A stretch of 64,000 bases of DNA from Lachnospiraceae bacterium (GTDB taxonomy: Bacteria; Bacillota; Clostridia; Lachnospirales; Lachnospiraceae). The position numbers and the translations under genes were made by a program. The notes under the pieces were generated by a model. That model saw nothing but the letters and a program-made list of their open reading frames with translations, made no database searches and had not been told where the DNA came from. The stretch lies in assembly GCA_017431345.1 (NCBI GenBank), contig JAFRLH010000083.1, positions 62,001 through 126,000 on the forward strand, given 5' to 3'. Below are positions 1 through 64,000 of this stretch, one piece after another. Every line of letters begins with the position of its first letter. Within the stretch, counting starts at the first letter, position 1.

Positions 1-186
1 GTCATTGAAGCCGCCGGACATGACGCAGATCTGCCGGAGACCGAGATGGCTTCTCTTCGCCGTACGCTGCTCAAAGACTATATCCTGCGCGAATATGATA
101 TTACCGACAATGCCTATCTTGATTATCTGGTGGATCTGGTCTATAAAAAGCTCTACTTCCCGAACACCGTCTCCGCGGCGGTATAA
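1..186 (+). CDS. 3' end of an unrecognised protein gene (cut by window edge)
   Basis: The first 61 codons read open in frame 1 and end at a TAA at 184-186. The peptide is mostly helical in character, with a charged and aromatic stretch around YILREYDITDNAYLDYL, and ends KLYFPNTVSAAV. I do not recognise the family from this fragment. It converges on the leftward Cys-rich gene, whose stop codon begins one base later, so there is no room for a terminator between them. The upstream part of the gene lies outside the window. Confidence 0.6.
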   Translation, partial: VIEAAGHDADLPETEMASLRRTLLKDYILREYDITDNAYLDYLVDLVYKKLYFPNTVSAAV

Positions 187-187
187 G

Positions 188-433
188 TCAGTACGGCAGC
201 TTTTTCAGTTTCTCCATGATCTCATCATAATGCGCCGGCACGTGCGGGTAGGTACATCCCGTACAGTTCTTTATCCTGCCTTCTCCTTTTTCAATCCATG
301 ACGGATGCCCCGGGCAATCCTTGATCCGGTAGAACGGACAGTAGCAGAACAGGCAGTTGATCTCGTCAATGCCCTTATGGCACGGATAGTATTCGCAGTC
401 TCTGTTTTCAAAAAATCTGTACGATGCTTTCAT
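188..433 (-). CDS. Cysteine-rich small domain protein (putative zinc binding)
   Basis: An 81-residue protein with nine cysteines in the arrangement CEYYPCHKG...CLFCYCPFY...DCPGHP...CTGC. This matches the cysteine-rich small domain family (zinc-finger-like, PF04071 type), often found as a stand-alone small protein or fused to cobalamin genes in anaerobes; its function is not established. The ATG lies three bases after the recG stop, so it is probably the last gene of the asp23-fakA-recG operon and may rely on coupled translation, since no strong ribosome site precedes it. The Cys spacing suggests a bound zinc or iron-sulfur centre (inference). Confidence 0.8.
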   Translation of the reverse strand: MKASYRFFENRDCEYYPCHKGIDEINCLFCYCPFYRIKDCPGHPSWIEKGEGRIKNCTGCTYPHVPAHYDEIMEKLKKLPY

Positions 434-436
434 GGA

Positions 437-2488
437 TCATAATCCCAGTTCTTTCTCTCCGGGTGAAGCCGCCCGGGCTTTTTCCAGCAGTCCTTCATAC
501 CCGGCTGTCTTTCCTGCACTGACATCAGCCAGGATGCGGTCGGCCATATCCGCCGCCGCCTGCAGGATCGGCGCATCCGAATAGATGTCTCCCAGTTCAA
601 AATGCAGATCCCCGCTCTGTCTCACGCCGAACAGATCTCCCGGGCCTCTCAGCTTCAGATCTTCGGAAGCAATTTTAAAGCCGTCATTGGTGGAATTCAG
701 GACGGAAAGTCTCTTGTTTTCTTCTTCCTTCCCGGATCCGTCAATAAAAATACAGTAGGACTGCGCATCGCCTCTTCCCACACGTCCTCTCAGCTGATGC
801 AGCTGCGCAAGGCCGAAACGCTCGGCATTTTCCACCATCATCACCGTCGCATTCGGCACATCCACACCTACTTCCACGACCGTTGTCGAGACCAGGACCT
901 GTGTTTTTCCCGACTGAAAATCCTCCATTTGCTGATCCTTCTCCCTGCCGCGCATTTTCCCGTGCAGCATGGCTACGCTGATGTACGGCGGCAGTGCTTC
1001 CCGAAGCTTTTCTGTGTATGCGTTCACATTCACGATATCCGGATCGTCTCCTTCTTCCACCATCGGGCAGATCACATAGGCCTGATGGCCCAGATCGACC
1101 TGCTTTCGGATAAAATCATATGCCTTGGGCCTCCATCCGGGATCGACTACACAGTTCTTTATGGGCAGTCTTCTTGCCGGTACCTGATCCAGGACAGAAA
1201 TATCCAGATCCCCGTAAATGATAATTGCAAGCGTACGCGGGATCGGCGTCGCGCTCATGACGAGCGTATGCGGAAGCACTCCTTTCTGCGCCAGCGTGCT
1301 TCTCTGATTGACGCCGAAACGGTGCTGCTCGTCGGTTATTACGAGCGCGAGCGAATCATATTCCACCTTCTGGGTGATCAGCGCATGGGTGCCGATGATC
1401 ACATCGACTTCGTGCTGTCTGACCGCTGCAGTCATATTCCGTTTTTCCGCAGCCGTCATCGATCCGGTAAGCAGTCCGACACGGACCGGTATGCCGGCAG
1501 CCTCAAACGCCTTTTTTGTATTCTCATAATGCTGATGGGCAAGGACTTCCGTCGGCGCCATCAGAACACTCTGATACCCGTTCTCTGCTGCGAGGAGCAT
1601 GGCCAGCTGGGCCAGTACGGTCTTTCCCGAACCAACGTCTCCCTGCACCAGGCGGTTCATCCTGCTCTCTCCGGTCATATCCGAAATGATCTCCGACTCC
1701 ACACGCTTCTGTGCATCCGTAAGATCGTACTGCAGACTTTCTTTCAGCTGTTTCCGATAAGCATCTTTCGGGAACAGAAAACCGTTTTTCTCCTTTATGC
1801 CGCCGCCTCTTAAGGATCTGATCTGCAGAATGAACAGCAGGAACTCTTCAAACACCAGCCTTCTGCGGGCTGCCTTCAGCTTCTCCATGTCTTCCGGGAA
1901 ATGGATCTCGATGAGTGCATCCTTTATATCCGGATAATTCCCTTTATTTCGGATAGTCTCCGGCAGGATATCGGTCAGTGCGCACGCTGTCAGGGCATTC
2001 CTGATCCACTTTCTCCAGTTCTTCGCAGACATTCCCTGCGGCAGGGAGTAAACAGGCTGCAGCCGCCGCATCATCTCATCATACTCTGCAGGAGAAATGA
2101 TCTGGGGCTGATCCATATGGACGCCGTATTCATCCCGCAGAAGCCGGCCGTAAATCAGCGCTCCTTCCCCGCGTTTAATTGTTTTTGAGAGATACGGATT
2201 GCCGAACCATGACAGCTTCACCTTGCCGGTACCGTCAGAAAAAGTGACGGAAGTGACGGTAAGCCGGCGCCCTTTCCGGCTCACGGGCGATGAGAAGAAG
2301 GTGCCTGCCAGCGTGACAGTCTCTCCGTTTCCCGCTTCATAGATCTTCACCGGCGCGTCATATCTGACATACCGTCTCGGAAAAGCGCGCAGAAGATCTC
2401 CCACAGTAAAGATTCCCATCTTCTCCATGGCTTTCGCACTTTTTTCTCCTATGCCTTTCAATGTCAGGACCGAATCTGATTCCCTCAT
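437..2488 (-). CDS. recG: ATP-dependent DNA helicase RecG
   Basis: A 683-residue protein of the normal RecG length. It has an N-terminal wedge/OB-fold region (about 1-160), Walker A GDVGSGKT at residues 283-290, the DEQH box at 387-390 (DEQHRFG), and the C-terminal helicase signature AERFGLAQLHQLRGRVGRG followed by the TRG-type tail. RecG reverses stalled replication forks and processes Holliday junctions in the cytoplasm. It follows fakA by about 85 bases on the same strand; a yloU-yloV-...-recG order is also known from Bacillus subtilis, which supports the assignment. The gene looks intact. Confidence 0.97.
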   Translation of the reverse strand: MRESDSVLTLKGIGEKSAKAMEKMGIFTVGDLLRAFPRRYVRYDAPVKIYEAGNGETVTLAGTFFSSPVSRKGRRLTVTSVTFSDGTGKVKLSWFGNPYLSKTIKRGEGALIYGRLLRDEYGVHMDQPQIISPAEYDEMMRRLQPVYSLPQGMSAKNWRKWIRNALTACALTDILPETIRNKGNYPDIKDALIEIHFPEDMEKLKAARRRLVFEEFLLFILQIRSLRGGGIKEKNGFLFPKDAYRKQLKESLQYDLTDAQKRVESEIISDMTGESRMNRLVQGDVGSGKTVLAQLAMLLAAENGYQSVLMAPTEVLAHQHYENTKKAFEAAGIPVRVGLLTGSMTAAEKRNMTAAVRQHEVDVIIGTHALITQKVEYDSLALVITDEQHRFGVNQRSTLAQKGVLPHTLVMSATPIPRTLAIIIYGDLDISVLDQVPARRLPIKNCVVDPGWRPKAYDFIRKQVDLGHQAYVICPMVEEGDDPDIVNVNAYTEKLREALPPYISVAMLHGKMRGREKDQQMEDFQSGKTQVLVSTTVVEVGVDVPNATVMMVENAERFGLAQLHQLRGRVGRGDAQSYCIFIDGSGKEEENKRLSVLNSTNDGFKIASEDLKLRGPGDLFGVRQSGDLHFELGDIYSDAPILQAAADMADRILADVSAGKTAGYEGLLEKARAASPGEKELGL

Positions 2489-2574
2489 AACAAAATCCCT
2501 GTTCCCCGAGAGGCCGGAAAAGCGTAAGAGCCGGCGTCTGCCGGCTCCCGTGTCATCCGACCAATGATCGGCTG

Positions 2575-4269
2575 TTATTCAACAGAAACAATATAGTAAT
2601 AGACAGGCTGCCCGCCGTAGTTGATCTCAAATTCGAGATCCGGATAGGTCCTGCCGAGACGCTCTGCCAGTGCTTCGGCTGTGGCTTCCTCGATATCCTT
2701 TCCATAATAGATGCTGACGAGTTCGGAATCTTCATCCACCATAGCTGCCACCATCTCTTCGGCAACAGTATCCAGCTGTTCACCGACAGCCAGCAGTGCC
2801 GAATGATCGCCCAGCGCCATGATATCGCCTTCGTGGATCGTCTTATCATCGATCATGGTATTTCTGACAGCGTAGGTGATCTGTCCGGTACGGACGTTTT
2901 CCATTGCCTCCGTCATACCTGCGATATTGTCCTCCACGGAATCCAGCGGGGAGCAGGCAATGATCGCTGCGATTCCCTGCGGGATCGTCTTGGAAGGAAT
3001 CACAACAAGCCTCTTGTCCTTGCAGAGATCCACTGCCTGTTCAGCAGCAAGGATAATATTCTTATTGTTCGGGAAGACATAGATCACATCGGCATTCACC
3101 TTGTTCACCGCTTCAAGGATATCATCCGTGCTGGGATTCATGGTCTGTCCGCCTTCGATCAGTTCATCCACATTCAGTCCCCGGAAGATCTCCGCCAGAC
3201 CTTCGCCTATGGAGACGGAAATGAATCCGATCTCTTTGTGCTCTTTCGCTTCCTGCTTCTCCTGCGCCTTTGCTTCACGCTCAGCTTTCTCCCTTGCAGC
3301 AATGGCGGAAGCGTCGCGGATCAGCTTCTCCTGGTGCTCTTCGCGCATATTGTCGATCTTCATGCGGGAAAGGCTTCCGTAAGTAAGCGCTCTTGTAAAC
3401 ACAACGCCGGGATCATTCGTATGAACATGCACCTTCACAATATCATCATCGGATACCATTACGATGGAATCTCCGAGAGACTCCAGGAATTCCCTGAACC
3501 GTACGGCTTCGTCGTCATCATAATTGCCTTTTTCGAGGTTGATAATGAACTCGGTGCAGTAGCCGAATTTGATCTCTTCTTCGCCATCCTCCGGGATTAC
3601 GAGCCCCTCTGTCCTGATGGCTGCGGGTTCATGGCTCTCTTCGGGAAGCATCTCGCCCTTCATGCCGGCAAGTGCGCCTTTCATGACCTGCATCAGGCCC
3701 TGGCCGCCGGAATCGACGACTCCTGCCTGCTTCAGTACGGGGAGCATCTCCGGCGTCTGGGCAAGGACTTCGTCGCCGTAAGCAACGACTTCCTCAAGCA
3801 TTGTCACCAGATCGTCCGCGCTGTCCGCGATCTCCGATGCCTTTTCCGCCATCCCTCTGGCGACGGTAAGGATCGTGCCTTCCTTGGGCTTGATGACCGC
3901 TTTATAGGCTGTTTCCACAGCACGGTTGAATGCTGCCGCGGCAATAGCGGGGGTGATCTCATTCTTCTCCCGGATCTCTCTTGTAAAACCTCTGAGAAGC
4001 TGGGAAAGGATAACGCCGGAGTTGCCGCGCGCGCCTCTTAACGAGCCCGAGGAAATGGCTTTTGCGACGGAGGCCATATCGGGTTCGGAAATGGAATTGA
4101 CCTCTTTGACCGCAGACAGTATCGTCAGCGTCATGTTCGTGCCGGTATCTCCGTCCGGTACCGGGAAAACATTCAGTTCATTGATCCATTCCTTGCTGTT
4201 CTCAAGATTCTTTGCCGCCGTAAGGAATGCCGCTTTCAGAAGAGCGGCGTCCATTGTAGGTATTGCCAT
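2575..4269 (-). CDS. fakA: Fatty acid kinase catalytic subunit FakA (DAK2/YloV family)
   Basis: A 564-residue protein. The N-terminal Dak2-type nucleotide-binding domain carries the metal/ATP loop DGDTGTNMT at residues 39-47 and a GARGNSGVILSQ motif. A middle linker rich in Glu, Ala and Lys (about 315-345) leads to a C-terminal domain related to YloV/FakA. FakA phosphorylates fatty acids presented by a FakB (DegV-type) protein, feeding them into phospholipid synthesis; no fakB is visible here. It starts 20 bases after the asp23 stop and has only a weak ribosome site, so it is probably translated from the same message as asp23. Confidence 0.92.
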   Translation of the reverse strand: MAIPTMDAALLKAAFLTAAKNLENSKEWINELNVFPVPDGDTGTNMTLTILSAVKEVNSISEPDMASVAKAISSGSLRGARGNSGVILSQLLRGFTREIREKNEITPAIAAAAFNRAVETAYKAVIKPKEGTILTVARGMAEKASEIADSADDLVTMLEEVVAYGDEVLAQTPEMLPVLKQAGVVDSGGQGLMQVMKGALAGMKGEMLPEESHEPAAIRTEGLVIPEDGEEEIKFGYCTEFIINLEKGNYDDDEAVRFREFLESLGDSIVMVSDDDIVKVHVHTNDPGVVFTRALTYGSLSRMKIDNMREEHQEKLIRDASAIAAREKAEREAKAQEKQEAKEHKEIGFISVSIGEGLAEIFRGLNVDELIEGGQTMNPSTDDILEAVNKVNADVIYVFPNNKNIILAAEQAVDLCKDKRLVVIPSKTIPQGIAAIIACSPLDSVEDNIAGMTEAMENVRTGQITYAVRNTMIDDKTIHEGDIMALGDHSALLAVGEQLDTVAEEMVAAMVDEDSELVSIYYGKDIEEATAEALAERLGRTYPDLEFEINYGGQPVYYYIVSVE

Positions 4270-4289
4270 AGTTTAAACCGGGTAAAAGA

Positions 4290-4646
4290 TCAGTCTATCA
4301 CCCGCACTCCTTCCACATAAATATTGATCCTTCCGACAGGAACCCCTGTGAATTCCTGCACTTTATAACGAACCGTCTCCATAAGATTATCCGATACCGC
4401 TCCGATATTGACGCCGTACGAAACGATCACATGGAAGTCGATATTGAACTGATCATCTACTATCGATACATTTATTCCCTTGGCAAGGCTGTCCTTTTTA
4501 AGGAGCTTTACCAGGCCGTCTGTCATACTGATGGAAGCCATCCCGACGATGCCGAAGCATTCGATGGCGATCGTGCCGGCATAGCTGGCAACCACATCGG
4601 TATCCAGTACGACTTCGCCCATTTCATTGCTTAATCTGTACTTCAC
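4290..4646 (-). CDS. Asp23/Gls24 family envelope stress protein (YloU type)
   Basis: I start this 118-residue protein at GTG 4646 because a clear AGGAGG ribosome site sits seven bases upstream; the longer reading frame to 4808 has no such site and reads through GC-rich leader. The sequence VVASYAGTIAIECFGIVGM and the C-terminal VGRINIYVEGVRV are typical of Asp23/DUF322. Members are small membrane-associated or cytoplasmic proteins linked to envelope homeostasis. Its place between divergent rpmB and fakA mirrors rpmB/yloU/yloV in Bacillus. Confidence 0.9.
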   Translation of the reverse strand: MKYRLSNEMGEVVLDTDVVASYAGTIAIECFGIVGMASISMTDGLVKLLKKDSLAKGINVSIVDDQFNIDFHVIVSYGVNIGAVSDNLMETVRYKVQEFTGVPVGRINIYVEGVRVID

Positions 4647-4753
4647 GAAAACCTCCTTCAGAGAAGATCCAACTGGTCGGTGCCGCGCATCCTGCGGTAC
4701 TGCCGCATCGCGCCGCCGAACGCGCGGGCATACTCCGAGCATTCGTATATTGA

Positions 4754-4782
4754 AGTATAACCCCTTTTGCAGGGAAAAGCAA
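4754..4782 (-). promoter_or_regulatory. Housekeeping promoter for asp23-fakA-recG
   Basis: Read on the minus strand there is TTGCTT (4782-4777), a 17-base spacer and TATACT (4759-4754). It gives a GC-rich 5' leader of about 100 bases before the GTG of the Asp23 gene. Nothing else that looks like a gene lies in the 333-base gap 4647-4979, which holds this promoter, the leader and the divergent rpmB promoter. Confidence 0.7.
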
Positions 4783-4900
4783 ATTGATTTTGCAGCTGTT
4801 CCGGACAATGTGGAACCGGTAATAACAGGAGATGTCAGTTGATCCCGTCCCGAACCGGACCGGACCTGCGAAATATTTTCCTTTCCTTTTCAATTTCCGC

Positions 4901-4929
4901 TTGCAAAAGCATAAAACATCTGCTATCAT
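4901..4929 (+). promoter_or_regulatory. Housekeeping promoter for rpmB
   Basis: TTGCAA at 4901-4906, a 17-base spacer and TATCAT at 4924-4929, about 50 bases before the rpmB ATG, which has a perfect AAGGAGGTG ribosome site at about 4967-4975. Confidence 0.75.
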
Positions 4930-4979
4930 TGCGAATGATGCGTATGAATGAGCATTAGTAATAATAAGGAGGTGCGATT

Positions 4980-5165
4980 ATGGCAAAGTGTGCAGTATGC
5001 GGAAAGAGCGCTCATTTCGGAAATAATGTCAGCCATTCACATAGAAGATCCAACAAGATGTGGAAAGCTAATGTTAAGTCTGTCCGTGTAAAGGTTGGCG
5101 AAGCCACCCAGAGAATGTATGTTTGCACTTCCTGTCTGAAATCCGGCAAAGTAGAACGTGCATAA
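4980..5165 (+). CDS. rpmB: 50S ribosomal protein L28
   Basis: A 61-residue protein beginning MAKCAVCGKSAHFGNNVSHS, the diagnostic L28 N terminus. It keeps two CxxC pairs (CAVC near the start and CTSC near residue 52), so it is the zinc-binding form of L28. It is a structural protein of the large ribosomal subunit. It is monocistronic: its own promoter lies upstream, two terminators follow, and the neighbours on both sides run the other way. Confidence 0.97.
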   Translation: MAKCAVCGKSAHFGNNVSHSHRRSNKMWKANVKSVRVKVGEATQRMYVCTSCLKSGKVERA

Positions 5166-5190
5166 TATGGATATGACAGAAGAATGAAGG

Positions 5191-5219
5191 CGGCGTGGTG
5201 ATCCACGCCGTCTTTTTTT
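5191..5219 (+). terminator. Rho-independent terminator of rpmB
   Basis: Perfect 8-bp stem cggcgtgg / ccacgccg with a 4-base loop, followed directly by TCTTTTTTT on the plus strand. Confidence 0.9.
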
Positions 5220-5223
5220 GCAG

Positions 5224-5249
5224 GAAGCCGGTCCCCCGGCTTCTTTTTT
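5224..5249 (+). terminator. Second tandem terminator behind rpmB
   Basis: Stem gaagccgg / ccggcttc (8 bp, 4-base loop) followed by six T on the plus strand, four bases after the first terminator. On the minus strand neither hairpin is followed by a T run, so both serve the plus strand and protect the converging phosphohexomutase gene. Confidence 0.75.
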
Positions 5250-5257
5250 CGTTATTC

Positions 5258-6799
5258 CTATCGAAGCGTCGTCTTCTGATCAAAGAAGTTCTTCAGCACC
5301 GCCAAAACGGCTTCACATCCTCCCGGTACGGAAGACTCCAGATTCATCGGCATGACCGGATCATGCAGCGACATTCTGAGCAGCACCCATCCGGTCTTCC
5401 CATTGATATCATAATTCACCCTGACGCCTTCGTAATTCGGTTCCACGATCTCAAATTCCGGTGCGCTTTCACAGAAAGCACGGAAATCCTCCAGGGCCTG
5501 TTTGCCGTATGCAGCAAAATCCGTTTCCGTGATCTTATACCGGATCTCCTTCGCTTCCGCCGGCGCTTTCAGATCCGCGGTCAGGTCTTCGATCCGCTTC
5601 CCTTCCTGCATCAGATCCGCCATCCGGCAGATGATCTTCAGGGCGATATAAGCACCGTCGTCGGAGAAGTGATTCTCCTTAAAGGCGCCGTGGCCGGACG
5701 TTTCGATCGCCAGTTCACATCTTTCTCCGCTCTCATTAAGCTTTATGCCCCGGTCGATCACATTCTTGTACCCGCGTTTAAAACGAAGATGCTTCATACC
5801 CAGCTTTTCAGTAAGGAACACGCCAAGTTCATCCGAAGTGACCGAATCCGTGACCACCCAGCTCCCCGGCGCTTTTTCGGAAACGATCACTGCAAGCAGC
5901 GCGATCAGCGCATTCCGGTTCACTTCCGTTCCGTCGGAGAATACTACCGCGGCTCTGTCTCCGTCGCAGTCAAAGATCACGCCCAGGTCCGCTCCTGCCT
6001 TCAGCACCGCTTCTCTCACGGAAGCCATCGCGTCCTTATTCTCCGGGTTCGGAACATGATTCGGGAACATGCCGTCCGGTTCCAGGAACTGGCTGCCTGA
6101 AATATCCGCGCCCAGCGCTTCCAGGATATCCGTCGCGAAAAAGCCGGATGCGCCGTTTCCGGAATCCACAAGAATATGGAGTCCCTTTAACGGAGCGTCC
6201 TGATCTGCGGAATGCGTGTTCTCCTTAATCAGCGCCCGCATATGCGCACAGTAAACGCCCTTCATATCGAACTGCACCGGTTCCTGACCGCCGGAAGCAT
6301 CCGGCATCAGGAGTGTCTCTGTCCCATGCTGAGCCGCATATTCCTCCGCCATTTTCACGGCGCAGTCCAGTATCCCGGTCAGTTCCGCAGAGGACAGCGC
6401 CCCGCTCTTTGTAAAGAATTTCATGCCGTTCCTGTTAAAAGGAAGATGGCTGGCGGTCAGCATGATCGCGCCGTCAAAGCTGCTGTCCGGGAGGATCACC
6501 GACTGGAACATGGCGGGCGTTGTGATCAGGCCGCAGTCATACACCGTGCAGTCCGAAAGCCCTGTGATCCCTGCTGCCTTCAGCTGCGGTGCGCTCACAC
6601 GGCTGTCATGGCCGATGCCGATCCGCAGCTGACCGGCCTGTTTCTTTTCTTTCTCGGCCAGGAACGCCGCAAAGGCTTTCGCGATCCAGGCAGCCAGTTC
6701 CGGTGTAAATGTCTGCTTTTCCTCTTCCGTGGCGATAAAAGCGCCTCTGACATCGTTGCCGTTTTTCAGTTTCGTAAATGCTTCCCTAAAACAAACCAT
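5258..6799 (-). CDS. Phosphomannomutase/phosphoglucomutase family protein
   Basis: An alpha-D-phosphohexomutase of 513 residues that interconverts hexose 1- and 6-phosphates (phosphoglucose or phosphomannose; the substrate cannot be told from sequence here). I chose ATG 6799 over the longer frame (to 6871) because AAAGGA lies upstream and because family members begin with a KLxNGxDIRG-like motif, here KLKNGNDVRG at residues 10-19. The phosphoserine loop TASHLP has Ser117, and the metal loop DCDGDR follows in the third quarter. The C-terminal domain contains the sugar-phosphate motif EXSGHG (ETSGHGAFKENHF). It ends the long leftward operon that starts at yicC, or has its own promoter in the 78-base gap after rarA. 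Confidence 0.9.
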   Translation of the reverse strand: MVCFREAFTKLKNGNDVRGAFIATEEEKQTFTPELAAWIAKAFAAFLAEKEKKQAGQLRIGIGHDSRVSAPQLKAAGITGLSDCTVYDCGLITTPAMFQSVILPDSSFDGAIMLTASHLPFNRNGMKFFTKSGALSSAELTGILDCAVKMAEEYAAQHGTETLLMPDASGGQEPVQFDMKGVYCAHMRALIKENTHSADQDAPLKGLHILVDSGNGASGFFATDILEALGADISGSQFLEPDGMFPNHVPNPENKDAMASVREAVLKAGADLGVIFDCDGDRAAVVFSDGTEVNRNALIALLAVIVSEKAPGSWVVTDSVTSDELGVFLTEKLGMKHLRFKRGYKNVIDRGIKLNESGERCELAIETSGHGAFKENHFSDDGAYIALKIICRMADLMQEGKRIEDLTADLKAPAEAKEIRYKITETDFAAYGKQALEDFRAFCESAPEFEIVEPNYEGVRVNYDINGKTGWVLLRMSLHDPVMPMNLESSVPGGCEAVLAVLKNFFDQKTTLR

Positions 6800-6877
6800 A
6801 TCCTGATCCTTTCCCGATGCCATGTATCGTTGACCGGTAATTCCGTGTATCTGTAAAACCGGGAGCAGCAATCCCTG

Positions 6878-8203
6878 TTACTGCTCCCGATTCTTCTTCC
6901 ATGCTTTGATCTGCCGCAGCCGTTCTCCGTACTTTTCTTCCAGTCCCTGATTCGTGGGAATATAATACTCCTTCCCTTCAAGAGACGCCGGCAGACATTT
7001 CATATCCGTGATCTTCTCTTCATAATCATGGGCATACCTATACCCTTTTCCGTACCCCAGATCCTTCATCAGGCCTGTCGGCGCATTCCTGATCTGCATC
7101 GGCACAGGCTCCGCCAGCATCTTGTTCGCATCTTCCCTGGCTGTCATATAGGCGATTTCCAGGGCGTTGGACTTCGGCGCCAGCGACATATACACGACGG
7201 CATGTGTCAGATGCACGCTGCACTCAGGCATACCGATAAAATGGCACGCCTGATAAGCTGCCACCGCAATCTCCAGAGCCCTTGAATCCGCCATTCCGAC
7301 ATCTTCGCTTGCAAAACGGACCACCCGCCTGGCTACATAGAGCGGATCCTCCCCGGCCTCCAGCATCCTTGCGAGCCAGTACACAGCGGCGTCCGGATCT
7401 GAATTTCTCATGGACTTGTGCAGCGCTGAGATCAGATTATAATGTTCCTCGCCGTTCTTGTCATAAAGCAGCGACTTCTTGGAGGTGCACTGCTCCACGA
7501 TCTCCTTCGTCACATGGAACCCGGTCCTCGTCTGCTCGCCGTTCAGGACTGCCATTTCCAGCGTGGACAGCGCCATACGCGCATCTCCGTTCGCGAAGGC
7601 TGCGATCAGCCTGTCCACGCCCGGATCCATTTCCACGTTCTGATTCCCGAAGCCGGCCGGACTCTCAATCGCCCGGTGAATCAGCGTCAGGATATCGTCC
7701 TCCGTCAGGCCTTTCAGTACAAAGACCTTGCATCTGGACAAAAGAGCGCCATTCACCTCGAATGAAGGGTTCTCCGTCGTCGCCCCGATCAGGATGATGC
7801 TCCCTTTCTCAACGAAAGGAAGAAAAGCAACCTGCTGTGCCTTGTTGAAACGATGGATCTCATCCACGAAAACAAGCGTCCGCTGTCCGAACGTACGGTT
7901 CTGATCGGCTTCCTTCATCACCTCGCGGATCTCTTTGATCCCGCTTGTGACGGCGGAGAAATTGATGAACTTCGACCTCGTCTGATTCGCTATGACCGTA
8001 GCCAGTGTTGTCTTTCCTACGCCGGGCGGTCCCCAGAAGATCATGGAAGACACTGCGTCCTGCTCGATCATGCGCCGCAGCAGCATGCCTTTGCCCAGAA
8101 GATGCTGCTGGCCGACCACCTCGTCGATCGTCTTCGGGCGCAGTCTGGCTGCAAGCGGCTCAGGCAGGGCTGCATTGTCAAATAACGAAAGCTGTTCGTC
8201 CAT
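6878..8203 (-). CDS. rarA: Replication-associated recombination protein A (RarA/MgsA, AAA+ ATPase)
   Basis: A 441-residue AAA+ protein. Walker A GPPGVGKT lies at residues 58-65, Walker B VFVDEIHRFN near residue 110, and a sensor region IGATTENPSFEVN follows. The C-terminal tetramerisation region contains SDPDAAVYWLARMLEAGEDP, a strong RarA signature. The protein acts at stalled or gapped replication forks. The ATG overlaps the gerW stop (TAATG), so the two are translationally coupled. An unrelated sporulation gene directly before a fork-repair ATPase is probably just operon economy. Confidence 0.96.
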   Translation of the reverse strand: MDEQLSLFDNAALPEPLAARLRPKTIDEVVGQQHLLGKGMLLRRMIEQDAVSSMIFWGPPGVGKTTLATVIANQTRSKFINFSAVTSGIKEIREVMKEADQNRTFGQRTLVFVDEIHRFNKAQQVAFLPFVEKGSIILIGATTENPSFEVNGALLSRCKVFVLKGLTEDDILTLIHRAIESPAGFGNQNVEMDPGVDRLIAAFANGDARMALSTLEMAVLNGEQTRTGFHVTKEIVEQCTSKKSLLYDKNGEEHYNLISALHKSMRNSDPDAAVYWLARMLEAGEDPLYVARRVVRFASEDVGMADSRALEIAVAAYQACHFIGMPECSVHLTHAVVYMSLAPKSNALEIAYMTAREDANKMLAEPVPMQIRNAPTGLMKDLGYGKGYRYAHDYEEKITDMKCLPASLEGKEYYIPTNQGLEEKYGERLRQIKAWKKNREQ

Positions 8204-8619
8204 TATTCCTCTGTTTCAAACGCGTTGTCAACAGCAGCCTTTACTTCGGGATCTCCCAGCGGATTGCCTTTTCCGGCGGCAAAAGCGCTGACACGGTCGA
8301 TCACGCCGGGCACCATATCCAGCACCTTATTCACGGTATCCTGGCTCTTTACGCTGACAAGACGGGTGATCCCGTTCTGGATCACGAGAACGGAATTCGC
8401 AGAAAGCTTTCCGCCCATTCCGCCGCCGCCGTTGTCGCTCTTTCTCGAATCATTCAGACCTGCGGCAGCGCCCGCGCCAAAGCTGATATCCACTAACGGA
8501 ACAATGGTCGTATCGCCGACTGTCACGGGATCGCCGACAACGGTCTTCGCCGAAAGATAGGTGTCCATTCCCTTAAGCAGACTGCCCATTACTTCTGAAA
8601 AATGATTATCCGATGCCAT
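8203..8619 (-). CDS. gerW: GerW family sporulation protein (YtfJ)
   Basis: A 138-residue protein with a very good ribosome site (AGGAGGAAAG) before ATG 8619. The pattern VVGDPVTVGDTTIVPLVDISFGAG followed by a Gly/Asn-rich loop and GGGMGGKLSANSVLVI is typical of GerW/YtfJ, needed in Bacillus for L-alanine-triggered spore germination. It follows the DUF2953 gene, as in the ytfI-ytfJ pair of Bacillus. It is evidence that the organism belongs to a spore-forming lineage, though not proof that it sporulates. Confidence 0.93.
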   Translation of the reverse strand: MASDNHFSEVMGSLLKGMDTYLSAKTVVGDPVTVGDTTIVPLVDISFGAGAAAGLNDSRKSDNGGGGMGGKLSANSVLVIQNGITRLVSVKSQDTVNKVLDMVPGVIDRVSAFAAGKGNPLGDPEVKAAVDNAFETEE

Positions 8620-8700
8620 GATCTTTCCTCCTGCAATAATATGATGAATTGACGTAAAATCAGATTGTATTGCCTGTATCCTGCTGTCTGCTGTATCCTG

Positions 8701-9786
8701 TCAGGCAGCTTTCTTTTTCTTTTTCCCGAATATCAGCTTTCTGATATTCTTATCCCTCAAAAGGAAAACCGCGTGGAACGCCGGGACGACCGGGTGTATC
8801 CTTCCCTCCAGATACACTTTTCCGTAAGCAAGCGCCTCCAAAAAATCACCGTAGAGATAAAACTCTCCCCTGTCCGCATACCAGGGATACAGGGCGTACA
8901 TACTGCCCAGGATCTGTCCGGTCAATGCGGGGTCTCCTGTTCCGAAGGTAAGCTTTACACGGCACTTCCTGGGCAGGACATGCCGCAGGATCTTGAAGAC
9001 AGCCTGTTTGATCCGCCGCGCTGTCCTGTGTGTTGCCGGATCCAGCATGATATCCGTAACCTGATAAATCTTATCGAGAATTTCGTACATCCTGTCACGG
9101 ATGGTGTCGATCTTCTCCCAGACCGTCTGCCCGGGTTCGGCTGCAGCCGCTTCCTTTGCTTTCGCTCTCTCCTCTTTCTTTCTGCGTTTTGCCATCTCTT
9201 TTGCAGACGGCTGCGCCGGTCCCGCCTCCTGATCTGTATCATCAAAGACAATATCGGCTTCGGGTGCAGAAAGCTCTTCTTTTTCCGGTCCCTGTTCGGC
9301 GGCTGGTTCCTCCTGTACCGCGGGCCCTTCCTGCGCCGCAGTTCCTTCGGCTGACTGTGTTTCCGCTGTACTTTCAGGGGCTGCGGTATCCTGCGCCGGG
9401 ACATTCTCCGTACCGTCTTCAGCGCTTTCCTGAACAGCCTCCGTTTCAGCTTCCGCGCCGGCAGGAGTCTCTGCCGCTTCCGCCTGGTCTTTCTTAAGAT
9501 CAAAGATCTCCTCTTTCCCCGACATCAGCACTTTTCCGAAGATCTTGACAGCCCAGGACAGCGTCCCCTCGTTAAAACAGGCTTTCACTTTAACGATCTT
9601 CAGCAGCGCGCACACTCTCACCTTGGCATGCAGGCTTTCAAGGCCTTTGCGGCTGTCTGCACCGGCGGCTGTTTCATACCGGATCGGCAGTACCAGCACC
9701 AGGATCACCAATGCAAGTATCACGAGCAGCAGGATCAGGATGATCTTAAGGATTGTAAGCAGGACCGTTATAACAATTCCGGCCAT
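8701..9786 (-). CDS. DUF2953 domain membrane protein (YtfI type)
   Basis: A 361-residue protein. One N-terminal transmembrane segment (about 1-33, LILLLVILALVILVLVLPIRY) precedes a short folded part (VHAKVRVCALLKIVKVKACF-like), then a low-complexity region from about residue 100 to 215 rich in Glu, Ala, Pro and Gln, then the conserved DUF2953 half with VTDIMLDPATHRTARR and LTFGTGDPALTGQILG. DUF2953 members pair with GerW, and a role in spore envelope function is inferred from that context. The TAATG overlap with the gene before it indicates coupled translation. The acidic insert is longer than in the short Bacillus homologue. Confidence 0.85.
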   Translation of the reverse strand: MAGIVITVLLTILKIILILLLVILALVILVLVLPIRYETAAGADSRKGLESLHAKVRVCALLKIVKVKACFNEGTLSWAVKIFGKVLMSGKEEIFDLKKDQAEAAETPAGAEAETEAVQESAEDGTENVPAQDTAAPESTAETQSAEGTAAQEGPAVQEEPAAEQGPEKEELSAPEADIVFDDTDQEAGPAQPSAKEMAKRRKKEERAKAKEAAAAEPGQTVWEKIDTIRDRMYEILDKIYQVTDIMLDPATHRTARRIKQAVFKILRHVLPRKCRVKLTFGTGDPALTGQILGSMYALYPWYADRGEFYLYGDFLEALAYGKVYLEGRIHPVVPAFHAVFLLRDKNIRKLIFGKKKKKAA

Positions 9787-10127
9787 TATAACATTCTCAT
9801 CCCCTCTCTTTCCGCTTTGTCAAGAAGGAAATCCCTGATCCTTCCGCCAAAGCCTGCAGCGACACTTTCTTCCGTTATCTTTCCGATCAGGTTCAGCGCG
9901 TCATTCTTTCCGGCGGCCAGCCCAACGATCAGCCGCTCCTCCCTGTCCGGAACATAGCGGGACAGGAACATCTCACCATGCATGATATCCAGCTGTTCAT
10001 GAGGCTCCGGCGCAATGCTGATCACATAGCATTCAAAATCGGATTTTCCCTTTTTCAGGCCTCTGATAAATTTACCGTACAGATCCTTCGCGGCTTCGCC
10101 GACATAATAGAACTTCAGGAATTTCAT
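9786..10127 (-). CDS. Conserved-looking hypothetical protein in the cinA-gerW operon
   Basis: A 113-residue soluble protein that I cannot assign to a named family. It starts [20 protein letters not shown] and contains a central [23 protein letters not shown] and a Gly/Ala-rich [19 protein letters not shown] stretch. There are no membrane segments, signal peptide or cysteine clusters apart from one Cys. It is real: its ATG overlaps the cinA stop (ATGA) and its stop overlaps the DUF2953 start (TAATG), so it is locked between two known genes. A sporulation or envelope role is possible by association only. Confidence 0.85.
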
Positions 10128-10603
10128 ACGGTCCCCTCCAGCACGGATAAAGCAAGCTTTATCGATTCGTTTACGGAAGCCTCCCGGATCCCGGCGCGGC
10201 TGCCCGTAAATCTGTTTTCCTTTACATATACTTTCCCGCGGTATGCACAGCCCAGGTAAACAAGACCGACCGGTTTTTCGGCCGTGCCTCCGTCCGGTCC
10301 GGCAATACCGGTAGACGATAACGCGAGATCAGCCGAGGCGGATGACAGCGCGCCTGCTGCCATTTCTTCCGCTGTCTGCGGGCTGACGGCGCCAAAGGCA
10401 TCCAATGTCTCCTTTTTTACGCCCAGCAGGCGCATCTTCGCTTCATTGGAATAAGTCACAAGGCCCTGGTTCAGGACATAAGAAGCACCGGGAACGTCAA
10501 CGATCCGGCCGGCGATCATGCCTCCTGTGCATGATTCGGCGGTGGTGACGGTAAGACCGTGCTCCCTGAGGAGCCTGACAAGTTTTTCTTCCGGATGTTC
10601 CAT
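10124..10603 (-). CDS. pncC: CinA C-terminal family nicotinamide-nucleotide amidohydrolase
   Basis: A 159-residue stand-alone CinA C-terminal (PncC) domain. Signatures are [22 protein letters not shown], with the catalytic-region Ser/Lys equivalents, and [21 protein letters not shown]. It deamidates nicotinamide mononucleotide for NAD recycling. The N-terminal molybdopterin-like domain of full CinA is absent, as in many Clostridia. A ribosome site (AAAGGG) precedes ATG 10603. It lies after pgsA, separated by a palindromic repeat; in many Firmicutes pgsA-cinA-recA are adjacent, but here recA does not follow. Confidence 0.95.
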
Positions 10604-10624
10604 AGAATCCCTTTCAGCGTATAA

Positions 10625-10706
10625 CCTCTCCCGGCGCTGCCGCGCCGCCTGCGCTCTCAGAAGCCCACTCCTTTAGGAGAGGGTGCCCCGTCAGGGGCGG
10701 GAGAGG
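10625..10706 (-). repeat. 82-bp imperfect palindromic repeat-like element in the pgsA-cinA gap
   Basis: The element is bounded by inverted ends cctctccc and gggagagg and contains internal palindromes (ggcgctgccgcgcc, ctcctttaggag, gccccgtcaggggc). It fills almost the whole intergenic gap and its last base touches the pgsA stop codon. The layout resembles the short GC-rich dispersed palindromic repeats common in gut Clostridia, but only one copy lies in this window, so the repeat status is inferred. It has no T run, so it is not a standard terminator. Transcribed, it would fold into a branched hairpin in the operon message. Confidence 0.6.
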
Positions 10707-11246
10707 TCATTCCTGTTCCGCCAGGACATGCCTGTTCTTTACGATATAATCCACGAGCGACCACAGTGTCATAATGGTCGCTGCCCAGATCAGGATCAGC
10801 TCCAGCATATGCCATGCGGGCATATCAAGATGGATCAGAAGCGCGACCGTCATCACCATCTGGATCACAGTCTTGATCTTCCCGAGCCATCCGGCGGCGA
10901 TCACGATCCCGCGTTCCGCGGCAATAAGCCGGAATCCGCTGATCACAAATTCTCTTCCGATCAGGATGACAACAGCCCATGCAGGGATCCTGCCGATGGC
11001 CGTAAGACAGATGGCCGCGGATCCGACCAGCAGCTTGTCCGCCAGCGGATCCATAAATTTCCCGAAATTCGTCACCAGATTATATTTCCTGGCAATGTGC
11101 CCGTCCAGGTAATCCGTAAAACTGGCAGCCAGAAAAAGCACCAGCGCGATGATATCCCCGGTCACACCGAAGTCTCCCAGCAGGAAAAGGACGAACGGAG
11201 GAACCATCAGGACCCGCATCAGCGTCAGTTTATTAGGCAGATTCAT
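10707..11246 (-). CDS. pgsA: CDP-diacylglycerol--glycerol-3-phosphate 3-phosphatidyltransferase
   Basis: A 179-residue integral membrane enzyme that makes phosphatidylglycerol phosphate. I start at ATG 11246 (MNLPNKLTLMR, the standard PgsA N terminus), which has AGGAGGAG just upstream, rather than at 11267. The CDP-alcohol phosphotransferase motif D-(x)2-DG-(x)2-AR-(x)8-G-(x)3-D-(x)3-D is present as SFTDYLDGHIAR...TNFGKFMDPLADKL. About five hydrophobic helices follow. The start overlaps the rimO stop by four bases (ATGA). Confidence 0.96.
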   Translation of the reverse strand: MNLPNKLTLMRVLMVPPFVLFLLGDFGVTGDIIALVLFLAASFTDYLDGHIARKYNLVTNFGKFMDPLADKLLVGSAAICLTAIGRIPAWAVVILIGREFVISGFRLIAAERGIVIAAGWLGKIKTVIQMVMTVALLIHLDMPAWHMLELILIWAATIMTLWSLVDYIVKNRHVLAEQE

Positions 11247-12595
11247 GAAAACTCCTCCTGAAGGCACATGTCTTCCCCGACCAGATCATACTCTCTGGCG
11301 CCGGTCACACGCGCTCTTGCAAAATCTCCGCTCATATAGGAAGAGATCTCCGACTTCATGAAAAGATATCCGTCCACGTCCGGCGCATCCATGTATGTCC
11401 TGCATACATAAACGCCTTCGTCCGGGAGACTTCCTTCCACGATCACGTCATATTCTTTTCCGATCTTCGCTTCAGCGCGTTCAAATGCGATCTCCTGCTG
11501 CAGTTCCATGACCTCGTCCCGTCTGGCTTCTTTTACCTCCTCCGGGACCTGGCCGTCCATCTCCGCCGCAGGCGTATCTTCTTCTCTGGAATAGGCGAAC
11601 ACGCCCAGTCTGTCAAATTCCGTTTCGTTCACGAAATCCATCAGGATCTCATGATCCTCTTCCGTTTCCGTCGGGAATCCGGATATGAAGGTCGTCCTCA
11701 GTGCGATATCCGGGATCTCTTTACGAAGCCTGGCGATCATTGCCTTGATATCCGCAAGTGTTGTCCTGCGGCCCATTTTCTTCAGAATACGGTCGGAAGC
11801 ATGCTGGATCGGAATATCCAGATAATGACAGACCTTCGGATTCGTCCGGATCTCTTCGATCAGCTCATCCGTGATCTCTTCCGGATAGCAGTACTGCAGT
11901 CTGATCCAGCGGATCCCGGAGATCTGCGACAGTCTGCGCAGCAGCTCCGGCAGCATCTTTTTCCCGTACAGATCCGTGCCGTACAGGGTCGTTTCCTGTG
12001 CGATCAGGATCAGCTCCGTCACCCCGCGCACCGCCATCCCTGCCGCTTCCGCAGTGAGCGTTTCCATCGGCACACTTCTGTAGGCGCCTCTGACTTTCGG
12101 AATGATGCAGTATGTGCAGTGTTTATCGCACCCTTCGGCGATCTTCAGATAAGCATAATGACCGCCCGTTGTCAGAATACGTCCGGAGATCTCCGGAACA
12201 GCATCCTGCGGATCGGCAATGATGCTTCCTTTATTTCCTTTTTCAAGTTCCTCTATCACGGAAATGATCTTCGGATACGATGCGGTGCCGATGACTGCGT
12301 CGACCTCCGGCATTTCCTTCAGGATCTCTTCTTTGTATCTTTCGGCAAGACACCCTGCGGCGATCAGGCCTTTCAGCTTCCCGGATTCTTTATACTGCGC
12401 CATCTCGAGGAGCGTGTTGATGCTCTCTTCCTTCGCATCCCCGATAAAGCAGCAGGTGTTTACAATAATATAATCCGCCTCCGCTTCATCCTGCGTCAGT
12501 TCATACCCTGCGCCGGCTGCGAGTCCGAGCATGACTTCCGAATCCACACGGTTCTTGTCACAGCCGAGGGAAACGAAGAACAGTTTCTCACTCAT
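11243..12595 (-). CDS. rimO: Ribosomal protein S12 methylthiotransferase RimO
   Basis: A radical SAM enzyme of 450 residues (start MSEKLFFVSLGCDKNRVDSE at 12595). The UPF0004 N-terminal domain holds three cysteines for the auxiliary cluster (GCDKN, NTCCF, AAGCLAERY). The radical SAM motif is CDKHCTYC in the middle of the protein, and a C-terminal TRAM domain ends it. The pattern SLGCDKNRVDSE distinguishes RimO from MiaB. It modifies an aspartate of ribosomal protein S12. The start lies inside the last codons of rpoZ (8-base overlap). Confidence 0.96.
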   Translation of the reverse strand: MSEKLFFVSLGCDKNRVDSEVMLGLAAGAGYELTQDEAEADYIIVNTCCFIGDAKEESINTLLEMAQYKESGKLKGLIAAGCLAERYKEEILKEMPEVDAVIGTASYPKIISVIEELEKGNKGSIIADPQDAVPEISGRILTTGGHYAYLKIAEGCDKHCTYCIIPKVRGAYRSVPMETLTAEAAGMAVRGVTELILIAQETTLYGTDLYGKKMLPELLRRLSQISGIRWIRLQYCYPEEITDELIEEIRTNPKVCHYLDIPIQHASDRILKKMGRRTTLADIKAMIARLRKEIPDIALRTTFISGFPTETEEDHEILMDFVNETEFDRLGVFAYSREEDTPAAEMDGQVPEEVKEARRDEVMELQQEIAFERAEAKIGKEYDVIVEGSLPDEGVYVCRTYMDAPDVDGYLFMKSEISSYMSGDFARARVTGAREYDLVGEDMCLQEEFS

Positions 12596-12929
12596 CAGCT
12601 TCCCCGCCTTCTGCGGGCGATTCCTCTTCTGCCAAAGGCTCCTCAGCTTCTTCCTCAAAGAACTCTTCTTCGGCAGACGCTTCCTCGTCCGCCAAGTCTT
12701 CTCCCTGTTTGACGATATGGATCTCGCCGTTCTTCAGTTCGTCCACCGCGATCGACAGCGGCTTCTCGATCTGGCCTTTATATTCTGTCTTGTCTGCTGC
12801 GACAAGCTGTCTGGCGCGTTTGGCAGTGCCGAGCACGATCGAATATCTGCTCGTGACCACCTTCTCTTCGCCCTGCTTTACATCTTTATTTACAATATCC
12901 ATTAATTCAAAATAAGACGGATGTATCAT
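12588..12929 (-). CDS. rpoZ: RNA polymerase omega subunit with long acidic tail
   Basis: A 113-residue omega subunit. The N-terminal two thirds carry the family pattern HPSYFELM...SRYSIVLGTAKRARQLV and the following KPLSIAVDEL. From about residue 80 the rest is almost only Glu, Ala and Asp with a few Pro, an acidic tail beyond the usual omega fold. Omega stabilises the beta-prime subunit. It sits in the usual Gram-positive gmk-rpoZ pair. A good ribosome site (AGGAGG-like, near 12936-12943) supports ATG 12929. Confidence 0.93.
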   Translation of the reverse strand: MIHPSYFELMDIVNKDVKQGEEKVVTSRYSIVLGTAKRARQLVAADKTEYKGQIEKPLSIAVDELKNGEIHIVKQGEDLADEEASAEEEFFEEEAEEPLAEEESPAEGGEADE

Positions 12930-12991
12930 ATTTTCCTCCTGAAAATCACTCTCTGTATTTACTGTTCATTCACTGCACCGATCATGGCAGC

Positions 12992-13672
12992 TTACTCGAT
13001 CTCGCCCTCTTCCGGTCCGCGAAGATCTTCCAGGATCCTCTTCAGTCCGGATTTGATCGGCGGGATCAGCTGCAGATTTTTCTCGTAGAATTTTCTGTCA
13101 AGCTGTGGATCATCAACGATCGCCAGAAATTCTTCAACTGCCAGATCCAGATCATCATTTACGAGAATGCAGTTATATTTGTCAGCCTGATCAGCCTCCG
13201 TGATCGCCTGATTGATCCTCTTGATGATGCTCTCTTCTGTCTCAGTCCCTCTGCCGGTCAGACGCGCATACAGCGCTTCTGCACTGGGCGGAATAATAAA
13301 GATCAGCCTTGCGCGCTCATCGTTCGCATCGATCGCAAAAGCACCCCTGTAGTCGACATCCAGCACCACATTTTTCCCGGTGCTGATCAGTTCGTCCACA
13401 TAGTCCCTGAGGGTACCGTAATAATTGCCCGAATACTCGGCGTATTCCAGGAACTTTCCGTCGGCGATCCGCTGCTCAAAATCCTCCCGGCTGAGGAAGA
13501 AATACTGTACGCCGTGCTCTTCGCCTTCCCTGGGTGCTCGCGTAGTCGCCGAAACGGAAAAAGCGAAATCATCCCTGGCCTGCATGGCCCTGCCGATAAT
13601 GGTCCCCTTGCCGACGCCCGAGAACCCGGATACCACAATAAGTTCGCCTGTCTTTTCTGCTTTCTTACTCAA
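12992..13672 (-). CDS. gmk: Guanylate kinase
   Basis: A 226-residue enzyme that converts GMP and ATP to GDP and ADP. The P-loop is GFSGVGKGT near residues 18-26 (Phe replaces the more usual Pro), followed by the GMP-binding SVSATTRAPREGEEHGVQY and the lid LTGRGTETEESI. A C-terminal extension of about 20 residues ends in acidic residues. The start overlaps the yicC stop by eight bases, leaving no place for the remA (DUF370) gene that often lies between them. Confidence 0.97.
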   Translation of the reverse strand: MSKKAEKTGELIVVSGFSGVGKGTIIGRAMQARDDFAFSVSATTRAPREGEEHGVQYFFLSREDFEQRIADGKFLEYAEYSGNYYGTLRDYVDELISTGKNVVLDVDYRGAFAIDANDERARLIFIIPPSAEALYARLTGRGTETEESIIKRINQAITEADQADKYNCILVNDDLDLAVEEFLAIVDDPQLDRKFYEKNLQLIPPIKSGLKRILEDLRGPEEGEIE

Positions 13673-14549
13673 TGTTCTGTACCTGCTCCCTGATCTTCTC
13701 TATCTCACCTTTTAAGTGGATCGCGGTGGCGGAGATGTCCATGTTATTGCATTTTGAAAGGATCGTATTGGCTTCCCGGTTCATTTCCTGGGCAATGAAA
13801 TCAAGCTTCCTGCCGATACCCTGGGAATCTCCCGTCTCCAGCGTATTCCGCATGCTTTTGATATGCGAAGACAGACGCACGGTCTCTTCATCCACACAGG
13901 TCTTGTCCGCAAATACGGCCGCTTCTGTCAGAAGCCTTGCCTCATCCACGGGAGTCCCTTCCAGGACTTCCCTCATCCTCTCGGTCAGTTTATTTCTGTA
14001 TTCCTTTACGATCTCAGGCGAAAGCGCTTCGATCGCGGCAACTTCCTTTTCCATGCCCGCAAGTTTGCCAAGGATATCCTTTTTCAGCCGCTCGCCCTCG
14101 ACTTCACGCTGGGCGACGAACTGCGCTCCGGCTTCCTCAAGGGTCTTCCTGATGAGCGGCCAGAGTTCATCCATATCCTCATCCTTTTTTTCGATCGTAA
14201 AGATATCGGGAAACGAAGCGAGCTTTGACACTGTGATATCATTCTCAATTCCGAGTTTTTCGCTCATCTCCTGCATGAAGCCGTAGTAGCCTTCCGCCAG
14301 GGATGCATTGTATCTGACTTCCTCGGAATCATTTTCAAACGAATCACAGGTTATGAAAAGATCCACCTTGCCTCTGGAGGCGATTGTCTTGACCCAGTTC
14401 CTGATCTCTGCTTCAAAGGAATTGAGGCGTCTGGGCATCCTGATGCCGGGTTCCAGATACCGGTGGTTTACGGATTTGATCTCTGCTGCAATTCTGACGT
14501 TCTCGTCCAGGTATTCACTCCTGCCGAAACCTGTCATGCTCTTTACCAT
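13665..14549 (-). CDS. YicC family endoribonuclease
   Basis: A 294-residue protein. I start at ATG 14549 (MVKSMTGFGRSEY), the near-invariant YicC N terminus, with GGGAGAG upstream, rather than at 14597. The YicC-N half contains EIKSVNHRYLEPGIRMPR, and the DUF1732 C-terminal half ends GRKLDFIAQEMNREANTILSK, the most conserved YicC motif, followed by KGEIEKIREQVQNIE. E. coli YicC is an RNase acting on certain small-RNA targets; in Firmicutes the role is less clear. It is the first gene of the long leftward operon. Confidence 0.95.
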   Translation of the reverse strand: MVKSMTGFGRSEYLDENVRIAAEIKSVNHRYLEPGIRMPRRLNSFEAEIRNWVKTIASRGKVDLFITCDSFENDSEEVRYNASLAEGYYGFMQEMSEKLGIENDITVSKLASFPDIFTIEKKDEDMDELWPLIRKTLEEAGAQFVAQREVEGERLKKDILGKLAGMEKEVAAIEALSPEIVKEYRNKLTERMREVLEGTPVDEARLLTEAAVFADKTCVDEETVRLSSHIKSMRNTLETGDSQGIGRKLDFIAQEMNREANTILSKCNNMDISATAIHLKGEIEKIREQVQNIE

Positions 14550-14606
14550 AAGAATACTCTCCCGGGCCAGCAACATTTTCGTCTGTTGACTGGACATAGC
14601 AATTTA

Positions 14607-14635
14607 ATTATAATTCATTTGATATTCTGATGCAA
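14607..14635 (-). promoter_or_regulatory. Strong promoter for the yicC-gmk-rpoZ operon
   Basis: On the minus strand TTGCAT (14635-14630), a 17-base spacer and a consensus TATAAT (14612-14607), about 58 bases before the YicC ATG. It lies in the divergent gap with rqcH. Confidence 0.8.
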
Positions 14636-14713
14636 GCAATAAAACAATGCATTCAGGTCTTGTCCGCAAGTCCCCCGCGGGATCTTCCGGGCGGTACGAA
14701 AGAGGAATCGATC

Positions 14714-16471
14714 ATGGCTTTAGACGGAATGACAGTCGCGTGCCTTGCGCATGATATAAATACCAGGCTTTCCGGCGGGCGGATCAGCAGGATCGCCCAG
14801 ACTGAAAGCGACGAACTGATACTGACCGTGAAGGGAAAGGACGGGCAATGCAGACTGCTCATGTCCGCGAATGCTTCTCTTCCGCTGCTGTATTTTACAG
14901 ATAAAAACAAACAGTCCCCTGCGCAGGCTCCGGGTTTCTGCATGCTGCTCCGGAAGCATATCGGGAACGGCAGGATCAGCGAAGTCACCCAGCCCGGACT
15001 GGAACGCGTAGTGAGGCTCAAAGTCGAGCATCTGAACGAGATGGGCGACCCGGCGGTGAAATATCTGATCATCGAGCTGATGGGAAAATATTCCAATATC
15101 ATCTTTACGGATGAAAATGATATGATCCTGGATTCGATCAAACACATTTCCGGGAACATCAGTTCCGTCAGGGAAGTGCTGCCCGGCCGGACTTATTTTA
15201 TCCCGGACACCCGGCACAAGCTCGATCCGCTCAGCATTTCCGAGATCGATTTTTTTAATATCGTCGAGGCAAAACCGCTGCCCGCTGCGAAAGCGCTGAC
15301 CTCCTCTCTCACCGGCATCAGCCCGCTGATGGGGCAGGAACTTTCCGAACGCGCCGGAATTGACGGCGACCGGCCGATCAATACTTTGTCTGTCGGGGAT
15401 AAACGAAAGCTGTATGATGCATTTACTGCCTGCATGAACGATATAAAGGAACATCATTTTGCCCCCTGCATGATCTATCGAAAGGGGGAACCGGTGGAAT
15501 ACGCCGCATTTCCTCTTAATATCTTTGCAGACTGCGAGACCAGAGCAGTGCCCTCTATCAGCGCCGCCATGGAATCCTTCTATGCGGAAAAGAACGTGAT
15601 CACGCGCGTGCGTCAGAAATCCCAGGATCTCCGGAAGATCCTGACGACCGTACTGGAACGCGATATCAAAAAATACGATCTGCAGAGGAAGCAGCTTGCC
15701 GACACCGAAAAGCGTGACAAATACCGCGTGCGCGGCGAACTGATCCAGGCCTTCGGCTGGCAGGCTGAGCCCGGTGCTTCGCGCATGACTGCGCAGAACT
15801 ACTATGACAATGATAAAGAGATCGTGATCCCTCTTGATCCCGCATTGACGGTCAGTGAGAACGCCGCGAAATGCTTTGAGAAGTACAATAAACTCAAGCG
15901 GACGAACGAGGCACTGTCCCAGCTCGTAAAAGAGACTGCCGATGAGATCGAACATCTCCGGTCGCTGCAGGTCGCACTCGACATAGCCCAGGATGAAGGC
16001 GACCTGGCGCAGATCAAATCCGAGATGCAGCTGGCGGGCTATGTAAGAAAGCGCGGGCCGCAGGGAAAAGGCGGCAGGCAGAAAAAAGAACCGAAGAGCA
16101 GGCCGCTGCATTTTCTGTCTTCCGACGGATTCCATATCTATGTCGGAAAGAACAATATCCAGAACGAGGAGCTCACCTTCTCCCTGGCCAACGGCGGGGA
16201 CTGGTGGTTCCATGCAAAAGGGATTCCCGGTTCCCATGTGATCGTTAAGACAGAGGGAAAAGAGCTGCCGGACAGGGTGTTCGAGGAAGCCGGAGCGCTT
16301 GCGGCAGCGTATTCTTCCGAACGGAATGCAGAGAAAGTCGAGATCGATTATATCGAACGGAAACATGTGAAGAAAACGCCCGGCGGCAAACCGGGATTCG
16401 TGATCTACCATACGAATTATTCCCTGATCGCTGAGCCCGCACGGGCAAAGGAACTGCAGCAGCTCGATTGA
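14714..16471 (+). CDS. rqcH: Rqc2/RqcH-type NFACT protein (ribosome quality control)
   Basis: A 585-residue NFACT family protein (also annotated fibronectin-binding protein FbpA). ATG 14714 gives the classical MALDGMTVACLAHDIN start with AGAGGAA upstream. The NFACT-N domain (about 1-270) is followed by coiled-coil helices (about 300-440) and a C-terminal NFACT-R domain with GGDWWFHAKGIPGSHVI near residue 495. In Bacillus RqcH recruits tRNA-Ala to stalled 50S subunits to add poly-alanine degradation tails. It stands alone between a divergent operon and a terminator. Confidence 0.95.
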   Translation: MALDGMTVACLAHDINTRLSGGRISRIAQTESDELILTVKGKDGQCRLLMSANASLPLLYFTDKNKQSPAQAPGFCMLLRKHIGNGRISEVTQPGLERVVRLKVEHLNEMGDPAVKYLIIELMGKYSNIIFTDENDMILDSIKHISGNISSVREVLPGRTYFIPDTRHKLDPLSISEIDFFNIVEAKPLPAAKALTSSLTGISPLMGQELSERAGIDGDRPINTLSVGDKRKLYDAFTACMNDIKEHHFAPCMIYRKGEPVEYAAFPLNIFADCETRAVPSISAAMESFYAEKNVITRVRQKSQDLRKILTTVLERDIKKYDLQRKQLADTEKRDKYRVRGELIQAFGWQAEPGASRMTAQNYYDNDKEIVIPLDPALTVSENAAKCFEKYNKLKRTNEALSQLVKETADEIEHLRSLQVALDIAQDEGDLAQIKSEMQLAGYVRKRGPQGKGGRQKKEPKSRPLHFLSSDGFHIYVGKNNIQNEELTFSLANGGDWWFHAKGIPGSHVIVKTEGKELPDRVFEEAGALAAAYSSERNAEKVEIDYIERKHVKKTPGGKPGFVIYHTNYSLIAEPARAKELQQLD

Positions 16472-16495
16472 GCGTGTTTCTGTCCCAGACCACAC

Positions 16496-16525
16496 AAAAA
16501 AGCCATCCCGAAGGATGGCTTTTTT
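16496..16525. terminator. Bidirectional terminator between rqcH and trmO
   Basis: Six A, stem gccatcc / ggatggc with a 4-base loop, then six T. It works for both converging genes. Confidence 0.9.
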
Positions 16526-16527
16526 CT

Positions 16528-16557
16528 GTCATGCTGAGAGAACGCCCCTCTGGATGA
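16528..16557. repeat. Short GTCAT...ATGAC palindromic remnant
   Basis: The segment starts gtcatgctgag and ends ggatgac, placed between the terminator and the trmO stop. The start resembles the reverse complement of the element at 30911-30950 (gtcatcctgag), so both may be members or remnants of one dispersed palindrome family. With two divergent copies the call is tentative. Confidence 0.35.
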
Positions 16558-16559
16558 CA

Positions 16560-17258
16560 TTACAATTCCCGGCTTTTCTCTACGGAAATGACGTACAGTT
16601 CCTTCCCGTCCACGCGGAATTTCACCTCAAAATCCATAAAACTCATCCCGTAGACCCGTTCCGGATCTCTCTGGTACGGTGGTCTCGGATCTTCCGCCAG
16701 CGCTCCAAGCAGCGTCTCCCGCTTCTCTTCCGGGATCTTCTCCAGCAGATCATCCGGCACATTTACATGCACGCGGTAATCTATATTTTCACTGGTAAAT
16801 CCGGCATCCGCCTCCGGATGCGAATCCGCGCCCGGATGATAGGGTTTGATATCAATGATCGGCGTGCCGTTCATCATATCGGCGCCTTCCACGAAAAGCA
16901 CCGGTCCGACCAGCGGATCCATTTCCACCGAAAGCAGTCTTACACAGGACATCCCGATGCTGTTCGGCCGGAAAGGCGACCGGGTCGCGAAAACGCCCTT
17001 TCGGACATTTCCGCCCAGCCTCGGCGGACGCACGGTCGGCGACCAGCCGTCTCTCGTGTTCTCGGAGAACTGCCACAGCAGCCAGATGTGCGAATAACCA
17101 TCAAGGCCCCTGAATGCTTCAGGGACCCTGTATTCTTCTTCCATGACGATCCGGGAGACCGACGGGATCAGACCGCTCTGTCTGGGCACGCCGAATTTCT
17201 CGGGAAAGTCCGTCTCTATATACGCGATCGGATGGATCACGATCGTATTATTTTTCAT
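16560..17258 (-). CDS. trmO: tRNA (N6-threonylcarbamoyladenosine37-N6)-methyltransferase TrmO family
   Basis: A 232-residue protein with the YaeB/TrmO beta-barrel domain: IAYIETDFPEKFGVPRQSGL, YSHIWLLWQFSEN and FATRSPFRPNSIGMSCVRLL are the family signatures. TrmO uses S-adenosylmethionine to methylate t6A at position 37 of certain tRNAs. The C-terminal third (about 165-232) is the extra domain seen in full-length TrmO, including a DPRPPYQRDPERVYGM motif. The start lies inside the end of the phosphofructokinase gene (11-base overlap), so the two share a transcript. Confidence 0.93.
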   Translation of the reverse strand: MKNNTIVIHPIAYIETDFPEKFGVPRQSGLIPSVSRIVMEEEYRVPEAFRGLDGYSHIWLLWQFSENTRDGWSPTVRPPRLGGNVRKGVFATRSPFRPNSIGMSCVRLLSVEMDPLVGPVLFVEGADMMNGTPIIDIKPYHPGADSHPEADAGFTSENIDYRVHVNVPDDLLEKIPEEKRETLLGALAEDPRPPYQRDPERVYGMSFMDFEVKFRVDGKELYVISVEKSREL

Positions 17259-18522
17259 TTTTCTTGGCAGCCGCTCTGCGATGGCTCAGTTCCTTGGGCG
17301 TAAGCAGATGACGCGGGATACCGTCGACCATGATCGGGGATACATCGCCCTGGATCAGCGGACGTACATAGTCTACGAAATCGTCTGTTACATAATCGCC
17401 GTCCTTGTTGATCCATTTCCGGGGAACAAGTTTCTCGCCGTTCGCGATCTTATGAACATCCTTGACTTCCGTTCCGCACTGATAAGGATCGTCAGAGAGT
17501 CTCTTGAGAACGACCATCTTTCCGGAATCGCCTTCGTCAGCTGCCATGACAGCAGCGCCGCCGACCTGTGTAGCTTCCAGAATATCAACACGGGATGCCA
17601 GATGGGAAGCGGATCTCTGCAGCGTGGAGAACTCAATGGCTCTGGTCTTGCAGCCAAGATCGTTCGCTACCTGCTTTGCCAGGAATGATGCCGTACCGGT
17701 AAGCTGCTTATGGCCGAAACCGTCCACGAAATCGATCGGCGTACCAAGCTCGCATACATAGGTCCCGTCCGCTGTCTTGATGCCTTCGGAGACAACAACG
17801 ACGACGGAAGTCTTGATCTCCAGAAGGTTCTTTACCTTCTCAGAGAACTTGTTCAGGTCAAAAGGAATCTCCGGCAGATAGATCAGGTCCGGTCCGGCGC
17901 AGTCCTCTCCCTTGGAAAGTGCTGTTGCCCCTGTAAGCCAGCCGGCGTTCCTTCCCATGACCTCTACGATCGTAACGATACCCTTGGAGTACTCCAGGCA
18001 GAAACCGTCGCGGATGATCTCCTTCATGGCTGTGCCGATGAACTTCGCAGCGCTTCCGAAACCGGGCGTATGGTCTGTCAGTGCCAGGTCGTTGTCGATG
18101 GTCTTCGGACATCCGATGAACTTGCAGGGATGGCCGGTGATGATCGCATAATCGGAAAGTTTCTTGATGGTGTCCATGGAATCGTTGCCGCCGATGTAAA
18201 TGAAAGCTTCGATCTCAAGCTTGTCAAGGATGGAAAAGATCTTCTTGTAGGTCTCCATATCCTCATGGATCTCCGGCAGTTTGTATCTGCAGGATCCCAG
18301 GAAGGCAGCGGGCGTTCTCTTCAGAAGCTCAGCATCTAGCTTTGTGTGGATGTGATCGGAAAGATCGATGTAGTTCTCGTTCATCAGGCCCTGGATGCCG
18401 TGAAGCATGCCATAGACTTTCTTGGCGCCGCGGTCAAGTGCTGTGCGGTATACGCCTGCGAGGCTGGAGTTGATAGCTGCGGTAGGTCCGCCGGACTGTC
18501 CGACAATAACATTACCCTTCAT
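17248..18522 (-). CDS. 6-phosphofructokinase, probably PPi-dependent
   Basis: A 424-residue phosphofructokinase. I start at ATG 18522 (MKGNVIVGQSGGPTAAIN), eight bases after AGGAG; the longer frame to 18552 lacks a site. The ligand motifs are GGNDS (where ATP enzymes have GGDGS) and PKTIDND (Lys where ATP enzymes have Gly). In the PFK family Asp and Lys at these two positions mark pyrophosphate-dependent enzymes, so PPi is the likely phosphoryl donor. The length (about 420) fits this class rather than the 320-residue ATP form. The enzyme is cytoplasmic and catalyses the committed step of glycolysis, reversibly with PPi. Confidence 0.93.
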   Translation of the reverse strand: MKGNVIVGQSGGPTAAINSSLAGVYRTALDRGAKKVYGMLHGIQGLMNENYIDLSDHIHTKLDAELLKRTPAAFLGSCRYKLPEIHEDMETYKKIFSILDKLEIEAFIYIGGNDSMDTIKKLSDYAIITGHPCKFIGCPKTIDNDLALTDHTPGFGSAAKFIGTAMKEIIRDGFCLEYSKGIVTIVEVMGRNAGWLTGATALSKGEDCAGPDLIYLPEIPFDLNKFSEKVKNLLEIKTSVVVVVSEGIKTADGTYVCELGTPIDFVDGFGHKQLTGTASFLAKQVANDLGCKTRAIEFSTLQRSASHLASRVDILEATQVGGAAVMAADEGDSGKMVVLKRLSDDPYQCGTEVKDVHKIANGEKLVPRKWINKDGDYVTDDFVDYVRPLIQGDVSPIMVDGIPRHLLTPKELSHRRAAAKKNEK

Positions 18523-18555
18523 ATATTTATTCTCCTGTGATTTATTTTCCAATGT

Positions 18556-18584
18556 ATTTTATATCTGTTTCTTTATTATTTCAA
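18556..18584 (-). promoter_or_regulatory. Promoter for the phosphofructokinase-trmO operon
   Basis: On the minus strand TTGAAA (18584-18579), a 17-base spacer and TAAAAT (18561-18556), followed by an AGGAG ribosome site before ATG 18522. The region is much more A/T-rich than its surroundings. Confidence 0.75.
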
Positions 18585-18640
18585 GTTTAGCTATTTTACA
18601 GAAAGAGGGTATTTGTGACAGATTTATCGAATCCGCCCCT

Positions 18641-19765
18641 TTATACCCTGTTTCCTCCGACAAATACCGCTTTGATCTTCCATTCCCTGTCACAGATCAC
18701 CAGATCCGCCCGCTTTCCCGGCTCCAGGCTGCCGGTCTCCGCGTCGATCCCGGCTTCCCTTGCCGGTATCAGCGTCGCCGCTGCCACAGCTTCCTCTTCC
18801 GGTATCCCGAATTTTATGGCGTTTATCATATCCGTGAACAGATCGCTTCCGGCACCGGCAATGGTCCCGTCCGCAAGTCTGACGGTACCATTTTCCAGTT
18901 TTACCTGCTGCCCGCCCAGATCATACCATCCGTCCGGCATCCCGCAGCATCTGGCAGCATCTGACACCAGGCAGAGCCTCCCCGGAAAGAGCCGGAACGC
19001 CATCCGGACAGCCGCCGGATGAATGTGCACACCGTCACAGATCAGTTCGGTACATACATTCCCTGCATCAAACGCTGCGCCGATCACGCCAGGCATACGG
19101 TGATGCAGCGGCGGCATGGCGTTGAACAGATGGGTCACATGGGCAGCGCCGGCCCGGAAAGCCCGCATTGCCTGTTCATAATCTGCTTCCGTGTGCGCCA
19201 ACGAGACCCTGCAGCTGCCGGATATCCGTTTTATGAAGGCTTCCGCGCCGGCCAGTTCCGGGGCAAGATCGACAATTTTTATCAGTCCGCTGCATTCTTC
19301 CTGCAGTTTCAGGAACATTTCCGGATCAGGGCTTTTCAGATATTCTCCGTTCTGCGCTCCCTTTTTCTTCTCTGACAGATACGGTCCCTCCATATGGATC
19401 CCTGCGAGGCGTGCCTGCGTACTGCTGCGTTCCGCTGTATATTCTGCAGCTGACCGGAAGGCTTTCCGCAGTTCCTCGTACGGAAGAGACATGGATGCCG
19501 GTGCAAAGGATGTGATTCCGCGTTTTGCGAGGAAGCTGCCCATCTGCAGAAGCCCTTCTGTACTGCCGTCGGAAAAATCCGTCCCTGCACATCCGTGGAT
19601 ATGGATATCCACCAGTCCGGGAATGATACGGGCACCGGAAAGATCTTCCCCGGTCTCCCCGTTTTCCCCGGCTGTGATCTCCGTGATCATGCCATTTTCA
19701 AATCGTAAGCTTCCCCGGACGAATCCTTTTTTTCCCTGAAATATAAGCGCATTTGTAAAAAGCAT
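18641..19765 (-). CDS. nagA: N-acetylglucosamine-6-phosphate deacetylase
   Basis: A 374-residue amidohydrolase-fold enzyme converting GlcNAc-6-P to glucosamine-6-P and acetate. Visible motifs are the first metal site HIHGCAGTDFSDG, the catalytic region HMEGPYLSEKKKGAQ, VSLAHTEADYEQA, HLFNAMPPLHHRMPG and the C-terminal LVSDAARCCGMPDG. The ribosome site GGGAGAG lies before ATG 19765. NagB is not adjacent. It recycles amino sugars from peptidoglycan or host glycans. Confidence 0.95.
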   Translation of the reverse strand: MLFTNALIFQGKKGFVRGSLRFENGMITEITAGENGETGEDLSGARIIPGLVDIHIHGCAGTDFSDGSTEGLLQMGSFLAKRGITSFAPASMSLPYEELRKAFRSAAEYTAERSSTQARLAGIHMEGPYLSEKKKGAQNGEYLKSPDPEMFLKLQEECSGLIKIVDLAPELAGAEAFIKRISGSCRVSLAHTEADYEQAMRAFRAGAAHVTHLFNAMPPLHHRMPGVIGAAFDAGNVCTELICDGVHIHPAAVRMAFRLFPGRLCLVSDAARCCGMPDGWYDLGGQQVKLENGTVRLADGTIAGAGSDLFTDMINAIKFGIPEEEAVAAATLIPAREAGIDAETGSLEPGKRADLVICDREWKIKAVFVGGNRV

Positions 19766-19984
19766 CTTCTCTCCCTGCCGGATCCTGCGGCTGTATCCTG
19801 TCTTTCCTTTTACTTATATAGTCTCCCTTTTCTTTCGTCAACCGTTCTGAAAAGGAAACCGGTACTGCCGGGCCCGGCTGCCCTGTTCTGTTTGCATTTC
19901 CTGCAGAAATATATTATCATTAGCTGAATCATTCCTCTTCCAGCTGATATCATCTTCCGAATCCCGCACCGTGTGAGGTCTGCC

Positions 19985-20869
19985 ATGAACAGAAAACCTT
20001 TGTTCCTTGTTCTGATCGCCGCCATTTTCTGGGGTCTGTATCCCTCCTTTGTCACCTTTCTCTCCCGGAATGGCATCACAGACGGCTTGCTGATCTTCAC
20101 CAGGCTGCTGGTAGTCGTTCTCTCCATGGTCGTGATCATCGCGGTCAAAGACCGTTCCATGTTCCGGATCCGGCTCCATGACCTTCCGCTGTTTCTCGCG
20201 AACGGATTTATCAGCATCGTCTTTTTCTTTTCCTGCTACTCCGCTGCGATCCGTGTGACAAAAATAGCCGTGGCAGCATCTCTTCTTTACACTGCGCCGG
20301 CTATCGTCCTGATCATTTCCGCTTTTGTTTTTAAAGAACATGTCACCGCAAAAAAAGTATTCTGTATTGCCCTTTCGATCACCGGATGTGCGCTCGTATC
20401 CGGCATGGCTTCCGGCGGACTGTCGATCTCCCTTACCGGATTGCTGCTCGGGCTTGGCGCCGGCCTTGGTTACGGTCTGTACAGCATTTTCTCCACGCTG
20501 ATCCTGAACCGCGGCTATTCCTCCTATACCAATATTTTCTATTCCTTCATGATCGCTTTTATTTTCTACAGCATACAGATCATTGTTTCCGGAGAATTCT
20601 CTCTGCTCGCTGCCCGTCCCGCCGCTGCAGCAGTCTGCCTTATAAACGGCTTTATAACCGGCACCTGCTCCTATACCTTTTATACAAACGGCCTTCGGCA
20701 GATGGAGCCGTCCCGCGCTGCGCAGATCGCCACAGTCGAGCCTGCAGCAGCGGCTTTATTCGGCGTCCTGCTGTTCCATCAGATGCTGTCCGGCATGGAG
20801 ATCCTGGGCGTCGCGCTCGTCGTTTTTTCAGTCATCATGATGAATTCATCTGACAGACGCTCTTCCTGA
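19985..20869 (+). CDS. EamA family drug/metabolite transporter
   Basis: A 294-residue inner membrane protein with two EamA repeats (ten predicted transmembrane segments). The first repeat begins LVLIAAIFWGLYPSFVTFLS, and the second holds GLLLGLGAGLGYGLYSIFSTLIL and ends ALVVFSVIMM. I start at ATG 19985 (MNRKPL), with GAGG upstream. The substrate cannot be inferred. It is isolated between divergent nagA and the convergent MATE gene, whose stop is seven bases away. Confidence 0.88.
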   Translation: MNRKPLFLVLIAAIFWGLYPSFVTFLSRNGITDGLLIFTRLLVVVLSMVVIIAVKDRSMFRIRLHDLPLFLANGFISIVFFFSCYSAAIRVTKIAVAASLLYTAPAIVLIISAFVFKEHVTAKKVFCIALSITGCALVSGMASGGLSISLTGLLLGLGAGLGYGLYSIFSTLILNRGYSSYTNIFYSFMIAFIFYSIQIIVSGEFSLLAARPAAAAVCLINGFITGTCSYTFYTNGLRQMEPSRAAQIATVEPAAAALFGVLLFHQMLSGMEILGVALVVFSVIMMNSSDRRSS

Positions 20870-20876
20870 AACGTTC

Positions 20877-22262
20877 TCACCGCTTCGTCAGATCCTGTGC
20901 CCAGATCCCGCTCTTCATGAGAAAATAGCCAATAATGCACTTTATAATATCTGCCATCTGGACCATAAAGTACATCCACAGCAGGGATAAGCCGGTAAAA
21001 TGCGCCAGCACAAACGCTGCAGGCACTGCGATCACCCACATGTAACAGGAATCGAACAGAAATGTGATCCCTGTTTTCCCGCCGGAGCGAAGCGTAAAGT
21101 ACGATGCGTTCACATACGCATAAAGAGGCATGCATACCGCACTGATACGGATCAGCCCCGACGCTGTCCTGCGGATCTCATCACTTGTATTATAGATCAG
21201 CGGAAAGAAGCCTCCTGCGATGAACAGGCAGAAGCCCACGCCCATACAGATCAGCACGGAGAACACCGTCAGTTTCACGGATTCTTCTTTTGCGCGCTTT
21301 ATATCACCCGAACCAAGGGTCTGTCCCAGAATAATGGCAATGGCATTCCCCATGGCGATAAAAGAGACATTAAAAACATTGTTGAACGTCTGGGAAATGT
21401 TGTGCGCAGCCACGGCAGACAGCCCACGGACGGAATAACACTGCGTGAGCATAGCCATGCCGCCTGACCAAAGCGTCTCATTCACGAGCAGCGGAAGCGC
21501 TTTGATGCTGATCCGGCCGGCCAGCGCAGCCGGTACATCGAACAGTCTTTTCCAGGCCCCCGTAATGAACGCATTTCTGCCGGCATTCTTATGGGTCCAT
21601 CCCGCGACATAGATCAGTTCCACAAAGCGCGACAGCACGGTTGCCGCCGCGGCTCCTTCAACGCCAAGCGCCGGCGCGCCGAATTTTCCGTAGATCAGTA
21701 TATAATTTCCGGCAAGATTCACGGCGACGGCGATCAGTCCCGCTTTCATCGGCACGATGGTCTCGCCGGTATTCCTTAACGTGGAGGAATATGTCTGCGA
21801 CAGCGCGAACGGCAGCATCCCGGCATACATCACAGCAAGATATTCCTTCGCGTAAGAGAAGGTCGCCTGAATATTTCCACCGCCGCCGTCTTCCGTAAGA
21901 TATAAGGAAATCAGGCTGCTGCCGGTCAGCAGGAGCACAGCTGTGCCGAGCGCAGCCAGCAGAAATGACAGGATCACCTGCATCCGGAAAGTATAGCGCA
22001 CGCCTTCCGTATCCTTTTTCCCGTAAAACTGTGCAGTAAAAATGCCGATGCCGGACAGCCCCCCGAAAACGCACAGGTTGAAGATGAACATCAGCTGGTT
22101 CAGGATGGCAACGCCGGACATCGGATCCGTACCAAGCCGGCCGACCATGATATTGTCCAGCATATTCACGAAATTCGTGATGCCCTGCTGGATCATAATA
22201 GGAACTGCGACCGTCAGGACTTTTCTGTAAAAATGCCGGTCGCCGAAATATCTGCTGCGCAT
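20877..22262 (-). CDS. MATE family efflux transporter
   Basis: A 461-residue membrane protein with about 12 transmembrane segments in two MatE halves. Motifs include MIQQGITNFVNMLDNIMVGRLG at the start and IILGQTLGSGDIKRAKEES in the middle, typical of the family. MATE proteins export drugs or metabolites against Na+ or H+ gradients; the substrate is unknown here. The sequence IMVGRLGTDPMSGVAI places it with the NorM/DinF group broadly. It has its own promoter (22323-22351) and a GGAG ribosome site. Confidence 0.93.
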   Translation of the reverse strand: MRSRYFGDRHFYRKVLTVAVPIMIQQGITNFVNMLDNIMVGRLGTDPMSGVAILNQLMFIFNLCVFGGLSGIGIFTAQFYGKKDTEGVRYTFRMQVILSFLLAALGTAVLLLTGSSLISLYLTEDGGGGNIQATFSYAKEYLAVMYAGMLPFALSQTYSSTLRNTGETIVPMKAGLIAVAVNLAGNYILIYGKFGAPALGVEGAAAATVLSRFVELIYVAGWTHKNAGRNAFITGAWKRLFDVPAALAGRISIKALPLLVNETLWSGGMAMLTQCYSVRGLSAVAAHNISQTFNNVFNVSFIAMGNAIAIILGQTLGSGDIKRAKEESVKLTVFSVLICMGVGFCLFIAGGFFPLIYNTSDEIRRTASGLIRISAVCMPLYAYVNASYFTLRSGGKTGITFLFDSCYMWVIAVPAAFVLAHFTGLSLLWMYFMVQMADIIKCIIGYFLMKSGIWAQDLTKR

Positions 22263-22322
22263 TGCTGTTTACTCCATAAAATGATCTGCGTCCGTCCTGC
22301 AGCAGAGGGACGCCCGTCTGCC

Positions 22323-22351
22323 ATTATGATGATGCCAATGATGAATGTCAA
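22323..22351 (-). promoter_or_regulatory. Promoter for the MATE transporter gene
   Basis: On the minus strand consensus TTGACA (22351-22346), a 17-base spacer and CATAAT (22328-22323), 61 bases before the ATG. I see no riboswitch-like fold in the leader. Confidence 0.7.
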
Positions 22352-22437
22352 GATGACAACCTGAGAGAGAGGTATTTACGGATGCACGATCCCTGACAGG
22401 GAAGGAATCTGCCAAAGAGACCATTCCGGCTTCTCCG

Positions 22438-22485
22438 AAAAAAAACGGACACAACAGCCTGTATCAGCCTGTTATATCCGTTTTT
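22438..22485 (-). terminator. Terminator of the DUF4428 gene
   Basis: On the minus strand a long hairpin with arms aaaacggatataacag and ctgttgtgtccgtttt, then a run of eight T. It separates the DUF4428 gene from the MATE promoter. Confidence 0.85.
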
Positions 22486-22507
22486 AACCAATAATCAAAA
22501 GTGTCCG

Positions 22508-23281
22508 TTACAGCGGGCTTCCGCAGTATTCACAGCATCCGTTCGCATCCGGGAATGTCACCGCGCCGCAGCACGGGCAGACTTTCTTGACCGGCGCTTC
22601 AGCTGCTGCAGCTGCTCCCGCTGCTTTCGTTCCTGCCTGACCCTGGCCGAATCTGGCATTCTCCAGATACTCTTTGATCTCCTGCGTCATCTTATCGTAT
22701 TTCTCGAACTCGCGCATGGAAAGATCCCTGGTCGTAAACCCGGCGCGGGCCCTCTTGTTTCCGGTGCTGACAGAGCCGGAATTCACGCGGAATCTTATTT
22801 CATCAAAGTAAGGATGATTGACATCCAGCGTGACAAAGAAATTGTAGGAGTATTTGAAACGTCTGGGCATATAGCTTACCATCTTGCCGTCTTTGTCCTT
22901 CGTCTTCTCTTCCGTTTCCGACTCCTCAATGTCTGTTCTGACAGCCGTGATCTGTGACAGATCCATGACATCCGGATTTGCTTCCAGAAGATTGGACGCG
23001 GAGGTGACCATGAACTTCCCCTGATCTTCGTCGACCAGCACCTTGGTATATGCACCAAGAGATCTTGTGGTATTGAACACATTCACCGCTTCCCGGTTCT
23101 CTTCCCTGTAGGCGAGCTGTTCCTTTATTTCCTCTACCGTGCTGTTCCTTCTCTCGGAAAACCAGGGCGACAGTTTTGCCGCACACTTCTTGCAGAGATT
23201 CCCGTCTTCCAGTTTGCGGTTCCCCAGAAGGCCGATCTTGTCTCCGCAGATATCACAGAATTTCTTGTCAAAAAAACCCAT
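22508..23281 (-). CDS. DUF4428 zinc-ribbon protein
   Basis: A 257-residue cytoplasmic protein starting at ATG 23281 (MGFFDKKFCDICGDKIGLLG) with AAGGAGGAAG upstream; the longer frame to 23323 lacks a site. It has an N-terminal CDIC...CKKC zinc ribbon (DUF4428), a middle domain that looks like a bacterial PH-like fold (residues about 65-190), an Ala-rich linker, and a second C-terminal ribbon CPCC...CEYC. The zinc ribbons are typical of small regulatory or scaffold proteins; no function is established for the family. Confidence 0.85.
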   Translation of the reverse strand: MGFFDKKFCDICGDKIGLLGNRKLEDGNLCKKCAAKLSPWFSERRNSTVEEIKEQLAYREENREAVNVFNTTRSLGAYTKVLVDEDQGKFMVTSASNLLEANPDVMDLSQITAVRTDIEESETEEKTKDKDGKMVSYMPRRFKYSYNFFVTLDVNHPYFDEIRFRVNSGSVSTGNKRARAGFTTRDLSMREFEKYDKMTQEIKEYLENARFGQGQAGTKAAGAAAAAEAPVKKVCPCCGAVTFPDANGCCEYCGSPL

Positions 23282-23335
23282 GTCTTCCTCCTTCTTTTCA
23301 GCGTTCAGCGCCGCGTGCTTCATTCTGAACTCTAT

Positions 23336-23365
23336 TTTATAATGATTTGGAGAAGATGTCTACAA
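23336..23365 (-). promoter_or_regulatory. Probable promoter for the DUF4428 gene
   Basis: On the minus strand TTGTAG (23365-23360), an 18-base spacer and TATAAA (23341-23336). It faces away from the aldehyde dehydrogenase promoter at 23398-23427. Confidence 0.55.
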
Positions 23366-23397
23366 AAACCATATAGCCGGGGGCTGTCGATTCATAC

Positions 23398-23427
23398 TTG
23401 TGGCTTTCCGTAAACCTGCGCTATAAT
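23398..23427 (+). promoter_or_regulatory. Promoter for the acylating aldehyde dehydrogenase gene
   Basis: TTGTGG (23398-23403), an 18-base spacer and consensus TATAAT (23422-23427), then ggaggaacggac before ATG 23453. Confidence 0.65.
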
Positions 23428-23452
23428 AATGAATCATAAGGGAGGAACGGAC

Positions 23453-24889
23453 ATGGCAAAAGAGATCACACCCGAACAGATAACCATGCTTGATGAAATG
23501 ATAAAGCGCGCCCGCGCCGCGCAGGCGGTCATTGCGGAATACGACCAGGAACGGGTCGACAGGCTCTGCCAGGCCGTCGCCGCAGCCGTTTATCCGCTGA
23601 AAGTCTGGGGCCCGCTCTGCGACTCCGCGGTGGATGAATCACGGCTCGGCGATAAAGTCACGAAGCGCAATAAGCGGAACAAGATCAAACTGATCCTGCG
23701 GGACTGCCTCAGGCAGAAAAGCGTAGGCATCATTGAAGAACTTCCGGAAAAAGGAATCGTTAAATACGCCAAGCCTGCCGGGATCATCTGCTCACTGGTC
23801 CCCACAACGAACCCCTGCATCACACCGACCGGCCAGGCGATCTACTCGATCAAAGCCCGGGATGTGATCATCTGCTCCCCGCATCCGCGGGCGAAGAACA
23901 CGACCAATAAATGCATGGAGATCATCCGGAAGACACTTGTCCGGGAAGGCGCTCCTGCTGATATCGTGCAGTGCATCAAAGAACCGTCGATCGCGCTGAC
24001 ACAGGAACTGATGAAACGATGCGATCTTGTGATCGCCACCGGCGGAAGGCCGATGGTAAAGGCTGCTTATTCCTCCGGCACGCCAGCGTACGGTTCCGGC
24101 GCCGGCAATGCCACGGTGATCATTGATGACACCGCCGACACCCCCGAGCGTCTTGCAGAAGCCGCCCGCAATACCCGTATGTCGAAATGCGCCGATTTCG
24201 GTTCCGGCTGTTCCTGTGATGGAAATCTGCTGATCCATGAATCCGTTTACGACGGTCTGGTGCAGGCACTCGTCGCTGAAGGCGCTTATCTGGCGAATGC
24301 CGAAGAAACGGAAAAACTGAAGAATGTTCTTTGGGATGCGGAAGGACACCGGCTTCCTGATACCGTAGCCGTCCCGCCCCAGAGACTGGCAGAACTGGCC
24401 GGATTTGAGATCCCGGCCGACAGGAAATTTATTGCTGTCACCGGCGGCGGGATCGAAGGGATCGGAAAGGATCATTATTTCAGCAGCGAGAAACTCACCA
24501 CGCTTCTTACGCTGTTCAAATATGAAGGGGAATTTGAAAATGCGCTGGACATGATGCGCGCCGTGTTCGAAGTCGGTGGAAAAGGTCATTCCTGCGGCAT
24601 CTATTCCTGGAATGACGAACACATCCACCGCCTGGCCATGGCAGCGCCTGTCTCCCGCATCATGGTACGCCAGCCCGGCAACCTGTCCAATTCCGGCTCG
24701 GTCACGAACGGTATGCCGCCGACCAATTCCATGGGATGCGGCACCTGGAGCGGGAACATTGTTTCCGAGAATACGACACTGAAACACTACATGAATACGA
24801 CATGGGTAGCCAGAAAAATTCCGGCGGATATGCCCGACGAGGAAGAACTGTTCGGCGAATTCTTTACCGAAGGCATGAATGAAGAATAA
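23453..24889 (+). CDS. CoA-acylating aldehyde dehydrogenase, possibly sulfoacetaldehyde type
   Basis: A 478-residue member of the acylating (CoA-dependent) aldehyde dehydrogenase group, related to EutE/PduP and the aldehyde half of AdhE. It starts at ATG 23453, 7 bases after GGAGGAA. The region LVPTTNPCITPTG, SPHPRAKN, GGRPMVKAAYSSGTPAYGSGAGNA and the Cys-containing FGSGCSCDGN (probable catalytic cysteine) fit the group. The NPxxGSGxGN-like loop and SCxCDGN form are close to what I know of acylating sulfoacetaldehyde dehydrogenases, but acetaldehyde or other short aldehydes are possible. No microcompartment or taurine genes are adjacent, so the pathway is open. Confidence 0.85.
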   Translation: MAKEITPEQITMLDEMIKRARAAQAVIAEYDQERVDRLCQAVAAAVYPLKVWGPLCDSAVDESRLGDKVTKRNKRNKIKLILRDCLRQKSVGIIEELPEKGIVKYAKPAGIICSLVPTTNPCITPTGQAIYSIKARDVIICSPHPRAKNTTNKCMEIIRKTLVREGAPADIVQCIKEPSIALTQELMKRCDLVIATGGRPMVKAAYSSGTPAYGSGAGNATVIIDDTADTPERLAEAARNTRMSKCADFGSGCSCDGNLLIHESVYDGLVQALVAEGAYLANAEETEKLKNVLWDAEGHRLPDTVAVPPQRLAELAGFEIPADRKFIAVTGGGIEGIGKDHYFSSEKLTTLLTLFKYEGEFENALDMMRAVFEVGGKGHSCGIYSWNDEHIHRLAMAAPVSRIMVRQPGNLSNSGSVTNGMPPTNSMGCGTWSGNIVSENTTLKHYMNTTWVARKIPADMPDEEELFGEFFTEGMNEE

Positions 24890-24895
24890 CGATAA

Positions 24896-24941
24896 AAACT
24901 CCTGCACCGCAGTCCTTCCAAGGGACCCGGCGCAGGAGTTT
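24896..24941. terminator. Probable bidirectional terminator between aldehyde dehydrogenase and alkD
   Basis: Stem aaactcctgc / gcaggagttt with a 26-base loop. On the minus strand it is followed by TTTTTATC, so it is a better terminator for alkD than for the plus-strand gene. Confidence 0.65.
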
Positions 24942-24967
24942 CTCATTATCCGCTGCATCAGATCATT

Positions 24968-25657
24968 TCAGCGCCGGATCTTCAGGCTCTTCAGGTATTC
25001 CTTCCGTTCCGGGGAGATCCGGCAGCTCTCGACTGATTTCTGTATCGTCTTGTTATGCACCCATACATCCAGCCTGCGCTGCTCGATATACGGGATCACC
25101 GTTTCGTACTGTTTCGCCAATGCCGTAGCGAAATACCAGGCGATCATCATGTTGATGTAATATTCCTCCGAACGGACCCCGACGGCAAGCTCCGGAAAGG
25201 CCGGATCAAAATCCTCGTCCAGATAATGCTGCATCAGCATACCGAGTCCGAACCGCACGGTATAAGGGTGTTCCGACCGGATCCAGTTCCGAATCTCAGC
25301 CAGAAGTTCCTCCTTATGCTTTCGGAAGACTTTCGGAGACATCTGGTCACAGGTCGCCCAGTTGTCCACGTATGGCAGGAAGCGCTTAACTTCTTCCAGA
25401 CATTTTTCATAATCCTTTATCTCCGAGACCGCAAAGGCATGGATCTGGTTCTCATCAAAATACCGGTGCGGGAGATCCCGCAGGAACTCTTCGATGTCTT
25501 CCCGCCTGATCACCTGTTTTGCCAGTTTTCTCAGTTCCGGTGTCCGGACACCGATCGCCGTGTCCGGATCAACTGTCGGCATCAGTTTTACCTGAAAATC
25601 CCTGTATTTTTCATCCTGCAGGCGAAACAGTTCTTCTCTGATCTCCTCAATGATCAT
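24968..25657 (-). CDS. DNA alkylation repair protein (AlkD-like)
   Basis: A 229-residue HEAT-like repeat protein of the DNA alkylation repair family (AlkC/AlkD superfamily), a DNA glycosylase that removes 3- and 7-alkyl purines. The starting region VDPDTAIGVRTPELRKLAKQV and the HAFAVSEIKDYEKCLEEVKRFLPYVDNWATCDQ motif are typical, as is WYFATALAKQYETVIPYI. The strong HEAT signal and length support the family. It precedes no repair genes; a 19-base gap to the secreted Ig-like gene upstream suggests co-transcription with it. Confidence 0.9.
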   Translation of the reverse strand: MIIEEIREELFRLQDEKYRDFQVKLMPTVDPDTAIGVRTPELRKLAKQVIRREDIEEFLRDLPHRYFDENQIHAFAVSEIKDYEKCLEEVKRFLPYVDNWATCDQMSPKVFRKHKEELLAEIRNWIRSEHPYTVRFGLGMLMQHYLDEDFDPAFPELAVGVRSEEYYINMMIAWYFATALAKQYETVIPYIEQRRLDVWVHNKTIQKSVESCRISPERKEYLKSLKIRR

Positions 25658-25676
25658 GTTTTTTTCCCTTCTCTGA

Positions 25677-27296
25677 TCACCGTGTTACAGTTACTTTGAT
25701 CTTTTTGAACACACCGTTCTGGGCATAGGCGTAAACATAGCACGAGCCGGCTTTGATTCCTTTGATCACGCCTTTGCCGGAAACTGATGCAATCGCCGGA
25801 TTCGAAGATTCATAACACAGTTTGCGCCAGTTTTTGATCTTCCGTTTCTTTGCAGCACGAATGATCTTTGCCTTCAGCTTAAAGCGCTTTCCCACCTTCA
25901 GCTTCACCCTGTTCTTTTTGGCGGCAGTCTTAAGTTTTGCAGGATTTGTGTATTTCCCTCCGGATGTGGCGGCAAATACCGTTTTGGAAGCAGCGATCAC
26001 ATTGCTGTTCTTATCGTACGCGACCAAAAGCAGCTTATACCATTTCCCCGGCTTCAGCGATTTCTTCGTATAAGTCTTTTTGCTTTTCTTTATTTCTGCC
26101 AGTTTTTTAAACGGCTTTTTGCCGGCGACATAACCGTACATGACATATTTTGCCGCTTTGCTGTTCTTCTTCCATTTCAGCGTGATCTTTCTGTCCTTTC
26201 CCTTTGACACCCTCAGCTGCAGTGTCCCGAAATCCGTCCATGCAGGATCTTTGCCGGATCTATCCGAAGTCAGGAAATTTTCCGCTTCCGCCCGGGATAT
26301 ACCCGGTGTGTGGTCTGCAGCAGCGGACCGATCCTCTTCTTTGCTGCTGTCATCCGTTTCTGTCGGAAGAGCTTCCTTCAGGATACTGAAAAACTGTGTA
26401 ATCGTTCCGTCGTATTTGCCGATCCCGGTCAGCGTCACGGAAGCGTCCCCGGTCATGGTATTATTTTTATAAGAGACTGAATAATCCGTGCCTTCCTTCA
26501 GTTTTACACTGCCGTCTTTCACAGTCAGATCCAGAATGACCGGATTGCCTGTATACAGCATATCCTTTACACCGCTCACCTTTACGTAGGAATCCAGAAA
26601 AGGTTTTTTGGCAGTATACTGAAACGTGCCGTCCCAGACATCAAGCTCATCTTCCTGTGTCATTCCCCCATAGGCGGCAAGCCTGATCTTATAAGTACCG
26701 CCGGACTTCAGATCAACTGTCTTATCAATATACAGGGTATTAATAACATCTTTGAGATCTGCTTTCGTACCCATGCTCTCTGTTACCGGTACACTGTATT
26801 CGCCGTCTATAAAGATCCGGTATAATGCCGCATCAACGACCGGTCTCCAGGTAAGAATGCCGTCCCCTGACAGTTTTGCAGAGAGCGTCTCTGAATCAGG
26901 AACATATTCCGTAACGGAGGAAATATATTTTATGATTTTCTGATCCGATCCGGCCAGCTTCTTCGACTGGTCAGCGTTATATCCGTCGACCAGGATCTTA
27001 TGTCTGCCGTTATTTTTCAGATCATACGGCGGAACGACCCTTTCGTCTATGACAGTTTTCAGGTCGATCTTGTTTTTCCCGATGACAGGCAGCAGATCGG
27101 TGCTCCAGGATCCTCCGTCTATGGAAAGGTAGTACACAGCAGCGCCGGGATAATCTGTCCAGGTAAGAATATAGTCGGAAGAGATCGAAATCTTGATTTT
27201 GCCTTCAGCGTATGCTTTTCCGGAGGGCAGCATGAATACCGCAGTCAACAGCAAGACAAAGAAAAACTTCCATACTGACATTTCCGTTCTTTTCAT
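25677..27296 (-). CDS. Secreted protein with fibronectin-like and bacterial Ig-like (BIG2) domains
   Basis: A 539-residue exported protein. A signal peptide (about 1-30, FFVLLLTAVFMLPSGKAYA) is followed by two fibronectin-type-III-like repeats (about 30-240), a domain with the pattern YTGNPVILDLTVKDGSVKLKEGTDYSVSY at about 250-310, an acidic linker, a lysine-rich fibronectin-like domain (about 355-440) and a C-terminal BIG2-like repeat ending IKAGSCYVYAYAQNGVFKKIKVTVTR. No LPXTG motif or anchor is visible. The C-terminal half is strongly basic, which may bind it to the anionic wall (inference). Function unknown; carbohydrate or surface adhesion is plausible. Confidence 0.85.
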   Translation of the reverse strand: MKRTEMSVWKFFFVLLLTAVFMLPSGKAYAEGKIKISISSDYILTWTDYPGAAVYYLSIDGGSWSTDLLPVIGKNKIDLKTVIDERVVPPYDLKNNGRHKILVDGYNADQSKKLAGSDQKIIKYISSVTEYVPDSETLSAKLSGDGILTWRPVVDAALYRIFIDGEYSVPVTESMGTKADLKDVINTLYIDKTVDLKSGGTYKIRLAAYGGMTQEDELDVWDGTFQYTAKKPFLDSYVKVSGVKDMLYTGNPVILDLTVKDGSVKLKEGTDYSVSYKNNTMTGDASVTLTGIGKYDGTITQFFSILKEALPTETDDSSKEEDRSAAADHTPGISRAEAENFLTSDRSGKDPAWTDFGTLQLRVSKGKDRKITLKWKKNSKAAKYVMYGYVAGKKPFKKLAEIKKSKKTYTKKSLKPGKWYKLLLVAYDKNSNVIAASKTVFAATSGGKYTNPAKLKTAAKKNRVKLKVGKRFKLKAKIIRAAKKRKIKNWRKLCYESSNPAIASVSGKGVIKGIKAGSCYVYAYAQNGVFKKIKVTVTR

Positions 27297-27332
27297 CTCA
27301 AAATCTCCTCTTCAACAGAATGCATTCTTCTT

Positions 27333-28541
27333 TCAGGATTTCAGGAACTCTTTCACCACGCTTACACAGTCTCCGACGATCCCGCAGTCAGCTACGCCGA
27401 AGATCGGCGCTTTTTCATCCGTATTGACCGCAATGATCTTTTCCGCGCCGGCTATGCCCGCCAGGTGCTGGATCGCCCCGGAAACGCCGATGCTGATCAG
27501 AAGCTTCGGCGCCACGGAATGGCCTGTCTGGCCGACCTGGTGCGGATATTCGCACCAGCCGGCTTCGACCAGCGGTCTGGAACAGCCGAATCCCGCGCCG
27601 ATCCTGTCAGCGAATTCGCGCATAAGCGGAATGTTCTTCTTGGATCCGATCCCGCGGCCGACAACGACAAGCTTTTCCGCTTTTGTCACATCGTAAGTAT
27701 CACCGGCATCCCGCAGTACATTTTTTATACTCCTTCGGGAAATAAAACTGTCCGGAAAGGCAGTCTCTTCCATCCGGGAGCCTGGGGCTTCGGAGCCGGG
27801 AACCGGACAGCCGTCCCCCGGTTCCTTTCTGTGTACCGAAAAAACGCCTTCTCTCACGGTTGCCATCTGCGGACGGGTACCGGGACAGATGATCGTCGCC
27901 ATCAGGTTCCCGCCGAACGCGGGTCTGGTCTGATGGAGCAGTCCGCTTTCCGGATCGATCTTCAGCGCAGTGCAGTCTGCCGTCAGCCCTGTGCCAAGCA
28001 TCGCTGCACAGGCCGGCGCGATCTCCCGGCCGGCTGCCGTCGCCGGGAACAGCATGACCGCTGGCTGTCTCTCTCTCACCAGGGAGACCACCCAGGCCGC
28101 TGCAGCATCCGGATCACCATTCTTCAGCGCTTCCTTCTCGCAGAACAGTACTCTGTCAGCACCGCATGAGACGAGCTGCTCCGCCATATTCCTGTCATTG
28201 CACGGCAGCAGCGCGGTGACTTCGCATGTCCTTTCCGATACAGCTTCGGTCTCCTCTGCCAGTTCTGCCGCTTTGGAAGCCAGTTCGCAGCTCACTTTAC
28301 AAAGTCCGCTGTCATCAAACTGCGCATAGATCCAGATTCCGCTGCTGTCGGAAGCAGCTGCTTCTGCCGTTTCCATAGTGATGGCCCCTTTGGGGCAGGA
28401 ATCCACACACATCGTACAGAGATTGCAGAGATCCGTGACCCTTATCCTTCCATCGTTCAGTTCCAGCGCGGATACCGGGCAGGAACGCAGGCATTTCCTG
28501 CAGAGGATGCATTTTTCATGATCAATTACGATTCCGCTCAT
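27333..28541 (-). CDS. etfA: Electron transfer flavoprotein alpha subunit with N-terminal ferredoxin domain
   Basis: A 402-residue EtfA. The first 60 residues hold two [4Fe-4S] motifs (CILCRKCLRSCP and CNLCTMCVDSCP), an added ferredoxin domain typical of EtfA partners of bifurcating lactate dehydrogenase. Residues about 65-200 form the ETF domain, and the C-terminal FAD domain has SRPLVEAGWCEYPHQVGQTG and SIGVSGAIQHLAG. The gene overlaps etfB by four bases. Together with EtfB and the dehydrogenase upstream it probably couples exergonic NADH-linked steps to lactate oxidation, or its reverse, with ferredoxin. Confidence 0.95.
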   Translation of the reverse strand: MSGIVIDHEKCILCRKCLRSCPVSALELNDGRIRVTDLCNLCTMCVDSCPKGAITMETAEAAASDSSGIWIYAQFDDSGLCKVSCELASKAAELAEETEAVSERTCEVTALLPCNDRNMAEQLVSCGADRVLFCEKEALKNGDPDAAAAWVVSLVRERQPAVMLFPATAAGREIAPACAAMLGTGLTADCTALKIDPESGLLHQTRPAFGGNLMATIICPGTRPQMATVREGVFSVHRKEPGDGCPVPGSEAPGSRMEETAFPDSFISRRSIKNVLRDAGDTYDVTKAEKLVVVGRGIGSKKNIPLMREFADRIGAGFGCSRPLVEAGWCEYPHQVGQTGHSVAPKLLISIGVSGAIQHLAGIAGAEKIIAVNTDEKAPIFGVADCGIVGDCVSVVKEFLKS

Positions 28542-29317
28542 GACAGCCCCTCCATGATCTTCTTCAGTTCTGCAGCAGCTTCACCGGCATTGCCGCGAAA
28601 GAAGACACATTCTTTTTTCCTCTCCGGCGAAAATGTCCTGACCACCTGCGTAGCCGAACCGGCAAGCCCGGTCTTCTCCTTCTCTGCGCCGATATCGTCA
28701 GCGGTCCATACCGGGACAGCAATTTCCTCAGCCGCTCTGATTCCCGCGATCGACGGCATCCGCGGATCCGCAATATTCTTTACCACCGTGATCAGGGCCG
28801 GCAGGCTGACTGTTACTTCCTGCTCTCCGGAATCGCTCTCCCGGACCACTGCAATTTCCTTCTCACTGACCGACAGGATCGTCTTAACATTCGTTACTGC
28901 CGGGATCCCCAGCATCGCTGCCAGCTCCGGGCCGATCTGCGCGGTATCCCCGTCCACTGCCATTTTTCCGCAGAGGATGAGTTCCGGAATCCCGGTCTTT
29001 TTCACAGCACACGCCAGTGAATAAGAGGTGGCCAACGTATCCGCACCGGCGAAAGCGCGGTCGCTCAGAAGCACCGCTTCCTCTGCGCCTCTTGCCACAG
29101 TATCCCGCAGGATCCTGACTGTATCCGGAATCCCCATGCTGAGCGCAGTCACATGGGCGCCGGTGTTTTCCCTGATCCTGACCCCGCATTCCAGCGCCGC
29201 GGCGTCAAACGGATTGATCACAGCCTGTTTTCCATCCCTGATGATGGTGTGGGATACCGGATCAAAACGCACTTCAGTCGAGGACGGGACCGCTTTTATA
29301 CAGACAATGATCTTCAT
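28538..29317 (-). CDS. etfB: Electron transfer flavoprotein beta subunit
   Basis: A 259-residue EtfB with an FAD/AMP-binding Rossmann-like region (VCIKAVPSSTEVRFDP at the start; GKMAVDGDTAQIGPELAAMLGIPAVTNV around residue 120). It overlaps both neighbours by four bases (ATGA), so etfB, etfA and the dehydrogenase are made from one message in a fixed ratio. The Etf pair carries electrons between the flavin dehydrogenase and NADH/ferredoxin. Confidence 0.95.
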   Translation of the reverse strand: MKIIVCIKAVPSSTEVRFDPVSHTIIRDGKQAVINPFDAAALECGVRIRENTGAHVTALSMGIPDTVRILRDTVARGAEEAVLLSDRAFAGADTLATSYSLACAVKKTGIPELILCGKMAVDGDTAQIGPELAAMLGIPAVTNVKTILSVSEKEIAVVRESDSGEQEVTVSLPALITVVKNIADPRMPSIAGIRAAEEIAVPVWTADDIGAEKEKTGLAGSATQVVRTFSPERKKECVFFRGNAGEAAAELKKIMEGLS

Positions 29318-30885
29318 TCCGCCGCCTCCGTTTCCGCTGCAAACAGATTGCCTCTGCCGAAGATCCGCTTTGGATCAAACGCTTCTTTAAACGCTGCCAT
29401 TTCCCGTATATGATCCTCTCCGTACATGATCGTCAGGAAATCTCTTTTCAGCTTGCCCACGCCGTGTTCAGCCGAAACAGCGCCGCCCATGGCAGTCACT
29501 TTCCCGGCCCAATCCGCCAGCAATTGTTTGCCCAGTCTGTAATCCTCACCGCCCCGCGGCAGGATATTGACATGCAGATGGTTGTTTCCCATATGCCCCC
29601 AGACTGCCGTCTGCAGTCCGGCTGCCGTCAGGGAATCACGGTACATTTTCATCACGGAAACCAGGGATTCATCCGGGACAGCCATATCCCCGGCCAGCTT
29701 GGTAATGGAAGGATCTGTCTTCTTCCGCTCGTCAATGAGCATGTTTACGCTTTCCGGAACTGCATGACGGAAGAACTGCTGCGTCTCTCTGTCAGTATCG
29801 GATCTGGCGACCCAGGTGTCCGCTTCATTGCCGCCGCAGGCAGACAGACAGTCTCCGACTGCAAGAAGCGACTGCAGCGCTGCCGCCTCCTCATTTTCCT
29901 GGATCTCAGTGTAAATGCAGCAGCGATAATCCTCCCGGATTTCCGGAAGCGCTGCAAAAGCGGTATTGTTCCGTTTCTGTTCCCTGAGAATATCCAGCGA
30001 TCCCCTGTCAAAATATTCGATCGCAGCCAGATTACGGAAACCGGCCCGCAGTGCCTCTGTCAGTCTGACCGCACACGCTTCATCAGGCAGAAAACAGCTG
30101 ACGCCCCAGATGTATTCCGGGAGCGGCAGAAGTTCGATCTCTACCTCAGACAGGACGCCGAGCGTCCCATCCGAGCCGATCAGGACATCCAGCGCATCCG
30201 TATTATCACATGCGAAATAACCGGAAGCATTCTTGCATGCAGGCATCTTATAGGACGGAATTGCAGCAGAAATACTGCTGCCGTCCGTTAACGGAAGCGT
30301 CAGCGCTCTCCCTTCCGCAAATACATCTCCGCGCTTTACATCCGCAATCCTTCCGTCTGCCAGGATCATCCTGACGCGTGTAATATGGTTCCTCGCGGCG
30401 CCGAACTTATAGCTGCGGGCACCGGAGGCATTGCACGCTGCCATGCCGCCTATGGTAGCAGAGGTTTCTGTCGGATCGGTCGGGAAGAAATACTCCCGGT
30501 CATTGATAAATGCCAGGGCGTCTTTCGCTCCGTTCCGCATCCTGTCCGGATCGATCTTTCTGCCGGAAATGATCTTCCGGAGTGTGGAAAGCACCATGCC
30601 CGGCTGTACGGTAAAATAATAACGGCCGTCTTTCTGTGTCACATCCAGAAGCTGATCCATTCTTGACAGATTCATGACATGACCGCCGTACGGCACAGCA
30701 CCGGCGGCAACGCCGGTGCGGCCGCCCTGGATCGTGACAGGCGTACCGCTGCCGTTCATCTTCGTGACGATCTCCCGTATTTCCGCTTCATTTTCGGGAA
30801 ATGAAATCGAGCCGGCATGGCCGACGGAACGGGACTCATCCCGAAGATAAATTTCATATTCTGATGTTAATTCATGAATATTCAT
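29314..30885 (-). CDS. FAD-binding 2-hydroxyacid (lactate-type) dehydrogenase of an Etf complex
   Basis: A 523-residue GlcD/LctD-type flavoprotein. The PCMH FAD-binding domain includes VTIQGGRTGVAAGAVPYGG and FPTDPTETSATIGGMAACNASGARSY; the C-terminal cap has the metal motif WGHMGNNHLHVNI and the late SAEHGVGKLKRDFL. In Acetobacterium woodii the homologous LctD works with EtfAB to oxidise lactate with NAD+ while ferredoxin drives it; the operon here has the same three parts. The ATG lacks a strong ribosome site, and a palindromic repeat lies just upstream. Related hydroxy acids cannot be excluded as substrate. Confidence 0.9.
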   Translation of the reverse strand: MNIHELTSEYEIYLRDESRSVGHAGSISFPENEAEIREIVTKMNGSGTPVTIQGGRTGVAAGAVPYGGHVMNLSRMDQLLDVTQKDGRYYFTVQPGMVLSTLRKIISGRKIDPDRMRNGAKDALAFINDREYFFPTDPTETSATIGGMAACNASGARSYKFGAARNHITRVRMILADGRIADVKRGDVFAEGRALTLPLTDGSSISAAIPSYKMPACKNASGYFACDNTDALDVLIGSDGTLGVLSEVEIELLPLPEYIWGVSCFLPDEACAVRLTEALRAGFRNLAAIEYFDRGSLDILREQKRNNTAFAALPEIREDYRCCIYTEIQENEEAAALQSLLAVGDCLSACGGNEADTWVARSDTDRETQQFFRHAVPESVNMLIDERKKTDPSITKLAGDMAVPDESLVSVMKMYRDSLTAAGLQTAVWGHMGNNHLHVNILPRGGEDYRLGKQLLADWAGKVTAMGGAVSAEHGVGKLKRDFLTIMYGEDHIREMAAFKEAFDPKRIFGRGNLFAAETEAAE

Positions 30886-30910
30886 AATACAGTATAACCT
30901 GAGACTTTAC

Positions 30911-30950
30911 GGAGAGGATCCTTCGGCGCGCTCCGCTTGCTCAGGATGAC
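30911..30950. repeat. REP-like palindromic element before the lactate dehydrogenase operon
   Basis: A 40-bp element containing ggatccttcggcgcgctccgcttgctcaggatgac in parts (ggatcc, gcgcgctccgc, gctcaggatgac), directly upstream of the LDH start and downstream of the Dabb gene stop. Its reverse complement starts gtcatcctgag, shared with the start of the segment at 16528-16557. This style of short hairpin repeat is common between genes in Clostridia. Confidence 0.5.
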
Positions 30951-30963
30951 AATAATAAACAAC

Positions 30964-31269
30964 TTACTCCGCTGCCACGAGATCTGTCGCGCATCTGTCC
31001 TGGAAGTTCGCCCGCACGACCTGCGCCACCTTCAGATGCTCCGGATGATTCGCATACACCGGGATATCCTCCGGCTTCTCCATCTCCACATACAGGCACA
31101 TATCCTTCGTGCTGGAAGCAAGCGGCGGTGTTGCGATCTCCACATGCAGCACCCCCGGGATCTTCCCGACGAGCGCCGGAAATGCCTCCGCAAAATAGGC
31201 ATACAGCTCTTTTTTCTTCTCTTCCGTGACTTCCGGTCTGAAATTCCATGAAACAATGTGACGTACCAT
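30964..31269 (-). CDS. Dabb family (stress-responsive alpha/beta-barrel) protein
   Basis: A 101-residue protein starting MVRHIVSWNFRPEVTEEKKKE, with the HxxxWxxxP pattern and the later TPPLASSTKDMCLYVEMEKPEDIPVYANHPEHLKV of Dabb (stress-responsive A/B barrel) dimers. The family has no single established function; some members are cyclases or bind small molecules. The ribosome site AAGGAGGG lies ahead of ATG 31269. It sits alone between the ftsZ terminator and the LDH operon. Confidence 0.88.
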   Translation of the reverse strand: MVRHIVSWNFRPEVTEEKKKELYAYFAEAFPALVGKIPGVLHVEIATPPLASSTKDMCLYVEMEKPEDIPVYANHPEHLKVAQVVRANFQDRCATDLVAAE

Positions 31270-31344
31270 AACACCCTCCTTAAGAACAGAATAATTCTCT
31301 TTTATAATAGCAAAACACGGCAGCTATGAAAAGTGCTCCGAAAA

Positions 31345-31372
31345 ACAAAAACCCGCAGGCATTGCCTGCGGG
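31345..31372 (-). terminator. Terminator of ftsZ and the dcw transcript
   Basis: On the minus strand stem cccgcaggc / gcctgcggg (loop of 3) followed by TTTTTGTTTTT. It closes the division cluster. Confidence 0.9.
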
Positions 31373-31386
31373 CATAAAGGTCTGTA

Positions 31387-32535
31387 TTATCTTCTGAGGA
31401 AATCAGGAATATTAATCTGCTTCTCCTGTACCTTGGACTCCGGAAGCTTGACATCATGCTTCGGGACATAAGGCGCCGGCTGGGGCATGGGCTTTCTGGC
31501 CGGTGCTGTCTGTGTCTGCGGAGCGGTGTAGCTGCGGGTAAAAGAAGTTCTGCTTCCGGTAAAGGCCGGTCTTGCCAGTTCTTCCTTCTCCTCGAGTCCG
31601 GTCGCGATCACAGTGATCGTGCACTCATCCTGTACGTTCTCGTCAAAGCGGGCACCGAAGATGATATTCGCATTCTCACCGGCAAGCTCCTGCACATAGC
31701 TGGCAGCTTCATTTGCCTCAATCAGGCCGATATCGCCGGAAACATTGATGATAACGTGTGTAGCACCTTCGATGCTGGTCTCCAGCAGCGGGCTGGAAAC
31801 AGCCTGCTTGACCGCTTCAAGAGCCTTGTCATCACCCTTCGCGGAACCGATGCCGATATGGGCGATGCCCTTGTCGATCATGACAGTCTGTACATCCGCA
31901 AAGTCAAGGTTGATCAGCGAAGGTACATTGATCAGATCGGTGATGCCCTGTACAGCCTGCTGAAGGACTTCGTCAGCCTTCTTCAGCGCTTCGGGCATTG
32001 TTGTACGTCTGTCCACGATCTCCAGCAGCTTATCGTTCGGGATCACGATCAGCGTATCTACGCTCTCTTTAAGATTGTCAATGCCGTTGACCGCATTGGT
32101 CATACGGACTTTGCCTTCGAAACGGAAAGGCTTTGTAACAACGCCGACAGTAAGAATGCCCATATCCTTCGCGATACGCGCAATAATGGGAGCTGCTCCG
32201 GTACCAGTGCCGCCGCCCATACCGCAGGTAACGAACACCATGTCCGCACCCTTCATAGCGGATGCAAGCTCTTCCTCGCTCTCTTCTGCAGCCTTCTGTC
32301 CGATCTCCGGCTGTGCACCTGCGCCGAGACCCTTTGTCAGCTTCTCGCCGATCTGGATCGCAGTAGGTGCCTTGCAGAGCTGCAGTGCCTGGCGGTCTGT
32401 ATTGATTCCTATAAATTCAACGCCGACAACATCCGTATCGACCATTCTGTTTACTGCATTATTTCCTGCGCCGCCTACCCCGATCACGATTATGCGCGCG
32501 GCGCTCTCCTGTTCATTAAGTTTAATCTCCAGCAA
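31387..32535 (-). CDS. ftsZ: Cell division protein FtsZ
   Basis: A 382-residue tubulin-like GTPase that forms the division ring. The N-terminal [17 protein letters not shown], the tubulin signature [14 protein letters not shown] and the T7-loop [10 protein letters not shown] are all present. A variable linker (about 320-365, rich in Pro, Thr, Ala, Gln) leads to the C-terminal peptide INIPDFLRR that docks partner proteins. It has its own promoter at 32579-32607, in addition to read-through from ftsQ; no ftsA is present next to it. Confidence 0.98.
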
Positions 32536-32578
32536 TGTTGGATCCTCCTCCCCTTAAGGGTTTCTCACAATCGTTCCT

Positions 32579-32607
32579 ATTGTATTTTATTTCTTACAAA
32601 ATATCAA
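32579..32607 (-). promoter_or_regulatory. Internal promoter for ftsZ
   Basis: On the minus strand TTGATA (32607-32602), a 17-base spacer and TACAAT (32584-32579), followed by a strong GGGGAGGAGG ribosome site before ATG 32535. Confidence 0.75.
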
Positions 32608-32648
32608 GCGGATATTAACGGAATTTTACACGAAAACAAAATTTTTAT

Positions 32649-33521
32649 CTATTTGAACACGTACGCCGGATCTTCCGCATGCTCATTATAGGTATTCAGA
32701 TACAGGGTTCCTTCACGGCCGTACAGTTCCGGGAGGATGTCCGCCATCTCCATCAGCTTTGCTTCCATATCGTTCTGCCCGCCGAGAAATACGGAGACAT
32801 TTCCAAGCTCGCAGGTAATATTGCCGTGGCCGTCCACCTCGATCGAATCTACACAGGCGTACAGAGGTGCATTAACACCGCCCCACTGAATCTCCTTATT
32901 CTTCAGGAACTGACTGACCTGCAGGATCTCTTTCAGCACTTTTTCTTCCGCCGGGATCTTTTTGTAAAGGTCTATGCCTTCCGTATCCAGACCGTTTACC
33001 ATCGGGACATCCTCTCCGCTCGGATCGTCCGTCACCTCGACCACGGTGCCGTCCTGGTCGAAGAACATATACCCTTTATCTGTCTCGATATATCCGACGA
33101 TCTCTTTTTCATAGAGAATGATATCGATCTCGGTAAGTCCCCTGTACTCTATCTGATATTTGTCGACGAACAGAAATTCCTTCGGATCTTCCGTCGATTC
33201 CCGGAACCTGAACAGGAACGGATTCCAGGATGTCTCATCGGGGAAGAACGCCTTCATGATCTCTTCTCTGGACGTATGTTTGTTTCCCTCTATATTGACT
33301 TTCGTGATCTTCAGATTGACCAGAATAATAAGGGAAGCAAGGATTACCGTAAAAATGACAATAAACGCCTTAAATCCTCTGCTTCCGAAGAAGTCGGTAA
33401 GCACTCTGCGCTCCCGCGACACTTCCTCAAAATCAGATTCTTCAGACGTTCTTACAGGCTCGGAGAACATCCCGTTGGGATGTTCCGCCTTCCATTTGTC
33501 CAGATATCCTTTTACGCTCAA
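32649..33521 (-). CDS. ftsQ: Cell division protein FtsQ/DivIB
   Basis: A 290-residue single-pass membrane protein. A cytoplasmic tail of about 45 residues leads to one transmembrane segment (about 47-70, AFIVIFTVILASLIILV), then a POTRA domain (about 70-145, containing ITKVNIEGNKHTSREEIMKAF) and the FtsQ/DivIB beta domain. It stabilises FtsL and regulates septal peptidoglycan synthesis. Its start follows the ftsW stop with no gap (33521 and 33522), so the two genes are tightly coupled; in many Clostridia murG lies at this point and it is absent here. Confidence 0.92.
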   Translation of the reverse strand: MSVKGYLDKWKAEHPNGMFSEPVRTSEESDFEEVSRERRVLTDFFGSRGFKAFIVIFTVILASLIILVNLKITKVNIEGNKHTSREEIMKAFFPDETSWNPFLFRFRESTEDPKEFLFVDKYQIEYRGLTEIDIILYEKEIVGYIETDKGYMFFDQDGTVVEVTDDPSGEDVPMVNGLDTEGIDLYKKIPAEEKVLKEILQVSQFLKNKEIQWGGVNAPLYACVDSIEVDGHGNITCELGNVSVFLGGQNDMEAKLMEMADILPELYGREGTLYLNTYNEHAEDPAYVFK

Positions 33522-34694
33522 TTAACTCTTACTCCCATCCGGTACTGCTGCACCGGCATCTTCAAACGTGATCTGCCGCGATACATTCAGTACGATCCCC
33601 ATCTCGACCATCAGGAACAGCAGCGACGTGCCTCCGTAACTGACAAACGGAAGAGAAACGCCTGTATTCGGGAAGAACCCGGTCACGACTGCTATATTCA
33701 GGAAAAGCTGGATCGCGATCTGGGACATGATCCCGGTCACCAGCATGGACCCGGTATAGTCCGGCGCATTATAGGCGATCAGCACCATGCGGTACAGCAG
33801 GAACAAAAAGATAAGGATCAGGCAGACTGCCCCGAACAGCCCCAGTTCCTCACAGATGATCGCAAAGATCATGTCATTCTGCGATTCAGGCAGGAAGAAC
33901 TTCTGAGCGGATCTTCCGAGTCCCTTTCCAAGAAATCCGCCGGAACCGACTGCGTACAGCCCCTGCAGGACCTGATACCCGCCCTCCTTCGGGAAAGCTT
34001 CCGGATGCGTCCAGACCAGGATCCTCTTCAGTCTGTATTCGCTTAACAGTCCCAGACTCACGAACTGATCGGTAAAGAACCGTGCAAATATATAGACTGC
34101 AATGACAGCAACAGCGACGAACAAAAACAGCTTTCTGTCCCGGCAGGAAATAAAATACATGCTCGCGACAATACCTGCAATGATGATCCCGGAACTCAGA
34201 TTGTTCATGGCGACCAGAACAAACAGCGGGATCGTAAAGAAATAGATCACGATCCGCGCGCGCCGCTTCGAGAGATATCTCATCATTTTCGTACACAGCA
34301 CCGCCATGACGACGATCAGTGCGATCTTAACGATCTCTGCAGACTGAAACAGCGGACGGCCGCCGATGCCGATCCAGCGTTTGCTTCCGTTTCTTTCCAC
34401 GCCGAGCGGCGTAAAGTTGGTCGCGATCATCAGACCCAGGGAAAGCAGCCAGCCAAGGCCCCACAGCTTCGTGATCCACTGGTATTTAAAGAAAGCCATG
34501 AAGACCATCGCCGCGACGCCCAGAACAAGATAAGCAGCCTGTCTTTTTACAAAGTACAGGCTGTCCTGGAATTTCAGCTGCGCGGTAAAAAACGACGCCG
34601 AATAGATCATTACCAGGCCGAAAAGCGAAATAAAGAGTATGACAAAGATAAGATTGTAATCAAAGAGATTCTCTTTCTTTTCTCTCTTTGCCAT
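33522..34694 (-). CDS. ftsW: FtsW/RodA/SpoVE family lipid II polymerase
   Basis: A 390-residue SEDS glycosyltransferase with about ten transmembrane segments. Family landmarks are GWLLSLGLMIATNFTPLGVERNGSKRWIGIGG, HPEAFPKEGGYQVLQGLYAVGSGGFLGKGLG and the C-terminal FPNTGVSLPFVSYGGTSLL. It polymerises septal peptidoglycan with PBP2. SpoVE of sporulation has the same architecture and cannot be excluded, but the place in the dcw cluster favours FtsW. A strong AGGAGAG site precedes it. Confidence 0.94.
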   Translation of the reverse strand: MAKREKKENLFDYNLIFVILFISLFGLVMIYSASFFTAQLKFQDSLYFVKRQAAYLVLGVAAMVFMAFFKYQWITKLWGLGWLLSLGLMIATNFTPLGVERNGSKRWIGIGGRPLFQSAEIVKIALIVVMAVLCTKMMRYLSKRRARIVIYFFTIPLFVLVAMNNLSSGIIIAGIVASMYFISCRDRKLFLFVAVAVIAVYIFARFFTDQFVSLGLLSEYRLKRILVWTHPEAFPKEGGYQVLQGLYAVGSGGFLGKGLGRSAQKFFLPESQNDMIFAIICEELGLFGAVCLILIFLFLLYRMVLIAYNAPDYTGSMLVTGIMSQIAIQLFLNIAVVTGFFPNTGVSLPFVSYGGTSLLFLMVEMGIVLNVSRQITFEDAGAAVPDGSKS

Positions 34695-34724
34695 ACTTCT
34701 CTCCTTTCGGCATTGTCCGGCGCC

Positions 34725-36068
34725 TTACAGCGCCTTTACAAGTTCCTTGAATAATCTGCCCCTGACTTCATAATTGGGGAACATCCCCCAGCTGGCGCAG
34801 GCAGGGGAAAGCAGGACCGCGTCTCCGGGGACCGAAACATCCGCAGCCACATTCACAGCTTCTTCCAGGCTGTCTACCATCGTAATGTCCGTGATGCCGT
34901 ATCTGAGTGCGGTCTCCCTGATCTTTTCAGCCGTAGCGCCCATCAGGATCAGATGCTTGACTTTGCCGGTGCATGACTCGATCCATTCATCGAATGAACC
35001 GCCCTTATCATAGCCGCCGCCCAGAAGAACGGTCGGTCTCTCCATGGCTTTGATCGCCTGGATCGCCGCATCCGGATTCGTGCCTTTCGAATCATTATAC
35101 CAGATCACGCCGTTCTTTTCCACAACACGCTCGATCCTGTGCTCAACTGCCTGGAATTCCCGCAGTCCCTTTCTGACATTGTCGAGCGAAACGCCCATTG
35201 CCACCGCCATCAGGATAGCGGCCATGGCGTTCTCCACGTTATGTTTCCCGAGGATCTGCATATCATGTATATTTATCACAGCTTCGTCGATGCCGTCAAG
35301 TCTCAGCCAGATAATGTCATCCCTGCAGAATGCGCCTTCCTCCAGTTCCCTCTCACTGTCGAACCAGAGCACGCGGGCCGGGCAGTGCGGCGCATATTCC
35401 TGCAGCCATTCATCTCTCGCATTCAGGATACAGAAATCGTCCTTTTTCTGATTCATCGCGACATGCAGCTTGGCAGCGCAGTATCTTTCCATCGTACGGT
35501 GCCTGTTCAGGTGATCCGGGGTAATATTCAGGATCGCAGATACGTGCGGCCTGAAGTCCTTTACCGTCTCGAGCTGAAAGCTGGATACTTCCGCAACAGT
35601 AACGGAATCATGGTTCGTATTTCCTGCTTCCGACGTATACGCCCTTCCGATATTCCCGACAACGAACACATCGCGGAATTCGTTCTTCATGATCTGTCCC
35701 AGAAGAGCCGTAGTGGTCGTCTTTCCGTTGGTACCGGTAATCGCGGCGACCCGGCCCTTGTCTACCTGATAGGCCAGCTCGATCTCGCTGATGACTTCTA
35801 TTCCTTTGGATATTACGGTGTCAACGACCGGCGCATCCATCGGGATGCCGGGGCTTACGACGCATTCACGGACTTCGCGGAGGATTTCCGCCGGGAGCTC
35901 TCCGAGAACGATCTCGATTCTGTCTTCCTTCTCAAACAAAGCCCGGAGAGCTTCTTTATCCTTGGAAGCATCTCCGTCATAAAGTACTACTTCTTCATCG
36001 ATCGCAAGAAGAAGCTTCGCAGCATTCTGCCCGCTGATGCCGGCACCGGCAACCAGTATTTTCTCCAT
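34725..36068 (-). CDS. murD: UDP-N-acetylmuramoylalanine--D-glutamate ligase
   Basis: A 447-residue cytoplasmic Mur ligase that adds D-Glu to UDP-MurNAc-L-Ala. I start at ATG 36068 (MEKILVAGAGISGQNAAK) with TAAGGAGG upstream, not at the longer 36158 frame. The P-loop is AITGTNGKTTTTALLG around residue 110; VTVAEVSSFQLETV, ILNITPDHLNRH and WYNDSKGTNPDA (substrate loop) are intact. It lies between mraY and ftsW, as is common. Confidence 0.96.
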   Translation of the reverse strand: MEKILVAGAGISGQNAAKLLLAIDEEVVLYDGDASKDKEALRALFEKEDRIEIVLGELPAEILREVRECVVSPGIPMDAPVVDTVISKGIEVISEIELAYQVDKGRVAAITGTNGKTTTTALLGQIMKNEFRDVFVVGNIGRAYTSEAGNTNHDSVTVAEVSSFQLETVKDFRPHVSAILNITPDHLNRHRTMERYCAAKLHVAMNQKKDDFCILNARDEWLQEYAPHCPARVLWFDSERELEEGAFCRDDIIWLRLDGIDEAVINIHDMQILGKHNVENAMAAILMAVAMGVSLDNVRKGLREFQAVEHRIERVVEKNGVIWYNDSKGTNPDAAIQAIKAMERPTVLLGGGYDKGGSFDEWIESCTGKVKHLILMGATAEKIRETALRYGITDITMVDSLEEAVNVAADVSVPGDAVLLSPACASWGMFPNYEVRGRLFKELVKAL

Positions 36069-36079
36069 TTTTATCCTCC

Positions 36080-37039
36080 TTAAACGCCTAGCGCAGCGAT
36101 CAGGCAAAGCATACCCGTTATCACAGTAAATACAGTCACCACTTTGGTCTCCGACCATCCGCCGAGTTCAAAATGATGATGTATGGGCGCCATGCGGAAT
36201 ATCCTTTTCCCGTGTGTTTTCTTAAAGTAAGCTACCTGAATCATGACGGAAAGCACTTCGACCAGATAAATGAATCCGATCAGCAGTATGATGAGCGGCT
36301 GTCCCAGTTCGCATGCAGCACCTGCAACAAACGCGCCCAGCGCCAGGGATCCGGTATCTCCCATAAACACTTTCGCCGGATAGCAGTTGTAAAGAAGAAA
36401 TCCGGCAAGGGCTCCCATCACCGCTCCCGTGACAGGCTCAATGCCCGCACCGTTTTTGGCGGACAGCCATGTCAGGAATGCTGCGACCACAATGGTGACC
36501 GAACTGCAGAGGCCGTCCAGTCCGTCTGTAAAGTTCGTGCCGTTATCCGTTCCGAGCACTACCAGGAACACGAACGGGATATACAGGATGCCCATGTTCC
36601 ACTGTGCATGGAAGAACGGGATCCCGATCGTTGTACCGGCAGCCGAGAAGCGCATCATGTACCAGGCAAAAGCTGCGGTAAAAAGCAGCTGCATCGCGAG
36701 TTTCTGCTTTACGGTCAGGCCTTCCGACTGATGTTTCTTTATCTTAAGGAAATCATCCAGAAACCCGACCAGTCCGAAACCGGCCGTGATCAGCAGGACC
36801 GGAAGGACTCTGGGATGTCCCGGCAGGAAAAGCAGCGAGGCTGCGATCACTGCAATCAGGAAAAAGATCCCTCCCATGGTAGGCGTCCCCGCCTTCTTCA
36901 GATGCGCCTGCGGACCGTCGTCCCTGATCTGCTGGCCGAACTTCAGTCTGTGCAGGAAAGGGATCATCACTTTTCCAAGTACCGCGCTGAGTACAAACGA
37001 TATCAGTATGGGCATTACCACCCCGTATTCTGTCTTCAT
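36080..37039 (-). CDS. mraY: Phospho-N-acetylmuramoyl-pentapeptide-transferase MraY
   Basis: A 319-residue polytopic membrane enzyme (about ten segments) forming lipid I. Landmarks are FGQQIRDDGPQAHLKKAGTPTMGG near the start, VVLGTDNGTNFTDGLDGL with the catalytic-aspartate region, and MAPIHHHFELGGWSETKVV at the C terminus. GGAGGTTAT lies just before ATG 37039. Confidence 0.97.
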   Translation of the reverse strand: MKTEYGVVMPILISFVLSAVLGKVMIPFLHRLKFGQQIRDDGPQAHLKKAGTPTMGGIFFLIAVIAASLLFLPGHPRVLPVLLITAGFGLVGFLDDFLKIKKHQSEGLTVKQKLAMQLLFTAAFAWYMMRFSAAGTTIGIPFFHAQWNMGILYIPFVFLVVLGTDNGTNFTDGLDGLCSSVTIVVAAFLTWLSAKNGAGIEPVTGAVMGALAGFLLYNCYPAKVFMGDTGSLALGAFVAGAACELGQPLIILLIGFIYLVEVLSVMIQVAYFKKTHGKRIFRMAPIHHHFELGGWSETKVVTVFTVITGMLCLIAALGV

Positions 37040-37051
37040 ATAACCTCCGGA

Positions 37052-39340
37052 TCAGACTTCTTCCTCGCCGCCGTCTTCAGCGTCTTCGTCGTCCTGTTCA
37101 TTATCATCATCGCCGTCTTCGGCATCTTCACCGTCTTCGGCATCTTCACCGTCTTCACCGTCTCCGGCCTCTTCATCGCCGTCACCTTCTTCGTCACCGT
37201 CTTCCGCCCCGGCTTCCGCATCATCCGGTGCAGCATCTTCGGCTCCCTCACCGGGCGCTCCCTGTTCCTCTGCTTCGTCTCCCGCTTCAGCCGGATCCGT
37301 CTCAGGTTCTTTAGGCGGGCCTTTGTCCTCCCCGTCCATGAAGCCGCCTTCGACCATCTCGTCATCGGCGTCATCACTTTCTTCCGTCTTATCAGGCGTT
37401 TTGTCCAGAGGTTCTATCACATCGCCGTGATCGATCCTTCCGTTCTCATCCGGTCTGACCGCCGGCTGTGTCTCGCCCGTCTCCTCATCCGTGATCATGG
37501 CAGGCGTGACATTCAGATAATCCAGGAGTGACACCATGATCTTCCGCTCCAGCGGAACAGCTGACTCCTTAACAGTGTATACATGCGTCTTGTCAGACTT
37601 CATCTTGGCATTGTCGACGACCACATACACCAGCAGTTCGGGGCTCTCCACGGGCGTAAAGCCAATGAAGGAGAGCACATAGTTCTTGCTTCCTCTGGGG
37701 TATTTTTCGGCAGTACCGGTCTTTCCGCCGACAGAGTAGCCTCTGATCCTGGCGTCCTTGCCGGTACCGGAAGTCACTACCATCTCCAGTCCCTGCTTCA
37801 GGACCTCTGCGGAAGCGCTGCTGACGGTTTCCTTTACGACGGTATTGCTGAAATCCTGCAGGATATCCCCGTCTGAATTAATGATCTGTTTTACGATATG
37901 CGGCCTGTAATAAGCGCCTCCGTTCAGGATGGAACAATAAGCCGCAGCCATCTGGACCATCGTGCATGTATAGTTCTGTCCGAAGGAGTTGGTCGCCAGG
38001 TCGACCTGGCTCATATCGTCCTCCGAATACAGGATGCCGGCCGACTCTCCGGGAAGGTCGACGCCTGTTGTTCTTCCGAACCCGAACAGATCCTGGTAGC
38101 TGCAGAACACGGTCTTGCCCATCTTCTTGGAAAGCTGCATCATGACATCGTTGCAGGATTTACCGAGCGCCGTTACAAAATCTACTTCTCTGTGCGTGTG
38201 GGAGCAGCGGATATAACGGTCTACCACCTGCTCTCCGCCGTCACATTCATATAATGAATCGCCTTCGGCGAGGTCTTCCTCGAGGGCCGCGGCAGTGGTG
38301 ATCACCTTAGCCGTCGACCCCGGTTCAAAGCTGTCGGATATGGCGAAGTTGCGCCACATCCCGTTTCGCGCATCCGACTTCTCACTGTCGCTCATTGCGC
38401 TTATTTCAGCTTTTGTGTACATATGTGAAAGATCATTCGGATCGTTCAGGTCAAATACATCGTTCGATGCCAGCGCCAGGATCTCGGCATTCCGGGGATC
38501 CATGACGAGCACGGCTACATTTTCAGCCGTGTTCTCCCTCATAAAGTCCGCTATGGCATTCTCTACGATCCGCTGGACAGAATAGTCGATCGTGGTCACG
38601 ATCGTTGCGCCGTCCACAGGCTCCTTTGTCGTGCGGTCCACCGACCCGTCCGCGTTCACGTATCCGTAGCTGCGGCCGTTCGTACCGGAAAGGATGTCGT
38701 TATAATACTGTTCAAGCCCCCAGTTTCCCTTCGAACTGTCCACGCCGGAAAAGCCCATGATGGTGCAGGCCAGCGTATCATACGGATATACCCTGCGGTA
38801 TTCCGGCTCGAACCACACGCCGGTGATCTTTCCGGAAGCTGTCTTATCATTGTTGTGTGATTCCTGATAAGTTTCAAATGCTTCCCGCCTGTCATCCGTC
38901 ATTTCCCGCTCATAACGGACATAAGCGCTTGACGGGTTCTCGTTGATCGCGTTCTCCACGTCTTCCCTGGCGTAGCCGAAAACGGACGTCAGTGCTTCGA
39001 CCGTGGCTTCTATATCATCTTCGTTTCCCTGATTGATCACAGACGGATCAAGGATCAGATTATAGACCTGCTCACTTGCCGCCAGCACCGTCTGATTTCT
39101 GTCCATAATGGTGCCGCGTTTGAACGGGATCACCGTGGAACTGTAGCCTTGCTGGGACAGCACGATCTTGCTGTAAGCCTCTCCTTTTCCCAGGACAAGA
39201 TGCAGCATGACCCCTATAAGCACAAATAAAGCTAACGCCGCGATGATGTACGCGTACGCCAGCTTTTTCTTCATGAAACCTTTTATCTTTTTGGTTTTTT
39301 TACTTCCCCTCTCCGGGTCATTCTTCCGGGATGTCTTCAT
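37052..39340 (-). CDS. Septal class B penicillin-binding protein (FtsI/SpoVD type) with a long acidic C-terminal tail
   Basis: A 762-residue transpeptidase (MKTSRKNDPERG start; ATG 39274 is an alternative and the frame is open to 39412). One transmembrane segment (about residues 25-45) precedes the dimerisation domain (about 60-250). The transpeptidase domain holds the Ser-Xaa-Xaa-Lys motif as EPGSTAKV, SCND, and GGKTGTAEK. After about residue 635 comes a linker, then roughly 120 residues of Asp, Glu, Gly and Ala with short repeats such as GEDAEDGEDAED. In PBP2/SpoVD homologues a PASTA or short tail normally occurs; here neither is seen and the tail is extracellular. It crosslinks septal peptidoglycan with FtsW. 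Confidence 0.93.
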   Translation of the reverse strand: MKTSRKNDPERGSKKTKKIKGFMKKKLAYAYIIAALALFVLIGVMLHLVLGKGEAYSKIVLSQQGYSSTVIPFKRGTIMDRNQTVLAASEQVYNLILDPSVINQGNEDDIEATVEALTSVFGYAREDVENAINENPSSAYVRYEREMTDDRREAFETYQESHNNDKTASGKITGVWFEPEYRRVYPYDTLACTIMGFSGVDSSKGNWGLEQYYNDILSGTNGRSYGYVNADGSVDRTTKEPVDGATIVTTIDYSVQRIVENAIADFMRENTAENVAVLVMDPRNAEILALASNDVFDLNDPNDLSHMYTKAEISAMSDSEKSDARNGMWRNFAISDSFEPGSTAKVITTAAALEEDLAEGDSLYECDGGEQVVDRYIRCSHTHREVDFVTALGKSCNDVMMQLSKKMGKTVFCSYQDLFGFGRTTGVDLPGESAGILYSEDDMSQVDLATNSFGQNYTCTMVQMAAAYCSILNGGAYYRPHIVKQIINSDGDILQDFSNTVVKETVSSASAEVLKQGLEMVVTSGTGKDARIRGYSVGGKTGTAEKYPRGSKNYVLSFIGFTPVESPELLVYVVVDNAKMKSDKTHVYTVKESAVPLERKIMVSLLDYLNVTPAMITDEETGETQPAVRPDENGRIDHGDVIEPLDKTPDKTEESDDADDEMVEGGFMDGEDKGPPKEPETDPAEAGDEAEEQGAPGEGAEDAAPDDAEAGAEDGDEEGDGDEEAGDGEDGEDAEDGEDAEDGDDDNEQDDEDAEDGGEEEV

Positions 39341-39818
39341 ATTGCCGCACGTACTCGCTTTCTGTTCTGTTGTAACGGATAACCTGTTTCTCGGTAGGAT
39401 AAACCATTCCAAGTTCCTGTGTAGCTACCCTGTATACATAGTCCAGATCCGTATAGATACGCACACCGTCCTCGATTGCGTTGTTCGACATCCTGAGCGC
39501 ATCCACCGAAGACTGGAGCGCAGCTATTTTCTTCTTTGTCTGAGCCGTATGTGAACTGACCTGAAGCATCCGGCAGCACATGACGGCCGTAACAGCCATT
39601 GCCAGGGTGAGCATCACGACATAGGGAAGGCTCATATGTCTCGCCCGCTCGCGGTTCAGCCTTACCTGATAGCTGACGCCCTGTTTTTTCTGTTCCTGCT
39701 CCTCAGGTCTTTCTTCGGGGACTACTTCTGTCCTGCGAACGGTATTGCCGTCGATATACAGAACAGTCCCGGATCTTATTTCTTCCTCCTCCGGAAATTG
39801 TCTCCTCGCTGCTGCCAT
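39318..39818 (-). CDS. ftsL: Cell division protein FtsL
   Basis: A 166-residue protein with a cytoplasmic N terminus of about 75 residues, one transmembrane segment (about 76-100, YVVMLTLAMAVTAVMCCRMLQ) and a coiled-coil periplasm-side region (QTKKKIAALQSSVDALRMSNNAIEDG). Sequence is weakly conserved in the family; assignment rests on topology and on its place between rsmH and the transpeptidase. It bridges FtsQ and the transglycosylase/transpeptidase pair. The length is longer than the usual 100-120, mainly in the N-terminal tail. Confidence 0.85.
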   Translation of the reverse strand: MAAARRQFPEEEEIRSGTVLYIDGNTVRRTEVVPEERPEEQEQKKQGVSYQVRLNRERARHMSLPYVVMLTLAMAVTAVMCCRMLQVSSHTAQTKKKIAALQSSVDALRMSNNAIEDGVRIYTDLDYVYRVATQELGMVYPTEKQVIRYNRTESEYVRQYEDIPEE

Positions 39819-39843
39819 TTTTCTCCCACCTTCGCACCGGGCT

Positions 39844-40785
39844 TCAGCCCGTTCCTCGTTCGAACACTCTGAGCTTTGCGCTCCCCGCTCTCGGGTTGTT
39901 CTCTCTTTCGTTCTCCTCCGGCAGTATGGGCTTTCTGGTGATCATCCTGCCCATGCTGACCTTTCCGCACACGCATACCGGAAAGTTCTTCGGGCAGGTG
40001 CACGGATCCTCTGCCCGTTTCATCTCTGTTTTTACGATCCGGTCTTCCAGACTGTGGAAGGTGATCACGGACAGCCGTCCTCCCGGCGCCAGGCTCCCGA
40101 TCATCCGGCCGAGAACGTCCTTCAGGACATTCAGCTCATCATTCACCTCGATCCTTACAGCCTGGAACGTCTTCTTTGCCGGATGGCCTTCTGTTCTCAG
40201 GATCTTCATCGGAAGGGAGGCTCTGATCACTTCCACCAGTTCCCCGGTCGTTGCGACCGGTCTTTCTTCTCTTCTTTTTAAAATGTTCGCCGCGATCTGC
40301 GGAGCGAACTTTTCTTCTCCGTAATCTCTCAGCACCCTGATCAGTTCGCTTTTTGAATAGGTGTTGATCACATCTGCTGCAGTGATCCCGCCGGATCTGT
40401 CCATCCGCATATCCAGCGGCGCATCGAACCGGTAAGAGAATCCCCTTTCAGCAGTGTCCAGCTGATAGGAGGAAACGCCCAGATCCAGCAGTATGCCGGA
40501 GAGCTTCCCGACCCCGTATTCTTTCAGTACGCGGTCAAAGTCTCCGTAATTCGACTTTACAAAAGTCACTTTGTCAGCGAAAGGCTCCAGTCTTTCTGCC
40601 GCTGCGGCCAGTGCTTCCTCATCTCTGTCAAAACAGAAGAGCCTGCCTGTCCTAAGCCTTTCTGCAATTTTGTACGAATGGCCTCCGCCGCCGGTCGTTC
40701 CATCCATATAGATCCCTGCCGGATCTATCTTCAGGCTTTCGATCGTCTGTTCAAGCATGACCGGAACATGTGAAAAGTCTCCCAT
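39844..40785 (-). CDS. rsmH: 16S rRNA (cytosine1402-N4)-methyltransferase
   Basis: A 313-residue SAM-dependent methyltransferase (MraW). ATG 40785 overlaps the mraZ stop (TGATG); GTG 40794 with AAGGACT is an alternative. Signatures: HVPVMLEQTIESL, MDGTTGGGGHSYKIAERL, LLDLGVSSYQLDTAERGFSYR, and VITFHSLEDRIVK. It methylates the decoding-site cytosine. It always sits next to mraZ at the front of the dcw cluster. Confidence 0.97.
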   Translation of the reverse strand: MGDFSHVPVMLEQTIESLKIDPAGIYMDGTTGGGGHSYKIAERLRTGRLFCFDRDEEALAAAAERLEPFADKVTFVKSNYGDFDRVLKEYGVGKLSGILLDLGVSSYQLDTAERGFSYRFDAPLDMRMDRSGGITAADVINTYSKSELIRVLRDYGEEKFAPQIAANILKRREERPVATTGELVEVIRASLPMKILRTEGHPAKKTFQAVRIEVNDELNVLKDVLGRMIGSLAPGGRLSVITFHSLEDRIVKTEMKRAEDPCTCPKNFPVCVCGKVSMGRMITRKPILPEENERENNPRAGSAKLRVFERGTG

Positions 40786-41210
40786 CAGTCCCACAGTCCT
40801 TCCAGGATCTCGGCGATCTCGTTTGCATCGTCATATCCGCCGTCGTTCTCCCACGTTTCGGTATTCCAGAGTTCGATCCGGTTTCCAACACCGAGGAGGG
40901 ATACGTCTTTGGTAAGGCCGGCCAGATCCCTGAGTTTCCCGGGGATCAGGATCCTTCCCTGTTTATCGGCTTCCACCTGTACCGCGCCCGCCATGAAATA
41001 ACGCTGCAGCTTTCTGCTCTTTTCGGACCCGAATGAAGTATTCTTCAGCTTTTCGGCAAAGGCAGCCCAATCTTCATTTGTGTATATAAACAAACAGCCG
41101 TCCAATCCTTTTGTAAGGACGAACGTGTCACCGAGCTGTTCTCTGAACTTCGCAGGAATGATCACTCTTCCCTTGTTATCGATACTGTGCTCGTACTCAC
41201 CCATGAACAT
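40785..41210 (-). CDS. mraZ: Transcriptional regulator MraZ
   Basis: A 141-residue protein of two SpoVT/AbrB-like domains, each with the DNA-binding pattern: MGEYEHSIDNKGRVIIPAKFREQLG and QVEADKQGRILIPGKLRDLAGL. I start at ATG 41210 (MFMGEYEHS) because AGGTGG is spaced correctly; the frame is open to 41240. MraZ binds clustered repeats in its own promoter region and regulates the dcw operon. Three GTGG repeats spaced by exactly ten bases lie at 41305-41331 in its leader. The protein's tail is unusually acidic (GGYDDANEIAEILE). Confidence 0.96.
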   Translation of the reverse strand: MFMGEYEHSIDNKGRVIIPAKFREQLGDTFVLTKGLDGCLFIYTNEDWAAFAEKLKNTSFGSEKSRKLQRYFMAGAVQVEADKQGRILIPGKLRDLAGLTKDVSLLGVGNRIELWNTETWENDGGYDDANEIAEILEGLWD

Positions 41211-41276
41211 CGGAACCACCTCCCTTCCGGCCGTATTCATGAAAAGGATCGTACGGGGCAGCGGATCTCAGAGGAC

Positions 41277-41296
41277 AAAAAAGACCTTATCGGTCT
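41277..41296 (-). terminator. Terminator-like hairpin in the mraZ leader (possible attenuator)
   Basis: On the minus strand agacc (41296-41292), a 5-base loop, ggtct (41286-41282) and TTTTT (41281-41277). The stem is short, so it may only be a pause or partial terminator. It lies between the MraZ boxes and the mraZ ribosome site. Confidence 0.4.
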
Positions 41297-41304
41297 GAAA
41301 ATCG

Positions 41305-41331
41305 CCACATTCTACCACTATCCACCACTTT
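41305..41331 (-). promoter_or_regulatory. MraZ operator: three GTGG repeats at 10-bp phase
   Basis: On the minus strand AAAGTGG, ATAGTGG and AATGTGG start at 41331, 41321 and 41311, so GTGG recurs at exactly ten-base steps. This is the known layout of MraZ boxes. It lies just downstream of the promoter and upstream of the mraZ start. Confidence 0.8.
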
Positions 41332-41347
41332 CCCCCCTGTGACAACT

Positions 41348-41376
41348 ATTTTAAGGCATAGTCTTCTAAATAGCAA
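41348..41376 (-). promoter_or_regulatory. Promoter of the mraZ/dcw cluster
   Basis: On the minus strand TTGCTA (41376-41371), a 17-base spacer and TAAAAT (41353-41348). The start point is predicted near 41341, ten bases before the first GTGG box. Confidence 0.7.
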
Positions 41377-41445
41377 GCATAAATTCAACAACTTTTGGAG
41401 TTTTTTTTCGCATCCGGACAACGACCAAACAAACGTTCTGTTCAT

Positions 41446-41459
41446 CGAACATTTGTTCT
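41446..41459. promoter_or_regulatory. LexA-like palindrome upstream of the dcw promoter
   Basis: CGAACATTTGTTCT (minus-strand AGAACAAATGTTCG) is a GAAC-N4-GTTC palindrome; the minus reading matches 12 of 14 positions of the Bacillus SOS consensus. It lies about 70 bases upstream of the mraZ promoter and about 65 bases before the tRNA promoter. No SOS gene is adjacent, and the rest of the AT-rich gap 41377-41523 holds no gene I would support. Confidence 0.4.
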
Positions 41460-41523
41460 TTATTCTGATAATTCGACAGCTTTCTGCATACCGAAAAAAA
41501 ACGAACTTTATGCAAAAAAACAT

Positions 41524-41552
41524 TTGACAAATCCTTATACATGCGGTAATAT
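41524..41552 (+). promoter_or_regulatory. Promoter of tRNA-Gly
   Basis: Consensus TTGACA (41524-41529), a 17-base spacer and TAATAT (41547-41552), 16 bases before the mature tRNA end. Confidence 0.85.
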
Positions 41553-41568
41553 ATGTTTTGTTCGTCAA

Positions 41569-41640
41569 GCGCGAGTGGCTCAGTGGTGGAGTATCGCCTT
41601 GCCAAGGCGAGGGTCGCGGGTTCGAATCCCGTCTCGCGCT
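41569..41640 (+). tRNA. tRNA-Gly (anticodon GCC)
   Basis: A 72-base cloverleaf: acceptor stem GCGCGAG / CTCGCGC with discriminator T at 41640, anticodon stem TCGCC / GGCGA around loop TTGCCAA giving anticodon GCC, and a T-arm GCGGGTTCGAATCCCGT. CCA is not encoded and must be added. It stands alone with its own promoter and terminator. Confidence 0.97.
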
Positions 41641-41645
41641 CTGAT

Positions 41646-41673
41646 CCCGGTACCGTATGGTACCGGGTTTTTT
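41646..41673 (+). terminator. Terminator of tRNA-Gly
   Basis: Perfect 9-bp stem cccggtacc / ggtaccggg with loop GTAT, followed by six T, six bases after the tRNA. Confidence 0.92.
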
Positions 41674-41767
41674 GTTTTTGCGGCAGGGCAGAGCGGAATT
41701 CCCGCGTGACAGGCAGGCTCCGCCGCATGTATAATAGGAATACACCGGATCACAAGGAGGCAGATTC

Positions 41768-42781
41768 ATGCGCATTCCATCTTCTGTAAAAGCAAACGAT
41801 ACGATCGGGCTCATCGCTCCGTCGTTCGGCTGCACGTTCGAACCGTACCTTTCATCCTTCAAAAATGCGCTGCGCTTTCTGGAGGGCTGCGGTTACAGGA
41901 CCGTCACCGGCCCGAACTGTTTTGCCGGCTGCGGAACGGGGATCAGCAATACGCCCGAAGCCTGTGCCGACGAATTCATGAACTTCTATACCGACAGGAA
42001 CACCAGCGCCCTCCTGTCCTGCGGCGGCGGCGAGCTTATGTGTGAGATCCTCCCGCATATCAACTGGGAAAAGATCAAAGCGGCTCCGCCCAAATGGTTC
42101 ATGGGCTATTCCGACAATACCAATCTCGGTTTTCTGCTTGCCACGATCTGTGATACCGTCTCCCTTTACGGTCCGAACGCGCCGGCATTCGGCATGGAAC
42201 CGGTACACGGGTCGCTGCAGGACGCACTGGCATTTCTGACAGGAAAGAAGAGTTCTTTCCGCGGATACGGTCTCTATGAAAAGGAATCTCTGAAGACGCC
42301 GGAGAATCCTCTGGCGCCCTATCACCTTACAGAGAGATCCGTAAAACGCGGATACCCTTCCTCTGATGTCACTGCAGGCGGCATGCTGCTGGGCGGCTGC
42401 CTGGACTGCCTGTCGACTCTTGCAGGCACAAAATATGATCATGTCAGGGATTTTCTTTACAGGCACAGGGATACGGGAATCCTCTGGTTCCTGGAAGCCT
42501 GTGATCTGAATGTCTTCGGGATCCGCAGAGCGCTCTGGCAGCTGCGGGAAGCAGGCTGGTTCGATACCGCTTCCGGTTTTATCATCGGCAGGCCGCTCCT
42601 GCCTGATGAGATGTTCGGTCTGGACAGGTTCCGCGCCGTCACCGATATTCTGGGTGTACTGGACGTTCCCATCATCATGGATGCCGATCTGGGACATGTT
42701 CCTCCCGTGCTTCCGTTTGCGAACGGAATGCTCGCCGATGTCACACTGTCCGGAGACGTTTTTACACTTTCGTATCATTGA
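41768..42781 (+). CDS. S66 family LD-carboxypeptidase / MccF-like protein
   Basis: A 337-residue serine peptidase of family S66. The nucleophile motif GYSDNTNLG, the acidic FLEACD and the C-terminal histidine motif DLGHVPPVLPFANG supply the Ser-Glu-His triad. Family members remove D-Ala from the LD-linked tetrapeptide of peptidoglycan (LdcA) or cleave acyl-sulfamoyl peptide antibiotics (MccF); the length and sequence do not decide here. A very strong AAGGAGG site precedes the ATG. It is alone on its transcript. Confidence 0.9.
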   Translation: MRIPSSVKANDTIGLIAPSFGCTFEPYLSSFKNALRFLEGCGYRTVTGPNCFAGCGTGISNTPEACADEFMNFYTDRNTSALLSCGGGELMCEILPHINWEKIKAAPPKWFMGYSDNTNLGFLLATICDTVSLYGPNAPAFGMEPVHGSLQDALAFLTGKKSSFRGYGLYEKESLKTPENPLAPYHLTERSVKRGYPSSDVTAGGMLLGGCLDCLSTLAGTKYDHVRDFLYRHRDTGILWFLEACDLNVFGIRRALWQLREAGWFDTASGFIIGRPLLPDEMFGLDRFRAVTDILGVLDVPIIMDADLGHVPPVLPFANGMLADVTLSGDVFTLSYH

Positions 42782-42820
42782 ATCAGCCGCATGACTTTTG
42801 ACGTGCTGTTTCCTTTACAC

Positions 42821-42849
42821 TTTACAATCTCCGTGCAATCTGTTATATT
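42821..42849 (+). promoter_or_regulatory. Promoter of asnA
   Basis: TTTACA (42821-42826), a 17-base spacer and TATATT (42844-42849), 34 bases before ATG 42883. Confidence 0.65.
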
Positions 42850-42882
42850 TTGTAATCAGTTTAGAGAAAAGAGGATACAGAT

Positions 42883-43893
42883 ATGGAGCACCTTATCATC
42901 CCCGAGGGATATAAGCCCGCGCTGAATATCCACGATACGCAGGTGGCGATCAAGACAGTAAAAGACGTGTTTCAGAAGACCCTGGCGAGCCAGCTCAATC
43001 TGCGCCGCGTTTCCGCACCGCTTTTCGTGACACCGGAATCCGGTCTGAATGACAATCTGAACGGCGTAGAGCGCCCCGTCTCCTTCGGGATCCGGGAACA
43101 GAATGAGAGAACGGCCGAAGTCGTACACTCGCTTGCCAAATGGAAAAGATTTGCGCTTTATGAATACGGTTTTGATATCGGAGAAGGCCTCTTTACCGAT
43201 ATGAACGCCATCCGCAGGGACGAAGAGACCGACAACATCCATTCGATCTATGTCGACCAGTGGGACTGGGAAAAGATCATAGAGAAGAACGAGCGCACCT
43301 ATGAGAAGCTCCAGGATACTGTAAGGGCGGTTTACCGCGCGCTCAAGAAGACCGAAAAATACATGGCGATCGAATACGATTATATAGAAGAGATCCTGCC
43401 CAAGCAGATCACTTTTATTACCTCCCAGGAGCTGCTTGACCGCTGGCCGGATCTGACGCCGAAGGAAAGAGAATACAACGCCGCCCGGAAATACGGCGCG
43501 GTATTCATTTCTCAGATCGGAGGCCCTCTCTCAGACGGCAAGCCGCACGACGGACGCGCGCCGGATTACGACGACTGGAAACTCAACGGCGATATCATCG
43601 TTTATTACCCCGTTCTTGACATCGCGCTTGAGCTCTCTTCCATGGGCATCCGCGTAGACGCCCTGGCCCTGGCGCATCAGCTTGCCGCCTCCGGCTGTAC
43701 GGAAAGAGTCGATCTGCCGTTCCAGCAGGCGATCATGAACGAGACGCTGCCATACACGATCGGCGGCGGCATCGGGCAGTCCAGAATCTGCATGTTCTTC
43801 CTTCGGAAAGCGCACATCGGCGAAGTACAGGTTTCGATCTGGCCGAAAGATGTCGTAAAGACAGCCCGCGCGAACGGTGTATATATCCTGTGA
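42883..43893 (+). CDS. asnA: Aspartate--ammonia ligase (asparagine synthetase A)
   Basis: A 336-residue ATP-dependent enzyme that makes asparagine from aspartate and ammonia, related to class II aminoacyl-tRNA synthetases. Typical blocks are LNLRRVSAPLFVTPESGLNDNLNG, VHSLAKWKRFALYEYGF, DEETDNIHSIYVDQWDWE and TIGGGIGQSRICMFFLRK. It has AAGAGG ahead of the ATG and its own terminator. It stands alone. Confidence 0.97.
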   Translation: MEHLIIPEGYKPALNIHDTQVAIKTVKDVFQKTLASQLNLRRVSAPLFVTPESGLNDNLNGVERPVSFGIREQNERTAEVVHSLAKWKRFALYEYGFDIGEGLFTDMNAIRRDEETDNIHSIYVDQWDWEKIIEKNERTYEKLQDTVRAVYRALKKTEKYMAIEYDYIEEILPKQITFITSQELLDRWPDLTPKEREYNAARKYGAVFISQIGGPLSDGKPHDGRAPDYDDWKLNGDIIVYYPVLDIALELSSMGIRVDALALAHQLAASGCTERVDLPFQQAIMNETLPYTIGGGIGQSRICMFFLRKAHIGEVQVSIWPKDVVKTARANGVYIL

Positions 43894-43927
43894 CCGCAGA
43901 GGATTCCTGCTGTCCTCTCAATAACGC

Positions 43928-43957
43928 AAAAAAATGCCGCCATCCGGCGGCATTTTT
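43928..43957. terminator. Bidirectional terminator after asnA
   Basis: Run of A, stem tgccgcc / ggcggca with a short loop, then six T. It serves asnA and the leftward lysozyme-like gene from the other side. Confidence 0.88.
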
Positions 43958-45823
43958 TCATTTTACGATCGTTTTCATCGTCCTGCTCCAGGCTCCGGCA
44001 AGTTTTTTGCCGTTTACCATTTTATAAGCACGGATCCGGAAATAATACGTTTTCTTTCTCTTCAGCTTCTTTATGGTCGTAGAGGCCTTTTCTTTTTTCT
44101 TAGTAGTGTATGTCTTTGTGTATGACTTTTTAAAAGACCTGGAAGAGGAGACCTGCAGATCATATCCATTGGACAGCGGATCCGCTTTCCATCTCACCTG
44201 TACCTTTTTCTTATGATGGGATTTTACCGAAACAAGTTCCGCTTCCCGCGGATATGCCTTGTACGCAACGCTGACCGTCTTGTCTTCATACCCGGCCTTT
44301 TTTGCAGTAATCGTGATAACAGTATTTCCATATCCGACAGCGCGGACAGTCCCTTCTTCGTCAATCTCTGCGACATCCGGTACACTGCAGGAAAAGGACA
44401 GTTCGCCGTTGCTTTCGATCTTCAGGCTGACACTGTCGCCGTAAGTCACGGCAAGGTCAGTCTTCGGCACCTCCAGATAAAGAGAAGGGTCAGCTTTTAC
44501 CTTCGGTTTCTTAAGGGGCGAATCATTCTTCGCCTCAAAAAGCCGGAAGAACTGCAGTTCATTCTGCACAGTATCCGAAACCGAGACGCCTGCCTTGTTC
44601 TTCAGCGTCTCTCTGACCGTCAGACATCTGTCCGTATGGGATTTCGGAATCAGGCAGTTCAGTTTCCCGCTGCCGTTCAGGAACTGCCAGTACTGTCCGT
44701 CAGATCCCTCCCATTTGGCAAGATGCACCCTTCCATCCGTCTCCAGCGTCAGATACCTGTTCGCGGACAGCGATCTTACGGAGTAGTATCCGTTCGGAAA
44801 TTTCACGAACTGGAAATGGGTATTGTCCTTCTTTGCCTTATCCGTCATGACCAGCGTTCTGCTCCCGGAAGGAGCCGGTGCAAGAAGCAGCTTTTTATTC
44901 ATCGACGGAGCGATCTCATAATTACCCGAAGCAAGCTCTCCTGTCCTCGCCAGCACGGTCACATTGCTGCTCGCAACGAGCGCACTTCCCGCTGCATTCT
45001 GCACCGTCAGTCTGAAGAGATACACACCCGGATCAAGCTGATCCGAACTGATCATTTTCGAAAGATCGGACAGGTCGCAGCTGCTGCCGGAAAGATCGAC
45101 ACTCTTCACAAGGACTGCATTTTCATCGATATGGTAAAACCCGGCCGTCACTTTACGGATCTCGCTCGGCGAAGAGACGGTGCCTTCAAAAGCCACCCGT
45201 GTCCCGGCTGCAGTCACGGCAGGGATCGACAGACTGTTCACATGGGCGGGCGTTACCGTATCTTCTTCGATATCATCATAACTGACGGTACCCTGTCCGT
45301 ACTTTTTCCAGTACCGTGTCTGTGCAAGTTCTCCCCTTGTCACCGAGCTGGTCAGGTATTTCGCCGGCCGCTCAAAATGATAACACCAATAGTAGCCTGC
45401 CTGATAGGCGCCGTATGGATCATTGGAAACGTTCTTCAGGAATTTCAGCACGCCCGGATAACTGTGTTTCAGTTCATATTTGAGATATTTCAGCTGTCCC
45501 TTCACGGATCTGTAATCCGTCTTATGCTTTCTGCAGTATTTCTTAAGCGCGGTAAATCTGGATTTATGCCATTGACAGATCCCGTAGCTCGTGCCTCCGT
45601 CCCCTGTCGATCTCGGGTTAAAGTTCGATTCCTTCTCTATATTGGCCAAAACGCCGCATGCTGCCGCCGGAGGCAGTTTCATTGTCTCCGTCAGATATTT
45701 GAATATGATCTTCTGATTTGTTTTGCTGGCCGCCTCCGCTGTCAGCGACGGGGCGGGGGAAAGAAGCCCTGCCGCCAGGCTGACGATCAGAAGGAAGCCC
45801 AGAAACTTTTTCCTGACAGTCAT
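43958..45823 (-). CDS. Secreted phage-tail-lysozyme-like protein with ricin-like, Ig-like and fibronectin domains
   Basis: A 621-residue exported protein. A signal peptide (about 1-32, FLGFLLIVSLAAGLLSPAPSLTAEAA) leads into a phage-tail-lysozyme-type domain (about 36-190) with ACGVLANIEKESNFNPRSTGDGGTSYG and ICQWHKSRF, containing the catalytic Glu within EKESN. A beta-sandwich region (about 205-295), a ricin-like beta-trefoil (about 300-430), a BIG2-like domain (about 450-525) and a fibronectin type III domain (about 530-621) follow. It probably cleaves peptidoglycan and binds wall sugars outside the cell. It has no wall anchor. The modular mix is a typical Lachnospiraceae secreted enzyme. 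Confidence 0.88.
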   Translation of the reverse strand: MTVRKKFLGFLLIVSLAAGLLSPAPSLTAEAASKTNQKIIFKYLTETMKLPPAAACGVLANIEKESNFNPRSTGDGGTSYGICQWHKSRFTALKKYCRKHKTDYRSVKGQLKYLKYELKHSYPGVLKFLKNVSNDPYGAYQAGYYWCYHFERPAKYLTSSVTRGELAQTRYWKKYGQGTVSYDDIEEDTVTPAHVNSLSIPAVTAAGTRVAFEGTVSSPSEIRKVTAGFYHIDENAVLVKSVDLSGSSCDLSDLSKMISSDQLDPGVYLFRLTVQNAAGSALVASSNVTVLARTGELASGNYEIAPSMNKKLLLAPAPSGSRTLVMTDKAKKDNTHFQFVKFPNGYYSVRSLSANRYLTLETDGRVHLAKWEGSDGQYWQFLNGSGKLNCLIPKSHTDRCLTVRETLKNKAGVSVSDTVQNELQFFRLFEAKNDSPLKKPKVKADPSLYLEVPKTDLAVTYGDSVSLKIESNGELSFSCSVPDVAEIDEEGTVRAVGYGNTVITITAKKAGYEDKTVSVAYKAYPREAELVSVKSHHKKKVQVRWKADPLSNGYDLQVSSSRSFKKSYTKTYTTKKKEKASTTIKKLKRKKTYYFRIRAYKMVNGKKLAGAWSRTMKTIVK

Positions 45824-45896
45824 ACAGGATATCTCCGTTCAGGTGTTCATTGATATTGAATTTTTATTATACACCTTTTTCTGTGTTCTGTACAGA

Positions 45897-46799
45897 TTAT
45901 AAGTATTTATGGAAACGGCCGAGATAAGCCACACCGTTGCTCTTTACCGCGAACACATGCTCATCGTAGTTCTTGAGGAACGCATCCAGCTTATGGGCAT
46001 CATATTTTGATACGACCGTATAAATGATGTATTCTTTGTCATGCGAATAGGCGCTGATGGCATTCCAGTAATTCGCCGAATGATGCAGATCATCCGTAAT
46101 GAAGTTCAGGATCCTTTCGGGATCCTTCTTGGTGAAGATCGTCATTTCCGTACAGATATTCTGTTCATGGATGCGGTCGATCACTGCATTGTAGAAGACC
46201 GAGTAAATGATCGAATAGATCGCAACGGTCACATTCATTGTGACAGCGCAGACCGTGTAGATGCAGGCGTTGATGATCAGGGACAGTTTCCCTACAGAAA
46301 GATTCTGATGCCTTTTTGTGATATACATTCCGATGATATCTGTGCCGCCCGCCGACGACCGCGACCGGAAAATGAGGCCTGCGCCATAACCGGCGATCAG
46401 TCCGCCGATGATCGCTGACGTGATCTCCGACTCGACCAGAAGATCTCTCGGCGTAGGGATCAGCGCCAGGGCGATCGTTTCCACCGTGACGCACATGACA
46501 TTCCGCAGGAAGAAGTTCCTGGAGAACCCTTTGTATGCAAGAACGAAAAGCGGCAGGTTCAGCAGATAGTACACAATACTGGTAACATTAAATCCTGTAT
46601 TCATATATGTCATTCTGTGCAGGAAAGTATTGATCAGCTGGCTGATACCGAGGACTCCGCCGTTATAGATGCCTGAAGGAACAACGAACCAGTTGATTCC
46701 GGCAGCCATGATGATTGCGCCGACGGCGGACAGGATGATCTCCTTCGTGGTGATATTTACCTTGATCTTATGCTGCCAAGCGTCTTTTGATATACCCAT
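45897..46799 (-). CDS. YitT family membrane protein (DUF161 + DUF2179)
   Basis: A 300-residue protein with about five transmembrane segments in the N-terminal DUF161 part (including NWFVVPSGIYNGGVLGISQL and GAGLIFRSRSSAGGTDIIGMYI) and a C-terminal soluble DUF2179 domain (TIFTKKDPERILNFI...VAYLGRFHKYL). The family is broadly conserved in Firmicutes but has no settled function; some members associate with secretion or wall metabolism. It stands alone between two terminators. Confidence 0.92.
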   Translation of the reverse strand: MGISKDAWQHKIKVNITTKEIILSAVGAIIMAAGINWFVVPSGIYNGGVLGISQLINTFLHRMTYMNTGFNVTSIVYYLLNLPLFVLAYKGFSRNFFLRNVMCVTVETIALALIPTPRDLLVESEITSAIIGGLIAGYGAGLIFRSRSSAGGTDIIGMYITKRHQNLSVGKLSLIINACIYTVCAVTMNVTVAIYSIIYSVFYNAVIDRIHEQNICTEMTIFTKKDPERILNFITDDLHHSANYWNAISAYSHDKEYIIYTVVSKYDAHKLDAFLKNYDEHVFAVKSNGVAYLGRFHKYL

Positions 46800-46891
46800 T
46801 CTTATCTCCGTTCTGATGTTGTGAAGCCTGCGCGGCGTTCCCGTTCAGGCAACAGACAGGATGCAGTGTATCATAATATCACATCTGAACG

Positions 46892-46928
46892 AAAAAGGCA
46901 CCTTATTTTTACAGAAAAGGTGCCTCTT
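46892..46928 (-). terminator. Terminator of the heptad-repeat protein gene
   Basis: On the minus strand stem aggcacctt / aaggtgcct with a 12-base loop followed by TTTTTC. Confidence 0.85.
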
Positions 46929-46965
46929 TATCTAAGATATTAATTTTTCACGCTTCGGTTCTTCC

Positions 46966-49900
46966 CTATTCACCGATTCCGGCTGTTTCAAGGATAAATC
47001 TGACTGACCCCTTCATCGTATCGGCCTTGCCCGTAAATGTATCGTAGGCACCGTCCGCTTCCTTCACGGCTCTGAATCTGTCCACCGCATTTTTGAAGTC
47101 GTCTCCGAAAGTATCCGTGATCTTCTGAATGCCTTCTTCATCAAACTTCTTCATACCGTCTTTCAGTTCTTCAGATCCGTCCGCCAGTTTTTCCACGCCT
47201 TCCTTCAGGTCTCCTGTTCCATCGGACAGCTTTTTTGCACCGTCTGCCAGCTTCTCACTTCCGTCATAGAGATCGCCGGCGCCCTGATCCAGCTTCTTTG
47301 CACCGTCATACAGATCTCCGGTCCCTTTGCTCAGATCCTTAGTCCCTTTGTACAGCGTTCCGGTTCCTTTGCTCAGTTTCCCGGCGCCTTTATCCAGATC
47401 TTTTGCGCCGGTCTTCAGATCCTTCGCACCGGATTTCAGCGACTTTGTGCCCTTCTTCAGTTCCCCGGCTCCGCTCTCCGCCTCTGCCAGGCCTTCCTTC
47501 AGATCCTTCGCGCCGGATTTGAGCGTCTTCGTACCGTCTGCCAGCGTGCCGGCGCCGTCTGCCAGCGCTTCTGCGCCGGCCTGCAGATCCGATGCACCGT
47601 CCGAAAGCGCTGAAGCGCCTCCGGAAAGCTGTTCCGCGCCGCTGTTCAGCGAACTGTTATTTTTTACCAGTTCATCGCTCCCGGCCTTCACTTTTTTACC
47701 GCCTTCAATGACGGCGTCTGCACCGGAAACAAGCCTGTCAGTGACAGACGCAGAGGAGACCTGTTCTGCTCCTGACTGCAGTGCGGACAGCCCTGCTTTG
47801 AGTTCGCTGATATCGCTGTCACTGATCTTTTCAGCGATGCCATCGATATAGCCTTCTGCATATCCTGCATTTGTGGCTGCGGATTTCATGTCTCCCTGTG
47901 CAAGCGAACCGAGATCCTGCGCCTGCGCGCCGACTTTTTTCGCATACTCGCCGAAGGTTTTTACGCCGGAAGCAGCTGATTTTATATCGGAATATGCATC
48001 GTTCAGTTTCGAACCAGCCGATGACAGGGTGTCCGAAACGTCTCCTACAGCCGAAGCAGCTTTGCCGATCGCTTCAAGCGCTGCATCCTCTCCGCTGATC
48101 TTGGCCTTCACACCGTCCGTATCGAATTCGACATCTTCCACCTCTGCGTCCAGACAGCCAAGCGCGCTCTCGATCACATCGCTGTCTACCTTGGCATCTT
48201 CAAGAATCTTTCTTGCCTTCTCTATACCGGTCACATTTGCTTTCGCAGAGGTAACTTTTATGGAGTCAAGTCCTGTTACCTTCGCAGTAATATCCGCGTC
48301 TTCCAGCACTGACTTTGCCTTCCCGAGTTTATTTGCCGCAGATTCCGCATCCCCGGCGGCTGACGACAGTTTCTTTCCTGCGCTCTCTGCGGATGCAGCA
48401 GCGTCGGAGACCCCTCCGGCTGCGCCGCCCATCTCTTTTGCTATGTCACCGAGTTCCCCGGCGATCGATCCGGCCTTTTTCGCCGCAGCAGCGCCTTCTT
48501 CTTTGGCGTCTCCGGCATATTTGCCCGCAGTACCGAGCGCATCCTTTGTATCGGAAAGCTGTCCGGGAAGATTCTTATCGCAGATCTGTTCCACGCCCGC
48601 TGCCAGCTGCTTTACGCCTCCGACATACTCTTTGATACCGGAAGCCAGTGTTTCTGCACCTGCTGTATATTCGGAAATCCCCTGGTTCAGGGAATCGGCG
48701 CCGTCTGTATACGCCTTAATGCCTTTCCTGAGATTTCCGGCACCGTCTGCAAGGTCTTTTGCGCCGCCGGAAAGCGTTCCCGCACCGTCTTTGAGATCGT
48801 CGGCTCCCTTGGACAGCGAACCTGCGCCTGCATCGACATCAGATACGCCTTTATACAGGGAATCGCCGCCTGCATTCAGCTTCTTCGTGCCTTCTGCAAG
48901 ATCCCCGGCACCTGCATCCAGTTTCTTTGCTCCGGATGCCAGATCGGATGTTCCTTTATATAAAGCGCCCGTGCCTTTATCCAGTTTTTTCGCGCCTTTA
49001 TCCAGTTTTTTCGCACCGCTTTTCAGATCTCCTGCACCCTGATCCAGTTTTTTGGCGCCTTCTTTCAGATCCCCGGTGCCGCCGGCAAGAGTCTTTGCAC
49101 CGCCGGAGAGTGTTTTCGTCCCCTCATACAGGTCCCCGGCGCCGTCATCCAGTTTACCTGCGCCGTCAAGGAGCTCCTTAACACCGTCGTAGAGATCTCC
49201 TGTCCCGTTCACCAGTTTCTCTGAAGCATCCTGCAGTTCATCCAGGTCGGCCTGCAGATCGTCAATACTGTCGAGTTTATCCAGGTCCAGTTCACTGATC
49301 ATCCCTGTCGAAACAGCGCTGATCGTCAGCGGGAGCGAGAAATCCGTCGTGTCAGCTGTGATCGTCACATGATCCGGGATCTGTCCCTGCTGGTAATCCA
49401 GATCCTTGACTGTGTCCAGTTTCAGGCTGTCTTCCAGTCCCGGGAAGGCCAGTCCGACGACCGTGCATCTGCTGCCGTCTTCAATCGCCCTGCCGTTCTC
49501 GACCTCCACATTACTGAAGGTTTCATTGGAGAGGATCGTGCCGGAAACGACCGCGAAGGGGGTGTACACCGTCTCTTCCTTCTCTCCGATCTTCACCGTA
49601 TTGCTCTCATGGTTCTCATAATCGATCCGGATCTCTACCCTGCCGCTCTTTCCGGCAAGTTCATCCGGAGATATGCTGCTCCCGTCAAGCTTATAGCTCA
49701 GCTTTACGGAGACGGGAAGGCTTTTTGCAGTCTTTCCCTGATAGTAGATATCATTTCCTCCGGCATTCCAGGTAAGGGAATTGCCGGCACCCGCCGAAAA
49801 TGTTTCATCACCTTTTACATTCTCGATCTCCGAAAGTTCGGTGACATCCTCGATGGAGCTGCTTCCGGAAGCATTCTTCAGCCAGTTGCTGACCGTGATG

Positions 49901-50076
49901 TCTTCCACATTGCCGGAGGCATCTGCATTCACATAAACAGTCTCCGTCTTTTCCGGCGCTGCTGCGAACACAGGGGAAGCGGCAAGGATGATGCTTAAGC
50001 CTACTGCCATGACAGCAGCTGCAGCCTCTTTTTTTCTTTCTTTAAAGATATACAATACATTTCCTGAAGGTTTCAT
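46966..50076 (-). CDS. Large secreted heptad-repeat (G-A-x-x-L-x-x) protein paired with an MMPL transporter
   Basis: A 1036-residue exported protein with a signal/anchor segment (about 17-40, AAAAVMAVGLSIILAASPVFA). Residues 45-280 form a folded N-terminal domain. Residues 291-500 are thirty consecutive seven-residue repeats of the form G-[ATV]-x-x-[LY]-x-x, and about 785-980 a second array of roughly 28. Between them lies a mixed helical domain. This repeat form is known in YhgE/Pip-type and related cell-surface proteins where it makes long helical bundles. It has no wall anchor, and I see no C-terminal transmembrane segment. It overlaps the MMPL gene by four bases (ATGA), so the two are made together. 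Confidence 0.8.
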   Translation of the reverse strand: MKPSGNVLYIFKERKKEAAAAVMAVGLSIILAASPVFAAAPEKTETVYVNADASGNVEDITVSNWLKNASGSSSIEDVTELSEIENVKGDETFSAGAGNSLTWNAGGNDIYYQGKTAKSLPVSVKLSYKLDGSSISPDELAGKSGRVEIRIDYENHESNTVKIGEKEETVYTPFAVVSGTILSNETFSNVEVENGRAIEDGSRCTVVGLAFPGLEDSLKLDTVKDLDYQQGQIPDHVTITADTTDFSLPLTISAVSTGMISELDLDKLDSIDDLQADLDELQDASEKLVNGTGDLYDGVKELLDGAGKLDDGAGDLYEGTKTLSGGAKTLAGGTGDLKEGAKKLDQGAGDLKSGAKKLDKGAKKLDKGTGALYKGTSDLASGAKKLDAGAGDLAEGTKKLNAGGDSLYKGVSDVDAGAGSLSKGADDLKDGAGTLSGGAKDLADGAGNLRKGIKAYTDGADSLNQGISEYTAGAETLASGIKEYVGGVKQLAAGVEQICDKNLPGQLSDTKDALGTAGKYAGDAKEEGAAAAKKAGSIAGELGDIAKEMGGAAGGVSDAAASAESAGKKLSSAAGDAESAANKLGKAKSVLEDADITAKVTGLDSIKVTSAKANVTGIEKARKILEDAKVDSDVIESALGCLDAEVEDVEFDTDGVKAKISGEDAALEAIGKAASAVGDVSDTLSSAGSKLNDAYSDIKSAASGVKTFGEYAKKVGAQAQDLGSLAQGDMKSAATNAGYAEGYIDGIAEKISDSDISELKAGLSALQSGAEQVSSASVTDRLVSGADAVIEGGKKVKAGSDELVKNNSSLNSGAEQLSGGASALSDGASDLQAGAEALADGAGTLADGTKTLKSGAKDLKEGLAEAESGAGELKKGTKSLKSGAKDLKTGAKDLDKGAGKLSKGTGTLYKGTKDLSKGTGDLYDGAKKLDQGAGDLYDGSEKLADGAKKLSDGTGDLKEGVEKLADGSEELKDGMKKFDEEGIQKITDTFGDDFKNAVDRFRAVKEADGAYDTFTGKADTMKGSVRFILETAGIGE

Positions 50077-52172
50077 TTTACTGCCTCCGCTTTATCTCTG
50101 CCGGAAATCCCTGCCCGGCGCATTCTGAGACTTGTTCTTATAATGAGACCGTCGAACAGTGACAGTACCGACGGCAGGATGAGCAGAACGACTGCCATAC
50201 TGATCAGCGCACCTCTGGCCATCAGGATGCACAGTTCGCTTACAATATCTATTCCCGAATACAGGCCGACACCGATTGTTGCGCTGAAGAAAGAAAGGGC
50301 GCTTACGATGATCGACCGGAAACTGGTCCTGTGTGCGATCCAGAGAGCCTCTTCCCTGCTCTTTCCGCTGATCCTCTCCGTTTCATATCTGCCTGTCATC
50401 AGGATCGCATAGTCAACCGTTGCGCCAAGCTGGATCGTTCCTATTACGATACTGGCAACGAAGGAAATGACCGTTCCCGTCAGGAACGGGATCCCAAGGT
50501 TGACGAAAATGGCGAATTCGATGACAAAGATCAGCAGGACCGGCAGGCTGATCGAACCGAACACGAAGAAAATGATCAGGAATACCAGCAGGATGGACAC
50601 GGCATTGACTACCGTAAAATCTCTGTTTGTAATATTGATCAGATCTCTCGTGCACGGCGCTTCGCCGACCAGAAGACTTTCCGGATCATAGCTGTGGATA
50701 ATTTCCTCGATCCTGTCGCACTGGGCGTTCACCTCATCCGTTGCGACTTCATACTCATTCGTGATGATCATCATCTCCTGTGTATCGGAGGTGAAGATAT
50801 CCTTCAGCTTTTCCGGTACGAAGCTGTCCGGGATCATCGGTCCCACCAGGCTCTCCATGCCCAGGACCGCCTTAACGCCATCCACTTTTTCAAGTTCTTC
50901 TATCATCCGGTCCGCATCTTTATCCGGAATTGTCTTATCGATCAGGATCATGTGCATGGCGCCCATGTCGAAATATTCCTTCAGCTTGGCATTTGCCGTA
51001 ACGCTGGGAAGATATTCCGGAAGCGATGCGTCGATCTTATAATAAACATCCGTATGAAATTCGCACCAGGCTGCCGGCAGTACCCCGACTGCCAGGATCA
51101 GAACAAAGATACGGGAATGCTTCAGGATGAAATCCGTTGCCTTCGGAAATTCTTTTATGAACTGCCGGTGGGTAGTCTTAAGGATCAGCGGTTCAAATAC
51201 CAGGATCAGCGACGGCAGGATCGTTACGCAGCAGAGGACGCCGAAAAGCACCCCTTTCGCCATAACGACACCCAGATCAAGACCCAGGGTAAATGTCATG
51301 AAACACAGGGCTATGAACCCCGCGACCGTTGTGACCGAGCTGCCGATCACAGACCGCAGCGTCGCAGCGATCGCCTGTGCCATTGCCTTTTTGGAATCCG
51401 GTTCGCTCTCCTTTATTTCCCTGAAACTGTGCCACAGGAAAATCGAGTAATCCATCGTTACGCCCAGCTGCAGAACAGCCGCAAGCGCTTTGGTAATGTA
51501 GGAGATCTCTCCAAAGACCAGGTTCGTTCCCATATTATAGATGATCGCCATCCCGATACTTAAGAGGAACAGGAACGGGAGCAGGAAGCTGTCCATGGTC
51601 AGCGAAAGCACAATGATGGACAGCACTACCGCGATCACGACATAGATAACGACTTCCTTATCCGCCAGATCCTTGGTGTCCGTAACGATGGAAGACATCC
51701 CTCCCAGATAGCATCCTTCTCCGGCGATCTTCCGGATCTCATGGATCGCCTCCATCGTTTCATCCTCGGAAGTGCCGGTATCAAAGATCACGAACATCAT
51801 CGTGGCGTCTTCATTATTGAAAACATCATAGATCTTATCCGGGAGAACGCTCATTGGCACGGACAGATCCGCAATGGAATCATACCATAAGATCTTTTCA
51901 ACATGATCGACTTTTTCTATCTGTTTTCTGAGTGCGGATACTTCTTTTTCCTCCAGGCCTTCACAGACATACATGGCGTAAGCGCCTGTTCCGAAATCTT
52001 CTTTCAGGATATCCTGCCCGCGCATCGTATCGATCTCTTTCGGCAGATACGCCAGGATATCGTAATTGGTGCCTGTCTTAAAATACGCGATCGCCGACGG
52101 CATCAGGAGAAGAAAAGAAAGGATGAGGATCGGGATCCGAAGCCTGACTACTGCTCTTCCGAATCTTTGCAT
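50073..52172 (-). CDS. MMPL/RND family transporter
   Basis: A 699-residue membrane protein with the RND layout: a first transmembrane segment (about 15-35), a large extracellular domain, a bundle of segments with LQLGVTMDYSIFLWHSFREIKE, a second extracellular domain, and a second bundle with QLGATVDYAILMTGRYETER. The repeated GxTxDYxIxL motif marks the two halves. MMPL proteins export lipids, siderophores or drugs by proton force. It is co-translated with the heptad-repeat protein and lies under the TetR operator. The substrate is unknown; the partner suggests envelope or lipid-related export. Confidence 0.92.
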   Translation of the reverse strand: MQRFGRAVVRLRIPILILSFLLLMPSAIAYFKTGTNYDILAYLPKEIDTMRGQDILKEDFGTGAYAMYVCEGLEEKEVSALRKQIEKVDHVEKILWYDSIADLSVPMSVLPDKIYDVFNNEDATMMFVIFDTGTSEDETMEAIHEIRKIAGEGCYLGGMSSIVTDTKDLADKEVVIYVVIAVVLSIIVLSLTMDSFLLPFLFLLSIGMAIIYNMGTNLVFGEISYITKALAAVLQLGVTMDYSIFLWHSFREIKESEPDSKKAMAQAIAATLRSVIGSSVTTVAGFIALCFMTFTLGLDLGVVMAKGVLFGVLCCVTILPSLILVFEPLILKTTHRQFIKEFPKATDFILKHSRIFVLILAVGVLPAAWCEFHTDVYYKIDASLPEYLPSVTANAKLKEYFDMGAMHMILIDKTIPDKDADRMIEELEKVDGVKAVLGMESLVGPMIPDSFVPEKLKDIFTSDTQEMMIITNEYEVATDEVNAQCDRIEEIIHSYDPESLLVGEAPCTRDLINITNRDFTVVNAVSILLVFLIIFFVFGSISLPVLLIFVIEFAIFVNLGIPFLTGTVISFVASIVIGTIQLGATVDYAILMTGRYETERISGKSREEALWIAHRTSFRSIIVSALSFFSATIGVGLYSGIDIVSELCILMARGALISMAVVLLILPSVLSLFDGLIIRTSLRMRRAGISGRDKAEAVK

Positions 52173-52210
52173 GACCGGTTCCTTCTTTCGGTTTCATTCT
52201 TGCAGTTCTG

Positions 52211-52239
52211 GTTATAGTCCGAAAATGACCAGAAGTCAA
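52211..52239 (-). promoter_or_regulatory. Promoter of the MMPL operon, overlapped by operator 1
   Basis: On the minus strand TTGACT (52239-52234), a 17-base spacer and TATAAC (52216-52211). Operator 1 (52226-52238) covers the -35 box and part of the spacer, so a bound repressor would block the promoter. Confidence 0.75.
52226..52238. promoter_or_regulatory. TetR operator 1 (TGAC-N5-GTCA)
   Basis: A 13-bp palindrome TGACCAGAAGTCA, matching the second copy at 52258-52270 in both arms and in length. The centres of the two sites are 32 bp apart, close to three helical turns. Confidence 0.75.
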
Positions 52240-52253
52240 TATTTCGGTTCCTG

Positions 52254-52282
52254 TTTTTGACTTTCGGTCATTTTTGTATAAA
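52254..52282 (+). promoter_or_regulatory. Promoter of the tetR gene, overlapped by operator 2
   Basis: TTTTTG (52254-52259), a 17-base spacer and TATAAA (52277-52282). Operator 2 lies in the spacer region. Confidence 0.55.
52258..52270. promoter_or_regulatory. TetR operator 2 (TGAC-N5-GTCA)
   Basis: TGACTTTCGGTCA. The two operators are themselves arranged as an extended inverted repeat: AAAATGACC/AGTCAA on one side and TTGACT/GGTCATTTT on the other. Confidence 0.75.
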
Positions 52283-52389
52283 TCCGACGCGGCAGACGAT
52301 TGACAAGGCCGAAAAAAAAGGGTAAGAAATTGTTAACGGAAAATGCAGACTGCAGGAAGGACAGCGCGGGTCCGCGAGCGGAGGAAAAA

Positions 52390-53001
52390 ATGCAAAAGAC
52401 GGTCGGAAAGGCTGAACTGAATAAGCAGAAGAAGAAATCATCCCTGCTGGATTCGGCTTACAGCCTCTTTACATTAAAAGGATTCAATGACACTTCCATT
52501 TCTGACATCGCCCGTCAGGCGGGCGTTGCAAAGGGTACCTTCTACCTGTATTTCAACGACAAATTCGATCTGCGGAACAAACTGATCGCCTCCCAGGGAG
52601 AACGCATTTTCATGACAGCTATGGAAAAACTCTCCGGAAAGGAAACAATGCCTTTTGAAGAACAGGTGGTCTTTCTTGTGGATACGATCCTGGATGAACT
52701 GGCCGCGGAGCCGATGCTGGTAGGCTTTATGGCAAAGCACCTCAGCTGGGGCGTTTTCCGGAACAGCATGATCGACGGATCGTCTTCCCCCGCCTCGGTC
52801 CGGGAAGCTTATGAGGCGTTCCTGTCTCGATCCCCGGTAAAGTACAAAGATCCCGACATCCTCCTCTATATGATCCTGGAATTTATCAGCGGGACCAGCT
52901 ACAATTCGATCTTATACGGGCAGCCCTGTCCGCTGGCAGAGCTGAAACCGCACATGTACAACGGTATACGGGCCCTGTTAAAAAGTGCGGAGGTAGAATG
53001 A
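52390..53001 (+). CDS. TetR/AcrR family transcriptional regulator
   Basis: A 203-residue regulator. I start at ATG 52390 (MQKTVGKAELNKQKKKS), with GGAGGAAAAA directly upstream; the open frame to 52300 has no site. The N-terminal helix-turn-helix is intact (LFTLKGFNDTSISDIARQAGVAKGTFYLYF in parts). The C-terminal ligand domain is unlike its neighbours. It is divergent from the MMPL operon, and two identical-type palindromes lie between the two starts, so it most likely represses the operon and itself. Its ligand is unknown. Confidence 0.93.
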   Translation: MQKTVGKAELNKQKKKSSLLDSAYSLFTLKGFNDTSISDIARQAGVAKGTFYLYFNDKFDLRNKLIASQGERIFMTAMEKLSGKETMPFEEQVVFLVDTILDELAAEPMLVGFMAKHLSWGVFRNSMIDGSSSPASVREAYEAFLSRSPVKYKDPDILLYMILEFISGTSYNSILYGQPCPLAELKPHMYNGIRALLKSAEVE

Positions 53002-53579
53002 TGCGCATACTTCTGATCAGACACGCAGAGCAGGCTTCCAAAGTGTGCAACGCCGATGTGAGCCTGTCCGAAACAGGAAGGAAGCAGGCGGAAGCGCTTG
53101 CAGAACGGCTGCTTTCGTATGGCATTGACGCGGTCTATTCCAGTCCTCTCCGGCGGGCGGCGGAAACTGCCGGTGCTGCCGCGGAGAAAACCGGTCTTCC
53201 TGTCTTCATCAGGACAGAACTGTCCGAAATGGACTTCGGAGAACTGACCGGACTGCCGCATGCGGAACGCATAGAAAGGGAGAGGCAGTATTCCGAAGAA
53301 CGAAACGGCGCTCTCACAGACAGGCCGTACCCCGGAGGAGAATCTTACGGTGAAGTCTATGAGCGTATCCGGCCGGTGCTTGCAGAGATCACCGCTTCCG
53401 GCGCGGAATGCGCAGCTGTCTTCTCCCATCTGGAAGCCCTGCGGGCCATGGTATCGGGGATGATCGGCCTGCCGTTCGGTCACGCGAAACTGATCCTGAA
53501 AGGCCTTCGCCATACAGCGGTGACGGAAATGCTTTACGATGCAGAGACCGGCAGATATTATCTGAAATCGATTGGCTGA
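52998..53579 (+). CDS. Histidine phosphatase family protein (phosphoglycerate mutase-like)
   Basis: A 193-residue protein with the RHA-type catalytic motif LLIRHAEQ at the start (RHG-like; the phospho-accepting His is present), the catalytic Arg in SSPLRRAAETA, the acidic EMDFGELTGL and a late His in FSHLEALRAMV. ATG 52998 overlaps the tetR stop (ATGA), so it is translationally coupled to the regulator. Such a phosphatase may act on a phosphorylated metabolite or cofactor; a link to the export locus is only inferred from the operon. GGAGGTAG precedes the start. Confidence 0.9.
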   Translation: MMRILLIRHAEQASKVCNADVSLSETGRKQAEALAERLLSYGIDAVYSSPLRRAAETAGAAAEKTGLPVFIRTELSEMDFGELTGLPHAERIERERQYSEERNGALTDRPYPGGESYGEVYERIRPVLAEITASGAECAAVFSHLEALRAMVSGMIGLPFGHAKLILKGLRHTAVTEMLYDAETGRYYLKSIG

Positions 53580-53583
53580 AAAA

Positions 53584-53618
53584 AGAAGAAACCCGGCAAT
53601 GCCGGGCTTCTTCTTTTT
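53584..53618. terminator. Bidirectional terminator between the phosphatase and LCP genes
   Basis: AAGAAGAAACCCGGC and GCCGGGCTTCTTCTT pair around a short AAT loop, with T and A runs on both sides. Confidence 0.85.
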
Positions 53619-53627
53619 ATTGCAGTA

Positions 53628-55355
53628 TTATCTGAGTGTATTTGTCTGGTTGCCTTCCTGGGAATCAGCGTCCGTAAGGATCTCCCCGTCAAATACCTTC
53701 TGAATGCGTTCCTTTGCACCCTGGATGGATGCTTCATCCTGCAGAGCTACATACAGGCTGCGGCTTCCCATGGAATAGGTGGAGCGTCTTGCGCCCTGTC
53801 CGGATACGCCGTAGGACTTGATGTTCCAGTCTGTGCTGGAGTCAAGTTCCATCTTTACCAGATCCGTAAGGTCTGTGCTGGCAAGGTCGGTATTGAAGGA
53901 TTCCTGCAGGCTTGCCATCAGATCGGAATAACGGAGCAGCATCTCCGGAGAGTGCATCTTATTGATGATCGCCCTGATCATTTCCATCTGATGTCTCTGT
54001 CTCTCGAAATCACCGTTCGCGAAGGAATGGCGCTCACGGACAAAGCTCAGGGCTCCCATGCCGTCGACATGGTTGATGCCTTCGTCGAAATGGACGCCGT
54101 AGACTTCACCGGTAAAGGCCTGGTCGCTGTTGACATCCACGCCGCCGAGTGCATCGACGATATCCATGAATCCGGTAAAGTTCACACGCAGGTAGTAGTC
54201 TATATTAATATCATAAAGCTGTTCCAGCGTCTCGATGGAAGCATCGATTCCATAGATTCCGGCGTGTGTCAGCTTGTCATAGGCATTGCCCGCAACAGGA
54301 AGCTGTACATAGTAATCACGGGGCGTGGTGACCAGCATGATCTGACGGGTCGTCGGATTGATCACTGCAAGGATATTAACGTCGCTGCGGCTTCTTGCAG
54401 CCACGGAACCGAAGGTATCGATACCGCTGAGATAAACAATGAAGGGTTCAGCCGTAACATTTTTATCGACCTTCTCTCTCTTGCTCATATCGATCTCGAA
54501 ATCGAATTTCATCGTTTCGATAACAGCAGTCTCGATATCAAAATCTTCGTGCTCATCCTTTACGAGTTCACGATAACTCTCGCTCAGAAGGATCGCGTCC
54601 ACTTCCTTGTCATAAAGCGCCTGAACAAGGTCGAGCATACCGGCATAGTCAACGGTCTCGCAGTCCCCGCCGATTTCCGATTTGAGCTGCTCGACTGCCT
54701 TCTCAGTGACTTCCGGCAGCATGACTGTCTGGATACCGATCTTCTTCCCGGAAAGTTCCTTCACGGAAGTAATGACATCGATCGCCGGGGCTGTTTCCGC
54801 CGCTGCTGTGGTCTCTTCCTCGTCTTCCTCGCCTTCTTCGCTTTCCGCAGTCTCTCTCTCCAGATCTTCTCTGGTCTTTCCGGAGAGGACGACAACGGAT
54901 ACTTCTTCAGTCTGGAGCATTACTTTTTTCGCGGTTTCTGCCGCATCCTCCGCCTCGTTCTCTTCGGATGCCTCTCCGGTCTCTCCGGAATTCTCCGCGG
55001 CCTGTGTCTCCTGCGCTTCGTTCGTGATCACTGCAAGCGTCTTCATCGTAGAATTAATGTAATAAACGCCTGCGCATGAAGCAGCAAGAATCGCCAGGGA
55101 GAGCAGACTTCCGACCAGTCTCGCAGGCAGCGGTCTCAGGCAGACAAAGATCCAGGCCAGAAGGAGCATCAGTACAAGTGCGCCGAGAACGACTGCCATA
55201 TATTTGACCGGCAGGATGTTCACTCTGAAAACAAAGAACACCAGCACGGCGGCTGCAAGTGTCGCAAGGACCGCAAGGATCTTTCCGAGCACGCCTCCGC
55301 TCTTTTCCTGTGAATATTTTCCGTATTTCTTGTGGGAACGATATTCATCTTCCAT
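53628..55355 (-). CDS. LCP family cell-wall ligase (LytR-CpsA-Psr) with an added binding-protein-like domain
   Basis: A 575-residue protein. I start at ATG 55355 (MEDEYRSHKKYG), after GGGAGGTAACC; the frame is open to 55430. Three hydrophobic segments in the first 115 residues are followed by an acidic linker and then, at about 195-305, a domain that resembles a periplasmic-binding protein (VITSVKELSGKKIGIQTVMLPEVTEKAVEQL and AILLSESYRELV). The LCP catalytic domain comes last (about 310-520), with the metal/pyrophosphate arginines and DYYVQLPVAGNAYDKLTHAG, VDALGGVDVN and FVRERHSFANGDFERQRHQ. LCP proteins attach teichoic acids or capsule to peptidoglycan. The extra domain is seen in Clostridial LCPs. 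Confidence 0.92.
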   Translation of the reverse strand: MEDEYRSHKKYGKYSQEKSGGVLGKILAVLATLAAAVLVFFVFRVNILPVKYMAVVLGALVLMLLLAWIFVCLRPLPARLVGSLLSLAILAASCAGVYYINSTMKTLAVITNEAQETQAAENSGETGEASEENEAEDAAETAKKVMLQTEEVSVVVLSGKTREDLERETAESEEGEEDEEETTAAAETAPAIDVITSVKELSGKKIGIQTVMLPEVTEKAVEQLKSEIGGDCETVDYAGMLDLVQALYDKEVDAILLSESYRELVKDEHEDFDIETAVIETMKFDFEIDMSKREKVDKNVTAEPFIVYLSGIDTFGSVAARSRSDVNILAVINPTTRQIMLVTTPRDYYVQLPVAGNAYDKLTHAGIYGIDASIETLEQLYDINIDYYLRVNFTGFMDIVDALGGVDVNSDQAFTGEVYGVHFDEGINHVDGMGALSFVRERHSFANGDFERQRHQMEMIRAIINKMHSPEMLLRYSDLMASLQESFNTDLASTDLTDLVKMELDSSTDWNIKSYGVSGQGARRSTYSMGSRSLYVALQDEASIQGAKERIQKVFDGEILTDADSQEGNQTNTLR

Positions 55356-55373
55356 AAGGTTACCTCCCTTATA

Positions 55374-55403
55374 AATATATTGTCTTTCATAATCCTGTGT
55401 AAA
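55374..55403 (-). promoter_or_regulatory. Possible promoter of the LCP gene
   Basis: On the minus strand TTTACA (55403-55398), an 18-base spacer and TATATT (55379-55374), giving a very short leader before the ribosome site. Confidence 0.45.
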
Positions 55404-55443
55404 TAATAACCACAGCACAATCTCCGACATTTTAACATAAAAG

Positions 55444-55485
55444 AATCCCTTTGGCTAGTCTTTTTCAGGCTAAACCAAAGGGATT
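55444..55485 (-). terminator. Terminator of the giant surface protein gene
   Basis: On the minus strand stem aatccctttgg / ccaaagggatt (11 bp) with a 20-base loop, followed by CTTTTATG. Confidence 0.75.
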
Positions 55486-55550
55486 TTTAACAATTTCTTA
55501 TCGGCATCTGCCGTATCGCCTGCCGAAACCGTTTCCGGCAAAGAAAGCGG

Positions 55551-58500
55551 TCATCGCAGTCCTTTCGCTCTCCTTCTCTGCAGCATTGCAAGCCCGGCTC
55601 CTGCGGTCACTGTCAGCAGGAACCCGAAGAGGCTGATCAGCGCAGTACCGTGGCCGCCGGTGGACGGAAGTTCGACGCCCGGATTGTTCCAGACCCGGAT
55701 CTGCCAGACGGCGTCAGCCTGTCCTTCCTGCCAATGTCCATCGCCTTTCTGTGTCACTTCAGCCGGCTGCATTCCCTGCATAGCAGTCACGCCGCTGCTT
55801 CCCACAAAGACTTTGATTGCGGAACTTGCAGACATGTATCCGGCAGGAGACTGTTCCTCCACAAGCCGGTATTCTCCGTCCGGCAGACTGCCGAGCGGCA
55901 GGATCCCATCCTCACCAACGGGAGTACCGGGAAGGACCGGCACAGCGTTTTCAGTCGGGCGTTCTTCACTGTCATCATAGTCTGCCACCCTGTAAAGAGA
56001 GAAACTTGCTCCCGTCAGGGCATTATAATTCATATCTGTCTTCCAGACAGAAACCATGTGGGTATTGCCATTAATGACAGTAATGGTGTAATCCATTTCC
56101 CCGTCTGCTGTTTCTTTCTCTTCCGTTCTCAGCCAGCTTACATAAGCCGCTGTACGGATCGTTACACCGCCGTCCAGACCGATGGAGAAGCACAGATCTT
56201 CCTCCAGTTCTTCGCAGCCGGACGGTGCCTTTGTCTCACAAAGGTAATACGATCCCGGAGAGAGGTACTCATTGATCCCCTGTATGACACCGTCATCGCC
56301 CGAAACCAGTTGTTCATAACCGGAAATCGGATAATAATCTTTTCGCACGCCGTTGGATGTTGTGATCTGTTTGTACAGGGCAAATTCCGCACCGCTTAAG
56401 GGATGGCCGGACGCGTCCTGTTTGACAGCTTTCAGCACGAACGGCCGGTTCTTTACAGTCAGGACACCGCTTTCCTGATCAAAGACATAGTCCCTTTCGC
56501 TGCTTTCCGGTATCGAATAAGTACCGTTTTCAACGGTGATCGTGATATCAGCGAACAGGCCATGATGCCGCACAGGTGCTTTTGTTTCCGAGAGCGTATA
56601 GGTTCCGTCATCCAGATAGAAGGTCGTCACTAAGCCTTCCGCATCGGACGTATACCGTCCAACCAGGGAAGTCCCCTGTTTCAGTTCGAACACAGCGTCC
56701 GCCAGGCCGGTCCCGGTCCAATCCGTTTTGACGACCCGCAGGCCGCCCAGACGGGTGTTCGTGACTGTATCGGCACGGGTCTTGCCTCCCTGATCAGGAG
56801 TCCCCTGACCATAAGAAACTTCGTATGTCAAATCTGACAGTACATTTCCATCACTGTCTGTCCCGCCCAGCTGAATAGTATCGCCGGTATCCATTTTCTC
56901 GAGTCTCGTGTAAGTTACCGTCCCGTCCGCAGCGACCACCGGGTCTGTCAGTTTTACTTCATACACCCTGTAATCCGAAAATTCTGCATCCGCTTCAAGG
57001 GACGGGAAATAATACGTCGTGTAATTATAAGCATCGACCCTGCGGACAGTGTCCGGAAGCAGCTCTCCTTTCACATAGACCGCTATATAAGCATAATCGT
57101 GCGACCGCATGAAATCCTGATCAGACCATACTTTATTCGCCCGGATTCCCCAGCCGCGCTGATTGTGTACCTCGATCTGCGGATTGCTGTTGTCACGGAT
57201 CACCCCGGCGTTCTCGGTGTCGCCCTCATCAACAAGGTAAGACCCCGCCACACGCTTATAACCTGTGTAGGTATGCGACACATCGCCTTCTGTTTCCGTC
57301 CAGATGCGTTTTCCATATCCGACAGGATTATCATAATCCTCTTCTGTTACCTTAAACTTCGTACCGACCAGAAGATCCCGGACCTCGATGCTGTAGCCCG
57401 CCGGCAGTTTGGAAGCTGCACCGCTGGGTGATGTCCGGAAGGTCACTTTATTCAGCTGTTCCGGGGTCAGATCTGCAAGGTCCTGTGATCCGATCGATGC
57501 AAAGGTCTTCAAAGAGGAATCAAAGTAACAATAGTCTCCAGAAGGATCTTTTATGAAATAATCTCCCTGGTTGTAATACGCCAGATCCTCCCCAAGGGAC
57601 AGACGCATGGTGAACCCTGCGGGGTCATCCTGACCGGACAGCTCCGTTGTTCCGTCTTCCGCGAACAAACGCTTTTTGATCGTCAGCGTTCTGAGCTGGC
57701 CAGGATCCACCTGATTGCCGAAAGTGACTGATTTCCTGTCACTGACAGCTGCCTTACCGGTTTCATAGCATTTTGTATGCACTGCGCCTTCCGGCTGAAC
57801 GCCCGCTGCGATCTCATCATTGATCCGCACTTCATTGTAAATGGACGTATCCACGCCGCACTCTTTGATATAGTAGGAAAGTGTGTTGTCGGGCGTCATG
57901 ATCGACGCAGTCTGTCCGGGCTTTAAATAGAAAACGTTATCGTATGTTACGTTATCGATCTCTGCCGTCTCGGCAAAATCGACTCTGGTCGATGTATTCT
58001 GATAATTGACGCGCCATTTGGAGTTCGTTCCGACCTCCTGTCTGAGCAGCTGATACTCACCCCCAGGCTCTGTCTGGCAGTAGATCTGGAAAGGGAACCG
58101 GACACTGGTGAAGTCCTGCTTGTCTGTACCGATTATTTCCTTTTTGAGCAGTACTTCGCCGGGCTCGACCGTTGTCAGGTTAAAGCGCATACGCAGATTC
58201 GACGCACCGGCACCTCTTTCCATATAGAAAATACGTACTGTATGGTCCGTATAATCCCTGAAAACATAGCATTCATTTCCATCGACCATCTTCTTTTGGA
58301 AAATACTGTCCACATAAGCCTGCGCTTCTACATCGGTATGATTGTCTCTGTTTTTATAGTTATTATAGAACAGGTCTTTCAGCGTCGTAGACTGGCCGTT
58401 CACGTTTACTTCGCCTGTGGAATAGTTCACCGATCCCGGAACCGCGCTGTGGATACCGCCCAGGTCGATGACCAGTTCTCCGTCGACATACAGCCAGAAA

Positions 58501-61500
58501 TCGTCGTCGCCCACGAACTCAAAGATAATGTCATGGCCCCAGGCGTCATGACCGTTCGGCGGCTGCATGAAATGACCGGTGAGCTCCATGGCAAAGTGAT
58601 GATCGTCCTTCTCCGTAAAATCATACAGCGGCTCATACTTACGGGGATCGTTCTCCGAACGCGGATTCCCATAGATATCGGTCAGGTTCTCAGGGTGCTG
58701 AGGATGCACCTTATTCGGATCCAGCATGTTATAGGGCATAAACTGTCCGTGCTGACGGGTATTCGAGCCCCCGTCTACCGTACCAAGTTCCTGATAAACA
58801 TCAAAATTGTTTCCACTCAGATGCGCGAAGTTTTCCGAACTGTCAAACTGGAAATAACCGCTGCCGTCATAAATGCTCTGGATAAACAGATGGTTGACTT
58901 GCGCTGCGCCTGCATATAGTGTACCGAGCGAGGTCCCCGGTCTTTCCGTTATGTCAGGATAGCCTGCCGCATCTCCGGAAATAGCTGAAGAAAGAATTCC
59001 CTGCTGCAGCGCTGTACCGGTGCCGCCGTTATTATTGCCTAGAATACCGCTCATATACGCCTGGTCAGAACAATCGATCATCTTCATGGTCAGGCCAAGC
59101 GCTTCGTGATCTACTGTCTCTACCGGCGTCAGCGTACCTTCCGCCTTCTTCATAACGGCAAAATAGAATGTATCGGCCTCTGCCATCGGACAGGATACGA
59201 TCTTTCCGTTCTCCACTTTGTAGCCGGCATAGTCATAATGAGGATCGTCCCATGCCAGGATCGGGGTATAGTAATCCCCATACCTCCTGCCGTTCAGGTT
59301 GACCCGGAAGAATTCATCGGAGAGGATCTGCCCTCCATTGATCTGCGGCGCAATATATTGTCCTGTATAAGCGTTCTGCAGGGTATAGTAACCGTTTGGC
59401 GTTGTCGTGCCCGGGTTGTAATATTCCGTGAAATTCCAGAGCATCTGCTGATTATTCTGCGTCCCGATCCAGACAATGGAATCACCGGATTCATAGCAGG
59501 GAACCAGATTGCTGTTCTGGTCGACCGCATAAAACTCGTATTTCTTATCGTTCGGATTCCAGACACGGGTATAAATAAGCACCTGTTTGTCATTGGCCAC
59601 ATTGACACGGTCGGATACACTGACCTTGTATGCGGCATATTCCACGAAATCCGAGTCTTCGAGGACCGATTTTTCCATCAGGTTATGCCAGCTATTGCCG
59701 CTGGAACTCTCAGCATTCGCATTGAAAACTTTGTTGTCACCGGGCAGATATACAGCTTTGTTGGCCTGCTCCCCCAGGAGACGCACTTTCCCCGCATTGG
59801 CTCCGGTCCCGGGGATTACCCGGATCCGGCAATGCTCATCCGGTGTATCAGCCAGTGCAAGTTTGTTTCCCGTAATCCGAAGATACTTCCCCTCAGATTG
59901 CAGATAGTAAATATCCTTCTCCACCTTCTCGAACGTCCACATGGCAATATCGCTGTCCTTGGCCACATAGAGGAGGTGGTTCGGATCCATGGGATCTGTG
60001 CGGATCAATGCCTGTTTGACATCCAGACCGTTTCCTTTTTCTTCCGCCAGCATGCCATAAGCAGCCGTATCGCTTTTCCGGTTCATGATCCCATAGGTCA
60101 TACCGTCCAGACCATAGGGATTCGCAGGGGCAATCTCTGAAAATGTAAACGTGAACTTACAGTTGCCGGCATTCGAGTTTTGCGAATATAACCTTATGCC
60201 TGATCCGCTTCCCGAGTGCTGTATCCAGTTATCCTGTCCATCCAGCCGAATATAAAACTTCCCACTGCTCTGCGTGACCTGAAAAACATCCCCGGTATCG
60301 GACAACTTCATTTTTCTGTTCTGCGCATCAGAGGGATCCCGGGCAAGATACTGCCTGGAGGAACTGCTTCCCGTATAAATGCGGAACCTGTCCGTTGTCC
60401 CTTCGACCGGTTCAAAGAACCAGACAGCCGCCTGGCTGCGATCAGTCGTTTCAGCAAATGCTCCATTTCCGTTCAGAACAGACTGCATATAATAATTATC
60501 GGTCGCTGATCCCTGCGTTACAGACAGCCAGAACCCGCCTTCTCCGCGGGCACTTGTCAGATCATACAGGGAGGAAGCCGTATCCTCAAAGTTGACCGGC
60601 TCCTCTGCATCCACTACTGCGTACACACTGAAAGAAGCGGCGGAGAAGGAGGCGGAGAACCCGTCCTTTTCAGCCTGCACTGTATTTTCAATTACTTCGC
60701 CGCTTACTGTTCCATCCGCGAAATGGACCACCTGTGTATTTGCCGGCACTTCCTCCCGGGCCGCCTGATCAGACAGTTCGATCTTCACATCCACCGCTGT
60801 CCCATCTTTGGGCTGATACTTTACGTCCGGGTCATCTTTATCCACGATCTTAATATCGAACAGCCGGATATACCCGGCGCTTCCCTTTTCCGCACCAAGC
60901 GCATTTACCGCAGCTGCCGCATAGGCATCATAAGCAGAGGAGCTTTCCGTGATCTCCTCCACATACAGTTCCGCATTCTCCGGGATCCCGGTCTCCGGTC
61001 CGCAGGATACGGATATTTTGTAATTCTGTCCATCGCTGGCCAGGACAGTCTTTTCGATCGTTGTGGCGATGATTCCGTATACGGAAAACCCTTCCGCTTC
61101 AAAGTTGACTTCATCCCCTGCCATTTCCGCATCGATCCTTTCCGGATCGCCGCTGAAATGGACCACCTGCGCCGCCTCTTCCGCGTCTGCGCCGATGCGG
61201 TCCTGCAGATCGTCGAGAACGATCCGGACATCCACAGCCTCCTCCGGCTGGATCTCCCGTCCGGACGCATCCGTAATAGTAATATCAAAAAATCTGGCAT
61301 AAGAGACCGTGCCTTCTTCCGGTTCCAGCTGCTTTTCGGTATCGGAAATATATTCCTTATAATCTGCCGAGCCCTGTCTGATCTCCCGTACTTCCAGTTC
61401 TGCGTCTTCCGGAATGCCTGCTTCACTGCCGCAGATTACCGTGATCTGATATCCGTTTCCTTCCGCTCTGAGCGCTCTTTCAGCAGCCGTCTGAGAATCC

Positions 61501-62204
61501 TCTGTGGAATCTGCAGTATCCTGTACGGGAATGCTTTCTTCCGCAGTTTCCCCGGCAGCAGTTTCCCCGGCAGCAGTTTCCCCGGCAGCGGCTTTTTTCT
61601 CAACGGTCTCGTTTTCAACAGTTCCGGGAGTTTCCTTTTCCGTACTGTCCCCGGGAAGGAGTCCTTCTTCGGCGGCGGGCAGGGTCCCGGCCGCAGTCTC
61701 TTCTTTTCCTTCCGTTTCGGCAGCCTCTGTCTCTGACTGCACTTCTTTTTCCGTTTCCGGTTCCGCGAAACATTCCGAAGAATGGATATGTTCTTCCTTT
61801 CCGCAGGTCAGTTCGGTTTCCGTTTCGAAGCAGGATTCATCATGGGTATGTCCTTCGGTCTCCTGTTTCCCGCAGATCAGGATCCGCTCTGTCTCATAAC
61901 ATTCGTCTGTATGAACATGTCCGTCCTCTTCCTTCTGTTCACACACCAGGACCTTCTCTTCTTTATAGCAGGCATCCGAATGCGCATGGCCTTCGGTCTC
62001 ATCCAGTCCGCAGACACATACTGTAGTTGTTGTATAACAATCGTCCGTATGCTCGTGCTCTTCGATTCCGCATACGGTCTTCTTCTCCATCGTGATTGCC
62101 GGGAGGATCAGGGAATAAGTCGTGATGAACACGACAACAACGGCTGTCGTGAAGAACAACCGTCTGACCTGAAGTATTCTGTTCAGTACATGAAACAATC
62201 TCAT
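55551..62204 (-). CDS. Giant LPXTG-anchored surface protein with SpaA/CnaB-like domains and five His/Cys repeats
   Basis: A 2217-residue wall protein. After an N-terminal membrane segment (about 17-38) come five repeats of the form C-G-x(2,5)-H-x-H-[ST]-x-x-C-[YF] (about residues 44-147), then a Glu/Thr/Ala-rich stretch. Two copies of a roughly 150-residue domain follow (about 245-400 and 400-550). The middle carries ricin/fascin-like sheets and, at about 1150-1310, a fibro-slime/PA14-like domain (HFAMELTGHFMQPPNGHDAW). The last 700 residues hold several SpaA/CnaB-like domains (for example VVKTDWTGTGLADAVFELK and KAVKQDASGHPLSGAEFALYK). It ends LPSTGG, a hydrophobic helix and RRRAK, the sortase signal. 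It likely mediates adhesion; the His/Cys repeats may bind metal. Confidence 0.93.
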   Translation of the reverse strand: MRLFHVLNRILQVRRLFFTTAVVVVFITTYSLILPAITMEKKTVCGIEEHEHTDDCYTTTTVCVCGLDETEGHAHSDACYKEEKVLVCEQKEEDGHVHTDECYETERILICGKQETEGHTHDESCFETETELTCGKEEHIHSSECFAEPETEKEVQSETEAAETEGKEETAAGTLPAAEEGLLPGDSTEKETPGTVENETVEKKAAAGETAAGETAAGETAEESIPVQDTADSTEDSQTAAERALRAEGNGYQITVICGSEAGIPEDAELEVREIRQGSADYKEYISDTEKQLEPEEGTVSYARFFDITITDASGREIQPEEAVDVRIVLDDLQDRIGADAEEAAQVVHFSGDPERIDAEMAGDEVNFEAEGFSVYGIIATTIEKTVLASDGQNYKISVSCGPETGIPENAELYVEEITESSSAYDAYAAAAVNALGAEKGSAGYIRLFDIKIVDKDDPDVKYQPKDGTAVDVKIELSDQAAREEVPANTQVVHFADGTVSGEVIENTVQAEKDGFSASFSAASFSVYAVVDAEEPVNFEDTASSLYDLTSARGEGGFWLSVTQGSATDNYYMQSVLNGNGAFAETTDRSQAAVWFFEPVEGTTDRFRIYTGSSSSRQYLARDPSDAQNRKMKLSDTGDVFQVTQSSGKFYIRLDGQDNWIQHSGSGSGIRLYSQNSNAGNCKFTFTFSEIAPANPYGLDGMTYGIMNRKSDTAAYGMLAEEKGNGLDVKQALIRTDPMDPNHLLYVAKDSDIAMWTFEKVEKDIYYLQSEGKYLRITGNKLALADTPDEHCRIRVIPGTGANAGKVRLLGEQANKAVYLPGDNKVFNANAESSSGNSWHNLMEKSVLEDSDFVEYAAYKVSVSDRVNVANDKQVLIYTRVWNPNDKKYEFYAVDQNSNLVPCYESGDSIVWIGTQNNQQMLWNFTEYYNPGTTTPNGYYTLQNAYTGQYIAPQINGGQILSDEFFRVNLNGRRYGDYYTPILAWDDPHYDYAGYKVENGKIVSCPMAEADTFYFAVMKKAEGTLTPVETVDHEALGLTMKMIDCSDQAYMSGILGNNNGGTGTALQQGILSSAISGDAAGYPDITERPGTSLGTLYAGAAQVNHLFIQSIYDGSGYFQFDSSENFAHLSGNNFDVYQELGTVDGGSNTRQHGQFMPYNMLDPNKVHPQHPENLTDIYGNPRSENDPRKYEPLYDFTEKDDHHFAMELTGHFMQPPNGHDAWGHDIIFEFVGDDDFWLYVDGELVIDLGGIHSAVPGSVNYSTGEVNVNGQSTTLKDLFYNNYKNRDNHTDVEAQAYVDSIFQKKMVDGNECYVFRDYTDHTVRIFYMERGAGASNLRMRFNLTTVEPGEVLLKKEIIGTDKQDFTSVRFPFQIYCQTEPGGEYQLLRQEVGTNSKWRVNYQNTSTRVDFAETAEIDNVTYDNVFYLKPGQTASIMTPDNTLSYYIKECGVDTSIYNEVRINDEIAAGVQPEGAVHTKCYETGKAAVSDRKSVTFGNQVDPGQLRTLTIKKRLFAEDGTTELSGQDDPAGFTMRLSLGEDLAYYNQGDYFIKDPSGDYCYFDSSLKTFASIGSQDLADLTPEQLNKVTFRTSPSGAASKLPAGYSIEVRDLLVGTKFKVTEEDYDNPVGYGKRIWTETEGDVSHTYTGYKRVAGSYLVDEGDTENAGVIRDNSNPQIEVHNQRGWGIRANKVWSDQDFMRSHDYAYIAVYVKGELLPDTVRRVDAYNYTTYYFPSLEADAEFSDYRVYEVKLTDPVVAADGTVTYTRLEKMDTGDTIQLGGTDSDGNVLSDLTYEVSYGQGTPDQGGKTRADTVTNTRLGGLRVVKTDWTGTGLADAVFELKQGTSLVGRYTSDAEGLVTTFYLDDGTYTLSETKAPVRHHGLFADITITVENGTYSIPESSERDYVFDQESGVLTVKNRPFVLKAVKQDASGHPLSGAEFALYKQITTSNGVRKDYYPISGYEQLVSGDDGVIQGINEYLSPGSYYLCETKAPSGCEELEEDLCFSIGLDGGVTIRTAAYVSWLRTEEKETADGEMDYTITVINGNTHMVSVWKTDMNYNALTGASFSLYRVADYDDSEERPTENAVPVLPGTPVGEDGILPLGSLPDGEYRLVEEQSPAGYMSASSAIKVFVGSSGVTAMQGMQPAEVTQKGDGHWQEGQADAVWQIRVWNNPGVELPSTGGHGTALISLFGFLLTVTAGAGLAMLQRRRAKGLR
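61543..61587. repeat. Three tandem 15-bp repeats in the giant surface protein gene
   Basis: gcagtttccccggca occurs three times in a row, in frame (five codons), coding for repeated AAGET on the minus strand. The copy number can change without a frameshift, so it may vary between strains. Confidence 0.85.
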
Positions 62205-62302
62205 GAGAACCGGCCTTTCGTGCTGATCGGAAAAGATCTGCTGCCCGGCGGATCTTCCGCATTCGAAGTTCCGTCTTTATTAATAGTCTAATCCATCATT
62301 TT

Positions 62303-62331
62303 AATATATTATACAAAATTATTATTTTCAA
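62303..62331 (-). promoter_or_regulatory. Promoter of the giant surface protein gene
   Basis: On the minus strand TTGAAA (62331-62326), a 17-base spacer and TATATT (62308-62303), in an AT-rich stretch 100 bases before the ATG. Confidence 0.65.
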
Positions 62332-62363
62332 CTTTTAGAATAATGATTTCTTCACAGTATAAG

Positions 62364-62411
62364 AAAAAAGCCTTCCTCATGATGGGTTCATCCCGTCATG
62401 AGAAAGGCTTT
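62364..62411 (-). terminator. Terminator of moaB and the moa operon
   Basis: On the minus strand arms aagcctttctcatga and tcatgaggaaggctt, followed by six T. It lies 15 bases after the moaB stop. Confidence 0.85.
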
Positions 62412-62426
62412 CTGTATTTTCGTCTG

Positions 62427-62933
62427 TTACCGCGCACAGTTCGATGTCATGGAAAGAAGGATCTCCAGCCCATGTCCGAGCGCCGGCAGGATGTATTCGA
62501 GGCTTTCCTTTACCGCCTTCGGGCTTCCGGGCATATTGATGATCAGGGTCCTTCTGCGGATCCCTGACTCCGCCCTGGAGAGCATCGCCCGGTTCGTGAT
62601 CGTCATGCTGTAAGCGCGCATGGCTTCGGGTATGCCGGGAACCATTCTGTCACAGATTTCCTTCGTCACTTCCGGCATGATATCCTTGGGGGAAAAGCCT
62701 GTGCCTCCGGTAGTCAGGATGAGATCTGCCGTTCCTTCGTCGCAGATCTTCATCATGGATGCCCTCAGCATTGCGAAATCATCCGGCAGAATGATTTTCT
62801 GAACGACTTCGTATCCTCCGTCTTCAAGCAGGATCTCCTCTATGGCCGGTCCGCTCACATCTTCCCTTTCGCCTTTGTATCCGCTGTCGCTGGAGGTAAT
62901 GACCGCCACTCTGAATTTTCTTTTTTCTTCCAT
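62427..62933 (-). CDS. Molybdopterin adenylyltransferase / MoaB-MogA family protein
   Basis: A 168-residue protein of the MoaB/MogA fold. ATG 62933 (MEEKRKFRVAVITSSDSGYKGE) is chosen over 62969 because of GGAG upstream and typical start. Landmarks are VITSSDSGYKGEREDVSGP, LTTGGTGFSPKDIMPE, and LIINMPGSPKAVKESLEYILPALGH. It adenylates molybdopterin before metal insertion. It is in the moaC-moaA-moaB cluster. Confidence 0.93.
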   Translation of the reverse strand: MEEKRKFRVAVITSSDSGYKGEREDVSGPAIEEILLEDGGYEVVQKIILPDDFAMLRASMMKICDEGTADLILTTGGTGFSPKDIMPEVTKEICDRMVPGIPEAMRAYSMTITNRAMLSRAESGIRRRTLIINMPGSPKAVKESLEYILPALGHGLEILLSMTSNCAR

Positions 62934-62975
62934 CTTCTGTATCTCCGCTCTATTTATTGTTCTGTCCACTGATTT

Positions 62976-63950
62976 TTAACCGCCGATCTGTGACATGATG
63001 CGGTGCTCTGCACCGGCAGCATCCACATTGTCAAAATGATGTCCTTCCGGTTTTTTTAGGATCGCTTTTTTGATCGCCTCCGCAAGATCTTCATCCGATC
63101 CCGCAGCGAGCACCGGCCTGAGATCCTCTCCGGTCTCGAACTGCAGACAGCTCTTCAGGAACCCGTCTGCCGTCAGTCTTACGCGGTTGCAGCCGCTGCA
63201 GAATTTATGGCTGACCGCGGAAATGAAGCCGATCCTGCCGGCATAACCCTCCGCCCTGTAATAATGCGCCGGACCGTTCCCCAGCTGCTCGTCTACAGGC
63301 ACAAGCTTTCCCGTAAACGGTTCCAGCCGCGAGATAAGCTGCTCCTCTGAGAGGAAACCGCAGTCTTTCCCGAGACCGATCGGCATCATTTCAATAAACC
63401 GGACATGAACGGGATGGTCTTTTGCATAGGCTGCGACAGCCGCAAGATCCTCCGGATCCTGATCCTCCATCGGAACACAGTTGATCTTCAGCGGCAGCCT
63501 GCCGTCTTCGATGACCGCCTGTATCGATTTTTTTACATTCTCCAATTCATCGCGCCGTGTGAGCATTCTGAACCGTTCCCGGTCAAGCGTATCCAGGCTG
63601 ACCGTGACTGCATCCAGGCCGGCGTCGATCAGCGCCGGAAGCTTGTCCGCAAGCAGAACGCCGTTCGTTGTCATAGTGATCTGTTCGATCTCCGGGATCG
63701 CTTTCAGCGAACGGATCAGCAGTTCCACCCTGCGCCGCACAAGCGGTTCCCCGCCCGTGATCTTGATCTTCCGGATCCCCAGAAGGGCCGCCTGTCGGCA
63801 GATCCGCTCTATATCCGCAAAACGGAGGATCTCCTCATGGCATTTCGGCGGAATGCCTTCTTCCGGCATGCAGTATACGCACCGGAGATCGCATCTGTCC
63901 GTAACGGAAACGCGCAGATAATCTATAGTACGCCCGATCCTGTCCTTCAT
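62976..63950 (-). CDS. moaA: GTP 3',8-cyclase MoaA
   Basis: A 324-residue radical SAM enzyme starting the molybdenum cofactor pathway. The first [4Fe-4S] cysteines are at residues 20, 24 and 27 (CDLRCVYC), a second C-terminal set is CSGC...SCLQ, and the protein ends in the essential GG (IMSQIGG). The start overlaps the moaC stop (ATGA). Together with MoaC it makes cPMP from GTP. Confidence 0.97.
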   Translation of the reverse strand: MKDRIGRTIDYLRVSVTDRCDLRCVYCMPEEGIPPKCHEEILRFADIERICRQAALLGIRKIKITGGEPLVRRRVELLIRSLKAIPEIEQITMTTNGVLLADKLPALIDAGLDAVTVSLDTLDRERFRMLTRRDELENVKKSIQAVIEDGRLPLKINCVPMEDQDPEDLAAVAAYAKDHPVHVRFIEMMPIGLGKDCGFLSEEQLISRLEPFTGKLVPVDEQLGNGPAHYYRAEGYAGRIGFISAVSHKFCSGCNRVRLTADGFLKSCLQFETGEDLRPVLAAGSDEDLAEAIKKAILKKPEGHHFDNVDAAGAEHRIMSQIGG

Positions 63951-64000
63951 CTCATGAAATCCCCGCTTTTTCCGCCGTGTTTTTCATCAAGATGAACGGC
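63947..64000 (-). CDS. moaC: C-terminal end of moaC (cut by window edge)
   Basis: The last 17 codons read AVHLDEKHGGKSGDFMR and stop at TGA 63949-63947. The EKxGGKSGDF tail is the diagnostic C terminus of MoaC (cPMP synthase), and its position directly ahead of moaA with a 4-base overlap fits. The rest lies outside the window. Confidence 0.85.
   Translation of the reverse strand, partial: AVHLDEKHGGKSGDFMR

Follow-up and report, generated by a model that had tools for sequence, protein, structure and literature searches.

A candidate TetR-controlled exporter from Lachnospiraceae pairs an MMPL pump with a secreted heptad-repeat protein

Introduction

In the MmpS5-MmpL5 system of Mycobacterium tuberculosis a coiled-coil insertion of 196 aa is described within the pump, with MmpS5 as its partner, and a tube made from long antiparallel heptad-repeat helices has been proposed for MmpL5 (PMC12501195). 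The HlyD/MacA/AcrA (MFP) adaptors form a family generally understood to serve both RND-type and MacB-type ABC pumps (PMC4446572, PMC8277102), and the porter-domain plan is described as common to MmpL and MacB/FtsX pumps (PMC8277102). One of these adaptors, Spr0693 of Streptococcus pneumoniae, is described as a nanotube (PMC5768738).

Here we analyse a TetR-linked locus within a 64-kb stretch of DNA from a Lachnospiraceae bacterium (the window), in which the gene of an MMPL pump is followed by that of a protein rich in LxxG heptads, hereafter HEP. How Gram-positive pumps carry hydrophobic cargo beyond the thick wall is, to our knowledge, little understood, and a limited literature search of titles and abstract openings returned no named system of an MMPL pump plus a heptad protein in Gram-positives.

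Results and Discussion

The Locus and Its Pump

The features of the locus are the following (window coordinates, strand, description, basis).

46966-50076, minus: HEP, secreted LxxG-heptad protein with a predicted hairpin, 1036 aa, operon gene 2 (ORF, TIGR03057, AF2 model, conserved beside MMPL)
49960-50076, minus: HEP signal peptide, residues 1-39 (hydrophobic stretch ending VFA-A, boundary by eye; low-confidence model helix 8-31)
49267-49959, minus: HEP N-terminal all-beta base domain, residues 40-270 (AF2 pLDDT, conservation, predicted mu-homology-domain-like fold)
48595-49215, minus: HEP heptad arm 1, residues 288-494, 30 in-register heptads (helical in the AF2 model)
47146-47904, minus: HEP heptad arm 2, residues 725-977, 31 in-register heptads, dense from 759/782 (AF2 helix 776-989)
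46984-47013, minus: HEP C-terminal strand SVRFILETAG, residues 1022-1031, predicted to complete the beta base (pLDDT ~94)
50073-52172, minus: MMPL/RND pump, 699 aa, without coiled-coil insertion, operon gene 1 (PF03176, two stretches)
52226-52238, no strand: candidate operator 1, TGACCAGAAGTCA (TGAC-N5-GTCA palindrome; motif recurs in related intergenics)
52258-52270, no strand: candidate operator 2, TGACTTTCGGTCA (TGAC-N5-GTCA palindrome)
52300-53001, plus: TetR-family regulator, likely start ATG 52390 (PF00440; divergent relatives near MMPL)
52998-53579, plus: histidine phosphatase, outside the conserved unit (PF00300)

The ORF coordinates bear out the layout given in the original prediction: the MMPL gene and that of the 1036-residue heptad protein overlap by 4 bp, and the divergent TetR gene is coupled to the histidine phosphatase gene by another 4-bp overlap. 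The phosphatase had also been counted as a member of a four-gene set, and it is found in 0/80 related loci (best 80 of 584). The N-termini of relatives, compared by eye, make ATG 52390 a more probable TetR start than TTG 52300.

In a Pfam profile search PF03176 matches MMPL in two stretches (196 bits vs a cut-off of 20.5). The pairs D241-Y242 and D587-Y588 are invariant in a 12-row MMPL alignment, and we take such paired Asp-Tyr residues in the two MMPL repeats to be the proton relay, a role known from MmpL3. The nearest solved relatives are MmpL5 and MmpL4 (MmpL5 chain 9rfu_D, E 2.4e-23). The locus resembles MmpS5-MmpL5, where the pump is likewise an RND/MMPL protein and the nearest in kind among solved structures, in that long heptad helices would extend the pump, but differs in that the putative hairpin belongs to a separate secreted protein. 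An MmpL5-type pump with a coiled-coil insertion of ~196 aa in the second porter domain was considered and rejected: MMPL, at 699 aa, is too short (964-967 aa in MmpL5 chains 8zkp_A/9dp6_A, 739 aa in 9rfu_D), and the heptads reside in the separate protein.

A Conserved Gene Pair

In a scan anchored on MMPL the best 80 of 584 matches, representing the closest loci, were retained. HEP is present in 76 of these 80, lying directly downstream on the same strand in 74, divergent from MMPL in one (L147) and fused to it in another (L152), where both run in frame as a single ORF of 1636 aa. Two of the four loci without HEP are contig ends; L176 and L179 are complete MMPL loci without HEP and count against the pairing. 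Among 150 family genomes examined, HEP occurs in all 63 that carry a close MMPL and in 18 of the 87 that do not, and the pair was recovered in 15/15 loci fetched from elsewhere in the phylum, under 12 further family codes. Conservation of the pair, proposed beforehand as a test, is therefore evident, and MMPL and HEP are a conserved unit. As to single genomes, G067 has a close MMPL (L282, a shortened frame of 642 aa) with no adjoining HEP, its HEP belonging to a divergent pair, and G138 has a second close MMPL with no HEP match nearby. TetR genes excepted, no neighbouring gene is shared by more than 10 of the 80 loci (best 80 of 584), a further difference from MmpS5-MmpL5.

The neighbours of HEP were classified for 91 HEP ORFs in family loci, with L076 counted as MMPL-linked. 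Nine of them adjoin an FtsX-type ABC permease and form one clade (SH-aLRT 95); like the MFP adaptors, the HEP family thus adjoins both RND-type and FtsX-type ABC pumps.

TetR and Its Candidate Operators

The regulator matches PF00440 (Pfam; E 3e-14, 52.8 bits vs a cut-off of 24). In 37 of the 80 loci (best 80 of 584) a divergent TetR relative lies no more than 500 bp from MMPL, these being among 39 loci with that TetR, and 41 of the 80 are without this kind of TetR in the stretch examined. The two matching palindromes previously noticed between the gene starts are the sole TGAC-N5-GTCA sites in the whole 64 kb, both located between TetR and MMPL. The motif recurs in the TetR-MMPL intergenic region of all 37 loci with the divergent arrangement, amounting to 90 sites vs 0.08 expected from shuffles. 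In genome G118 MMPL and HEP are unlinked, yet the motif is found upstream of both; in G027, where the two genes are also unlinked, there is no operator, a point against the exporter model set out below.

Matched Heptad Arms in HEP

LxxG occurs 53 times in HEP, vs a mean of 13.7 and a maximum of 25 in 1000 shuffles of the same residues. When an in-register heptad is defined as hydrophobic..Gly at 7-residue steps, HEP contains 30+31 of them in two arms, with a middle of ~230 aa between. The figure of about 58 heptads given originally was thus close, although they form two arms and not a single run. The NCBIfam model TIGR03057, which denotes a repeat type and not a functional family, matches HEP in 19 stretches (178 bits vs a cut-off of 18.6, E 6e-54). 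Surface proteins of the YhgE/Pip and EsaA/YueB kinds carry xxxLxxG heptads, and HEP shares these; unlike them, it has a conserved N-domain of its own. The suggested kinship to YhgE-type proteins is not upheld, since no YhgE/Pip model matches at E<=1 in NCBIfam and a hydropathy scan indicates at most an N-terminal membrane segment in nearly all HEPs, C-terminal membrane helices being absent from nearly all.

Arm statistics cover the window HEP plus 67 others from the 80 loci (best 80 of 584), each complete and no shorter than 560 aa; the fusion L152 and contig-edge copies were excluded. Arm lengths range from 56 to 353 aa, about 5 to 40 heptads depending on the species, with a median difference of one heptad between the two arms. 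Across the 68 orthologues, arm 1 and arm 2 covary in length (rho 0.84) and in heptad counts (rho 0.94), and also on phylogenetic contrasts (r 0.71 and 0.87, respectively; 0/5000 permutations), vs a maximum of -0.11 in the random-split null. Because arm lengths change in step across these orthologues, the two arms most likely pair, forming a hairpin of ~30 heptads here, or ~31 nm if helical. The matching is weaker outside the close group (0.59, n=14; 0.60, n=12) and not significant among the nine ABC-linked HEPs (rho 0.47, p 0.21), and 9/21 divergent family members and 1/15 phylum loci have too few LxxG for arm measurement. On contrasts arm 1 is also weakly and negatively linked to the middle (r -0.27, p 0.025), which counts against this reading.

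Predicted Fold and Affiliation of HEP

Over residues 42-256 the AF2 model gives the beta base a pLDDT mostly of 90-98, falling once to 65 near 220-230. Models of two HEP orthologues display a beta base plus long helices, with a pTM of only 0.42 and 0.54 and a pLDDT of about 27-70 in the outer arms and middle. Both these AF2 models and the arm covariation suggest a base to which the two chain ends contribute, an alpha-hairpin lying between them; the predicted HEP is thus a beta base, made up of the N-domain and the final strand, from which a single long alpha-hairpin extends. Conservation within the protein is highest in the base domain, and a G.V.FI.ET-like C-terminal ending recurs in both pump-linked HEP classes (MMPL, ABC).

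This predicted build, encoded beside a pump, is shared with the MFP adaptors, Spr0693 included. Unlike them, HEP has LxxG heptads, and most of its predicted hairpins are longer; moreover, HlyD-type families are not among its matches in Pfam or NCBIfam at E<=1, where the adaptor search otherwise gave generic coiled-coil families below cut-offs. Fold searches with the base returned mu-homology domains, with low TM-scores over the target (0.26-0.43), and lipoyl/beta-barrel folds are not among the matches listed. No sequence similarity to mu-homology domains was detected in Pfam at E<=1 or in the PDB (0 matches at E<=1). The predicted base thus most resembles mu-homology domains, a similarity in predicted fold only, ancestry apart. 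In contrast to the eukaryotic domains (AP mu subunits, delta-COP), HEP is bacterial and secreted, with a giant predicted hairpin before the last strand. We know of the mu-homology fold only from eukaryotic coat adaptors, and if the HEP base truly has it, the fold also exists in bacterial envelope proteins. HEP would then be a widespread adaptor without a sequence link to known adaptors.

A Proposed Exporter and Its Alternatives

The interpretation towards which we lean is a TetR-controlled two-protein exporter with HEP as the dedicated, non-HlyD extracytoplasmic adaptor of MMPL. MMPL would sit in the cytoplasmic membrane as an RND-type pump driven by protons. HEP would be exported by its signal peptide, its N-domain and last strand folding into the beta base, which would dock on the extracellular porter domains of MMPL; from this base a very long antiparallel alpha-helical hairpin, composed of the two LxxG arms, would reach into or through the peptidoglycan. 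TetR on the TGAC-N5-GTCA operators would repress pump and adaptor together, until released by a ligand. The least certain step follows the proposal for MmpL5: a number of HEP hairpins may assemble about the pump as a helical tube, which in this case a second protein would provide. Docking, wall crossing, repression and substrate are what we infer. The adaptor analogy already drawn in the original prediction gains from the predicted base-plus-hairpin shape, the lock-step arm lengths and the ABC-linked clade, whereas its phosphatase membership and YhgE/Pip kinship fall away.

The genetics and the arm matching would be equally expected if HEP, docked on the pump, were a tether or ruler that spans the wall but has no lumen, and whose hairpin anchors or positions the pump in the peptidoglycan or spaces the wall. 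Moreover, arms of anything from 5 to about 40 heptads would be surprising in a pore whose function is fixed. Nevertheless, we consider this unlikely: adjacency of the family to FtsX-type ABC pumps would fit pump adaptors better than anchors, and the hairpin-bearing precedents MmpL5 (PMC12501195) and Spr0693 (PMC5768738) are described as conduits. A substrate carrier, that is, a secreted amphipathic helical protein taking lipid or drug from MMPL and acting as a lipid chaperone in the wall, would agree with a secreted, soluble-looking protein, one per pump, whose helical arms have Leu/Gly-Ala faces. This is improbable, given that arms matched to a median of one heptad suggest a rigid paired hairpin, that the base is what is best conserved, and that 5-40 heptads would answer no obvious need of a carrier. 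Finally, the TIGR03057 match and the LxxG heptads known also from YhgE-type surface proteins could point to an unrelated surface protein (adhesin- or phage-receptor-like, as YhgE/YueB) merely sharing operon and regulator, but this is disfavoured as very improbable by the near-total co-occurrence with the pump, the in-frame fusion, the operator kept on both genes after their separation and the lack of a YhgE/Pip model match.

Returning to the exporter with HEP as adaptor, we put forward only tentatively that HEP represents a second, non-HlyD efflux-adaptor lineage on a mu-homology-like beta base, whose hairpins of about 5-40 nm, tunable in evolution, would form helical conduits across the Gram-positive wall on RND and FtsX-type ABC pumps. 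If true, the tripartite-pump principle would have been reinvented for single-membrane bacteria. HEP offers an experimental handle here, since its length is an evident variable and members of its family adjoin pumps of two superfamilies. Hairpin length is probably tuned to the envelope, since heptad number varies so widely between species while the arms stay matched, and in these matched lengths selection on reach seems to have left a natural record.

Locus organization and conservation of the MMPL-HEP pair

The features of the locus and its flank are as follows:

46966-53579: genes for an MMPL pump (699 aa) and a heptad protein (HEP, 1036 aa), minus strand, head to tail with a 4-bp overlap; TetR and histidine phosphatase genes, divergent from these and mutually overlapping by 4 bp
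53628-55430: 600-aa protein adjoining the phosphatase, presumably resembling LytR-CpsA-Psr wall-polymer ligases (by eye, from a motif)
55551-62204: surface protein of 2217 aa with a C-terminal LPSTGG and membrane segment, which by eye looks sortase-anchored

Coordinates and Pfam/NCBIfam profiles confirmed the overlapping MMPL and heptad-protein genes and the divergent TetR-phosphatase genes of the original prediction: PF03176 matches two stretches of MMPL, and TetR_N and His_Phos_1 domains were found. In HEP only the xxxLxxG repeat TIGR03057 passed the cut-off, the remaining, weaker matches being coiled-coil families. LxxG occurs 53 times, whereas 1000 shuffles average 13.7 and never exceed 25. 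The heptads fall into two arms, at residues 288-494 and 725-977, separated by a middle of ~230 residues.

The conserved unit is the MMPL-HEP pair. Named genomes were scanned with MMPL as anchor, and the best 80 of 584 matches were used as loci; most of the window's nearest named relatives are Lachnospiraceae. The predicted pairing recurs in 76 of these 80: HEP lies immediately 3' of MMPL in 74, is divergent in L147, and in L152 is fused in frame to MMPL as one 1636-aa ORF (7001-11911 of a MAG contig). In two others the contig ends within 250 bp of MMPL, and in L176 and L179 HEP is absent within ~7 kb downstream. The reading of HEP as a conduit or scaffold for the pump is partly supported and sharpened. 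The histidine phosphatase drops out of the set, with a relative in none of the same 80 loci; apart from the TetR kinds, no neighboring gene recurs in over 10 of them. The L152 ORF, a single case, may be a natural fusion or an assembly effect; it retains a lipoprotein-like HEP leader internally. L176 and L179 are complete loci with a close MMPL, TetR and operators, yet without HEP.

A survey of 150 genomes of the same family, queried with the HEP N-terminal region, found HEP in 81; the MMPL alignment matches 96, with the close kind (E<=1e-250) in 63. HEP occurs in all 63 genomes with a close MMPL versus 18 of the 87 others (Fisher p 3e-26), with the caveat that among the 63, G067 has a close MMPL without adjoining HEP, its HEP sitting in a divergent pair, and G138 a second close MMPL without a HEP match nearby. 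The 92 family loci fetched contain 91 HEP ORFs. Of these, 78 adjoin MMPL (77 classified by script, plus L076 from separate locus inspection) and nine an FtsX-type ABC permease; two stand alone and two lie at contig ends. Among 199 genomes from across the phylum, MMPL is matched in 53 and the HEP N-domain in 18, and HEP adjoins MMPL in all 15 extra-family loci with an MMPL match of at least 400 bits, every one of which was fetched. HEP was not found beside MMPLs of 827-861 aa (three loci) or ~1040 aa (two loci); therefore, one particular MMPL subfamily is paired. Neighbors of divergent MMPLs (L061, L062, L124-L130, L281) share the HEP base domain weakly (26-58 bits), but LxxG matches number just 1-5, and their arms may therefore be built from different repeats.

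TetR and its probable operator

The 64 kb contain two copies of the palindrome TGAC-N5-GTCA, and both fall in the MMPL-TetR intergenic region. The motif is present in 37 of 37 intergenic regions with a divergent TetR (1-4 sites each), totaling 90 sites versus 0.08 expected from single-base shuffles. In L147, TetR is flanked by HEP and MMPL, each with its own operator pair. In G118 the two genes lie on different contigs and the motif is kept at both: two operators at the HEP locus (L070) and one ~60 bp upstream of MMPL (L279). By base count, a lone site would turn up somewhere in L279 (9.5 kb) by chance about 1 time in 7, and its placement at the MMPL start is more telling than its mere occurrence. 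G027 is a counter-case, with unlinked MMPL and HEP genes and the operator at neither. Outside this locus, the motif occurs at background level in the genome of the window, and so the TetR looks local. A TetR of this kind is missing from the stretch examined in 41 of the best 80 of 584 loci. Direct BLAST identified a different TetR kind in 11 loci, one of which carries both.

Predicted architecture of HEP

We modeled the window HEP with AlphaFold2, together with 67 relatives as input. In the window model (mean pLDDT 64.6, pTM 0.42), residues 42-256 fold as a beta domain (pLDDT mostly 90-98), followed by both arms as long helices and a final strand at 1022-1031 (pLDDT ~94). The short orthologue L192 (622 aa) shows the same plan at higher confidence (mean 76, pTM 0.54; base mostly 92-98, arm bases ~70-86, last strand 92-97). 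Together with fold-search matches that cover both the base and the last strand, the predicted models suggest that the chain ends meet at the base and that a single hairpin runs out along one arm and back along the other. The base of the window HEP (46966-50076) has a predicted fold like eukaryotic mu-homology domains, with which sequence similarity is absent. An extra C-terminal amphipathic segment (FW..LLNLF-like), frequent among HEPs outside the close group (L249, L251, L255-L263, L119, L120, L135), is possibly a membrane or pump contact.

Arm lengths test the hairpin independently of the structure model. In 68 orthologues the two arms are matched (rho 0.84 for lengths, 0.94 for heptad counts), and by plain correlation neither is linked to middle length. 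With contrasts on the MMPL tree, r was 0.71 (lengths) and 0.87 (counts), values reached in 0 of 5000 permutations; arm 1 versus middle was weakly negative (r -0.27, p 0.025), the other arm-middle contrasts not significant. Heptad counts in 19 representatives below 65% MMPL identity gave rho 0.97. Random splits of the orthologues' totals reached -0.11 at best. In a further 53 loci at family level, the value was 0.82. Matching is weaker farther off (rho 0.59 in 14 phylum loci; 0.60 in 12 divergent family loci, a further nine not being measurable) and not significant in nine ABC-linked HEP copies. With a rise of 1.5 Angstrom per residue, an arm of 30 heptads would reach ~31 nm, and the observed 5-41 heptads ~5-43 nm.

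A putative adaptor

MMPL-HEP looks like an adaptor-equipped exporter, and most likely HEP would be a dedicated adaptor on a proton-driven MMPL. All 12 MMPL sequences compared keep the Asp-Tyr pairs D241-Y242 and D587-Y588. Among pumps of solved structure, MmpL5 and MmpL4 are closest in sequence. The coiled-coil insertion of MmpL5 is described as the pump's own, a predicted 13-nm tube required for efflux (PMC12501195); unlike the MmpL5 described there, the window MMPL has no such insertion, which HEP could provide in trans. A hexameric nanotube is described for the MacA-like Spr0693 of Streptococcus pneumoniae, modeled on its MacB-like pump (PMC5768738). The hairpins of HEP may form a tube, or may act only as a tether. 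The adaptor role remains putative; HEP matches no known adaptor family in the Pfam and NCBIfam searches.

HEP beside other partners

Nine HEPs, G000:C70 of the window's own genome and eight others, follow a PF00005 ATPase and a permease with about eight membrane helices and FtsX domains (PF02687); these profiles were run on L048, the other loci being assigned to it by BLAST. They form one clade (SH-aLRT 95; N-domain tree, 96 rows, quick search) nested, under midpoint rooting, within MMPL-linked HEPs, thus indicating one change of partner. A porter-domain plan common to MmpL-type pumps and MacB/FtsX, as outlined in a review (PMC8277102), could explain how one adaptor might dock on both kinds. 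The G000:C70 copy (L047, 3005-8175) has 710 aa and a lipobox; its permease is represented by ORFs of 263 and 523 aa that overlap, reflecting either a broken gene or a natural split. Finally, a partner of a third kind may occur in L278 (G313, 4423-6978), where MMPL is absent from the stretch: there a protein of 649 aa resembling HEP (67 bits) adjoins one of 195 aa with about five membrane helices.
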